From contig NC_087084.1 of NCBI RefSeq assembly GCF_026151205.1, forward strand, positions 11,373,453-11,437,452: a stretch of 64,000 bases of DNA, read 5' to 3'. Positions 1 to 64,000 of the stretch are shown piece after piece. The stretch comes from Bolinopsis microptera (Eukaryota; Ctenophora; Tentaculata; Lobata; Bolinopsidae). The first letter of the stretch is position 1. Each line of letters begins with the position of its first letter. The notes beneath the pieces were generated by a model. That model worked only from the letters and a program-made list of their open reading frames with translations. It was not told where the DNA came from and made no database searches. Both the position numbers and the translations under genes were made by a program.

Positions 1-3000
1 AAGGAAACTGCAAAAGATGTTGTGCAAATGCTGAATCCTAGGAAGAACAATTTGGCCCGGGACATTGTAATCTGGATAGGATTAAATGAAATCTGTGTTG
101 ATGCCCCACCAATGGCTTAGCACTGACAAATTGTTTAAAAGGTGCTAATAGATTAGTGTGAGTTTTGGTCCTGGTAAATCTAATCAGTAGCATCGAATGA
201 TGCCCCCGGTGGGCGACCCAGCTCACCTCAACACAAAGATACGATGTGATACACTAATCGCCAGACACTAATTACTTCTCACAGCTTTCATTGTCTCTGT
301 ATTGAGAGTGTCTTGGCACAGCTGCAAGATTTTCTGTTGCTAAGATCGTTTGTTGCACACAGTTGGACCTGCAACGAGCGGTAACACGGCTTCAGGTCAA
401 GGTGGTAGAATTTTAAACGGTTAAACGACGATAATAGAAATGTTTTCACAGTAAAGCTGGGTGTTGGACGTTGAGTTATGAATATGGTGCGTGTTGACAG
501 TTGGCCTCCCGTTTTAAATTTAATACTTCCGTAAATCTACTATATGTGACAAATAATTTGAGGCTCTTGTGATTTAGTTCTACGGAGATTTCAAAACTGT
601 GTTTCCCTTTGTATTCAAATAAAAATGACAACATATTCCCCGTTTTATAATTAATAGACATAGTGTAAATTAATTAGTGCTAGGGTGTTTAGTCTTTGTT
701 GATTTGACGCGTAACATATTTTTACCTGATTTTGCTTGTTTCAGAACGAAAACTTGTAGCCTATGGCGATATCTAAGATTTAGTTTCAAAATTATAAAAT
801 TGCAATCAAGTTTGTTCCAAATTTAATTTGATTGTAACTTATTTATATTTATATCCGCATCTTCAAAATCTGTTTATTAACTTGTCAATGATTTAATTAT
901 AATTTATTTTACAAGTTAAAGGTGCCGGCACCTTTACGGAGGGAGAGACCCAGGGAGACATTCTTACGCTTTATCAGACGGAAGTATTATAATCTTAACT
1001 GAATTGGTAACGTCGTGAATGTAAAGTTGCAGGAACTTCAATATCTCGAGTGAGAGCCAGGGCGACGTCTATTATAAATCGCGGCGGGGGTAAGAGGCAT
1101 GGAAATTTAAAGTTTCGCCACTGTGGCATTATCATTAATTTAATCTTGCGGTTTAAAGGAATATTTGTTAGTGCAATTATGTTTTCAATAAAATCGCTTA
1201 TATACAGTTTCAGCAGAACCGGAGAGATTCTATTCATAAAACTGAACACAAAGGAAATTAGACGGACATGCAATGATGTGAAGACTGAAGAATTATTAAT
1301 ATCATTATTAATATTATTACTCAATTTTACGTAGTCCGATTATTTTGTGGATCACAATGCCATTCAGGCTCATTGTGGAATGTGGATCAGCACTAATTAG
1401 CTGCAAAAGTTTTGCAGTCCCAAAAGTCATATCTGAGGAACTAGAGTGAGGATTAACAAAATGTTCGAGCGCATTCTGTTACCTACTTTGAGGATTAAAA
1501 CATTGTGCGGAAGGAAAATGACACGTTCTTTGCATACTTGTGTCTGTGTCCTCTAGCATGCACCTACTGCTACTTTAAGTTTATGTTTTAACAAAATAGG
1601 CTTCCAGAATCTTACACATGCAGGTCATCAAAAAATAATCAATTTTGCGTTCAACCTGCGTTCTGCTCTATTCAGGAAATGCGAGGTCAGTGTTAAGGAA
1701 AACATCACTAACATATTGATAAATATGACCTTTGTACTTACAGTTGTGAAAATAGAGTTGTATCCTACGGCTTCTCTAATTCTAAAGTTTTTGAGTTTCC
1801 TTAGACCAATCACCAACAATTTGAAAAATAAAGAAGAATTAGAAGATGAAAAAAAAGTTTGAACCCATACGATCAATGTTTTTAAATGTTTCTTTAGTAG
1901 AAAAGTTAAGCAAAGCAAAACATGTTACATTTATAAAATCGGAAACACGAAATTTTCAAATCAAAACAGCATTAATATTATCACTAAAGCACTAAGATAA
2001 AAAATAACATAATATAAATTAGTTACAATATCAACATCAAAAAGAATAAATAATGATTGATATTTGTTGGTTACAATATTAGCCAGGAGGACCCCTGGTG
2101 CTTAGCCTTATCGAGAAAAAAATAAAAATCTAAGTAGTTAAATCCGTTATCCGAATGATCCCCCTTTTTTAAAAGAAGGTGAACTATAAGATCATCACTC
2201 TAGAATACCCTTATCAGCTGCGCTATAACGTGTAATTCAAACCCGTAATAGAGTGGAGTTTTCTAACAATGAGTTGAGAAGTAAGTTGTTTTATTACAAT
2301 TAAACGTTCCGAAAAGGCAAGCTTGTCGGAAACGGCAAAAAAGCTATAGGGCCGTCCAATGAGATCGGATTTAATGGTGTGCATGACTTGCAAGGAGAGA
2401 GGGGTTAATTAGATTTTGGGTGCAGAAAAATTGTTTGCTGTGTCGCAAAATATTTTACGTAAAAACACACTCGTAGAGGATGGGTAATGCAATTGTTTCA
2501 AAAAAATATTGTTTGAAACATTGGAGCTGCAGGGTACCGGCTCCAAACATATATGTTTATTGACTAATGTTTTTTACGATAAATTGTTATGTACTCTAGA
2601 ATGATTCTTTGGTTAGAACAAAATTTATAGGTGTATCCAGTATCAACCATATGGATAAACAAGTATACCTGCTTGAAACAGGGGAACACCCAAAGCAGGG
2701 TAATCAGGATGGCCCGGTACCCAAAATCCTAATAAACTAGCAAGGATAAAAGGTTAAAATATGTAATAATAGATACCAATACTAAACCAATACAAGAAGA
2801 ATAGGACAAAAAGGTCACACCGGGTTGTTCCTTTTCTAAGTCTGTGTAATGTATTTGTTGGTATCCAGTATCGACTCTTGAGAGTGAGTTTGCAGTGAGC
2901 ATGCATATAGCAGATTGCAGCCATTAAGATTTAAAGGGCATGCGATCAAGTGGAAACAATTCCTGATCCTTGAAAAGTTTGAAGAATTGTTTAACTAATC

Positions 3001-3070
3001 AATCAAGTTCCAAGTTTAGATCTAGATTCACCAAAACAATATGTCTTAAATTTTGCATTAGGAGTTAGGA
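1..3070. other. No gene recognised (left flank)
   Basis: Only short open frames without domain-like composition are present on either strand, the longest about 110 codons. The sequence is AT-rich with A/T homopolymers. I see no coding signal, RNA gene or mobile element that I can name. Terminal exons of a gene lying to the left cannot be excluded. Confidence 0.5.
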
Positions 3071-3170
3071 ATTCAAAATTCCTTGAGTCCATATAAGGGT
3101 CGAACCTTGAATTTTTGAAGTCCGTATAAAGCTCGAACCTTGAATTCCTTAAGTCCGTATAAGGCTTGAC
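3071..3170. repeat. 33-bp tandem repeat, 3 copies
   Basis: Three imperfect copies carry the core AGTCC(A/G)TATAA followed by TCGAACCTTGAATT. The AGTCC anchors lie at about 3086, 3119 and 3152, a period of 33 bp. The short minus-strand frame here is only the translation of this repeat. Confidence 0.75.
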
Positions 3171-3910
3171 TACGGACGTGATCATCAAATAAAAGACTAA
3201 AGTTCAGATGATACTCTAAAATAGAATTAAGAGATTGAAGGGAACCAAACCAGCATCAAGGCTTTTACATTGAACAATGGAAATTTAAAAAGTAAAAGTG
3301 GTGTCTGCGGTTAAAATTATTACGCTCACATGCATTATGCAAGCTGTAAAATAAATGTTTAGCTTATAAATTAAAATTCCCATATTTTTATAAAAACTGG
3401 TGTAGCTTTTTGAAGTTTTTCATTTCCGGAAACTTGGAACGTGGTGCGAGCCCTCCTAAATTAGTTAGGGTTTAGCTGAGGATGCAAATTTAATTTCTCA
3501 CAACGACCGCACTCCTTACCAGGGGGAGTGTCGGAGAATTCCAATAAAAAATAATACTAAAGATCGTGCAGAATACTCAAAATCTTAGGTGTTTATCGGA
3601 GCCTTCAGTTGATCTCTCTGTAGAAAAATGATGTGCCCGTACGGAAGAAGATACCCAAACAATCAGTTCTACTAAAACAGATAATTATAACGATAATAAT
3701 AACGATTTCTCTGCTCACCAAAATAATACTATAGATATTTTAAAAAATATGTAAATTGAAACTTGAAACAAAATGAACTGCAGGACCAATTGATTAAACG
3801 TCCTTGATGAATCTAAAAAGATGCTGATACGATAAATTGGTGCTTTATATAACGCCTTTTTCAGGGACAGTCTGGCGACTATCTCTGAAAACCCGTTATT
3901 TAAAAATGAA

Positions 3911-4212
3911 TTTGCTATTAATTATTAATCCCTCTGTTATTAATTACCGTTTTGCAAACATTTTGCAAGAGATTCTGCCTCTCTACCAGGCTGGTGCTCC
4001 TGTCTAATTTTGCAATTAACATACAATTGTGCAACAAATTTTGCAAAAAATAAATTCATCATTAATTAATAATCCCAATTTTGTTAGTTACTGTTTTGCA
4101 AACATTTTGCAAGAGATTCTGCCTCTCTACCAGGCTGGTGCTCATGTCTAGTTTTGCAATTAAAGAGTTAACATATAATTGTGCAACCGATAATGCAACC
4201 GATTTTGCAGAA
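3911..4212. repeat. Imperfect tandem duplication of about 140 bp
   Basis: Two adjacent copies (about 3911-4048 and 4059-4212) share a long block that includes GTTTTGCAAACATTTTGCAA and CTCTCTACCAGGCTGGTGCT. They diverge by small indels. The motif TTTTGCA recurs at the copy ends. No coding potential is visible. Confidence 0.8.
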
Positions 4213-4402
4213 GACTCTTAATTGACGGCGTCTACTCAGTCTACCGTAAAGATGCTCACCAAAACGATATTATAAACACATGTTAAGTGAAACTTGACTG
4301 TAGAATAAAAGGAAGCTGATACAATTAAATGGTCCTACTAACAGCCAGCCGGTCATTGTAAGAACCCGTTAGTATCCTTATCCCTGAAAAGTACTCTTGC
4401 AA

Positions 4403-4543
4403 GCTACTTTGCAAGAGATGCTGCCAACATCCCACTCACAGACTGCCAAGCTACTTTGCAAGAGATGCTGCCAACATCCCACTCACAGACTACCGAGCTA
4501 CTTTGCAAGAGATGCTGCCAACATCCCACTCACGGACTACCGA
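4403..4543. repeat. 47-bp tandem repeat, 3 near-identical copies
   Basis: Units start with GCTACTTTGCAAGAGATGCT at about 4403, 4450 and 4497, giving an exact 47-bp period with only a few substitutions. Because 47 is not a multiple of 3, the open frame across it is a repeat artefact. The shared TTTGCAAGAGAT segment links it to the duplication just upstream (3.9-4.2 kb). Confidence 0.85.
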
Positions 4544-4836
4544 GCTGGCTCAAAGAAAAGTAATCAGGATCGCACAACTAAACAAATAAAGAAATAAGTG
4601 ACTCAGCTCCAGTAGGAAGGAGATGTGAAAGTTATGTGATTCAGTTAGGGCAGGGTCCCTTCTGCAAACATTGCAGCTGAGTTAATCATATCGGAGTTAG
4701 CTGATGGGCAAAGGTAGATTGGTGTGAAGTAGGAACTTGAATGTAGGAGTGAAGGAGGAACTGGAATTAGAATAAATGTTCCGGTGCGTCTTTTTGACAC
4801 ATCCCTCTTTAGATGAAATATGGGCAGTATCCAAGT

Positions 4837-4860
4837 AACCCTAACCCTAACCCTAACCCT
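4837..4860 (-). repeat. Interstitial telomere-like (TTAGGG)4 tract
   Basis: Four perfect AACCCT units occur on the plus strand, i.e. AGGGTT on the minus strand. The tract is too short for a functional telomere. It fits an internal telomeric repeat left by break repair or telomerase insertion, and TTAGGG is the common animal telomere unit. Confidence 0.8.
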
Positions 4861-6172
4861 GATTCAAGAATGAGGAGTTGGGCATTATCGCTATGCACAG
4901 TGTGACAAGAATATGATGGACTTCTAGTATCTAGGTGTAATACCAGTATGTCTAAATGCTAGATTGATAAATTACTGCAGAGATATGAAATATGAATAAG
5001 CAGTGTAACTATTACCAGTCCCGTCCATAATGCTATAATGCGTAGGGTCACTCCCAGGAAGAGATCGTATAATGGTAATACACATTTTAACAGTGTGAAT
5101 GTTCCAGCGATATTACAATTTGTGAACGTTGAATTAGCTGATGGAGGAGCAAAGCGTTTTTATTCTTCACATTTTCTATTCGGTAAGCGGACTGAACCTC
5201 TCGTTATCATTCTAGTAATTCCGCCAACCACTAAATTCAGTAAGTGTATTGTTGTTACTGTTTCTGGTTTCACAACGGAGGTCGTGGAAGGTTCAAAATA
5301 AAGATTTGAACTTGCTGCATCAGTTATTAACAGCCATTGATATCCGGAATTGCATAGTACGGAAAATTTGGCATTTCTGCAAATAAATTTGCTGCAAATG
5401 AGTTGTACAACCTTGTCACAATTACTAATTATTTACTACTGAGATGTTGGGTGCATAAGCGTTGGTATCACTATCATAGGCCTTGGCACGAAACAATTTG
5501 AAAACTATAAGTCCTTTATCGGCTTTCTTATTGAGAGATTCCCACATGCAAAATAAAAACTCTGCGTCTCTGCACAAATAAGTCAAAAAGGGATTTTGTT
5601 TGATGTGGAACTGCTAGGTTCTGGGGTCCAACTAGTCTTGGCGTGAAAGGAGCTGACAATAATCAGACCATTATTAAGTTATTACCCTAGTTATTGAAAT
5701 CATTGAAAGTCTGAAGTTTCAAATTGTTCAAGTTTCTGATGGAAAACATCAAAGTTATTAGTAACGAACAGCCCTAATAATAGATAGGTTATAAGGGTAC
5801 AATACAGGGTATAGTAAGCTGAGACTAGACTGCAGAATCTGCAGGAGAAATAAAATGGCTCTGGAGAAATCTAATTAAGTCGTGCCCAGTCATTAAGAAT
5901 TATTTTATGATTCTTTCAGAAACATTTCTGACGGTACCTTCATTCTTTCAGTAGAACGTTCTTAGAAATGCTCCAGAAATAGATATTTTGGTATTCCTAA
6001 AGGGCAGCAAGGGTGGAGTCATGTGGTTTATAAGAGATCATTGATAATTATATGGTAAGTTATTATACAAATGTTGATATGCAAGAACTAGATCAAGTCC
6101 AATTAGATTATATCAGCTGTTAACGCCAAATATTTCTCACTATCCAACTGATTACATTCCACAGTTCTCCCA

Positions 6173-6272
6173 GAAGGAGTTTAAGGAGTTTAAGGAGTTT
6201 AAATAGTTTAAGGAGTTTAAGGAGTTTAAGGAGTCTAAGGAGTTTAAGGAGTTTAAGGAGTTTAAGGAGTTT
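6173..6272. repeat. 9-bp tandem repeat (AAGGAGTTT)n
   Basis: About eleven tandem copies of AAGGAGTTT occur with two single-base variants. The plus strand is purine-biased through the array. The period is a multiple of 3, but no extended open frame with a start is associated with it. Confidence 0.85.
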
Positions 6273-8170
6273 GGTTTGATTATAATACGCGTGGTCTAGT
6301 GCGCATCTTGATGATTTGATGTGTTATTTCAACCGCAGGGTCATTCATGAGAGCTTGTGCTTCAGCTGCAAACTTTCCTGTTTGTTTCAAACCTATCTGA
6401 CTCACTCATGCACGTGATAACACTCATGCACGCGATAACATCGTCCGAATTATTGAAATTCTTACGTACTCCGAGGATTGGAATGATCTTTTGCGAAGTG
6501 ACGGACTTAGGGGAAGAAATTCTTCCTGCACTGCAGTTTTTTTGACCTGAATATACAACATGCTTGCAAAACCGTCAACGCCGTCAAAAATAGGATACAG
6601 ATCTACAGAAAGTTGGCATGCCAACTATTTACATACCTACACAGCCCTAGATATTGATATCATAACTTTACTAATAAGTAAGTTTATAAGATCTTAAATA
6701 ATATTGGAGTATTTTTTGGACAACCCTTGTTGCAACTAAATAGTTGGATGTCACCTCGTGCTGTATCTACGTATCCTGAATATCAGCACCTGACTAGTAA
6801 TATTAATGACAGAAGCTAAAAATATATGGTGGGTGGGCCGGCACGCTGTCTCAAATCAATCACATATAGGGACCAGAGTACTTCCAAGTTCCAAGACTCG
6901 TGTCCAAACTTGAAATTATCATTAGGAAGGAGCGAAATTAGATGCGATCGGTTTAAAAATGCTGGCTATGTTTTATATTTTAGTGCGGATAACAGTCAGT
7001 GTCAAAAACAAGCTCCGCTAGCTGCTGTTCCTGTAAAAAGCGATTTCTCAGCGATGCAATAGTGGCGTTTTGGACCACACCCTTTTCTAGGATTTTGCAG
7101 ACACTTGAAATTTTTCCAAGGAAGGTCGTAAAGATTATTGCAATACACCAAAATTAGCCTGATAAGCATATACCTTTAATGCATAGTTACAGAAAATAAC
7201 GGATGATATAAAAAGCTGGGAAATAAGCTTGACATAATTTTATGGTTAAGATAGGAATTTAGGTAAAAGTTGGATTAAGTTTGGGGCATAATGCTATAAT
7301 GGGGTTACGCTCTATTCATCAGTAAGCATACAGATGGGAGACTTTATAGTACCATTTGAGTATTGGAATAGTGTTTACTGATTGTTGAGATTCATAATTA
7401 TATTTCTATCATTTAAGAATGAGTGTATTTGTTGTAAGGTCATTGCCCACCTGTCACCAATTATATCAATTATAATACAAGCATAAAACTTCGCCCCGCA
7501 GACACCTCCAAGTAGACAAGGATCATACTCAACAAAACCTTGTCCAGGTCATCCAATTTAGCAAAATTGTGGTGACCAACATTCATGTATAAGTATATAT
7601 AAGTTTAACCTGCCCAAGCTAGAGAGCCATGACAGGTCCAGACTGGGTATATAAAAGAACGATAGAGAAACAATAGAAACCATATTAGAGGTATAAAGAT
7701 AACAGACATGTTCGACATCAAAGGTTTGATTCAAAATACCCGACAGATATAATAATAATGCTAATAAATGCAGCGAGCACCTGGTAATCTAATTAATATT
7801 ATGTATCCACACCTGTGATTTTATTAAAACCGTCTTTAGCTGCACTGACCTATAGTCTCTGTTTAATTAGCAATTTAGCGAACAAAGAAATCATGATAAA
7901 AGGAAGAATTTCATAGATCATGTAGGCTGAATAATAGAAAAGTAAAAAGATAGAAATATAGAAAGTTCTCCAGATGAAGTTGAAGTAGGTTTTACCAAGG
8001 GGTAAGACCATGAGACATAACAGTAGATTTAATTATGTAATAGTAATAATGTTGTATTATATGCCGGGACCGTTATAATTAACTTGCATTAAAACTGTGT
8101 GGAACAACCAGTTTAAATGGTTTCATCGCATTGGGCCACTTTTGTCCAACAGCCACTTTTGTCCGAATCT

Positions 8171-8239
8171 GACAAGAGTCGCTTACGGACAAGAGTCGCT
8201 TACGAACAAGAGTCGTTGTCGGACAAGAGTCGCTGTAGG
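8171..8239. repeat. 17-bp tandem repeat, 4 copies
   Basis: Units of GACAAGAGTCGCTTACG recur four times with minor changes. They follow two looser copies of CCACTTTTGTCC, which is related in inverted orientation to the GGACAAGAG part of the unit. Confidence 0.7.
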
Positions 8240-8901
8240 AAAAAATCGTGTTATCGGCTTAAAATGCTCATGGCATAAACGTTTATAAAAGTTGTTTCAG
8301 ATTAACGCCGATATTTGATATTTCTGAGTCTGCCCCAACGGCTTGATTGGATATCAGGGTCACCATTTGAATAATGTCTCGTGGTCTGATATCACATATC
8401 AAGGTATCGAAATACGATATTAATAAGTAAGTTTGTAATAACTAGATAAACACACTAAAAATTGACAATAGGCTTCACCATTTTTGTTTTCATTTTTGCT
8501 AATCGATTAGAGTTTGTCACTGGTAACCCCATCATTACATCATATCATCCTTGATCATCATTGATCTTTTATATAGCCGTTAAATAATATACCAGCATTT
8601 ATTAGAAACACACTGCAGCTAGAAACAGAAGACTAAAGATAAAAGCAGATAAGACGGGTAGAGGTTATTACATTTTTTATCTTTATTATCAAAATTATAA
8701 CGAAAGTATGACAAACTTATTTATGATTAATATAGATTAAAAATGAACAGAATTTGATGTCAATTATTTTTACGTTTTATTGTCGAAAAACAACTGCAGA
8801 GAATTTTAAACAAATTTTTAAAGATTAAAACATATTTAACACATTATTCTTTGTGTTTCGAACTTGGATTATTGAAGACTTAAATAAAGTTGGTAAACTA
8901 C

Positions 8902-9472
8902 AAGGAGGAGCCAAACATAAAACATTTGCAGGAGCTATAACGGAAGCTAAGGGTTAAAGGGTTGGTATGCACTTGGTCTGAATAAAAAGCCTGCAACCGG
9001 TTAAATGAAGGCCGTTACAGGGCGACCGTACCGTAAATTTAATATTAAGCGCCAGAAAAACGAGCATCAGTATCGAGATCGTTTAATTTTGAAAGTTAAA
9101 GCACAACTGAAGCAAAAGATAAAATTATTAATATCATGTGCTTGTTCCTCAGAACTAGCACAAGTAAACCATCAAAGGATCACTATTGAATACTAATGAC
9201 AAACGCATATTAGATTAGTACCAATGAACAATGAACTTGGTCAACAGAAATATATCTCACGTTTTAAAAGTCGCAGGAAAGCGAATAAACAATCGTGACA
9301 TTGGACATGGCTGAGAATATGCTAATAATATCAACGTGATATCTGCGAGCGTGCTAGGGGTGAAACACACTAGTAATCACACCAGAACCAACCAAACACC
9401 ACACCAATCAAACTCCCAAACCAGCTAATCTCTCACCAAACATCTCTCCTTAACCGTAACTTTCATCGGAAT
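8902..9472. repeat. Left LTR-like direct repeat
   Basis: This roughly 570-bp block is repeated in the same orientation at 11848-12397. It starts with AAGGAGGAGCCAAACATAAA and ends with TTTCATCGGAAT. The copies differ by a small indel near 9080 and scattered substitutions, so they are quite similar. Together they bracket the reverse-transcriptase remnant, like terminal repeats. The ends are not the TG...CA of ordinary LTRs, and I could not identify a target-site duplication. Confidence 0.75.
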
Positions 9473-9866
9473 CATCAGCCACAAATCTGGTACCCGTTTC
9501 GGGGCTTTAATCGCAGGACGGTTCTGTACCAGGCGCCCCAGCAGTTTGATCTTAGACCACTTTCTGACTAGGCAAACACTTGAAGTAACCTGTTAGACCT
9601 CGCAATTGACGACGAGATAACGTTATGGTTCTTCTAGCTGTTAGTGTTCCCTAAGTTCCTACCTTCCTAAACTCCCATTCCATTTTCCTCGACAACAAAT
9701 GAATTCATCTGGAGCAGTGGGCCGCTTCTCTACCACTCTCCCTAACCAACAACTTGAACTCCCTTCCTCCAAACCCTATCCTCCTAGCAGCTCCCTCAAA
9801 ACTACGACCAACTATCCCTCTAGCTCCCACTTCCACAGCGAAACTGAAACAAGACCATCCGTTGCT

Positions 9867-11632
9867 CTAGATTTCTGTCTGAAGGCTGCTGTACCTATCC
9901 ATCTTAAGCTCGTGGGATTCTGTAATCCTCTCCTCTGACGGTACGGTTAACTCCCACCACAGCACCTTCTTGGCTGACCGGGAAAAGATTAAGAGGTCCG
10001 GTCTCAGCCGGGTCTTGGCAATCTCCTCTGGGAACTTCAGTTGCTCATCAAGATCAGATATCACCACCCAGTCCCGAGATGCACTCATGATACCAAAACT
10101 ACGCTCTGCACTCTTCTTCGCTGGAACCTTCTTGCTTCCCTCAGGCATAAAATCAATACATTGCTTGGTCTCCTTCACTCTTTTCTTAGAGGTGTTCAGT
10201 GTTCACTCGGCGTTCACAATGGAAAGTCACGTAGTCTGTTAGTTGTTTGAAAACCTTATCATGCCGCCACCTGTAACGCCCTTGGCTCAGCGAGACCCTA
10301 CAACCGGATAGAATGTGTTGTATGGACTATGGTCCCTATCCTATCCTCACACAGCTTGCAAAGTCCATCCTCTTCTTCATTTCACTTCGATGCTAAGGCT
10401 GGTGTGACCACAGTACCATAAGTCGCACTGAGCATAAAACCTGTGAGCGAATCACCATACTTAAAGAGTGTGTTCCAGCTCATGTCCGTCTTCATAACCT
10501 CTTCCGTCCACTGACCCCATCTTGACTGCATCTCAAGAGAACCGCATTGAACTTCCCTTTCATGTTCGAGGTTTCTTTTAACTCTCTGAAGGACCTCAGC
10601 TTGTTGTTCCCGGGCGTTCATCCTCTCCCACGGCTTCTTCCATTCTCCAAAACCTATCCCTGCCCTGCTGTATAGCTGGACCATTCCTCTCACCGCTTCA
10701 CAGACTAAATCCCTCTCAGCACAAACTAGTTCCTTGTCTGGTCTCCAAACTCTCCCTGACCTGACTTGCGGTTGAATCTCCCTTATCATGTCATCAGAAG
10801 ACTGCTGGTAGGACTGTTGGAGTCGACATTCCTCCAGCTTCCAAGTATCGGACAGGCTGCTGATGGGCAAGGCCACACTAGATGTTTGACTAAATAAGCA
10901 GATGTTACTCAGTGTATGGCCTACACCCAGCCACTTCCTCAGGAAACTGTTGGTGTGCTGTTCCCACCGGGTCACAGTGGTGAGGGGGATGTCGTAGATA
11001 GCAAGGGGCCACTTCATCTTTGGTAACACCATGTACTGGTAACCCCAACACTTCTGAATCCCGGATAGGCAACTGTCATCTAACCTCTGTAGATAGGTGT
11101 TCAAGTCTACTTTTGTTGTTTCGATGACTGCCTTATCTTTCCCCTCTGCTCTAATCCACCGACCCAGGAACTTGATTGGCTTTTCCGCTACGTTTGGAAT
11201 CACCTTTCCCCCTAGACTCAGGCTTTCTTCGACGCTTCCACTTCCACTGTTCTCTTCACACCATTCTCCTACCATCCCCCTCTTCATAACCAGGGCTCTT
11301 GACTTGGAGGATTTCAACCGGAAACGTGACCAGTCCCCATGTCTCTAATTAAATATATTGAGCAGGGTTTTCATATCCTCCATCCGGGCACATGTCAAAC
11401 AACTATCGTCCATGAAGAGCTTCAAGGGTGGGACTGAGATTACTCCCATGTCGTACTTGATGCTTCTAGGTACACTGATCTTAATGTACTCATGGCCCAA
11501 GTTCATACACAAGACGAAGAGGATGACACATCCCATAAATATCCCTAACTCAAACTGTTGCCAAACAGATGTTACCTCCCTGGAAGAAAAACGTCCATAC
11601 GCTTGACCTTTGCATCCCTCAGGACTTCCCAC
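9867..11632 (-). pseudogene. Degraded reverse-transcriptase retroelement
   Basis: This is a minus-strand remnant of a retroelement polyprotein. The first piece (11632-11345) carries an FMDD palm motif (LKLFMDDSCLTC), a variant of the YxDD catalytic motif of reverse transcriptase. An in-frame TAG at 11345-11347 interrupts it. The frame then resumes with KSSKSRALVMKRG and a roughly 300-residue C-terminal region (to 10382) containing FLGRWI and SFLRKWLGVG. Beyond a further disruption, translation near 10255-10300 gives LSQGRYRWRHDKV. A final piece (10178-9867) has RPDLLIFS followed about 10 residues later by WELTVP, reminiscent of a PD-(D/E)XK nuclease-like tail. I know this motif order from repeat-derived animal proteins. 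The N-terminal part is missing and the element is surely inactive. Its class is unresolved: LINE-like RT, but with LTR-like flanks. Confidence 0.75.
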
Positions 11633-11847
11633 ATTGCTCCAAAGTGTTCAGTGCACCCACGCACTCCGGGTACTCCTCGTTTGCAATTACTACGATTAGC
11701 TTTCATTTAGCATAAGCTAACTAATGGATCTGATGGTGATTGATAGTTGATAGTTGATGCTGATCAAGCTGCTGATACGGGATATCGTATGCGTTTTGTA
11801 ACATTGTTGTGACGCAGCGCTTATATTAGAGTATTAGCGAAACTCGA

Positions 11848-12397
11848 AAGGAGGAGCCAAACATAAAAAATTTGCAGGAGCTACGGAAGCTAAGGGTTAA
11901 AGGGTTGGTATGCACTTGGTCTGAATAAAAAGCCTGCAACCGGTTGAATGAAGGCCGTTACAGGGCGACCGTACCGTAAATTTAATATTAAGCGCCAGAA
12001 AAACGAGCATCAGTATAAAGTTAAAACACAACTGAAACAAAATATGAAATAATTAATATCATGTGCTTGTTCCTCAGAACGAGCACAAGTAAGCCATCAA
12101 AGGATAACTATGGAATACTAATGACAAAATCATATTAGATTAGTACCGATGAACAATGAACTTGGTCAACAGAAATATATCTCACGTTTTTAAAATCGCA
12201 GGAAAGCGAATAAACAATCGTGACATTAGACATGGCTGAGAATATGCTAATAATATCAACGTGATATCTGCGAGCGTGCTAGGGGTGAAAGACACTAGTA
12301 ATCACACCAGAACCAACCAAACACCACACCAATCAAACTCCCAAACCAGCTACTCTCTCACCAAACATCTCTCCCTCACCGGAACTTTCATCGGAAT
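11848..12397. repeat. Right LTR-like direct repeat
   Basis: This is the second copy of the block at 8902-9472, in the same orientation, about 550 bp, with a short internal deletion relative to the left copy. It lies on the 5' side of the minus-strand reverse-transcriptase remnant. The spacing and shared orientation favour an element with direct terminal repeats over two independent insertions. Confidence 0.75.
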
Positions 12398-14007
12398 GCT
12401 AAATCACTTTTCACTCGATCTTCTAAACCAACTTCAATGAATGTATTTTCGCACGCTGTTTCCGAATCACACCCCATGACATTGGGTACAAATGCTCCCT
12501 GGCGAGATATTGGCGAAAACCGTCTCGTTCACGTGATATGACCGTATAAGGAATTTGGACTAATTTCTCGTCAGGATTATGGCTTCAGCATATGTTTTTG
12601 TTAGGGATTGGATTAGGGTTGGGATCAGATTAGAGTGCGTAAGGGTTTTAAAATGTCGTTCAGGGCCAGCTAGAGAACGGGGTGAAAAAGTCACGTGACA
12701 GTCGAGTGATTAATCATCATCCTGATATCTGACCAATTTGAATTTGTTTCTTTGTTTATGAGAGATCTGTTCCAGACACAGCCTATACGTAGTAGGTATA
12801 GAAGACTGGAGGGACATATCTAATTAAAATAACTCTGGCATTTGTGTCTTGGTTACATGGAATCACGTTTCCAAATCTTTTACACTTACTGAATATCTAC
12901 CCGCTATTTGTGATTTGTGATTCGGTATGGGATCTATGCATTATGGAATCACAGAAAGGTATGCAAAGAAACATGACAGGTATGTTTACCCTAGATAATG
13001 CCAGTTCTAGTTTTTAAACTTGCGGAGTTATAAGCTCTTCTCACGTGTATACAAATGCACTCTTACCATTTGGGAAACTAGTCTAATACTAAACAAGTAT
13101 CGAATTCAAAGAAAAATATTTCATTGTATTCAAAAATATTTCCTTGTGTTTCAAGATTGTAAGAACACTTTTTAACGCCCTGTGTCGGGCTCGTCACGTG
13201 ACGATGCAGTGCCTAAGACTGCTGGACAGTTTAACGACAGTCAATATTCATTACCAATTAGATAATTCATTTAATGGGTATCTAATCAGATAATAGTGAA
13301 TAACGCTCGACATATCCAGGTCGATGTTCGGCTGAAATTATTTCCTTGTGTTTCAAATTTGTCAATTTTTCAGCAGATTAGATTGTAGATTTTTCTTCGA
13401 AGAGTTTTATTTTCTATTATTCTTTTATGTTATAAGTCGTACTAATAAAACTCAGAATTGATGAATCTTGATTCATTAATGCGAAAATGGTAATTTATAA
13501 CAGAATAAATTAAGAGACGATAAAAAGAAATTCATTATTATAAAAAATGATAACGACTGAGCCAAGCAGTTACTCAGGAAATCAAATCTCCCCGAAAGTA
13601 AAAAAACAAAATCACTTCCGAACAGATAAAAGAACCATCGTCACAGAATGTTAAAAAATTTAAAATATTTACAAAATTTAATCGTCTGAAATGCCTGGTA
13701 TTTGAGTCATTTATATTATTTACAATAAAAATTAAGTAATATCCTATTTCAGAGAAAAAGTCTTCAAAAATAAGCGTTTCCCACGTCGGAGATGAGTCAG
13801 GTCAAATAATAGTAAGTAAATAATACTCGCGACATCAAAACATCGGTCATAAGTAAGAGATTAAAATCATAAATATAAATGAATAACATTCTACTTTAAA
13901 TTACCCTAAATTGCATGGAGTTCTTTTTTCGTTAATTCTAACACTTCTTCACAAATACAGCCCAGCTAAGGGAAACTATACAATTGCAAATAATCGGTCC
14001 GGTGTGG
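12398..14007. other. No gene recognised; 3' flank of collagen gene C
   Basis: No domain-like open frame is present. The stretch below 14008 should contain the 3' UTR of collagen gene C, but I found no polyadenylation signal there that I would commit to. Several CACGTG E-box palindromes occur (near 12530, 12692, 13043 and 13195). The one near 12530 is followed by GTATAAGG. Confidence 0.45.
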
Positions 14008-17000
14008 TTAATCTTGGAAATAGTTGATGTGTTTCATGCGAACGTCTTTAGCGCACACAGCACACCTGGCTACACCCATGTCTAAGATTTCATTGATACC
14101 ACTGTACACGTTACCCATACCCCACATGCCCGGTTGGGTCAGATCGGGGTTCTGGGCTAGCCAGTAGTCGATGTTGTTGATGTAGAATCCGCAAGTTCCT
14201 CGTCCGAGACACTCCACGAAGGTAGGTACGTAGAATTCTTCTAGACAAGAACCGGCACTGGCAAGGGTCTGTCCACCACCTGAGGCTCCGGAGGAGGTAA
14301 CCTAGGGAGAGGGTGGGTTAGAGGGTGGATTAGAGGGTGTGTAAATGAGAACCTAGGCAGGGTGGGTTAGAGGGTTGGTTAGGAGGGTGTGGAAATGAAA
14401 ACCTAGGCAGGGTGGGTTAGAGGGTGGGTTAGGGGGGTGGGTTAGGGGGGTGGGTTAGGGGGGTGGGTTAGGGGGTGGGTTAGGGGGGTGGGTTAGAGGG
14501 TGTGGAAATGAGAACCTTGGCAGGGTGGGTTAGAGGGTGGGTTAGGAGGGTGGGTTAGAGGGTGTGGAAATAAGAACATAGGGAGAGGGTGGGTTAAGCG
14601 GGTGTGGAAATGAGAACATGGTGAATTATTATACACGTACTGTATTCTGTAATATTACGGAGGGGGTTTGTTTCAGACGCAAGATATGAAATTAGCAATT
14701 TCAATTGCCGCAAAATTAAGAAAATCTCAATCACACTTACCATAAGATATGAGAATCCCTCCCAGATCTCGTGGAATCCTTCAGGGCACTCTGGTACATC
14801 AGAAGTGAAGGAATGACGAGCAAGAATCTTAGAGCTGCCCCCGCATACACTGCAGCGAGACACGTATCTGAGGGGAGGAGATTGTTAGACGAGGGAGGGG
14901 TTATGGGGTTTGTTAGGTAGATCTACTATGGTTAGAGAGAACAATGGGTGTATTTATGTGTGACATATTTACTAATACCAGAGACAGCATACTTTAGATT
15001 AGCAGACAATACATTATGATTATATGATTTGTCAACAATGAGCCTTTTCAACAATATTACAGAATCACAAATATCGACAGTAATTTATAGCGTTTTTACA
15101 CATAATACTAATAGATAACGTACCCGATAAGATCGTCTAAGTTGGACTCTGGTTTGATGGTGAAGTCTGGGTTTTGTTCGTTAGCCAGGTAGAAAGCTTT
15201 GTCGGTTCTTACTCCGTGATTACATACTTGTCCACCCGAACACTGCATCATTGGTACGGTCTGGAATACTTCGAGGCAAGAGCCGGCACTTCCGAGCTCT
15301 TGAGCAAGACTGTATCCGTTACCTGAAACAATATAACTGTTACGATACTTATTGGAGCAGACAATAAACAACTTGATTCGTAATGGAATAATGAAAAATA
15401 AACATCACTCTTAAAGAAGATATTGAGGACATCATATTATGGTATAATTCTGCTCAGCAATTCAGTAATATATCTCATTCCTGAAACTTACCTTCCAACA
15501 TAACAAGAGAGTATCCAGTCCACAGAGACTTGAAACCTTCTGGGCACTCAGGTACCTCAGTAGTCTGGGAATGTCTGGTCACAACGTGAACGTCACAAGA
15601 CTTGCAGACAGTAGGTCGTTTTTCACAGCCACAGTCTCCTTCGTCTCCTTCCTCTCCTTCAGCTGCTCCCTCTCCTTGGTCTCCCTGTGGATCACATTGT
15701 TAGGGGTACCGTAAATGTGGTGCAGTTTTTTTTTCTTCGTTACATTCAAGGCATCATGTTGGTTACAGGAAACAATATAATTTACAATTTGTTATCTTTG
15801 TGATAACCAGTCGTGGTGGTTAAAAATTATTGGAAATTTTGAGTAAATCTGTATGTACCTCAGGTCCTTCATCTCCTTCATCACCGTCATCACCGTCATC
15901 ACCATCTTCACCGGGTTCTCCAACAGTACCGTTAGGTCCTTGTTCTCCGGGTTCTCCATTGTCTCCTATTATAGTAACAGGTTAAAACCCACTTTCACTT
16001 TCGATTAATACTTCAACTTTTATTGCCAACTTTATTTTTGAACCTTTTTATATTGCATATAAAATATAAATACGAACCATTACACATTTTGTTGCTAAAA
16101 ATAAAGTTGAAATGAGCTCAGTACTAACCGACGTCACCGTCATTTCCAGCTTCTCCCTTATCTCCAGAAACTCCGGGAATACCGGGACCACCAATTTCTC
16201 CATCAGCACCAGGGGCTCCATCGGATCCCATCTCACCGAGATCACCCTCGGCTCCTTCGGGTCCTTCAATTCCTGTGTGGTGATACAGACCTCAAGGTTT
16301 TGTAAAACTTGGTAGATTATGCATTTTGATATTACAATAACTTTATCCATAAATGTTTTTATTTATGAAATAATTATTACCACATTGAATGCATTGTAAT
16401 ATATTTTTTTTCTGTAATTTTGAATTTTTTTCTGTTATCTTGAATTTTTGTCTGTAATTTTATATTTTTCACAATTACCTTGATCTCCAGGTAGTCCGAT
16501 GTCGTCAGGCAGAAGTAAGTCTTGGTTTTCATCGAAGAAAGCAACAAGCTCATCCCAAAGTTCATCTTCCTGAAATGAGGCTTATAATTTCAACAGAGTT
16601 TCATTGTTCCGTTATTTTGACATTCTTCTTCCGAAAATATTAGTGCACTGGAAAAGTTACATTCCAAGGGTATGAACTTTAAGCTGTGAATTTTCGGACG
16701 TATTTTACAATTCAATTATAATTAGATGCCGAAAAAGGAACAGTATTCAAATAATCAGTCAGATAAGGTGAACTGGTAGGTACTTACACCCTCTTCAGGA
16801 CTGATGTCAACGAAGGGATTGTTACCATCGTCACCGCGGACTCCCTTCTCTCCCACACTACCCTTCACTTGGCTGGCTTCACCTGGAATACCATCCAAAT
16901 CCTGACCATCATCTCCCTTTTCTCCGACAGCGCCGGTATCTCCTTTGTCACCATCTTCTCCCTGCAATATTAAACTTAATTGACGTTGTAATTTCTACGG

Positions 17001-20000
17001 TGCTTCATTTTTTCCGTTGATGAGGTTTACGTAACATTCTGGTCATGTTTCGAAGATTACATCGCTTGAAGAGGTGCAATGCAGTGACGATGAGTGACCT
17101 AAATGAGGGGTTTAAAGGTGGATTTCATCTTTGGTGTACTAACAACCCTCCAGGAAATCTAATTATAAAAAACATTTAAAACACAAACCTGTGGGCCAGA
17201 AACACCCTCTTCTCCTTCATCACCCTGGTCTCCTTCATCACCCTTTTCACCTTCATCACCATTTACACCCTGGACTCCCTTGGCGCCAGTTTCTCCAACC
17301 GGTCCATCCTCTCCCTTGGCTCCGTCAACTGCATTTGCACCATCCTCACCGTCAGGGCCTGGTGGTATTGTTTATTTCAACACAACATAGACAGCAAATA
17401 CATCGACGATTCTATTTTATATTCATTTATTGCTGTACTCTGTAAAATTTGAAAAGTATGTAATACAATATTTTAAAAGTTTAAATAACTGGTACTACGT
17501 TCTTGAGGAATTTTAAACATCTTATGCTGAGACTAAGCGAGAGATATAAACAAATGAACTTATTCTGATCAAGGTTGGAAATTTAAATCATCACAAATTG
17601 CCAAATCCCAGTTCATTATGTAACGGAGTTTTATATTAACAGGAGACGATGTAACAGAGTCGATATATTGTAATGTTGCCATGGGGTGGCAAGTCCCCAT
17701 ACATCGTGGTCCGGTAGTTTCATTGCGTCCTAATATATGCAACAACTAAACAAGTATATTTCCATTGTAATGACAATTGGATATGCGAAATTTAAAGACG
17801 CAACGGGGCAGTTATTTCCCGATCGAAAAATTGCAGTTAAGTATAATACTAACCAGTATGGTCCTCTCCAGGTGCACCTTGTTCACCGTTTTGCCCGGGC
17901 TCGCCTTGGTTTCCCTGGCTGCCCTCTGGACCTGCAACACCGTCTTCTCCCTTGGGGGAAATTTGTTTAGATTTTGAGCAAAACTATCTCCCAAATCCAC
18001 ATGTACACTATATGCAAAGCTATATCTGAACTTTTGGAAAACTTAATCTACACGGAGCTTTGGTCGTAAGTGTAAAAATTTCAAACTCAAATTATAGTGT
18101 ACCAATCCACCTTTGAAAACAGAAATCCTGTTGAGGATCATTAAATAAAAACTTTTAAAAATCGAAAATAAACTAACCACATCACCATCAACTCCATCTG
18201 CACCTTGAGCTCCCTTAGGTCCATCAGGTCCTTTGTCACCCTCAGGTCCATCTTCTCCAACTTCTCCTTTGCCTCCTACAGGTCCCTGATCTCCTTTGGG
18301 TCCTTGTTCTCCTGGCACTCCTGGTTCTCCCTGCTGATGGGCACCTGAAAGAAAACAAATTATGATAATATTTATGAAGGAGCACATGTAATAGTGATTT
18401 TCATGTTGATACCGAGGCTAATGTTTTTTGAAATAGACAAGTTGTGTATGGATTTAATAGACTGAAGGCAGAATGAATCATACGATGAAATGACCTATTC
18501 ACCATAATTTTATTTGTATTACCTTTAGCAATATGAAGTACTCCATCTTCACCAGGGAGGCCATTACTTCCATTAAGTCCTGGTTCTCCATCTGGTCCTT
18601 GGTCTCCTATTTCTCCCTTAGGTCCTTGTTCTCCCTCGTTTCCTTGATCTCCCTCGTCTCCTTGAGCTCCCTCGTCTCCTTGATCTCCATCGGGTCCTTT
18701 TGGTCCTTGGGCTCCTTTTTCTCCATCAGCGCCTACATCACCTTTTTCGCCTACAACACCTTCATCTCCTTGGTCACCTTGGTCTCCCTGAAATTGCATT
18801 AAATTTAACCATCATATAATTTGACTCTAATCATATTCAAGTACTACATTTTATGAGGTTATAGTAATAACTTATCGATCAGGATCTCAATGCACCATCA
18901 AACGATGCACCATCAAACGACTAACTGCATTTCAGATTATCATTGCATGCATTATCTAGGACCTAGGTTCATAAAATAAAAAATCTTTGGAGGTGCTTAT
19001 TGTTGTATTTAAGATCACGAATAACCAAAAATCTGTACCTTGTCACCAACGGCCCCGGGAATACCAGGAAGGCCCTTGGCACCATTCTCTCCAGGATTAC
19101 CAATGGCACCATCGGAACCATCTGCACCGTTCATTCCTGGAGCTCCGGCATCACCAACTTCTCCGGGGGCTCCATCAGCTCCCTGTTACGAAATAGTTTA
19201 GCCGTTCATTTGAGATTTAATGTGTAGCAAATTCTTTTAATCACTGTCAGCCTTTACGATCACAACTAAATGCAAAAAGATTTGAAAAAGATGAAATAAT
19301 TTCATTTAAACAGTTCTTTTTATAAGCAAAAGTGCTTTCGACAGTTCTTTCGTAATCACCAATAATCTATGAGATATAATTGGTAACGATTCTAACCTGC
19401 ATTCCTGCTGGTCCATCACCATCTGCACCAGCTGGTCCTTGGTTACCCTTGGCTCCTAGCTCTCCATCTGGTCCCTTTTCTCCTTTAGCACCGTCGTCTC
19501 CGTCAACCCCTTGGTCACCTTCATCACCATTGTCACCCCATTCACCAGCATCACCTACATCACCAGGTTCACCTGCAAGAAATGTGCGTATTTATCAAAA
19601 TGTAGCAATGACAAAATTCACCAAACTAAATCATTTGAAATGATGAGGTAAAAATAACAATGATAAAAATGAATATCAGTCTTGGTTTACGGGTGGTATA
19701 ACCAAACTCAGAAATAGTAGGCTTTTATGACACAAGCAACAAGTAACATACGACTATTCGCAGAACCGCATGTAATGTTTCAAAGTGTGAGTATGGCCCA
19801 ATCGTGTGTAGAACTTACCCTGTGCTCCTGTTTCTCCTTGATCTCCCTCGGCTCCTTCTTCTCCCTGGTTACCAATTTCACCTTGAGCTCCCTCTTCGCC
19901 TTTTTCTCCTACTGCACCAGTGGGACCTTCAACACCTTTTTCACCTTCAGCTCCATCAAGACCATTAAGACCAGCATCACCGGGTTCTCCTTGTGGTCCT

Positions 20001-23000
20001 TCTACTCCGGGAACTCCAGTGTCACCCTAAAAGAATTAATTTAAGCTCTCAAATTTTAATTCTTTTTATATTTATCCGTATGACAACTGTGACACTGACA
20101 GAGTCAAATAATTTCTTTTTAAGCATTAGGTCAGAAATTAGGTCGCCAAGTGTTTTATGGTACATCCACATTCGATTATTACAAAGAATTCTCATTTACT
20201 TTATTCGGGTGAACTGCGTGTTATTGAAATATATTATCTTTCTCTCTCGGTTACGGCCAACGGTTTCTGGCCTCCTACAATTGAAATGTATTAATATTAT
20301 ATTATACAACTTACTTTCTGTCCGAAAACACCTTTGGGGCCAACTGCTCCATCAGAACCATCCAAACCAGCGAGACCTACACTACCGATAACTCCCTTAT
20401 CTCCTGCAAAATAAACCACTTTGACATAAAGTTTAAAATAATTCTAATATAGATAATTTAATAAACAGTGAGCTATAAAACAAGCTTGTATTCATCACCT
20501 TCTAGAGGATGTACCTATCTACAGACTAAATGAATATAAGGCATTATCCCTTACCACTTAATCCATCAGCTCCGACTTCTCCAGCATCTCCTACTGCACC
20601 CTCGGCTCCAGCAGCTCCTTTCTCTCCAGCAGCTCCATTAGGGCCTTGTTCACCAGAAGCACCTTTGTCGCCAGACTCTCCTGTTTCTCCTACAGTTGTG
20701 TCTCCTTTCTCTCCGGCGACACCCTCATCTCCTTGGTCACCAATGGGACCAACGGGACCTAGTTCACCTTGTTCTCCTTCATCCCCAGCTGGTCCTTGAT
20801 CTCCTTTGGAACCATCGGGAGCATCCTCCCCAGGCTCTCCTTTAGCACCGTCTGCTCCTGGACCACCTTCAGCACCGTTATTTCCCTCGGGTCCGTCTGG
20901 TCCTTTTTCACCCTGTTCGCCAGCCTCACCTGTGGCTCCTTTTGCACCTTGAGCTCCGGGTTCCCCCTCTGCTCCGATTTCTCCTTGTTCGCCATTACTG
21001 CCGGGTGCACCGTTTGCCCCATCAGCTCCATCGAGTCCATCAGAACCACTGTCTCCAACTCCTCCTTGGTTACCTTTTTGTCCAATTAGACCACTATCAC
21101 CTGTTTCGCCTTGAGCTCCTTGGTCACCCGGATCTCCGTTGGCACCATCAAGTCCTGCAAGGGCATTGATTCCTGGTATACCAACAAGACCTTTTGGTCC
21201 CTCGATGCCCTCACCTCCACGAACGCCTGAGGCACCTTTAGCTCCGGCTCCTCCTTTTTCACCAGGTGAGCCATCGGCTCCATCCAATCCATTTAAGCCA
21301 TCTTCACCTACAGGACCTTGCTCTCCAACATCACCAGTTTCGCCAGACGGTCCTTGGTCACCCTGATCACCAAGTTCACCATCATCTCCACTAGGAGCGT
21401 TAGCTCCTGCTGCACCCTTATCACCCTGAGCACCAGGCTCTCCAACGGCTCCATCATCTGCATCATCTCCTGGTGCACCGATATCACCCTTAGCTCCTTG
21501 TGCTCCTGGCTGTCCATTTGCTCCTGCTTCTCCTTCAGCCCCGACAGCACCAGGTTCTCCGTTAACTCCTGGGATACCAGCATTTCCTTTTTCTCCATCG
21601 AATCCTGGCAGTGCGCTGTCGCCCTCTTCTCCTTGATCACCTTTCTCGCCCTCTATTCCCTGATCACCCTCCTCACCTGAGAGAAGGTCATGTTGAAAAC
21701 CAAAGTAGTTGGTTAGAAATTGGTCGGAAATTTTGTCATACAGTGAATTTTTGAACTGTTATATTAAGCTAAGTAAGAATTAAACCATATTGAGAAAGTT
21801 AAACTCCAGTTTAGGATAGCTTATAGCAAAGCCTAGCCTCTGGGCCCTGATTACTGATTAGTAATGCTCTACTTCTATTTGATTCTCTTTTACCCTGAAC
21901 ACTAACCTTGTGGTCCTTCTTCTCCTTGGTCTCCTTTCTCTCCTACATCTCCTGGTTCTCCGACTACTCCATCGCTGCCGTCGAGTCCATCAGATCCGTT
22001 TTCGCCGTCAACTCCAGACTCACCCTTAGCTCCTTGCTCGCCAGTGGGACCTTGTGCTCCTACTGCTCCCTATTAGAGAAACCCGATGTAAATTCATTGC
22101 TTTATTTGCAGCCTGACTTTATGTGAATTGATAAACTTTAAATAAGTGGACATTCAAATATACATTTAAATCACACTCACATCAGCTCCATCAGCTCCAT
22201 CAGCTGCATCATCACCAGCAGGTCCTTGTTCTCCTTGAGCACCGGTCTCACCTGCAAATCAATCTTTCAGTTGGATGTACGCTCATGTAGGGCGTAGGCA
22301 AACGATAATTAAAGGAAGGCTTTGTTAAATGGACACTGATGCCATCCATGTAAAGCCTAACATATTTGTAATTTGCAGTCTACCAGCAAAAGTGTTATGA
22401 TCTCGCTGCCGTTATCATTGAAGCTTACCAACATCTCCTTGGATTCCAACAACTCCCTTTTCGCCAGATTCTCCTTGGGCTCCGTCCTCTCCTCCTACTC
22501 CTTGTGCTCCTTGCTCTCCTGGATCGCCAGTCACATCAGCACCATTATCACCAGGATCTCCAACTGCTCCAGGATCCCCAGAAGGTCCCTTGTCGCCAGG
22601 TTCTCCCTGTGCACCAGTGGTGTGTTCACCCTGTGGGCCCTGAGCACCCTTAACTCCATCAATTCCGTTATCAGCATCTTCGCCTGACAAAGTTTTTGAC
22701 TATCAGTTCAATTAGTTATTTAGATAGAAACACGATTTTTGTAATATGAGAAATTAAAACAAATGCATCCAATCTATTGAAGTTAGTTGCTTACCATCAG
22801 GTCCCTGTTCTCCAGGGATTCCGGCTGGTCCTGGTGCACCTTCGCCTCCGGCATTGCCATCAAGTCCTGGGGCTCCCTTCATACCGGGTTCTCCCTGGAA
22901 TTTTATTCCAATTTAGATTTTTAAATTTGCTTGGCAACCACTAAAACTTTTCTGTCCAGTCTATGTCAGAAATGTTTGATAATACAACAAAAATTAGATA

Positions 23001-25882
23001 GATGATAAGAACATAATACACAAACAAGGAGGCGTCTTGTCTGAGCCAAAGAGTTCTAAAATTCACACCTGTGCGCCAAGTTGTCCGGGGAATCCATCGA
23101 TACCGTCCTCACCGTCTGGACCAACATCACCTTGAGCTCCTTGGTCACCGGGTGCACCTTTAGCACCAGCATCACCAGGTTCACCTTTAGAACCGACTAT
23201 TCCTTCGTCTCCGTTTACTGGATTGCCGATGAGGTATCCCTTTTCTCCCTGTTCACCGTCTTCTCCGTTGTCTCCATTTGCACCGTCGTTACCAGAAGCT
23301 CCTTTGGCACCATCTGGTCCTGGCATTCCTTGGACTCCAACAAGACCCTGGGACATTTTGATCAATAATTTGACCTTAAACACTTAAAACATAAGCTGAT
23401 TTTGAAATGTGACTAATTTTGTGTGACTAATTTTAGACATTTCACTATCGGATTTTATTTCAGAAGGTATGATTAAAATTAATGGATTATGTTGAGACTC
23501 ACTTTTTCACCATTAGGTCCTTGATCTCCGACCTCTCCTGGCTCGCCAACATCACCCTTTTGTCCCTGATCTCCCTCTTCGCCCTGAGGTCCTGCAGGTC
23601 CCTTATCACCCTGTGGACCAGCGTTACCCTGTTCTCCTTGAGGTCCATCGTTTCCAGCTGAGCCTTGTTCACCGGGAGCTCCCTGTTCTCCATCTGGGCC
23701 TTGATCTCCAACAGCTCCATCACTTCCGTTGATAACCTCACCAGGCGAACCTAAATTCAATGAGTATTACAATTTCAGTTCGATCAAGCACAGTTCAAGA
23801 CGGAAAATAATTCGATCGCGTATTCTATTAAAGTGTTAATGATACAGTTGTTTAATCATACATACTCCTGCAAAGCAGCATTTCTCCTGATTAATGTAAT
23901 CTATGCAATTAACATACCTTGGGGTCCTTTATCACCATCAGCACCTGCTACTCCATCAGCACCATGACTTCCGTCGGATCCATCAGGGCCGTTGTCTCCT
24001 TGGGGTCCTTGTTCTCCTGGTCCTCCTTGGATTCCTGAGTCGCCATTGGGTCCTGCGAAATATTGTTTTTATTAATAAGTTCACTGCGTTACCATCACTT
24101 TCAGATTAGCTAATTTAAAATTTTAAAATTTTATCATCATTCCAAGCGTAACTGCGTTTCATGGAATCTGATAACAATGGTCATCAAAATTTAAAAAAAA
24201 GGTTAAGTGTCAAATAACTTCACCGCACCCTTTTCGCCCTCAGCTCCTGCTTCTCCTTGGGCACCCTTTGCTCCATCAGATCCGTCAGATCCGTCACTGC
24301 CGGGCGCACCTGAAAGTTGCTTACTGTTAGAAAGCTTTAATTCGTTATGCGAGCAAAAACATTTCATCCAATGTATTGTTTTTGTATATTAGAGCTTTAG
24401 CCACAGGTAGGTTGGTCTGCACGGAGCCCCACAGGATGATATGTTATTGATTGGATTCCAATCTTATCTCAAATAAATTGTGGGTTCCTCCCATGTAGCG
24501 GCAAAACAATCAAACGTCACACTTTCTAACGATAAGAGCATTAAATATACAATAATGTTGTGTTAACCTGCTTCTCCGCTTTCTCCGTTGGCTCCATCTA
24601 AACCGTCTGGTCCTTTCTCTCCCTGGGGTTCCTGGGTATCTGCACCCTGGTCTCCAGGTCCACCCTCTGATCCTTCAGGTCCATCAGATCCAGCTGGACC
24701 ATCTTCTCCCTAGATCACAAGGTAATATTAGGGGACAAAGGTTTTTTAAAATACCATGTTTGGAGGTACCTTTAAGATGATGGAAACAAGGTATTTTCAG
24801 CTGGCACTCGATACTATTGATGTCACAGTTTAATTCGTTTCAATGGTCAATAATCCTGCAGCGATCGAGATCGCTAAATAAAATGGATTTTTATTGACTA
24901 ATGATAAAGACATATTTGCACACCTGAAGACCGATGGGACCCATATCTCCCTTAGCACCATCTTCAGCATTGGTTCCGTTGCAACCATCAACACCAGTTA
25001 CACCATCTTCACCATCCTCTCCTTCGATACCGGGTAACCCAGAAGGACCTACTGCTCCCAGATTTCCAGGTTCTCCCTGTTCTCCCTTAGCACCACTAGT
25101 TCCGTACGGACCACCAGCACCTTTAGGTCCTGCCAATCCAGCTGGTCCTTGCTCACCAACGGGTCCCATTTTGCCTGAAAGAAAAATGTAACATCATCTG
25201 AAGTTTCTGTATCCAGCTGAATTTTAATTATAAACTTGTAAATTGTCAAATTGTCATGTTAGAATAGTGATTACAAAACTTTAAACTGATACAGCGTAAA
25301 ATAGAATCTAGACGAGTGTTACACCACAAACCTTCATGGCCGGCTGCACCTGCAGGTCCTAGGAGACCCCTGTCTCCCCTCATTCCTTTCAAGAATCTAG
25401 CTCTCTGAAATTTAATCCATAAGCTTTGATTCGAGTGTTGTATAGAAATAAGTATTATGCATGTTGCTTAAATATTACTATATAATAATATTTTAATAAC
25501 AATATTTTAAGACTATAATAAGACTATAATAAGACTATAATAAGACTATAATAAGACTTTAATAATACTATAATAAGACTATAATAAGACTATTATAATA
25601 CTATAATAAGACTATTATAATACTATAACAAGACTATTATAAGACTATTATAAGACTATTATAAGACTATAACAAGACTATAATTAGACTATTATAAGAT
25701 TATTATAAGACTATCTTAACGCTTACCCTACGACAGCAAGCGGCTGGGTCTGCTTCAGCATCAGCGAACGCATCCGGATCTGCAGCAGGGTCGGCAGCTG
25801 CGTCAGGTTTAGCTTCAGGTTTCGCCCACGCAAGACACAGCACTAATGTGAACAGAATACTAAGCCTCGTTAGGCTTGCCAT
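14008..25882 (-). CDS. Collagen IV-type chain, gene C (29 exons, 1906 aa)
   Basis: This encodes a secreted basement-membrane collagen. Exons (high to low): 25727-25882, 25332-25404, 24924-25174, 24568-24709, 24229-24309, 23918-24052, 23503-23750, 23069-23347, 22795-22894, 22429-22683, 22181-22251, 21907-22069, 20555-21676, 20315-20403, 19819-20026, 19397-19572, 19039-19182, 18523-18787, 18178-18344, 17854-17950, 17189-17358, 16788-16961, 16479-16569, 16129-16272, 15859-15965, 15492-15684, 15124-15322, 14741-14867, 14008-14301. Phases agree throughout. The signal peptide is about residues 1-20, followed by an Ala/Asp-rich spacer and CC at 49-50. A very acidic Gly-X-Y helix runs from about 59 to 1653 with a non-collagenous segment in exons 22-23. 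The NC1 domain (about 1654-1906) has RHSQTTE, GSAGSC, VRTDKAF and [10 protein letters not shown]. The ATG has a CACCATGG context. The least certain splice site is the donor of exon 5 (GTGCGG), chosen to keep phase. The family is certain; orthology to a named chain is not. Confidence 0.9.
14305..14611. repeat. G-rich minisatellite in the last intron of gene C
   Basis: Tandem units of GGGTGGGTTAGAGG and GGGTGGGTTAGGGG alternate with a longer unit ending in GTGTGGAAATGAGAACCTA. Long G runs lie on the plus strand, opposite to transcription, so the pre-mRNA carries the C-rich strand. The array fills much of intron 28 (14302-14740) inside the NC1 coding region. The GGGTTAGGG core resembles telomeric DNA. 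Confidence 0.9.
17684..17737. repeat. Dispersed intronic repeat, copy 1
   Basis: A block starting CATGGGGTGGCAAGTCCCCA and continuing CATCGTGGTCCGGTAGTTTC lies in intron 20 of gene C. It recurs almost unchanged at about 40819-40876 in intron 12 of gene D. The GGGG/CCCC parts of the first half can pair as a hairpin. Confidence 0.8.
25509..25713. repeat. 11-bp AT-rich tandem array in intron 1 of gene C
   Basis: About 18 imperfect copies of AAGACTATAAT occur, with variants such as ATTATAAGACT. The array sits directly next to the donor of the signal-peptide exon (25727-25882). The donor itself lies outside it and is intact. Confidence 0.85.
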
Positions 25883-26712
25883 GGTGCTTTCAGTCGGCCA
25901 GCCCTAGCTGGGAGCTTGTTTTTTAGTTTGGGGTGAACTGAGGTTATATTACAATTGCTGGTAAAATCAATATTAGGATGTGTTAATTAGCGCGGAAAAG
26001 TTAGCATTCAAGTTAAATGCTCAAACAGTTTGAAAAGTTAATTAACAGTTATCAGATTAAAGTCGGCAAATCAACAAATGGTGCTTAAGCAACTAACGAT
26101 ATGAAGAAAAAAACCACGAATGTAAATCACAAATGAAGATCAAAAATGTAGATCAGATAAACATCACAATTAAAGATCTGTCTCTGTGACAAAAACGGAG
26201 GTCTGGTAGAGGTTCTGAGGACGACTTCAGTACCTTGAACAGAGGCTAGCTCGGAACCACTTCAACTAGATTCCTGATCTATCGAGACATAGCTAAGATG
26301 AGAAAAGTGGGTTAGTGTTATATTGGCGAGATATCTCCTTATATGAGTAACACGCGGGTTCCGAACAAGCCCCGTTTTAGAGCAGACAAATCCTTTGACC
26401 CGCATTTGTTGACAAAATAATTTTAAGGTTCTGTTCGGAAACACATTAATCTATGAGTAAATTATTTTGTATTTTATCAATTCAATCAGTTAAATTAATT
26501 GTTTTATAATTAATTAATAAATTAATTGTTTTATACTTTTAGTAAAGTCAATAAATACAAGTTATTATTGCTATGCGGGTAAACAAACTTTATAGTTAGC
26601 ATGGTATACAAACAGTATAAAAGAGATTTTGTAAAATTATTAATTATTCATATCTATAAAGTTAAAAATTAATAAAAGGCAGGCAATCCTGCAAATAAAA
26701 TTTCATCTAATC
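25883..26712. other. Spacer: 5' flank of gene C
   Basis: No gene was found. Just upstream of the gene C start, reading on the minus strand, CCCAGCTAG precedes the leader GGCTGGCCGACTGAAAGCACC. The AG could be a splice acceptor placed much like those in front of genes B and D. The rest is AT-rich without a recognisable promoter. Confidence 0.4.
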
Positions 26713-26718
26713 TTTATT
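26713..26718 (-). terminator. Candidate polyadenylation signal of gene B
   Basis: AATAAA on the minus strand lies about 335 bp after the gene B stop codon, in a TTTATTTACAGATG context shared with the 3' flank of gene D. A nearer AATAAA lies at 26980-26985. Homology with gene D favours the distal site. Confidence 0.4.
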
Positions 26719-27052
26719 TACAGATGTATAGGTAGGTTAGGAGGAACAAGTTGTTGTACTAATGAACTTAAATATGACCCAAACCTGACTTCGTAATACA
26801 AATTTACAATTTCTCGTCAGTTTGAAAACTGGGCCCGTTTAATAATATAAGCATATAAATAATAGAGACTAGTTCAAAAGTCCTGAGTAGCATAGAATTT
26901 CCTTTGAAAATTCGGCGATCGGAAATAATAATAAATTAGATAAAAGTTTAAAATCCTATTTCGTACATCATTCAACCGTTTTATTGCTTACAGTGTCTCA
27001 AAATCTTCTTGTCGGTTGATTTGAGTTCGCTCCAAAAACAGTAACAAGCTTT

Positions 27053-30000
27053 TTATAGAGCAAGGGTGTTCCTGGCACAAACGGTGCACTTAGCAACTCC
27101 TTGGTCAAGGATGTCGTCAAGACCGCTGTACACGTTACCCATACCCCACATACCGGGTTGGCTAGTGTCGGGGTTCTGGGCCAGCCAGTAGTCCAAGTTG
27201 TTAATATAATAAGCGCAAGTACCTCGTCCGAGACACTCAATGAAGGTTGGCAGGTAGAAGTTCTCCAGACAGGAACCAGATGAGGCGAGGTCTTGGCCTC
27301 CACCGGATACACCGGATGAGGTAACCTGCAGGTTTTATTTCTCTTAGACAGATCAAAACACAAGAACCAAAGTTAAAAGTAGGAGAAAGCGAATAAATAA
27401 CAGCCAGGAAGCAAAGAAATCCAAACTAAAGGGTAATCAATATATTGTGTAATTCTGACTTACCATGACATAAGAATACCCTTCCCACAGTGGGCTGAAA
27501 TCTTCAGGACACTCAGGAGCGACGTCGGTGAAAGAATGTCTGGCGAGGATATACTGAGTACCGAGGCAGACAGTACACCTTGAAATGTGTGGCACGATCT
27601 CGTCAATGCTGGTCATGGGCTTGATAGTATAGTCAGCCTCGGCGTCGACTGCCAGCCAGAAAGATTTGTCAGTTCGGACACCGTGTCTGCACACATCAGA
27701 GCTTGAGCACTGCATGAAAGGCACAAGCTGGAACTCCTCCAAGCAAGACCCTGAGAATGTTTGATTTAATCAAAAGAAAAAAGAAAAAAAGCAAGTTAAC
27801 TACTTTTATGACCAATCCCTAGTCAATCCCTGGCTGAAAAGTTTTGAAAATTATATACGTAGATAAGAAAAAATTAAAATTTTATGTCTTACCAGCACTT
27901 CCTAGATCTTGGGAAAGTCCGTAGCCATTGCCTTCGAAGAATACAAGAGAGAATCCGGACCATAGAGGTTCGAAGTCAGTTGGGCATTCTGGTTGCTGAA
28001 ACAAAAATCTATAGAACTAGAAGACAAAAGTGTAGGAAAAAAAGATTTTATGTTTTTGGTTTTCTAAATCAATGTGCATGCAAATGCAATTTCTAAAAAT
28101 GTCATGTTACAAAATTAACATATAAATTACCTCAGTGGTCTGAGAGTGCTTAACGAGGACGTGAGTGTCGCAGTTACAAGGGGTGTAGTCGTCAGGCTGG
28201 CAATCTCCATCTGGTCCTTTGTCTCCCTTGTCACCATCAATACCTGGCTCTCCCTTTTCTCCTTGGATTCCAGCGAGTCCTTTAAGTCCAGTTTCTCCCT
28301 TGACACCTTTGTCTCCCTTGTCTCCATCCTCTCCTGGTGCACCAGTATCACCCTTAGCTCCCTGTGCTCCCTGTGCTCCATCTTCTCCGGGAGGACCTTG
28401 ACTACCGGGGGTACCATCTGCTCCTGGGTTACCGTCCTCTCCTGGGGTACCAGGGCTTCCGTTAGCTCCTGGTTCTCCCTTGCCACCCTTAGCTCCTTCA
28501 GGTCCCTGAAAAGCATGTCTGTTAGTCAACGACATTAGCAGAAAAGCATAATTGTTACTCAAATGGTTCTAATCCCAAAATAAAACTTATGATCAAAACG
28601 TATGAGACAGTAAGTGGAAAAAACAAACCTGTGGGCCTGAATCTCCCTTATCACCAAATTCACTGTTTTCGAGAACAGTGTTGATGATCTCAATCCAGAT
28701 GTAGTACTCAGGTGGAATGGGTGCTCCACTCTCGGCTTTGATGACGAAGAGGTTGCCATCAATACCTGGACCTCCTTTGTCTCCCTGGTCTCCTTTGTCT
28801 CCGTCCACACCCTAAAATTGAAAATATGTTCAATCTGTTACAGTATATATAAATAAAATAATATAATCAACTGCTGCACATGCTCAATTATAAATCGTAA
28901 GTTCATTGTGCGAAAGAGCATGTAGTCGTTAAATGATATAACTTACGGGTTCTCCTTTAGTTCCATCGATCCCAGAATCACCCTTTTCTCCTACGGCGCC
29001 AGAATCACCCTTATCTCCTTTGTTTCCTTCTGGTCCTTCTGGTCCATCATCACCCTTAGCACCTTGGTCTCCCTTTTCACCCTTCGATCCAGTTTCACCT
29101 TGTGCTCCTTGATCTCCATCCTCTCCTACAGATCCTTGTTCACCAACATCACCGACACCTCCATCACTACCGGGGGATCCATTCTCACCTGAACACATTT
29201 TGTCAGGTTAAAACTATTAAGGGATCCAGCACGGAATTGTTTGGTCAATTGGAGTATTGTTATCTAAAAATATATCGGAATGGTAAGATAAACTTTGCGT
29301 ACCTGGTTCACCAACTCCAGCCTCTCCCTTTTGACCCTGTGCACCATCTGATCCATTTGGTCCTTGTTCTCCTTCTGGGCCAGTTGCTCCATCTGGGCCT
29401 GGAAGACCTTTAGCACCAGCATCACCCTGTTCACCAGGCTGGCCAGTCTCTCCTTGATCTCCTACTGGACCCTTGTCTCCCTGTTCTCCACGGGCACCTT
29501 TTGCACCTGAGTCTCCATCAACTCCAACGTCTCCAAGATCTCCAGGTGCACCCTAAAAAGTTCTTTATTAAACAAAAATTTTTTGGTCAGTATGCTGTAT
29601 ATGACAAGGCTGTGATTCATTCATCATAGGGAATTATAATGTCCACAAGCGAACTTAAGGTGTAGTAACATACCTTATCACCACTACAAGCTTCTTGATT
29701 GGCATCAACACCAGGGGCTCCCTTCCGTCCATCCTGTCCACTAACTCCAGTGAAACCTTTCTCTCCTAGAACTCCTGTAATGTGCATTTGCTAAGCAAAG
29801 CGTTTGAGGTCGATTTAATTAATTGCTTATAACTTTTCATCTCTACTGATAATGATTTTAAAAATTTGATGCGCGACGAAATGAAAACGAACCTTTTGGT
29901 CCCTGTGGTCCGTCGGGTCCCTCATCACCCTCGTCCCCTTTGTCTCCTTGCTCGCCAGTGTCTCCTTGAGATCCTTGATCTCCTGCTGGTCCCACTTGTC

Positions 30001-33000
30001 CATCGTTTCCGCTTTCTCCGATTGGACCTTGATCACCTTGTACACCTACATCGCCCTGGTCACCCTGTTCACCCTTTAGTCCATTGTTTCCACTTTCTCC
30101 GATTAGACCAGCATCTCCTGGCTCTCCTACCTCTCCTTGGGCACCATCAGCACCGTCGACACCATTTTCTCCGGCAGCTCCAGTTTCACCCTAAACAAGC
30201 GATAATTAAGCATTGAACAAATACTAGCAACAGATATTGTGTAACTATAATAGCAATATGCACAATGCTTATCCTTTCCCTAAAAGAGCTATATGTGACA
30301 TAACTGTCACATTTTGTTGGAATAAGGTCCACAGATCAATACTTTTGGGGCATATGCTTACATAATCAAGATTATCGTTTTGTTAATTTTGTGACTAGTA
30401 AAATAAATAATAAACATAAATTTAACGATTTCATGAGCGCACCTTGGGTCCATTTGGGCCAGCTTCTCCTTGGTCTCCCTTGACTGAAAGTCCCTCAGCT
30501 CCGGCCACACCTTCAAGACCCTTAGCACCATCTTCTCCTGGTACTCCCTGGTCTCCCTGAATACCGGTGATTCCAGATGGACCTTCTCCTCCTTTGACTC
30601 CATCTAAACCTCTTGGTCCTTGACTACCTTTGTCTCCTAAAAAAATACAAACTGTAAAACGAAGAATATCACATTTTTAAGGTTTTTTAAAACGTAATTA
30701 ATTATTGTGTAATTTTGCATCAAATATATTATATTTAAAGATGGTGAAACTGATGTTATCCAACTTATTTTTCACGGATTACTTAGAGATTTAGGAGCAT
30801 AGCAGCAGATGATTTTACAAAATAGCAAGTATACAAATGTACAGCAAATCGAACAAACATATAGAATGGGCCGAAATGTATAAATGCTAAAAAGCGTGGG
30901 TCAGTAAAACAAGTACAGAGGACAAATTTTAGAACAGGAGTTTTTGGCCGCCCAAAGTCTCAATAACATCACATCCACCTAGATTGATATCCATAACCAA
31001 TAAATACGTCATAAAACCAACAGCTGGCTTGTGAAGCACTAGCGAGGTGTTATTTCTCAGATAAAATCAAAATCCATTTTTAACTACAAACCTTTTTCTC
31101 CATTATCTCCAACTGGTCCTTGCACTCCCTTGGCGCCAGCATTACCATCTGGTCCAAGTGGTCCCTGTGCTCCAGCTTCTCCTTGAGGTCCTTGAGGTCC
31201 TTGTTCTCCTTGAGGTCCTTGGTCTCCATCGGCTCCATCGGCTCCATCCTTACCTTGTAACAATATAGGGGTTGTTCGATGACTAAATCGATGCAATCAT
31301 ATAAAAAGAGTCACATTTATTTATCGGCGATTGTAATAAATTAAAGACTATTTACGTTTCCGTTTGCCTGTATATCATCAAAAATTAATATTTTTGACGC
31401 CTACCTGGTTCGCCTTGGTTTCCAACATCTCCTTGGTCACCATCCTGTCCAGGTGCACCTTGGTCACCCTGAATACCTTGATCTCCCACATCACCATCTT
31501 CTCCATTTTCTCCGGGGACACCACTATCACCCTGATCACCTTGTTCGCCCTTAGGTCCCTGATCGCCAACATCTCCATCAGGTCCTTGATCACCTTGATC
31601 TCCATCAGGTCCATTTTGACCAGGTTCGCCAGGCACACCAGGTTCTCCTGCCTCGCCCTACAAACGGTCAATCTTTTTATCGTTATATATTTAATCGGCA
31701 ATGTAGTAATTTTTAGCAGTTTCGTGTACCGTCGTTAACAATATAAATTATGTACTTTGGGTTTCTCAAATCAGTATTGTCAATAACTTACGGTTGCTCC
31801 CTTTTCTCCGGGAATGCTTTCTCCTGATTCACCCTGGTCTCCTTGATCTCCAGTAAGACCCTGTGGTCCCTGAGGCCCTGAAGGTCCTACCTCACCAGTG
31901 ATACCTTGCTCACCAGGGTTTCCTTCTAGACCATCTACACCAGGCTCACCAGGCTCTCCTCTGACACCTAGAAAGGTTGGGAATGTTATATTAACAGGTG
32001 ATTGTATTTGTACTTTTATACAAATTTATATTATCTGTAATCAGACTAAATCTTCTAGTTAAACACACTATTTAGAAGATATTATGGTTTTGGAATGAAC
32101 TTGCCTTTAAGTCCGGGGGGTCCAGCTTGGCCAGGTGTTCCATCTTGTCCAGAAGCACCAGGTTCTCCGGCTTCTCCGGTGGCTCCCTGATCTCCTACAT
32201 CTCCTACTGCTCCTTGGTCACCTTGGGCTCCTTTTGGTCCTTGAGGGCCATCAGCACCATTATCACCGTCTGAACCAGCATCACCATCAACGCCATTATC
32301 ACCATCAAGCCCTGATGCACCTTTTTCTCCAGTTTCGCCCTGGTCACCTTCATCTCCCGCAGCTCCCTTTTCTCCTACGGCACCAATTTCTCCCTTATCT
32401 CCCTTCATTCCGTTTCCTCCTGGTAATCCATCGCCACCATTCTCACCTTGTTCTCCAACCTCACCGTCTGGTCCATCTGGTCCTTTGTCACCTTGTGCCC
32501 CTTGTTCACCAACAGCACCATCTGCACCAGGGTTACCATCTACACCGTTATTACCGTCAGATCCTGCGTCACCCTTGGGTCCAGTTGCTCCTTGATCACC
32601 CTTTTCTCCAGCATCACCCTCAGGTCCTTGGACTCCCTTGTCTCCATCAACACCAGGGACACCTGCTGCTCCTACGGGTCCATCAATACCAGTATCTCCC
32701 TGAGCTCCCTTTGCTCCAGTAATTCCGGGAGGTCCAGCATTTCCTTCAACACCCTTGTCTCCATCTGGTCCAACGGCACCTTCTTGACCTGGTTCTCCCT
32801 TCGCTCCAGCATTTCCATTGTCACCGTTATCTCCGGGGTTACCAGGGGTACCATCATTACCGTTATCTCCAGGGTTACCAGCATCTCCTTTTTCACCTCT
32901 CACTCCATCATCACCCTTTTGTCCAGTGATTCCTTCGGGTCCTAGATATTGAAATGTTATCATTTACTGTACCTATTTGTTATAAATTTATTTGTTTCCA

Positions 33001-36000
33001 TGATTTAACCGTTGTAAGTGGAATCACCGTTAAAAAGAAAACGTATAAGTAAGGTTTACCTTGAACACCAACTTCTCCAACAACTCCATCTTCACCAGGC
33101 TCTCCTTGATCACCTTGTACCCCATCTTCACCATTGGCACCATCGTTTCCGGGTACTCCATTTTGCCCAGCTTCACCAGTGGCTCCAATTTCGCCAGGTT
33201 CTCCAGCAGCACCTGGGTCTCCGTTTGCACCGTCGTTACCATTAATTCCGGGGGTACCTGGCGCACCAGTGGCTCCAACAGCACCATCTTCACCTAGTAA
33301 TAAATAAATGTTAGTTTACCATCACAGTAGTACCTTCTTTCGTTTAGTATTTCCCAGCATATTAACAGTTTTAGGCAGTTCGTGCCAAACATCTCTGTGG
33401 AAAGAGAGCCGTAAATTTCGTAAATTTCTATTACTGAAACGGTAACATCAAGAGATCCATGCCCTCTACCAAACAGCATTAAAAGCAATTGTACCTGGTT
33501 GTCCTTGAGGTCCTGCTTCACCATCCTCGCCCTTGATGCCGGGCTGTCCATTTATTCCGGTCATACCATCAGCTCCAGGCTCTCCCTTTATGGCTACACC
33601 ATCAGCTCCAGACTCTCCTGGAATGCCTTGATCGCCAACTTCTCCCTGTTCCCCAATATCCCCCTTTGCTCCCTGGACGGAATCGCCAGCGGGACCTGGT
33701 TCTCCAACGGCACCATCAGCACCATTGTCTCCGTTTTCTCCTCGGGGACCTGATGGAAGGGTGGTTTCAGAATACAAATTTATCGTAAAATTCTTTTAGC
33801 TGACAATTGTCAAAGTATTTGTACAATACTTACAGTAGATGCTAGTATCATTTATGATTGATTTTAAAATCAAACTCTGACTTGTGAATAATAAAAATAC
33901 CTGAATCTCCGACCGCTCCTTGAGGACCGACGTCACCTTGGGCTCCCTTGATACCATTGATTCCGGATGGACCATCTGGTCCTTTGTCTCCGGATTCTCC
34001 CTGAGGACCCTCCTCTCCGTCGTCTCCATCGGCTCCATCTTCTCCAGCCTCACCTTGAGCTCCCTGTTCTCCTTGCGCTCCCTTAGCACCGGCATCACCA
34101 GTTTCTCCTGTAGGTAGCAAAAGTCAATTTTAGCTTTTTGTTAACAATATTCACTTCAATTAGAAAAATTTCTCGGACAATAAATGTCACTTTAAAGTGT
34201 TTCGATTTTGACCTCGGGTGATGCTTGAGAGGTAATAACCCGCCAAGAACACATATTTTATGATAAAGATGTTTGGCTATTGGTGAATTTATAGAAAATA
34301 AATGTACCTTGAGCTCCTTGGTCTCCTTGGTCTCCCTGAATTCCTTTTACGTCGATGACTCGGTTTTCTCCGGCACTACCCTTTTTTCCGTCAGTTCCAG
34401 ACTCACCATCTTTACCATCTTTACCAGCGGCACCATCATCTCCCCCTTCGCCAATCAGACCGGGCTCTCCAATAGCACCTTGATCTCCGGGTTCACCAAC
34501 TGGTCCCTTTTCTCCTTGTGGACCACGGTCGCCACCAATCCCTGAAGGACCTTGCACTCCTTGATCGCCTTCGTCACCAACAGCTCCTTGTTCACCGTCT
34601 GGTCCTGGCTCTCCCTCGGCACCGTCTGGACCAGCTACTCCTGGATCACCAACAGCGCCTGTTTCACCTTGGGGTCCAGTTTCTCCTTTGGCACCATCGT
34701 CTCCGGGGAAACTTTCGCCAGAAATTCCTTGAGGTCCAGCGTCTCCCTTCTGTCCTGCAGCTCCATCATCTCCATTATCACCATCAGCTCCAGGAGCGCC
34801 TGGGATACCAGATTCACCTACAACTCCTTGTTCTCCATCCTCACCCTGGGGTCCTTGATCTCCCTCTGCTCCCTTGGTACCGGGGACGCCTACTTGACCG
34901 GGTTCTCCGTTAAGTCCAGGTTCTCCAGGTTCTCCAGTTTCTCCCTGAGAGACGAACATTTTGAATAAAGCTGTTTGCTTGATATAAATTAGTTAACCAG
35001 TCGTACTGTGAAAATACCTAACGAATTAATCATTTTAGAGAATTATTTTGTGAACTCACCTTATCACCAGTGGTTCCAGGGTTTCCGTCAAGTCCAGGTG
35101 CTCCAGGTTCTCCTTGGTCACCTTCTTGTACCTCACCAGCAGGTCCAGTATCTCCTTTGAGTCCTTGTTCTCCAGGGTTTCCGTCCTCTCCGGGTTCACC
35201 CTAGAGTTTCAGCTGTTAGTCAAGTGAAATTTCCAAGTGAAATCGTGCGATAATGTAGTATACAGTATATAATGATGATGTGATTGGTGAATCGTTACTT
35301 TAGTTTGCAGTTGATGATTTCTTGAATAAGATTGTTTTTGTTTTTTTTAATCAACAATTTTTACTCACAGGTTCACCAGTTGGTCCGATGGGGCCAGCTT
35401 CTCCTTTTTCTCCATCAGTACCATTGCAACCGTCCACACCAGGAGTTCCGTCAGCACCATCAACACCGTCAGCACCGTCCTGTCCAGGAGGTCCTGGGGG
35501 TCCTTGAGCTCCGGGTTCACCCTGAAGTACATTACATCGTTAATTTGCGAAAATACGAAACTGGGGTCAAGCAATAACAAGTGCAAATCATTTGATCGAT
35601 AATAATTCTTAGATCTATCATATGATTTTACTTACACGGAAACCTTTCACTCCAACGATACCAGGGTTGCCGGCTTCTCCTTTTGGGCCAGGGGGTCCAG
35701 GTTGTCCATTTTCACCAACGGCACCAGGTGGTCCAGCGGGGCCATTTGGACCCATGGGACCTTGGATACCTTGAGGACCAGCTCTACCTGAAACAATAAT
35801 CGATTAATTTCTTGTACGATATAATTTTACGGACTCTAAATTTGGACGATGCCATGATTTTAATTAAAAAATTCACATTGCGTATTTACTTCAAACATTA
35901 GAAACGAACCTTTTATGAATGTTGTTGGTCTAGAACAGCAAGAAGCGGGGTCGGGACCGGCTTCAGCCCAAGCATCGGCTTCAGCATCAGCCTTAACACA

Positions 36001-36054
36001 CGCTACGAGGAACGCACAGAGGAGGACTACTCCAAGGAATTTTCGAGATGCCAT
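27053..36054 (-). CDS. Collagen IV-type chain, gene B (22 exons, 1885 aa)
   Basis: This encodes a secreted basement-membrane collagen. Exons: 35910-36054, 35636-35787, 35369-35521, 35060-35200, 34308-34944, 33901-34107, 33495-33749, 33060-33293, 32105-32941, 31792-31967, 31405-31657, 31092-31253, 30443-30636, 29893-30190, 29674-29774, 29303-29552, 28947-29188, 28629-28811, 28131-28505, 27893-27995, 27464-27750, 27053-27325. The total is 5658 nt and phases agree throughout. The signal peptide is about 1-22, then a short acidic spacer and CC at 39-40. The Gly-X-Y helix spans about 49-1640 and is rich in Asp, Glu and Gln. It includes GCNGT in exon 3, a cysteine-containing break in exon 15 and a non-collagenous insert in exon 18. 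NC1 (about 1641-1885) carries [30 protein letters not shown] and [10 protein letters not shown]. Intron 9 uses a GC donor. It is a tandem duplicate of gene D. Confidence 0.92.
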
Positions 36055-36081
36055 CCTTCAGGGCCTATTATCGCATCCCTA
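36055..36081 (-). promoter_or_regulatory. Gene B 5' leader preceded by a splice-acceptor-like TAG
   Basis: On the minus strand CACAATAG is followed by the 24-nt leader GGATGCGATAATAGGCCCTG plus AAGG, directly before the ATG. The leader is identical in gene D, and similarity stops at the TAG in both. This suggests a real 3' splice site, joined either to an upstream non-coding exon or to a trans-spliced leader. Confidence 0.5.
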
Positions 36082-36461
36082 TTGTGACAAATCAGATTAG
36101 TGAACTAAAATAGGTAAGGTTATATATTTTCTTATCAAAAAGTTCTGGAAGTTTCATGTGAGGTATATTCATATTACAAAATCTGCGAACATAATCAAGT
36201 TTTATAGGGGGTTAACTTCGACAGCAAAAAAACAGCAAACACGTATATTGATTGCGGTGCCATTATGGTCGACCTCAGAACTTAATTTATTAAAATGTTA
36301 CATGTCGAATCAAAATGTAGCTAATAAGTCCTGAGGGATGACCACTTGTTAATGTTAACAGTATACAAACATGGTTTAAAAGAGATTGCATAAAATACTT
36401 CATAATTTATAGTTATAAAATGAATAGTAAAAATATTTATAAAAACAAAATTTACTCTAAT

Positions 36462-36467
36462 TTTATT
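36462..36467 (-). terminator. Candidate polyadenylation signal of gene D
   Basis: AATAAA on the minus strand lies about 230 bp past the gene D stop codon, in the same TTTATTTACAGATG context as the candidate for gene B. The two 3' flanks also share a TTTAAAATCCTA block closer to the stop. Confidence 0.4.
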
Positions 36468-36697
36468 TACAGATGATGGAAGTACCAGAGGCCTTTTAGG
36501 ATTGCATCTAGAGTGGAGTAGGATAGTATTAGGACGAATATTGCAATGAAAATAGCAAACTTCAGCAGCAAAAATATAAAAAGCTGGTATAATAAAAATA
36601 AATTAAGATAAAGTTTAAAATCCTACATGTACAAAAGTGCTCGTACATCAAAATCGTTTAAACGCCATGGTTCGTTATATACAATCCAATTGTTCAT

Positions 36698-39600
36698 CTA
36701 GACGGTATTTCTGGCACAGACTGTGCATCTAGCGACTCCTTGGTCAAGGATGTCGTCAAGACCACTGTACACGTTACCCATACCCCACATACCGGGTTGG
36801 CTAATATCGGGGTTCTGGGCTAGCCAGTAGTCCAAGTTGTTGATGTAGTATGCGCAAGTACCTCGTCCGAGACACTCAATGAAGGTTGGCAGGTAGAAGT
36901 TCTCCAGGCAGGAGCCGGAAGAAGCAAGGTCCTGACCACCACCAGATGTGCCAGATGAAGTTACCTGGGTGAAGTATTTTGTTATCAGTCCAACACAAGG
37001 TTGTGGTTTTCGTGGAACAATGTGGTGACCAAAATATTTAATCAAGCAAAACAAATATGCGAAAGGAAGAAAACTAACCATGAGATATGAGTAGCCGGTC
37101 CAAAGTTCGTGGAAGTTATTTGGACAATCAGGGGCTGTGTCTTTGAAGGAATGTCTTGCGAGGACGTATTTGGTTCCAACACAGACTCGGCACCTTGAAA
37201 TATGTGGCACAATCTCGTCAATGCTTGTCATGGGTTTGACGGTGAAGTCAGCCTCGGCGTCAACAGCCAGCCAGAAAGATTTGTCAGTTCGGACACCGTG
37301 TCTGCACACATCAGAGCTTGAGCACTGCATGAAAGGCATCAGTTGGAACTCCTCGAGGCAAGATCCTGAAAGTGTTCAATTTTAAGAACGAAGTTTGCAA
37401 ACTAAAAAGTGCAGGCAATAATCATTGATTGTAGATATTTACGATTTGCTTGAGATTCAACCACGGTTTTAACATGCTTACCGGCGCTTCCAAGATCTTG
37501 TGAGAGTCCGTAGCCGTTGCCTTCGAAGAACACAAGAGAGAATCCAGACCACAGAGATTCGTAATCTGTAGGACATTCTGGGGCCTGAATGATATGTTTT
37601 TAAAAACCACTGTCCATGGTAGTAAATACCAAACATGTGCAACGAAACCCTCAGAAATTGACAATTGAAGAAACTAAACAAATTTATTATTTGTCATTCT
37701 TACTTCGGTAGTTTGAGAATGTCTGACGACGGTATGTGTGTCACAGTTACAAGGATGGTACTCATCAGGTTCACACACTCCCTCAGGACCCTTTTGTCCC
37801 TTAGATCCATCATCTCCTTGTTGTCCCTTTTGTCCCTTGATTCCAGCAAGACCCTTTTGACCAGGTTCACCGGCCTCTCCTAAAATTAACCAAAGTTAAA
37901 GATTGTATCATTGGCTCATCACCAAAGGGAGAAATTAAGAAATTCAAATTTCTACTGTTTCTATACACGAATAATATTGTAGTTTTAAAACGTTAAATCA
38001 TGCTGCGGTACGAACCTGAGGGTCCATTATCGCCATCGTTTCCAGGAGCTCCAGTTTCTCCCTTAGCTCCAGTTGCACCGTCATCTCCATCTCGGCCGGG
38101 AATTCCATCAACTCCATTCTCAGCGGGGTTTCCATCTACACCGTTGATGCCGTTAGCTCCATCGCTTCCAGGAATACCGGGTTCTCCCTTTATTCCTTGT
38201 TGTCCAGCAGGTCCCTAGTGAAACCAGACTATTAAAACAAATGTTTTCTTATTTAAATGTTTGGCAAAGGTGTAGACATGAGTTTTGTAGACATGACGGT
38301 AGACATCATTTAAGATCTCAATATGAATAACATATCATTTTAAGGTACGATTTTCTTTATCAACTTACTTCTAATCCACGTTCTCCTTTTTCGGCCAGCT
38401 GAGTGTAGTTCAACACTTCGCTAATAAGATTGACCCAAACAACGAATTCTTTAGTTTGTCCACCGGTTTCGGGATCGACAACAATAAGGATGTTTCCGTC
38501 TTCTCCCCAATCTCCAACGACACCCTTCTGTCCTCTGGGTCCTGGTGCACCCTGGCAAAATAAAGCCGTCACCATCAAAACGGATTAACATGTTATGAAA
38601 AATTGTAAATGACTCAGAATATTAGAATCATAACCACAGGAGAATTTGATTGCTTTTTCACACGATTTATTTGTAATTGACATCACAACTTACAGCATCT
38701 CCCTTTTCTCCGTCGGCACCGGCTTCTCCTTTAGCGCCTGCGTCTCCACCGACTCCCTGTTCTCCTTGAGGTCCTTGAGGTCCAAGAGGTCCTTGAACAC
38801 CCTTGGCTCCAGCATCTCCCTGTGCGCCCTGTTCACCAACGTTTCCTTGGTCTCCAATTGGGCCCTTTTCACCTTGTCGGCCTGGTTCTCCAGCAGCTCC
38901 CTTTTCACCATCAATTCCATCAATACCAAGGTTACCTTTGAAAAACAGGCACCATTAGAAATTGACCCCTTGTTTGAATTCCAATTGTGCAATTATACAA
39001 AAGCACAATGAGCAGCGTTATAAAGCATTGGTTGGAGTTTCAAATTTAATAAGAGACAAAAATAACTTACCTTGGGTTCCGACACCAGCTTCTCCCTTTT
39101 GTCCAACCTCTCCGTCAGCACCAGGCTCTCCAACTGCTCCTTGTGGTCCATCAACTCCAGATTCTCCAGCCTTTCCATCCTGTCCTGTTGCTCCTTGCAT
39201 ACCGGGTTCTCCATCATCTCCCTGTTCGCCTTGAGGTCCAGAAACTCCCTTGTCTCCTACGGCACCTGCTTCACCAGTATCACCAGAATCTCCCTCGGCT
39301 CCTAATGGGCCTTGTTCACCCTGTTAATTAGATAATTAGGTAATGGAAACATGTAACTTTTAGGTAGATATTAAACTGACACTCATATTTTTGTTGGCGG
39401 AGAATTTGCTTACCGTTTTTAAAGATACTACTATACCTGCTGCTTTCATATACTAATTACTGCTGATTTCACGTGCTAATTAATAATTACACTAATTACA
39501 CTAAAATGGAAGGGACTCGATACGGCTCTAGCTCCAATTTAAATTTTGGTGTGATCATACTCAGTATGAAGGAATTTTCTGAGATACAGTAAATTTAGTG

Positions 39601-42600
39601 GAAGCTACAAAACTAACCGGTTCGCCACGGCAGGCTTGTGGTTTTGCACTTTCACCGACAGGACCATCATTCCCATTAGCCCCGGCTACTCCTTCGAATC
39701 CCCTGATCCCTTGCTCTCCTGAAGAAAGATCAAGCTGTGAATTTACTATCTTACGTTTAAAAAATATTACAATTACTCGTTATGTATCCGGATTTGGACA
39801 ATGAGGTATGTCAGGAACTAATAACTGAAACTTACTAAACCTTAAAACCTGACTAAAAATAGATAAAACGTACTGAAACTAATTAAACAGAATAACCGAA
39901 ACTTACCGGGAATACCGACTGGTCCTTCAATTCCTTCAATGCCCTGAATGCCCTTAGCTCCCTGTAGTCCTTTTGCGCCTTGGTCTCCAGCGTCTCCTTG
40001 CTCACCATCAGCTCCATCATTACCAGGCTCTCCCTTGGATCCACTAGCACCTTTTTCTCCTTCAACTCCTTGGTCTCCTTCGTCTCCATTTTCGCCATCA
40101 GGACCAGTCTCACCTTGAGCTCCGGCTTCTCCGTTAGGTCCTTGTTCTCCTTGGGCTCCAGCGTCTCCGTCGGTTCCTGGTTGTCCCTTAGCACCAGCTT
40201 CTCCCTGAAATAACACGTTTAATACCTCTATGATGCTACCTTGGTTAGATTGATTGGAACTTCTGAGAAAACAGAAACCTTTTAGTTGACAGTGTTCCTA
40301 GTATCATAATGTTCTAGAATAAAGTCCTGAATACTAACGAGCTATAAACATGTTAGTAACTCTAACAACCTTGTAAAACAATGATACATTATAAAGTAAA
40401 CACGCTACCTGTTCGCCCGGTTCTCCGGTGGATCCAGGTTCTCCCTTGGATTCGTGGCCATCTGGACCTTCATCACCCTCTTCTCCATCGGCACCAGCAT
40501 CACCAGGGTCTCCAACTGCACCCTTAGCTCCCTTGAAACCAGTAGATCCGGGGAATCCGTTCATACCATTTTCTCCTGGTGGACCTTCTTCTCCTTGTTC
40601 ACCTGGCCGAACGTTTTAATTCAAAAATCACATACGTGCAGCCTATAGAAATGGCTTTTAAGTGAATACCTTAAAGTATATAGTGAACACGAGGGATGAA
40701 ACACACAGCAGGAATAATGGCAGTCAGAGCGGTGATATATTGTTTTAATACTTTCAGCACTACTATATAACAAATAATTTGAGGAAACCATGTAAATTGT
40801 AACCAATTTTAATGCTGTCATGGGGTGGCAAGTACCCATACATCGTGGTCCGGTAGTTTCATTGCGTCATAATATAGTAATATGACTCTTACCCTTGGCT
40901 CCAGCCTCTCCGGATGAGCCTTGTGCTCCATCGTCTCCATCTGGGCCTTGCTCTCCCACAGCTCCTTGATCTCCAGTTGGACCCTGGGGTCCTTGTGCTC
41001 CAATATCACCAGGTTCTCCTACTGCACCCTTTGCTGCATTTTCACCATCGTCTCCTGAAGGAGATATCTGGTTATCAAAAGTAAAAATATAATAAAAATA
41101 TATGCGCCCGACATTTTATTGATCATAGTTTTTATACAATTTTTTATCTTTTACCTAGTAATTTAATTGGTTGTCCAACTAACTGTTTTCCACTCGAGAC
41201 GATGATCGAAAACATCATGAAACATTTTTGAAATTTTCAAATAATTTCCTACTAACCATCAGGTCCCTGAGCACCCTGGGGTCCAAGAGGTCCCTTATCA
41301 CCCTCAGCTCCTTCATCACCCTGAGGTCCCTGGGCTCCTTTGTCTCCATTGCTTCCGGGTTCTCCTTGATCTCCTTGGTCTCCTTGGTCTCCGACAGATC
41401 CAGGATTACCAATTTGTCCCTTTTCTCCTTGATCTCCATCAGGTCCGTTATCTCCTTCACCACCGTCTTCACCAGGGTTACCAGCTTCTCCTTGAGCTCC
41501 TTGGTCGCCCTGAACAAGACCAGTTGGGTAAATATTTATAATAGGAACTGAGTGAGTTCGGACAGATAGAATTTAAAAGTAGACAGGAAATTAAAGTAGC
41601 TGAATTGAAAACGAAGACACTTCACGTACCCACACTCACAGACGGCTGGCTTCTCAATAGCACAAATTGTTTACATTCTTTATTCTTTTTGTGACGCAGG
41701 CAAATTTGTTTATTGCGCGGTTCGCGGTGCTCGTAAATGAAATGGAATAGACTGACACTTTTAAAAGTTACTGTAAGATAACTTACCGCGCTATAAAATA
41801 ATTAAGTTTATTGTAAAAGAACGAAGTTTGCAAACTAAAAAGTGAAGCCAATCATCATTGTACGTAGATTAGGTTCCAATTTACGATTTGCTTGAGATTC
41901 AACCGCAGCTTGTTTATTGTAAGTTTATTGTAAAAGATTTGTGACAGCATTTTAAAATATGTGATGTTGACAAAAGTTTCAAACTCTTTGATGGACGATT
42001 CCCTTTTAGTAGGCTTTTTTCACATTTTGGACCATACAATATATAATTAAACAATACACACGCTCACCGCACACTCCTAACATTATTTAGCTATTTAATT
42101 TAGTTATGTAGCTAATTTAATTCACAATCATTGAATATAATGATTGTTTTTGTATTGGTCAGCACTCAGCATAATAAGGTTTAAAATCGAATTTGCTTCG
42201 GCGTTCAACATATAATTGATACTTTTACAAATGCATAATATATTTGTTAGCTTCTTCCAGTCAGTGATTTTTGTAAAGCATGATTCGAAGTAAAAAAGTT
42301 AACCAAAAGCAGGACTGAAAAAGTCTCCGTCAAATTTTTTCTCAGAAAATTCAAAAGGTTCAAGAATTCAAACGTACAGGATACTTATTTACGTTTTATG
42401 TAATTTTTGAACTGATGGGACTGTTTACGACATTTTGCAGAAGCATTAAAATTTCACTTTTTGTAAAACAATTTATTCAAATAAAAACTTTATAAGTAAA
42501 AGTTATGATACAATTCATTTAGAAAATGAAATCAATTACTACAATAATCAATGATCTAACCATGTTTTCAAACAGCCAATTCATCAAATAAATTACAAAA

Positions 42601-45600
42601 TTAATGGATTTCGTTACTCATTATCCAATATCCACGTTATCCTGCCCCATAACCCTCAGCACCTCATATGTTAGTCACCGCCCAGATTTTTTGCCGTCGA
42701 TAGAAACCGATTTAACGTTAAGAAGGGAGTCAGGATTAATATCAGGTTATGATTATAAGTTAGGTAAAATGCTAGGATTGTTGTAACAGAAAGAGATTAT
42801 GGTGGAGTTATTTGGGCAGGACAGTGTTAACCCATGGCTATTAGTATTACCTTGATTCATCTATAAATGTAGTTATACAAAGTTGTACTATCAACAACTT
42901 TATTTTAACAACAAATAATTACAACGTACTCCACAGTGACATTGCATTTGAAGGATCGCATACGATTGTTACCTAAAAACATCCTAAACCCAATGTACGT
43001 CCCCAGCTATACAATAATACAAAAATAATGTATTCGAAATATTGCAAATATTCCGAACAGTTGGATTATTCCAGTTTTCAAAGTTACAATGATCCTGACT
43101 CGTTACGATTGTTGAACCCTATTTTAACAGTAGTTTTGATCTAGAGGAACCTTTTCTTTCGCGATGGTAGTTTCTTGGCGCACACTGCACATCTCGAAAG
43201 GCCCTCATTCTGAATTTCGTCCAGTCCGTTGTAAATCCTTCCCATGCCAAACATTCCTGGAATAGGATCCTTCTTGGCAGCGAGCCAGTAATCGAGGTTG
43301 TTAACATAATAGGAGCACATACCCCTCCCAACACACTCTATAAAGGATGGAAGGAAGAAGTTCTCCATACAACTGCCAACAGATCCCAGGTCCTGTCCTC
43401 CTCCCACACCACCACCTCCAGTTACCATCAGGTAACTGTACCCGGCCCAAAGTCGCTCCCAGTTGGCGGGGCACTCTGGGATCTCGTTACTGTAGCTGTG
43501 ACGAGCCATGGAGTATTGGGTCCCAGAGCAGACAGCACATCTACTGATGTACGGTAGGATATCCTCCTCTGTCTTCAGGGGAGCCATGGCTTTTATGTCG
43601 TCCTGACCGTTGGTAGTCAGCCAGAATGACTTGTCCGTTCTAGAGCCATGCTGGCACACGTTTCGGGAGCCACACTGCAAGAAGGGCATCACTTGGAACT
43701 CCTCCATGCAACTGCCAACTCCTCCCAGATCCTGGTTCAAGCCGTAGCCTTGGGATTCGAAGTACACTAAACTATAGCCGCTGTAGAGCTCGACCCAGTT
43801 GGGAGGACAGGATGGTACCCGGTCAGTTTGGGAGTGCCTGGCTATGATATGGGTGTCACACGTGCATGGGAACTCCTGGAACCCACAATCACCACCACAG
43901 GACCCCGTTCCTCCTGGCTTGCCGTCTCTCCCACCCTCTCCTTTCTGTCCCTTAGACCCGTCAATACCTGATCTTCCTGAGGCTCCCTTCATACCAGGTA
44001 GACCGTAGTTACCAGGATTACCAGGATTACCTTGCTTTCCATCTCTTCCTAGCTGGCCGGCTTGTCCAGCGTCTCCCTGGATACCCTGTTTTCCTTCCGG
44101 ACCTTGAGGTCCAACACGTCCCTGAGGTCCAGCGGGTCCCATTTCACCCTTTTCACCCCTAGCACCTTTTATACGCTCACCAGCCGCAGCACCGTCACCT
44201 CCTCCACCATCGCCTTTTCTCACTCCGATGAAAGGATCTTCAGTAGGAGAGGTATCACAAGTAGCCGGACACATACCAGGCTCCCCTTTGTCTCCAAAGC
44301 CTCCTTTCATTCCGGCTGGTCCAGGCAGTCCAATTGGTCCAATTTGACCCATTTGACCCTTTTGTCCCTGAAAAATCGTTAGTCAATGTAAATGTGCTTG
44401 GTTTGCAACTAATTTAAGGTTTGTAGAAGACGTTGATTTGTAAAAAAGGAAGCTTCAAAAGCACGAAGTAGACTATCTGGAAAGATAGAAAAGTCGCAAA
44501 GACGAGTTCGTACCGGAAGACCATTGATACCGTCCACTCCAGGAGCACCATTTGCTCCATCTCTACCAGGATACCCATCGTTGCCGGCATCTCCATCCCG
44601 GCCGTTTCTTCCTGGATCACCTTTAGTTCCGATCTCACCAGCTTTACCCTTACTACCAGGCGTTCCTGGAAGTCCTTGTCGGCCTACTCCGTCTTTTCCG
44701 CCTTCTCCTTTATATCCTCGAGGTCCTAGACTTCCCTTTTGTCCTTTAATTCCAGGTTGACCCGGCAATCCCTAAAAACCGGTCAGGAATTTATTTAATT
44801 GGCATTGTAAGAAGAAACTAAGTTATCTGATCAAAGTTTTCATTCAGTTCTAAGAAATATAATGTCATGGAACGTGTCTATATTTTCTAAAAGAGAAATA
44901 TAACGAAAACTATAATGTACTTACCACTTTTCCCTCAGGACCTTCAGCGCCATCCGCACCTGGAAGACCTCCTTGTCCAGGATTCCCATCACTCCCAGGG
45001 TCACCAACCTCTCCAAGACTTCCCTTTTCACCTCTAAGACCAGCTTTACCCATTTCTCCTTTCTCTCCCTGTGCACCAGGAGGTCCTATAACACCGGGCC
45101 CTTCGCTACCTCCTGGAGACCCACGTTCTCCCTTGATACCTTTGAGACCCTGAATACCGGGGAACCCGGGCACACCTGCCTCTCCTTTTCGTCCTCCAGG
45201 CCCATCTTTTCCGTCATTACCCTGCTGTCCTGGAGCTCCTTGTTGTCCGAGACTTCCAGTAGGTCCACGAGGTCCGGGTTGTCCGGGACTACCATTTTGT
45301 CCATTCCGTCCATCCGCACCTGGATATCCCCTTTCTCCATCAACACCGCCATCACCTTTTGTTCCTTTAGCTCCTGGGACACCGGGAAATCCTGGGTTCC
45401 CCTTCATGCCAATGTCTCCTCGAGCACCCTTAGACCCAAGTGCACCGTTACTACCGTCTTTGCCGTTAGACCCAGTTAAACCCTGAGGTCCAGGTTGCCC
45501 CGGATTTCCTGGTGGACCAGTTATGCTCTGGCCCGGTAAACCATTTGATCCTTCAGATCCACGATCTCCCTTTGCACCAGCTCGACCATCTTGTCCTCCT

Positions 45601-48600
45601 ATTCCTTTTGGACCCGGAATTCCCGGGATTCCCTGAGGTCCCACGTCACCAGGGGTGCCGTCTTTTCCAGAGGCTCCGGTTGCTCCGTTTACTCCATTCA
45701 AACCTTGACCTCCTTTCATACCAGGATCTCCTTTTTGCCCCTGTGGTCCAGCTGCCCCACTACCACCAGTGTCTCCCTTTCGACCGTTAGCTCCGGCTTT
45801 TCCATCATTTCCTGGGATTCCAGGTCTACCAGGTTCACCTCCAAGTCCCTTCATTCCCGGTATTCCTGTTAACCCGTTCTCTCCTTTTTTACCAGAGGAA
45901 CCGTCCATTCCTCGTGGGCCTTGAAGACCCTGGGTCCCATCAGATCCACTATCTCCTTTTTGTCCTTTACCGCCGATGGCTCCTTTTAGCCCATCAGTTC
46001 CTGGTTCTCCAGGGACACCACGAGGACCAGGGATGAACACTTCATTCTCTTTCACGTTGCGTCCAGGGACACCCGGTTCACCCTGCAAGTTCAAACACAT
46101 GAGTCGTAGCTTGGTTAATATCTAAGCTGTGCTTCAAAGAAAGTCCCCGCAAGTGATGCTGCTCACACAGTAACAAAATAACATAACGAATATCATGTCA
46201 GTTAAGTTACTGACGAAATTCATCCACAAAAGTAGCGTATCATGATACGAAACATTTTCGAAACAAGAACACGAAACAAACGAAATTCAGCTACATTGGT
46301 AACCTATCAAACAAAATTCAGCTACATTGGTAGCCTATCAAACGAATTCAGCTACAGTGGTAGCCTATCAAACGAAATTCGGCTAAATTGGTAGCTTATC
46401 AAACGAGTTCAGCTACAGTGGTAGCTTATAAAACAAATTCAGCTACATTGGTAGCCTATCAAACGAAATTCAGCTACATTGGTAGCCTATCAAACGAATT
46501 CAGCTACATTGGTAACCTATCAAACGAATTCAGCTACATTGGTAACCTATCAAACGAAATTCAGCTACATTGGAAGCCTATCAAACTATTTCAGCTACAT
46601 TGGTAGCCGATAAAATAAAAATATTTGCAGTGATAGCCTATCAAATGATATTCGGCTATATAGGCAGCTTTTTTGTATATCTAAGAAATTTTTGCTGTCA
46701 AATGCCCATACATGTATTAAAAGCTGCTAATCTACGAAAAAATCTTATTCTAAAATAATTCTTTGACGCACTCAGACTTATTCAGTATTCACGGCACTCA
46801 GTATACTGACAATAAGTTAAAATGCTTCACGTAAAACCAACAAACGAATAGGGAGCATTTAAAACACGACCGAAACTTACAGTGGCGCCCTGTTCTCCCT
46901 TGATGCTTTCGCCGGCTTCTCCTTTTTCTCCTTGGTCTCCTTGAGGTCCCTGGGGACCTTCAGGTCCCTCGGGTCCCTGTTCTCCTTGGGGTCCTTGGTC
47001 TCCTGGGGCACCATCAGCTCCGTTTTGTCCAGGCTGACCTGATTCTCCTTGACCACCTGAAAAGATTAATCATTAGATATCAAGCTTTTAAATAAACTGC
47101 ACTGTAAGTATCGACATTGTCAATCAAAATGTTTCGACGTGTTCATGACTTCAAAAAAAACTTTATCAATGGTCTTAAAGCAAAAAAACAAAACTTATGA
47201 TAATTCAGTACATCAATAACACACCTTTTCCTCCGGGAACTCCGGGAAGTCCCTCAGCTCCTTCCTGACCAGGTTCTCCAGGCTCACCAGTCTGTCCAAC
47301 CTCTCCGGATTCACCAATGTCTCCTTTTTCTCCAGTGGGACCTTGGGGACCTTGTTCTCCTGGACTACCGTCCTGTCCTGGCACACCATTGGAACCTGGG
47401 TTTCCATTTTCTCCATTCTTGCCACTCTCACCGGTGGGTCCTTGGTCTCCTTCATCACCAGCATCTCCCTTGGCTCCTTGTTCTCCAACATCTCCGTTAT
47501 TACCTGCGTCTCCTTGAGGTCCCTTGGAACCTGGAGTTCCTGGTAAACCATCTTGTCCAGAATCTCCCTGAATTCCCGCGGGTCCTTGAGCTCCTTGAGG
47601 TCCTTGGTCTCCCTTTTGTCCAATTTCACCAACATCTCCGTTGGCTCCATCGTTACCGTTTTGTCCATCAGATCCGGGGTTTCCAGCGTCTCCCTTAGGT
47701 CCCTCCTCACCAACAGCTCCTTGATCTCCCTTAAGTCCTTGAGGTCCCTCATCTCCGTCGACACCATTTAATCCGGGGACACCAGCATCACCTTCAGGTC
47801 CATCTTCTCCATTGGCTCCTTGTGCACCCTTATCTCCAGGAGCACCAGGGGGTCCGTTGTTTCCGCTCATGCCTACTTCTCCTTTGGGTCCTTCAGCACC
47901 GTCTTGACCGACTTCTCCCTTGGCACCATCCTCACCAGATGCACCATCGGTTCCATCAACACCGTTATCTCCATCAACACCGTTTTCGCCATCACTACCA
48001 GTCTCTCCTTTGTCTCCTGCTTCTCCTTGGTTTCCCTTGGCTCCAGCAACTCCGGGAAGACCTACAAAAATGCAACATTGTTTTATCTGCGCATAAATTC
48101 AGATACAGAACCATCTTAAATCGAATGATAAACTGGAAAGCGATAACAACTTAAATTGGTTAAATTACAAAGGCAATTATACTTAAAGAATACTGAACGT
48201 CAATATTTATTAACCTTCAAGTCCTTGATCTCCCTTTTGTCCCTGATCTCCTGCAGGTCCCTCGGGTCCTTTTAAGCCATCAGCACCATCGTTACCGTCT
48301 ACACCGTTAGCGCCATCAGCTCCAGGTTCACCTGTGGCTCCATTTTCTCCTTGTTCTCCCTTTGCTCCAGGATTTCCGTCACGGCCGTTAGCTCCATCTG
48401 AGCCGTTCTCACCTGGCTCACCAGTAGCTCCAACAGCACCGGCCTCACCTGAAAAAATACGTTAACAACTTTTCTTTCATAGTGTTTAAATTCAAGAAAA
48501 TACTTGGAAAGAAGCAAGAAAATGTATACTATCGCAAATATAAAATGAATTATTGCGGAGTTTAAAACATACCTTGTGCTCCTTCGTCACCGGGCACTCC

Positions 48601-51399
48601 ATTTTCACCGGGAGCTCCTTTAAGACCAGACACTCCTGGTAATCCAGGGGCACCTCCATCTCCTTTCACTGATGCACCGTCTTGTCCAACGGGACCTTGT
48701 TCTCCTTGCTCTCCTTGCTCTCCTACCTCTCCTTGATTTCCCTTGATTCCTTCGAGAGCATCTCCGGGAATACCAGGTTCTCCTTTGCTTCCATCAGCAC
48801 CGGGGTTACCGTTGGCACCGGGGTTACCTGTAAAGAGTAAATGTTTAGACATTGGGGTCGGCAAAGAACACCTAGATTTGAACGCAACAAAACTCAATTA
48901 GTGGCTGTATAGTATATTTTTGTGACTTCTTACCATCAGCTCCCTCAGGTCCCTCTGGGCCCTCTTCTCCCTTGGCGCCCTTCACTCCAGCGATTCCAGG
49001 CATGCCCTCTGATCCAGCCTCTCCCTTTTCTCCTTGGGCTCCTGCATCTCCAGGTACACCGTTAGCACCAGCAACACCCTTCTCACCGGCGTCTCCAGCC
49101 TCACCAGTTAATCCAACTGCTCCCTCTTCTCCCTTTTCGCCTGTTCACATTATCAGAATGACGTTTACGAATCGGAGTTTTTATTTCGATAATTAAATTT
49201 TAGATGAGCAGTGATCTGTAAAAATGTTTTGATAGAGTTTCATGTGATATGTTGGTAAAAGATGTAAGTCTGCCCTTATCTAAATAATAACGAATAGCAA
49301 CTCACCTTGAGCACCGACCTCTCCAATAACTCCTTTAGGTCCTTCGATGACGTCTAATCTGGTCTCACCAGGGTCACCCTTGGGTCCGTTCTCTCCAGGA
49401 CTACCAGGAGTTCCATCTTTACCATCATCTCCAGGCTCTCCAGTGTCTCCCTTATCACCAAGAGCTCCGGTAGCACCGGGATCTCCGATTTCTCCTTTAG
49501 GCCCTTGGTCTCCGGACGGTCCCCGTTCGCCTTCGTCACCTTGAGGTCCCTCAGGTCCTTCGGGTCCTTGATCACCTTTTTCTCCCTGGGCTCCAACATC
49601 ACCTTGGTCTCCTTCAACTCCCTTCAATCCAGAAGTACCAGGAATGCCAGTTTCTCCCTTTTGACCAGCTGCTCCGGGTTCTCCAGTGGCTCCATCGTTT
49701 CCAGGAACACCAACACCATCCTCGCCAGGCTCACCCTGCTCTCCAATGGCACCTTCAGCTCCATCTGCTCCAGGAATGCCAGGTGCTCCGTCGAGTCCAT
49801 TATCTCCCTGTTCTCCTTGTTCTCCCTGTTCTCCTTGAGGTCCCTGAGGTCCTGGTTCTCCAGAGGCTCCTTTAGCTCCGGCTACTCCAGGAAGACCATC
49901 ATCACCATCGTTTCCATTGTTACCAGCTTCTCCTTGGGCACCCTAAAATAAATTATTTTTACTCGTCACGATTATTTTGAAAAATTAATCTTAATGAATG
50001 ATCAAAGAACTTCTCAAGAAATCCTGAAATAGAATTTGCTCAAAGCTACCCTGGCGAGGTTAGTGAATTTTAGTTGTCCAGAGTTATGTATATTGTTTAG
50101 GCCAGAATAAAATATTATTGGATGAATTGTGACAGTTTTCTTGTATACCTTGGCACCAGGAGCTCCAGGCAAACCATCTTGACCAGGTTCACCAGGTTCA
50201 CCAGCATCACCATCGAGCACATTACCAGGTAGACCAGGTTCACCAGCGGGTCCTTGATCTCCAGGAGTTCCGTCTTGGCCGGGTTCTCCCTACAATGAAA
50301 CTTCATTAGTTTACTGTAAACTTAATATCAAAGTTTTAAAATTATTCGAACTTCCGCTCTAAAATGATGTTTACGTTCAGTTATGTTGTGAACGTTCACA
50401 AATAAAGCTTTTAACTTAAGATCATATTGACGTAAAAGCTCAAAAACTTGTGCTCACCTTAAGTCCGGTAGATCCAGGTTCACCATTAGCTCCGAGTTCT
50501 CCGTCGGTACCATTGCAACCATCGAGACCTGGAAGACCGTCTTGTCCATCAATACCGTCTTGTCCATCAGTTCCACGTGGTCCAGAAGGTCCTCGGCTGC
50601 CAGGTTCTCCCTAGGTATAAGGCATTATCATACGTGTACTTCACAATGCCTTAATTTTATCAACTTGGCTACTTTGTTATTCGTATGTTTAGTAGGCCTT
50701 TTAAACGATAAATTTACAACCAAGTTTCATTGCTAAATATCAACTAAAAGGTTGATTGCGGAATTATCGGGACCTTCAATCCTGGGCATTTAATCAAGAA
50801 AGAGGGTTTCTAAAAAAACATATTTAATGTATCAATCACTTACTCGGACTCCCTTCATTCCAGCAAGACCGGGGTTACCCCGTTCTCCCTTGGGTCCAGG
50901 TGGGCCATTATCTCCTTGAAGACCAGAGTTTCCGGGTGGACCAGCGGGGCCTTCGGGCCCTTCTGGACCTTGGACTCCCTGGGGACCTTGTCTACCTGAA
51001 GGGATTGGTAAGTTTTAGGAGGATTTGTAAACGTTTTCAAAATATTAAAATACATTCATAGTGATTGGTAAGTTATTTGTGGAATTTCAAGGCATAGGTA
51101 AGCGCTTGATATGGAACGAATAGCGGCCCAACACCCATACTAACGATAAAATTCTTAAAAGGGTATTCTTAAAAGGGTATAAAAGTATTTCTGTCATAAA
51201 TATTGACTTTTGATGTGTTTCACTGCTGAATAAGTCGATTATAATTACCTTTCACGAATGTTGTGGGTCTGGAACAGCAACCAGCGGGGTCAGCTTCAGG
51301 ATCAGCTTCAGCCTCAGCGTCGGCTTCTGCATCAGCTCTAACACACGCTACAAAGAACGCGTACAGGAGAACTACTCCAAGGAATTTTCGAGATGCCAT
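36698..51399 (-). CDS. Collagen IV-type chain, gene D (23 exons, 1885 aa), host of a nested gene
   Basis: This is a secreted basement-membrane collagen whose intron 10 contains another collagen gene. Exons: 51249-51399, 50844-50995, 50458-50610, 50149-50289, 49306-49942, 48934-49140, 48573-48827, 48215-48448, 47225-48061, 46881-47056, then 41257-41509, 40893-41054, 40409-40602, 39907-40204, 39618-39718, 39071-39320, 38694-38935, 38369-38551, 38016-38214, 37704-37879, 37482-37584, 37079-37365, 36698-36964. Exons 2-18 match gene B exons 2-18 base for base in length. The two exons at 38016-38214 and 37704-37879 together equal B exon 19 (375 nt). The total, 5658 nt, is the same as B. The signal peptide is about 1-22 and CC lies at 41-42. 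The helix is acidic with GCNGT in exon 3 and a helix cysteine (QACRGEP). NC1 ends ARNTV. Joining across the 5.4-kb intron 10 is inferred from colinearity with gene B, not from transcripts. Confidence 0.85.
37388..37472. repeat. Intronic segment of gene D duplicated at 41.8 kb
   Basis: The block AACGAAGTTTGCAAACTAAA through ATTTGCTTGAGATTCAACC lies in the NC1 intron between 37365 and 37584. It recurs at 41818-41914 inside host intron 10, with small indels. No coding part of the flanking NC1 exons accompanies the second copy. Confidence 0.8.
40819..40876. repeat. Dispersed intronic repeat, copy 2
   Basis: This is a near-identical copy of the block at 17684-17737 (CATGGGGTGGCAAGTACCCA and CATCGTGGTCCGGTAGTTTC). 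Here it lies in intron 12 of gene D, close to the donor of exon 12. Shared placement in collagen introns suggests either a small mobile or foldback element or an old paralogous intron remnant. Confidence 0.8.
41818..41914. repeat. Copy of the gene D NC1 intron segment inside intron 10
   Basis: This is the partner of 37388-37472 in the same orientation. It is about 300 bp from exon 11 of gene D and downstream of the nested gene, so it may mark a rearrangement boundary. Confidence 0.8.
42899..42904 (-). terminator. Candidate polyadenylation signal of the nested collagen gene
   Basis: AATAAA on the minus strand lies about 240 bp after the nested gene's stop codon at 43141. It would allow a separate 3' end inside the host intron. 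The sequence matches only the hexamer consensus. Confidence 0.35.
43141..46223 (-). CDS. Nested collagen IV-type gene in intron 10 of gene D (about 899 aa)
   Basis: The certain exons are 44925-46082, 44514-44771 and 43141-44367 (386, 86 and 409 codons including the stop), all phase 0. The helix is conventional: GPPG and GEKGE triplets, many Lys and Arg, and more proline than in genes B, C and D. It has a cysteine-containing break ([14 protein letters not shown]) and a Gly-rich loop early in the last exon. The whole NC1 domain (about the last 230 residues) lies in one exon, with [28 protein letters not shown] and [10 protein letters not shown], and a basic tail. A candidate first exon (46167-46223) encodes [19 protein letters not shown], which is signal-peptide-like, with a GTGAGC donor and an 84-bp intron of good phase; this exon is uncertain. 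Alternatively the first certain exon could splice from exon 10 of gene D, which is also phase 0. Confidence 0.82.
46286..46618. repeat. 30-31-bp satellite array in host intron 10
   Basis: About eleven tandem copies of TTCAGCTACATTGGTAGCCT followed by ATCAAACGAAA occur, alternating between 30 and 31 bp. The array lies between exon 10 of gene D (46881) and the candidate first exon of the nested gene (46223). The open plus-strand frame here is only the repeat translated. Confidence 0.9.
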
Positions 51400-51426
51400 C
51401 CTTCAGGGCCTATTATCGCATCCCTA
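51400..51426 (-). promoter_or_regulatory. Gene D 5' leader preceded by a splice-acceptor-like TAG
   Basis: The leader of 24 nt before the ATG is identical to that of gene B. It is preceded on the minus strand by CCATTCTACTTATAG, a reasonable polypyrimidine-AG acceptor. Sequence upstream of the AG is unrelated to gene B. Confidence 0.5.
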
Positions 51427-52206
51427 TAAGTAGAATGGTAAGTCGATGGTTATTGTAATTTGGCGGGTGTTTTTATTTATTCGAATCGAGTGATTCATGC
51501 CAACCACAAAACCATTGTAAGAATGGCACTATTTCGGCTGGAAATACTCCAAGTGGTAGGTAGGACTGAAAGCCTTTACATCTTAAGGAGTATGCACGAA
51601 ACTTAGAACTAAATAGCAAGCCTTTGGATCGACGGTCTGTGCATGCTAAAAAGTAATAAGTTGAATTAATTTCAGTGATCGTGTGTGCAATGGGTATGTT
51701 TACGCGAATCTGTCGTGAAAAAATCCTGCACGCATACAGTGGAAACACAGTCAGATCGAGCTGAAAAGCTTGCTTGATAACAGGCACTCGTTTACCATGA
51801 ACAGCATCAAACTAAAGAACAGGACATGAAATGAAACTGTATGTAATGGGAAACTTCGTTTGTCAAAAGCAAACGCCCCGAACTATTTAAATCTCAAATC
51901 AAGGAGAACCTTTGACGACACTTCTAGGATATTTAAAGAGAAGAGCGTACTTCTCACTCGCTTTGGAGCGTAAACACCAGCATGAAACTACCCGGTTACT
52001 AGGTTGGGGCGTCATTCAGATACGGCACCTTACATGATGATGTTTTTAAAATATCATGTTTTAAAAAGTAACCCTTCTTCGTCGTTCGGGTTCCTCAGCA
52101 AACATGAAGGCCGACTTGTTGCTTAAAACGAATGATAGAAGGGTTCACAGAGCTGGAATAGTGCAATTACCACTAAAATATTTGAACAATGTGCGACAAA
52201 AGATAA

Positions 52207-52282
52207 GGGGGAGGATGAGGGGAGGAGGGGGAGGAGGAGGAGGAAGAGGAGGAAAGGGAGGAGGAGGTGGAAGGAAGAGGAC
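52207..52282. repeat. Polypurine GGA-rich tract
   Basis: An almost uninterrupted purine run of GGA/GGGA units lies on the plus strand. It could form triplex or quadruplex structures. Translation gives only Gly/Arg low-complexity sequence. Confidence 0.8.
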
Positions 52283-52508
52283 CTTGTTTAAGGGTTGATA
52301 TGATGGAAAGTAAAAGATGACGTATCAAACACCGTACTGCCCGGAGTGCGCGTACTGCAAAGGAAGCGGTCCGCAGCAAAGAGAACATTGCTGCAACGGA
52401 AACAGATTCAGGGTCACTTTCCAAGGGTACAGCAATCATAAAAATTAGTTTGCGGCAGGCCGCCTGTAATAACAAAGCAGTAAACCTTGCAGTCATTGGA
52501 TTTTCAGA

Positions 52509-52569
52509 GTCACGTGACTAATTGCAGAGTCGTGATTGGCTGTAATGTGATAGGGTGATCACCTATAAG
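52509..52569 (+). promoter_or_regulatory. Promoter-like cluster: E-box, CCAAT box, TATA-like
   Basis: GTCACGTGAC at about 52509-52518, TGATTGGC at about 52533-52540 (an inverted CCAAT box) and CCTATAAG at 52562-52569 occur within 61 bp. The order matches the cluster at 59.0 kb. No downstream gene was recognised, so this is a motif-based suggestion. Confidence 0.35.
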
Positions 52570-53214
52570 CTCCTGATAGCTCCCCCCTACAAACCCGTCT
52601 GATTCGTTTATAGTGCTTTCTAAAATTCCCGGGCTAGACAAGATTATGCGAGTTGCAGAGCACGATTGTAGCATAGCTTCTGGAATGCTAGGTGTTGTTG
52701 GAAATGCAAGATATTGCAGGGAGGGTATGCAAATAGAGGGGGTTGTGGGGAGGGGCGAAGGAGCAGCAGATCTGTGCGCGCGTGTGTTTGTTGTCAACAA
52801 GCTAGCAGATTTTTTATTTAATAAGGATGAAATATTATGAGAGAATGGTACACGTATAGTTTCAGGCACGACACCCGCTATGCAGTAAGCAGACTAAGAT
52901 CGGGGAGACACGGATAAAATCACGGCTAAGAATAGCCCCCCAGTCTTCTTCCCCCTCCACGAGTAAAAAGAAAACAGGTGAAATCAGCGGGTTCAATTTC
53001 AATCTCCGTCCGGTGTAAAACAAATCAGGACAAATTTAGTGAGTGCAGAAGGGTTGCCGTGTGGGTGAGGTGGCGAGGTAAACCAAGCTAACGAGGTTAA
53101 CTCTCAGTTTTACCTCGCCCCCTGCCATTACAGTTACCAGGGAAACCTACCCAGCTCATTGGTCGAGTAATCCACTTTTACCCTGCTAAGCTGGAGGGAG
53201 ACGGAACTTGAGTG

Positions 53215-53301
53215 AAAGGAGGGGGGAGAGAAGGTTGGACAAGGAGGAAGAGGGAGAAGGGGCCCGGATATGAGGAGGGGAAGGAAGGAGAAAAGGAGGA
53301 A
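53215..53301. repeat. Polypurine tract
   Basis: A GGAGGGGGGAGAGAAGG-type run of mostly purines with few interruptions lies on the plus strand. The opposite-strand frame through it is low-complexity Ser/Pro/Leu and not a credible gene. Confidence 0.75.
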
Positions 53302-54879
53302 GTGTAGTGAAGGAAGATGGTCCAGAAATGTGGAATACACAAGGTACCGGTGTATTAGTCGGAGATGAATAGTACGAGCTATAGGAAGTGATGAGCTAAA
53401 AGCTGGACCACGCCGTTCAGAAAATTCATAATCTGAGGAATGGGCGGAAATCAAGGATCTTGGTATGCTGACTGCAGGATAAATATGTAAATTCCTGCAG
53501 GCGCAAGCCTGCACAGGATCTGCAAGGTGCAGCATTGCTGCGACTCTATTATGTTTTGGAGCTGCTTAATTTGGACCATTTTAATATTTTGAGACCGTTC
53601 CCACCCGAAATAAGATCATCAATAAAGTAGAGTACGATTAGTATTCTGGCCAAATTATTATGCGTAATTTCCTTTACTTTATGAATATAAATTAGATCAG
53701 CCGAGGAACATTTATTAAAATAACATTAATCAATGGTTATATTTTTAATTTAATTAATCAATGGTGCACACGGCTCACGTCTATTGATAAGGGAACGTTT
53801 AAGTAAGATGGATTAAATTATCCGATAGTTCCAAATGTTTTAAATGTGAGTACCTGGCACGATTATCTGTTGCACTTCAAACCTTATTTTGTAGAATACT
53901 AATCGATTCAATAACATTACTGGAAATTAACGCTGGAGCAGTAACGTAAAATTAAGATCGACCTTGTGACTCCAGCCACGATCAAGAAAAATTATCGATA
54001 TTTTACGGTGAATCGGGGAACATGTAGTGAAATCTGAGTAAGAAAAAATCTACTAAACGTATTACTGATTTTAATAATAGATTGTGCAGACCTATGGCTG
54101 GCAAATAAGTCTTTATGCTAGAACTACGGATAAAAATAATTCTGAATCCAGCTTTAAGTAGAATATTGGACTGCAGATATCTGCAGGATTTGAAAAACCA
54201 CTGCTATGATGTTATATTCTTCCAACCCAAATAATATCTAGAAAATGGAAATGGAAAAAAATAAATGTCTTATCGAAGTCTCTAAGGTTTATCATACCAT
54301 GGCTACGAAGGCTAGGCAACTGATAGTCCCTATGAACGCTTCTTATGGATAGGGATGTAGACTTAAAATTCAACCAGGTCTGATATCCAGACCTATTATA
54401 AAAATAAAAATGAACAATGAATAATGAATAATTGCTGCCTTTAAATAATTTCCTTGAATGAGAGCCCGGAAGCTAACAAGCCTAGAACAGTTACTGAGAA
54501 CTGAATCACCTCACAGTGGGAATCAAGTAAAAACCCTGTGTAATCCTATTAGTGTGATGATCACACCCTGGAGTAAGATCTGCACTACTGCGCGGAAAAC
54601 TCAAAAAGTCACGGAGAACTGTTTCGTCACAGAGCGGAAATTGAGTATACCCCCTTTAATCAAATTAATGTGATGATCAAAGGATTAGTAGACTACCGAT
54701 AAAATACTAGTGTCCGAATTCATAGATTGGATTATGGGATACACACAATTTATCGTTAGCCCACTAAGAACTAGGGTACATGTATAGAAACCTGTGCTGG
54801 GAAAAGAAGGTATGGAAACCTGTACTGGGAAAAGTGTACGAGATATTTGGAGGCTTATATATAGCAGCTATGCAGGCTT

Positions 54880-54935
54880 GCAGATATGCAGGCTTGCAGC
54901 TGTGCAGGCTTGCAGGCTGGCAGGCTTGCTGACTG
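54880..54935. repeat. Short GCAGGCTTGCAG repeats
   Basis: Four to five close copies of TGCAGGCTTGCAG occur with variable spacing, including near-palindromic units. The tract is unusually GC-rich for its surroundings. Confidence 0.7.
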
Positions 54936-56479
54936 CTGCATCAACTATGTATAGTTAATGTAGTTCCAACTCATAGTCGAGCTAATCTGAAACCAGTAGC
55001 CTGGCCATGGAAAATTTATGAAAAAATTAAATTTTGCTAGACGATGCGAAACCCAAAACAATAATTGAGAAGTGAATAATTTCAAAGCAGAAATACAGCA
55101 AACACCCTATCTGATCCAATTAGTGTTATGGTTAGTGGATGAGCTCACCAGTGCCGGAAAATAGTGGACTTTGAACTATAAATAGATTATAAATAGAATT
55201 AACACTAGGACAGTTTCACAGCCGACAGATAAACAAATTTGCCAAATTATATCCGGGAAATGAGATGAGCTGAATCAAATGGGGCTAAGAATCAAATAGT
55301 ACAAAAGAGTAGCAGCATTTGATATTTCAATATCAAATTGACAAATGCAATGAACATCGTGCCTTCTCAGATGATACTATTGAAGCAATTTAATAATTTG
55401 CAAAGGCTACTGCCCGACTTGAAGCCTCTTTTAAAATAAAAGATTAGGTTATCAAACGATTAATTCTTTTAGTAACCCAACTCACATCTTGGAATAAAAT
55501 TAGGTTAAATTCAGTGATCTCCGCATCTCACGGAAGAATCAATCAGACTTACCTAACATGGTCACCACAAAAGGAGACTGTCCCAACCTGCTAAATTCCA
55601 GGACACCAGTGGAACTGTGATTCAATTACTGTGTGGAACGGATTTCCAGCGTGTGAAAGAAAAATCTGGAGTGTTTCTACGTCAAAGTGAGTGTTGGAAG
55701 GAGGGGGTTGTGGAAATGTTACGTTTCTAAACTCGGCTATGATCCTAAGATTCCGCTAAACATTGTCTGGAGCAACTTCAATGAAGGAGAAAAATTTAAT
55801 AAGTGACTTAAGTAAAAAAGTAAAACGGTAACTGAGGCAGACAGACACGTCTTATTTGTTTAACAACATTATTAACTTAATAGTATTAAGTGCGATGCTG
55901 TCGCCCCCAAGATGTGATTAGATCGTTTCCAATATTAGTAATAAGTAAACGGAAAATGCAAAATAATATGATGTTACTGGTACCGTACTGGGGATAATGA
56001 CTTCACGTCGGGGTAATGTCTTACAATATAGAAAATGATTATATTCACGAAACGCAATATAGAAAATTATGAAATTTAATGAAACGCATTAGGAATCTTC
56101 TAAACGTTCTATGCACTGCTAAGCGTTCTAAGCGATCTAACATATTAAGCAATTTTAACTAAATAAACACGGATAATCTGGAATTTGTCGGGTTAATAAA
56201 CGCAGAGGTGAGTTTAAGAATTGTCGCCTCCTGAAATACGATGCTCCTTCTGATCAGTGCAATCAATCTGATGTCTTAATTAATCGGGGTAAACACCCGT
56301 CCCACATTACTGATTAGGAATTTTAGATGATGCCAAGAGAGATTTTAAAACATTAATCTGGATTTACTTGAATGGTAATTGTTAACGACACAACAAATGG
56401 TGCATGTAATTAATTAAAAGAAACAAACCTAAACCGTATTGGAATATTTATAATCTTTGGATGATACATTTATGAACGT

Positions 56480-57000
56480 CTGGCATAAAACATTGTTATC
56501 AAAACATTTTGTATGATGTGTCCTGAATACGTCATACATGAAGCATTTTGCATAACACAGCCTGAGAAAAACATCATACATCCTACTGAAATTAAAGTCC
56601 TGAATGATTCATTCAACATAAAACGTCTCGACTCTCGCATGATACGGTTGATAGAATGTCCTACATAAAATATCCTAAGAAAAAGGTCCTGAGAAAAAGG
56701 TCCTACTTAAAATATCCTGAACGATATTTCCGACTTAAAACATTTCGTATGATACGGTCGACCTGCAAACAAACGTCCCACATTATAGTTTCTGCATATA
56801 AGGTCCTTTGTAAAACTAACTGCATAAAACGTTGTACCTAGCAAGTCATTAATAAAACGTCTTGCAGGAAGCGTCCTGAACAAGATATCCCATCTAAAAA
56901 TGACTGTATAAAGCGGAAAAGTTGCAAAAGATGGCTGCTGATGTTGCGAAAAAAAGTTCCAACTTATCCATTTTATGCACAAATTTCCCTATAAGATATC
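56480..57000. repeat. Degenerate short-motif repeat region
   Basis: Variants of AAAACGTCCTGA, AAAATATCCTGA, AAAAAGGTCCTGA and TATGATACGGT recur throughout, without a fixed period. It looks like a decayed minisatellite. The small frames on both strands share this composition and are not credible genes. Confidence 0.5.
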
Positions 57001-58980
57001 TTATTCAGGAAAATTTCTGGAACGCAGTCCAGACTTCAGTAAAGCAATAGGGCCAGCTGCCAATAAACACCCGATATTTTGTAAAAAAGGGGCATTGCAC
57101 GAAATATTAGAAGCATGAAACACCAATAGTTCTATAACAGGAACACTTGAACAGGACGAGGTGGCTTCCTAGTTCTATAACTTGAAACTTACAACTCAGG
57201 TCATGGCCCGGTAGACAGATCATTTTTAACGCGCAAGTGAACGCTCCGAATTAAAACTAAACCCTGGTCTGACTCTACGGGATAGGTGCTGGTGAGGTGT
57301 GATGATGCTTTTCTGTGATCTAAGAAGGCGCTAATTAGAAATGAACGCCGGAGCGACTGAAACCCTAGGCTGAGGATCTCACCTCAACCCAAGTTTAACC
57401 TGATACGAATCACACCAGGTCAACTCCAAAAATAAAGCTCCGAGTTCGATTTAAGGTTAAAAGGGTGCCTAGCACCTCCAGCGTCCCATAATTGTTCAAC
57501 GATTTAATAAAATATCCTAATCCAATTATCACCTCGCTGCATAACCCAGCTCGGATAAGGAGCTGCGGAGAGCAGCGTTCTCTGCGACTATTTTACCGGA
57601 GATGATGACTCCCCCGGTAACGGCGTGGTTGCTGCATTGTTGCGATCCCAGCCTGAACAAGTCTACTGTGTGGTGAAATAAGGAGGAATTAGGGTCCCCT
57701 AAATTGGCTCGAATGGTGCCACTATGCCGGTTCAGGTCGAGTGTGGACTAATGCTAAATCAACGAGCTTATCAATCAGATTAAGTCTAAGGATATTCAAG
57801 GATTAGGGGGAATTAACGTATCAATAATGTTGCAGAACGGGGTGAGCTCTCTGCAGAGATGCATTTGGAGGGTGGACTGATTGGCCTTGGGTTGTTTCTG
57901 CAGACTTTGCAGACCCACCCATCTTCAGGTGCAATAACCTGATGTGATCTGGGTAAAAACACGTACTTCTAGGGTTATTGAGTTATTGAAGGAGTTATCG
58001 AGCAATGAAATTAGGCCTGGACTCTGGATAATTCAAGTATTCTGAAAAATTAACGTTGTAGTGTTCAGTAAGGAGCATTGCGGCATAGTGAAACAAGGCA
58101 AATAACTGGTAAAAACTTAATGAAGGTAATATTTCATTAATTTCATTTAGTTTTCACCAGTTGTTTCACTTCGTCTGTCGAGAGCCGTAAGACCACAATA
58201 TTAAAACCTTACGCACGGCCTTCGGAATTTGTAAATTATTAACGTAGCAATAATTTTGCAGAATATTCCTCTCCAAATATGCATTTGTGAAGAGGTGCAA
58301 CGAGGTGCAGCGACCTCTTGCAGACATCGAACCTATCATTAATTTCACTAAATAGAATATCTGGCTAGCACTATTTGGCAAGAAGTAATATTAGAGTATT
58401 ACTATTAGACAGTAAGTAGGATGATTCGCTTTGATCATAGGACACTCCCTCACGTTTATTACGTTTTAGGACACAAACTAGTTATACCATTTTGGAATTT
58501 GCGTCCATCCTGCACAAGAAAACCTAATTAACAGTCATTATTCGTCTTGGAGAGAAAAATCAAGTCTCAGCTATAGTGCACCTCTGCAGTGTTCCTCTTT
58601 CAATGCGATTACATAAATCTACGATAATAATTGTAGCAATCTGGTCACAAATTTAGTGAGCCGAAACGATAATCATAGTATTAAAGGGTAGAATGTTGTA
58701 GCAACTAAGATTAAACTAATGAAATGAAGCTCTCAAAATGAGTTGAATAAACGACCATCCTGGCGCCGAGACTAAATCCTAAAGCATAAAGCGGAAAATC
58801 TCACAAAAATTTAAGCGTCTAAAAATACAGCGAAAAATTTCACCACACGCCGTCACAAGTAACACATCTGCTTGCGTCTTGTCACAGGAAAAAACTAGCA
58901 ATTACTCAAATAACTGTCAATTAATTAAGCGCTCAATATTAAATTAGCTTGGAAAAGTTGTCTGCAGAGGTTTATCACCA

Positions 58981-59080
58981 TGGCAATGGTGGAGACTGCC
59001 CACGTGACTGGAATATTTTCATATCAGTCAGACCACGTGATTGGCCACGTGGTGCAATAGTTTTTATGGTAGCCTATAAG
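58981..59080 (+). promoter_or_regulatory. Promoter-like cluster with three CACGTG E-boxes
   Basis: CACGTG occurs at about 59001, 59034 and 59046. An ATTGG (CCAAT box) lies between the last two, and CCTATAAG at 59073-59080. The same motifs in the same order occur at 52.5 kb. No coding exon was recognised downstream. Confidence 0.35.
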
Positions 59081-62000
59081 ATGGTGTAGCTGCAGCCGGG
59101 CTGTGGAAACTGTAAGCAGTATATTATTGAGTTAGCTGTTGTGAGAGAGACGGTATAACACGACACTAAACGCTACTGCAGTATGTATGGTCGCCTTATT
59201 TTGTCAAAACCAAACTGCCCTTCATTGCAGGTCCGTGCAGTTAAATTATACACGGTTTTTCTAAAAGATCCTATCACGAAAATTTAATCGTTACATTGAA
59301 AATAAAGAAGAAAATCAATGTTAGTGATTACTAGGACGCCCAAAGAATTGCTTTGTTAAAATCGTTTTAGCTAAAGAACGGAATAAATTATTCAAAGTGA
59401 ATATTCAATATTTTGACATATATTATGATAACCACGGACGTCATGATAACCATTCACCATGTCAATACGTTGCATCATAGACAACGGATTAAATTAGAGT
59501 AGTCATTTGGTTCCTTAAGCAAACAAAGTTAACTCACCCCATGAGTCATCCTTGTGAAAATAAAGAAGTAATAACCACGAATATAAAACATAACGTTATA
59601 TAATATTATTAACTTATTACTTTATTACTGATATAGATAAATTACCTTAAATTCTTTACGTTAAGTGGGTTAAAATGTAACCTTTATAATTGTGGTGACC
59701 TGTGCTTGAGGATGACAATGTGAGAACTTTAGAAAAATGCCACCACTTACCGCGTTACAACCTAAAATTCTAAAACATGAGATCACAAACCACTTCAAAG
59801 AAAGATTAGCTCCACCGTTAACATAACCGGATGAGTAAAATAAGAAAATCTCACATCTTATAATGAGAAATATGACTGGGAAAATACGACGAGGGGGCTA
59901 CGTAATGTTTGGTACAAAAGCGGAATACACAGTACACTTGGTAACTAATGGTTACTGTACACTTGGTGCAGTGTTATAAGGTGTATCAGGTAGATGGTAA
60001 CCGTGACAAGGCGACAATTGCTCCTAATTAATGTTTTCCGTCAAGAAAAACCTACAAGGTGAATATGGGGTAAACTATGAACTATGGGGGATACCTTTTC
60101 GGTGATAATTTGAACGGTTAGTGCTAAGAAGCCCAAGCTATAAACACTTTTGGCCTACAAAGAAAAATATTTAATGGTCAGAAAGGTCAACCGATCAACA
60201 GCACGATTCATTTTCTCAGTTTACCTTTTGGTGTTACTCTAAAATTTACTACGAGCTGTTATTTTCGTTTTAATTCAAAACTGCGCAGTTCCTCCAAAAT
60301 TACGTGGATAAAATAACTTTGTTCCAAGTCCACTTTTCCTAGAAAAATATTTTTCTTGGAATTCATGATCAAGAGCTTGTTCTTACACAAGTAAGTAAAT
60401 GGGATGGAATGCTATTGTTGAAAAAATGTTGTAAACTCAATGAGCATTGATCTTTTAACCGCTAACAAGATACTCACATAATTATCTCCCTTAGTTATTC
60501 CCTCAGGAATTTCGAAGAATTGGAAACAAACCCCTACTTCTCCACATGAAGGCGTGTTGAATGTTAAACTATTTACTTGCCACCGGAACAAGGCTTTTTT
60601 GTAAAATTAACATTCCAGTATTAATAAGTTGCAAAGATCCCGCAGTAGTCTAGAACTAAACTGATCATATCAGTCCGACGATCAGTGTATGAATAGTGCA
60701 AGTCCGCTTTGCAAATTTAACAAATTTATTGACGGGGGATCCTTAGCCTACCAAAATGATTATATCGGAGCCGGAAAATTAAAAGTTCTTTGTCCCGGTT
60801 TCATGTAGAAACTGTAGCTCGTGCCACACCGTAAACTGAATCCAACGGAATTGTACAACTCCGGTGAGATTTTCCGTTTGATATGATTTATTCGCGTCTA
60901 AAGATGCCCATGAGGTATCTTTGAGGTATGATCAGAGTCTGGGTGACCCAACGGGACATGACCTGCAGTCAAGATAAGATTACATAAAACTATACTGGGT
61001 GGGATTAAATCAAGGGAACACACCTTCTCTTGAATTGGATCAACTGAAACGACTTGACGAAATGAAGAGACTGGAACGAATTTTGTATGAAAAATATTGT
61101 TCTTAGAGATACATGGCGATATAATAAATATCAGATGAAGGTTATGAAACCTAAATCCAATAATGAAGGTGAACATCCCGGTTGAAATCAAACCTGCAAA
61201 ATGAAATGAAATTAGGCGGTATCCAATGAAAACAACACGTTTTGGACTGATTGGAACTAAACTAGATCCTACTAAGAGCCTGCACCAAACGTGAAACGAA
61301 GCTACATCGTCTCCTCAAATCTCAATGCTAAAAGTAATGATTTGTAGGCTGGAACTAGCAGGAAAACTGCTTGCTAAATCCTATGAAGTTGGCTGAAACT
61401 AGCAGGAAAACTGCTTGCTAAGTTCTATGAAGTTGGCTGAAACTAACAGGAAAACTGCTCGCTAAATCCCATGAAGCTGAGAATTAACTGCAGGGTTACT
61501 CCAGCAAAGCATGACACATACTGAATCTTGCAGCTGGGAGATGATGCAGGGTACGGAGCTTTGCAGCTGCCCACCTACTAGGGACGCTAAGTGTCAGGAA
61601 GAAATATCACGTGGGGCAACGATCAGGTTTGATTGGTTGGATTGTGGTTACAAGCTCTGTGATTGGCTGGGGGAGTGTCAGGTGGTGGGGAGAAGGGGTG
61701 GGGAGAGGGGTTGTGCCACCAGAGTTGCTTGTGGTGAGTACTGAGTGGACATTGTGTACATTCTCACCTCGTGGTCAGGAATCCAGGAAGCAAGGAAATC
61801 AGGACAATGTGTAGTTTTACCTTGTATCACTGTTTGTTTAAATGTTCGGGGAAAGTAACAAGTAATGTAAGCTGAGAGTAGATGTGATTTTATAATGACA
61901 TTTGGAAAAAAGTCAGTTTGAAAGGTTGAATATTCCGTGGAGATCATTGGTTTTATTTTCTTCTTTTTCTAAGTTAAAAACAGCTTTTAACTTTGCATTG

Positions 62001-64000
62001 ATACCATTTTAAAATTATTTCATTCAGCACTCTTAAGCAGTTAAATGTAAATAACTCTTGAAAATATAGACTTTTAAAACAATTGGACGCGGTTTCGAAA
62101 ATTCTTTTAGATCATAACTTACTTTTAAAACAGGTTAAAATTAATTTTTATTTTGTTAGAGTTTGACGAAAATTGATCCAAAACAAATTATTAAATTTTT
62201 GCAAGCTTGCCAAGAGAAAAAAACGCAAGGAATTAGTAATCACAGAACCCGTTTACAGAATTATTTTGCGGTTTGGTTATGCAGAATCGCGGTAAACTGC
62301 ATAAGAATGTACATGGACTGAATATTCAGGGACAAGTCTTTTAGTTTTTATAAACTGTTCTAGTTGTACATATTTCATATTTCGTAAGCCCTAAAATGGG
62401 TTGATTTATAGTTTCAGTACTGGGATTTTAACAAACTTTAAATAAATATCCTATAAAACAAAACTTTAATGTTATAAGATATTTATTTAAGATATTTATT
62501 TGAATTTTATTAAATCCCCGGTAATGAAACTTTTATGTTATAAGATATTTATTTTACTTAAGAATAATGGTTGATGACATTCAAGAGGTCGATTTTGTTC
62601 GTCTGTTCACTAACGTGACTTTAAGGGTAGAATGTCCGATCTGCAACCAGGATCAAAGACAAAAAAAGACTTGGCCACCTAAATTCGATTGTGACCATAT
62701 AATATGTATCCACCAGAGTTTCAAATTTTCACCGTTCGAAAATCACGAACAGAAACATTATTTATATTTCTTCATAAATGATAAATGACTGGAAAATAGA
62801 AACTTATGTTAGCCTTAGACGTAGAGACATAATATGTTCGGTTTTGGGGAAATATTCTCAGGGCATGCAAGGCTAATCGTTAAGGGAGGCTTCGCACGGC
62901 TGAGGCAGATACTTTCGAGAAAATTACAACAATCCCAGATGAAAAGCTGTCAGTTTTTTGCTAGGACTATAACACAAATCCCGCATTCTATAAAGGATCT
63001 AGAATTTACTGATTACATGACCGTATATAATTTTGCACAATTCTTCCCGCTCCGCAGTCCGCGCCAATCTAATTGTATGAGCACCGTAACAAACAGCTCT
63101 ACACAGTGTTTACTAGTGTATCCTAGATCTACAAATCCTGCAATCCAGCTCCAGACCTAATTTCCTTCACACTCGCATGCTAACTTAATTCATTGTAGCT
63201 GCATTGTTTGTCCTGGCGACTAATCTGATTACAGAGTTGCAGCCTGCAGCACTCGTAACAAGCGCCTTGGTGTGCTGGGGTGCCAGCCTCAGAGCTGGTT
63301 AACGGGGAGCTGGAGAGAGAGGAGAAGGGGGCTCCCTCCACCCTTCTGGGTGGGCGGGGTGAGATAGTGAAGTTGACTAATGGTACACGCACTAATGTTT
63401 GTAATAAGGAGGTATAAGATATTCGGATGTGATCGGCACTACATTACAAATAACAGCTTCTTAGCCGGGTATTTTTTTAGTGCAAGAAATTTTTTATCAA
63501 ACTCTCGATAATTTACTTCCCAAGATAATTCACTTCCCTAGATGTTTCGAGAAAATTGAATTGGAGGATATAGGGGGAGTTATTACTTTAGTCCAGGATA
63601 AAACAATCGCGTTTTGCGTCATGAGCCAAAACTGTTTGAAAGCCGAAAGTTTTCCGGCCAGAAATCCTTCCGGCTTTTTGTTTTTCCTCTCAAGACAAAT
63701 TGAACGGAAACGTTAGGGCCGGAAAATTTTAGGGTAGACAGGATATTGTTCATTAAATCACAGTAGAGAATGAACCATATTTGAAATGAACTATGATTAT
63801 AAAATCTGGTAATTTTGAATAGATGGAAAATAAGATACCTCCTTTCCAACTTCCTTGAGGATTGATTAGTTTTGTATCACCGCGCTGATCCGAACAGAGA
63901 CATTAATAACCGATCCAACATTTTGCAGATTTCTAACGTCTTAAAAACCTGATTATATTAGGCACGAGTAAAAGTGCAGCTTATTTTAGAATTTGGAACA
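59081..64000. other. No gene recognised (right flank, part 2)
   Basis: The sequence is AT-rich with short frames only. A 73-residue plus-strand frame at 62567-62788 contains CPIC and CDHIIC spaced like half of a RING finger, but lacks the remaining ligands. A 44-bp tandem repeat lies near 61.4 kb. Nothing else is recognised. Confidence 0.5.
61347..61478. repeat. 44-bp tandem repeat, 3 copies
   Basis: Units start GGCTGAAACTAGCAGGAAAA and continue CTGCTTGCTAAATCCTATGA. They begin at about 61347, 61391 and 61435, a 44-bp period with a few substitutions. Confidence 0.85.

Follow-up and report, generated by a model that had tools for sequence, protein, structure and literature searches.

The window analysed, 64,000 nucleotides of contig C13 (11373453–11437452), contains the collagen IV genes B and D, and all of its long Gly-X-Y frames lie on the minus strand. 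Gene B (27053–36054, 22 exons, 1885 amino acids) served as the reference for exon structure. Gene D has 23 exons. Its first exon (51249–51399) carries the start codon, the signal peptide and a CCS motif, and is followed in the spliced model by exons 2–10 (46881–50995), at 50995–50844, 50610–50458, 50289–50149, 49942–49306, 49140–48934, 48827–48573, 48448–48215, 48061–47225 and 47056–46881; exons 1–10 are referred to here as D5. Exons 11–23 (36698–41509, D3) form a putative alternative 3′ half that encodes 904 amino acids with its own NC1 domain and ends in TAG. A further collagen IV block, N, lies in intron 10. These minus-strand models bear out the preliminary description of the locus, which placed D exons resembling B exons 1–10 at 46881–51399 and the later ones at 36698–41509.

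The same description held that exon lengths agree exactly between D and B. This is so for exons 2–10 (152, 153, 141, 637, 207, 255, 234, 837 and 176 nt), exons 11–18 (253, 162, 194, 298, 101, 250, 242 and 183 nt) and both internal exons of the NC1 (103 and 287 nt), but the counterpart of B exon 19 (375 nt) in D is a pair of exons, 19 and 20 (199 and 176 nt), and the first (151 nt in D, 145 nt in B) and last exons (267 and 273 nt) differ slightly. The two parts of D are also, as had been claimed, phase-consistent and of B's protein length, the 981 residues of D5 and the 904 of D3 giving 1885 codons in a single open frame with one stop, which is terminal. Non-glycine identity between D and B was 41–85% in exons 1–4, 24–45% in exons 5–10, 11–38% in exons 11–18 and 83–95% in the NC1 exons, with totals over the exons compared of 35.5% on the 5′ side and 47.4% on the 3′ side (D exons 19–20 and B exon 19 omitted). 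Against the paralog C10_1 it was 33–47% in exons 7, 8 and 10 and 30–36% in exons 11–15 and 17, with totals over the recovered exons of 46.4% (5′) and 46.5% (3′), exon 6, which was misplaced, and exons 1, 5, 9, 16, 19, 20 and 23 being omitted; the comparison with C10_2 omits the misplaced exons 4, 11, 12 and 16 together with those not recovered. Because exon lengths and identities to B and C10_1 agree, the two halves of D behave as one gene with an intron 10 of 5371 bp, and the exon-wise identities rule out an origin of D5 and D3 from separate genes.

The 176|253-nt boundary between exons 10 and 11 also occurs in C10_1, C12 and C1. Intron 10 measures 134 bp in B, 297 bp in C10_1 and 129 bp in both C12 and C1, and is short in C10_2; at none of these five loci did we find a large, block-containing intron 10 like that of D. 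Across 11.33–11.43 Mb of the contig there are four front halves, detected with a degenerate DNA pattern for the xDGCNGT motif, versus five collagen IV back ends, detected as NC1 matches, a count that presumes that the NC1 pieces at 11345 and 11332 kb are one gene, as we infer from their complementary NC1 parts. A plasmid search gave no lead, RNA folding of the conserved start region gave z-scores of only -0.22 to 0.69, and a bacterial-type promoter scan is meaningless for animal DNA.

N consists of three exons, at 44925–46082 (1158 nt, phase 0 to 0), 44514–44771 (258 nt) and 43141–44367 (1227 nt), the third encoding the end of the triple helix, the NC1 domain in a single exon and a TAG stop; the preliminary description was right that a same-strand collagen IV block with its own NC1 and stop (46082–43141) separates the two D sets. 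Its 880 codons contain no stop before the final TAG. An AATAAA lies at 42899–42904, 237 nt 3′ of the stop, and a second 664 nt past it (those of D lie 231 and 407 nt past the D stop), and the 3′ flank as read holds no long A tract. N has the long, interrupted Gly-X-Y helix and the duplicated C4 domain with conserved cysteines characteristic of collagen IV: Pfam identified collagen repeats and a double C4 domain, PF01413 matching in two stretches with 222.5 bits (212.3 bits, also in two stretches, for D3), and all 14 NC1 cysteine columns of D are kept. In the NC1 comparison of N with D, dN was 0.39, and dS, at 3.2, was saturated. The open codons, the kept cysteines and the dN/dS values are signs of constraint on N. 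As regards a possible origin of N as a processed retrocopy, it has two introns with fair splice sites, though far fewer introns than D3. The N helix is neutral (+1.1 net charges per 100 residues), whereas both halves of D are strongly acidic (-13.8 and -14.0). Elsewhere in the genome (264.65 Mb in 232 contigs), the best match to the protein of N exon 1 was repetitive collagen at 43% identity.

The first residues of N, GEPG..., follow immediately on a splice acceptor, in phase 0 and Gly register 0, and correspond by homology to the beginning of D exon 11. The helix interruptions of N, at residues 187, 327, 417 (GVG) and 506 (34 residues), can be paired with those of D3, which, counted from exon 11, fall at 190, 327, 418 (GVG) and 522 (34 residues; 31 in B). 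Three of the four pairs are of the same kind, namely two extra residues, GVG and the 34-residue stretch; the pair at 327 is unlike in size, with three extra residues in N versus seven in D and B. When the two sets were slid past each other by -300 to 300 residues, four of the 601 offsets (0 to 3) aligned at least three interruptions within three residues, the four interruptions per side having been chosen as common to B and D3 and those without a partner (10 in N; 91 and 592 in D) standing outside the test. N is 31 residues shorter than D before the NC1 domain, and by eye no D intron matches those of N, which follow residues 386 and 472. We read N as homologous, from its first residue, to D exons 11–23; it would represent the 3′ half of a gene and not an entire one.

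We compared N, D and B with C10_1, C10_2, C12, C1, A and a fragmentary sequence, row E. NC1 identity to N was 58.8% for D, 57.4% for B, 57.4% for C10_1, 54.9% for C10_2, 50.4% for A and 43.0% for C12. The NC1 of D is 88.9% identical to that of B and 81.3% identical to that of C10_1, and against these values the 58.8% between N and D led us to reject N as a recent tandem copy of D exons 11–23. At NC1 sites that differ between N and D, the outgroup sided with D rather than N in 45 cases against 8 for A, 39 against 9 for C12 and 41 against 8 for C1, counts that, taken alone, would fit a fast-evolving N. Fast evolution or decay of N is disfavoured by its scores against solved vertebrate and fly NC1 domains, which were at least as high as those of D, C10_2 and A, respectively: 213.7 bits for N versus 206.3, 192.4 and 185.2 with 1m3d_C, 202.8 versus 194.8, 183.1 and 192.8 with 1m3d_A, and 170.6 versus 165.3, 146.5 and 155.4 with 8tys_B, from queries of unequal length (251, 244, 234 and 231 residues). 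Because N scores on solved bilaterian NC1 domains as high as or above its relatives, we favour, without regarding it as proven, a distinct chain that split long ago from the D/B group over a decayed copy. In the NC1 tree, two of the 12 inner branches were well supported and N grouped with row E on a long branch (85/93); the tree was left aside for placing N, given its weak support and the fragmentary state of row E.

The preliminary description had presented the block as a complete collagen IV gene nested within D. It begins, however, at an acceptor and has no convincing start exon, and nowhere in 41510–46880 is there a CCS...P or xDGCNGT mark, both of which D and B share with the C10 and C12 copies. 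The degenerate pattern for xDGCNGT hit 12 places in the genome, none of them in the block (reversed control, 0); 12 is a lower bound, as the pattern misses C10_2, which has TDGCNGT. The mark search and the start-exon scan together reject a complete nested gene, since the block lacks an N-terminal half. A signal peptide and a 7S region, as expected of collagen IV, are present in D and B and missing from N taken by itself; a D5–N chain would have both.

N might still be an independent, parallel nested gene that, from a promoter of its own and a signal exon such as that at 46167–46223 (minus strand), encodes a short collagen IV-like chain lacking both the 7S region and the front half of the helix; of the rival readings this is the leading one. 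This exon is open, hydrophobic and 19 residues long, is in phase 0, and lies 84 bp 5′ of the first N exon. As far as the accessible parts of the two papers go, parallel nesting of genes is common in the ctenophore Hormiphora (PMC8527503), and NC1-only genes with signal peptides have been reported in ctenophores (PMC5395295). The scan for ATG, hydrophobic stretch and donor that found this candidate in the 798 bp 5′ of N, however, yielded just this one in phase 0 against 0.66 expected from 300 mononucleotide shuffles; the same scan also returned one candidate before D exon 11 (42083–42024; 0.51 expected) and none in D introns 1–9. Under splice models trained on the 42 introns of B and D, the candidate has a donor of -2.8 bits, and 41 of the 42 real donors score higher. 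The intron holds no acceptor of ordinary strength 5′ of the candidate, whereas B, D and both C10 copies have an AG 24 nt 5′ of the ATG, and the coincidence of the start of N with the homologous exon-11 boundary also speaks against autonomy. The block lies wholly within D intron 10, and a start of its own is weakly indicated by this one chance-level candidate; we consider an autonomous gene unlikely.

The junctions available to D itself are of ordinary quality. Exon 10 ends in phase 0 and Gly register 0 at a GTAAGT donor (7.9 bits), and the acceptors of N exon 1 and D exon 11 score 7.0 and 9.8 bits. The N acceptor stands at the 33rd percentile of B and D acceptors, and is the sole one between 46860 and 46083 to reach the 20th. 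The end of exon 10 (...GEQGAT|) fits either GEPG... of N or GDQG... of D exon 11 with frame and triplet register kept, and the predicted chains are 1861 (D5–N) and 1885 (D5–D3) residues long. D has, in short, one donor that can be joined in frame to either of two acceptors, and a stop and a poly(A) signal follow downstream of both. The phase match of exon 10 is only moderately telling because four of the first ten D exons (2, 3, 4 and 10) end at register 0. The case is built on the absent front half, the intact coding sequence and the homologous start of N, not on phase alone.

Joining D exons 1–10 to the block had been set aside in the preliminary description as a naive reading. The join is in frame, keeps the Gly register, gives a full-length chain and relies on the one acceptor between 46860 and 46083 whose strength is ordinary, and we regard it as the best-supported second transcript, a predicted one; it remains correct that D must skip the block, from exon 10 to 41509, for a B-like chain. 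We believe that D is probably transcribed as a single unit in which either of two 3′ halves, never both, follows the same N-terminal half. The four front halves against five back ends in the cluster, and the AATAAA that N has of its own, also favour this model. The frames, splice sites, phase, register, homology and missing front of N are observed; the use of both junctions, and the way in which one or the other is selected, we infer. The D5–N chain would be a charge mosaic, joining neutral N to acidic D5; this is the main oddity of the model and argues somewhat against such a chain. The lack of D introns matching those of N, its shorter stretch before the NC1 and the weak signal-exon candidate also count against the model.

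That N is an unexpressed relic, or has recently lost its 5′ half and is simply skipped, would explain a block without a front inside another gene's intron, but the 880 stop-free codons, acceptable splice sites, 14 of 14 NC1 cysteine columns, poly(A) signal and scores on solved bilaterian NC1 domains no lower than those of D make this improbable. More doubtful still is trans-splicing of N to a 5′ half, either D exon 10 on a separate transcript or another collagen gene: trans-splicing of the spliced-leader type is widespread in ctenophores, according to the accessible part of PMC8527503, but a spliced leader by itself supplies no signal peptide, and cis-splicing to the adjacent exon 10 is a simpler route to the same junction. 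Misplacement of the block into intron 10 by the assembly, for which a 30-bp minisatellite (46277–46658, 5′ of N) and an 88-bp two-copy sequence in the intron might speak, is the least probable of all, as the window has no letter-N bases and the genome holds one full-length match each to the protein of N exon 1 and to the DNA of the flanks 41510–43000 and 46083–46880.

In the shared-half model for D, exons 1–10 would supply the signal peptide, the 7S region and about 930 residues of triple helix from one promoter, and the choice would be made at intron 10, where the near acceptor and near poly(A) site are either taken or skipped. Splicing of exon 10 to 46082, with the transcript ending at a poly(A) site near 42.9 kb, would give the 1861-residue chain with a neutral C-terminal half and an NC1 of type N; skipping the 5.4-kb block and splicing exon 10 to 41509 would give the 1885-residue acidic D chain with an NC1 of type D. 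In collagen IV, the NC1 domain directs chain selection. The choice of 3′ half would therefore switch the trimers that the same N-terminal half enters. With slightly more reserve, we favour the fuller account in which one promoter and one 7S/N-terminal half serve divergent 3′ halves of opposite charge character, a splicing and poly(A) switch sets the NC1 and hence the trimers, and N is the 3′ half of an older chain, captured at a homologous intron boundary with its front lost.

Alternative terminal exons and poly(A) sites are known from immunoglobulin mu and calcitonin/CGRP. As in the model for D, one 5′ part is joined either to an upstream terminal set or, by skipping, to a downstream one; the alternatives there are short tails, whereas at D they would be whole halves of 880 and 904 residues with divergent NC1 domains. 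Drosophila mod(mdg4) and lola likewise combine common 5′ exons with one or another set of 3′ exons, and specificity depends on the 3′ part, but they encode transcription factors with many ends, made partly by trans-splicing, whereas D encodes a structural protein. Mnemiopsis has 11 collagen IV genes, four on one scaffold and others single or in tandem, and its arrays resemble the B/D cluster as tandem, same-strand, lineage-specific expansions; neither sharing of a 5′ half nor a nested 3′ half is described for them in the accessible part of PMC5395295. Hormiphora, by the accessible part of PMC8527503, which also cites fly and human examples of parallel nesting, has spliced-leader trans-splicing and many nested genes, many of them parallel. 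These resemble N as same-strand coding blocks in one host intron, but have their own transcripts, whereas N has no convincing start, belongs to its host's family and begins at a homologous exon boundary. No collagen IV gene offering a choice of two 3′ halves, each with an NC1, came to light in the portions of the literature searched.

Expansion of collagen IV in ctenophores, tandem arrays, nested genes and alternative terminal exons are all known, and the D locus would be an unusually large alternative-end variant in a structural protein. Which genes are expressed normally determines the composition of collagen IV trimers. If our model is correct, selection of the NC1 through splicing would link a single N-terminal scaffold contact with two choices of C-terminal partner. 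Transcriptome-based counts of collagen IV in ctenophores range from 4 to 20 per species in the accessible part of PMC5395295, and such counts may then include genes with alternative ends. The locus would also show that the 3′ half of a gene can survive as a guest inside a relative.

Two repeats lie within the introns of D, the minus-strand collagen IV gene at window 51399-46881 and 41509-36698. One is an 88-bp sequence that a genome search showed at two places only, its copies being 83% identical: the first (window 37384-37462) makes up most of intron 21, within the region encoding the C-terminal NC1 domain, and the second (window 41817-41904) is in intron 10, between the nested collagen IV 3' half and exon 11. 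The other is a 30-bp minisatellite of about 11 units (window 46277-46658), upstream of the nested block. In the neighbouring collagen IV gene B, exon 9 is closed by a GC donor (GCAAGT; window 32099-32105). Farther away, a direct repeat spans window 8902-12397, with arms (8902-9472 and 11848-12397) that are 92% identical and enclose a minus-strand open frame of 320 codons (10385-11344), possibly a piece of a mobile element.

Elsewhere in the genome, the NC1 coding region seems to be interrupted by large introns at C1:1772836-1779053 (about 6 kb) and C13:11333163-11345339 (about 12 kb). Two collagen IV-like genes stand in tandem at C13:4152000-4164000 (L014, L015), each a single open frame, of 1746 and 1709 codons. 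Two collagen IV genes also follow one another at C10:11854679-11874125 (L007-L009); by both exon 2 and NC1, one of them is closest to D and the other to B, a pattern that would fit duplication of the whole D-B pair.

B, D and two paralogs on C10 have in common a leader resembling GGATGCGATAATAGGCCCTGAAGG, with 0 to 5 of 28 bases changed, directly 5' of the start codon (window 51423-51399 in D and 36078-36054 in B; C10:11854679 and 11864851 in the paralogs). In all four genes the leader is preceded by AG. This AG, 24 nt 5' of the ATG, is likely to be a conserved splice acceptor, which would serve either a 5' UTR intron or spliced-leader trans-splicing.
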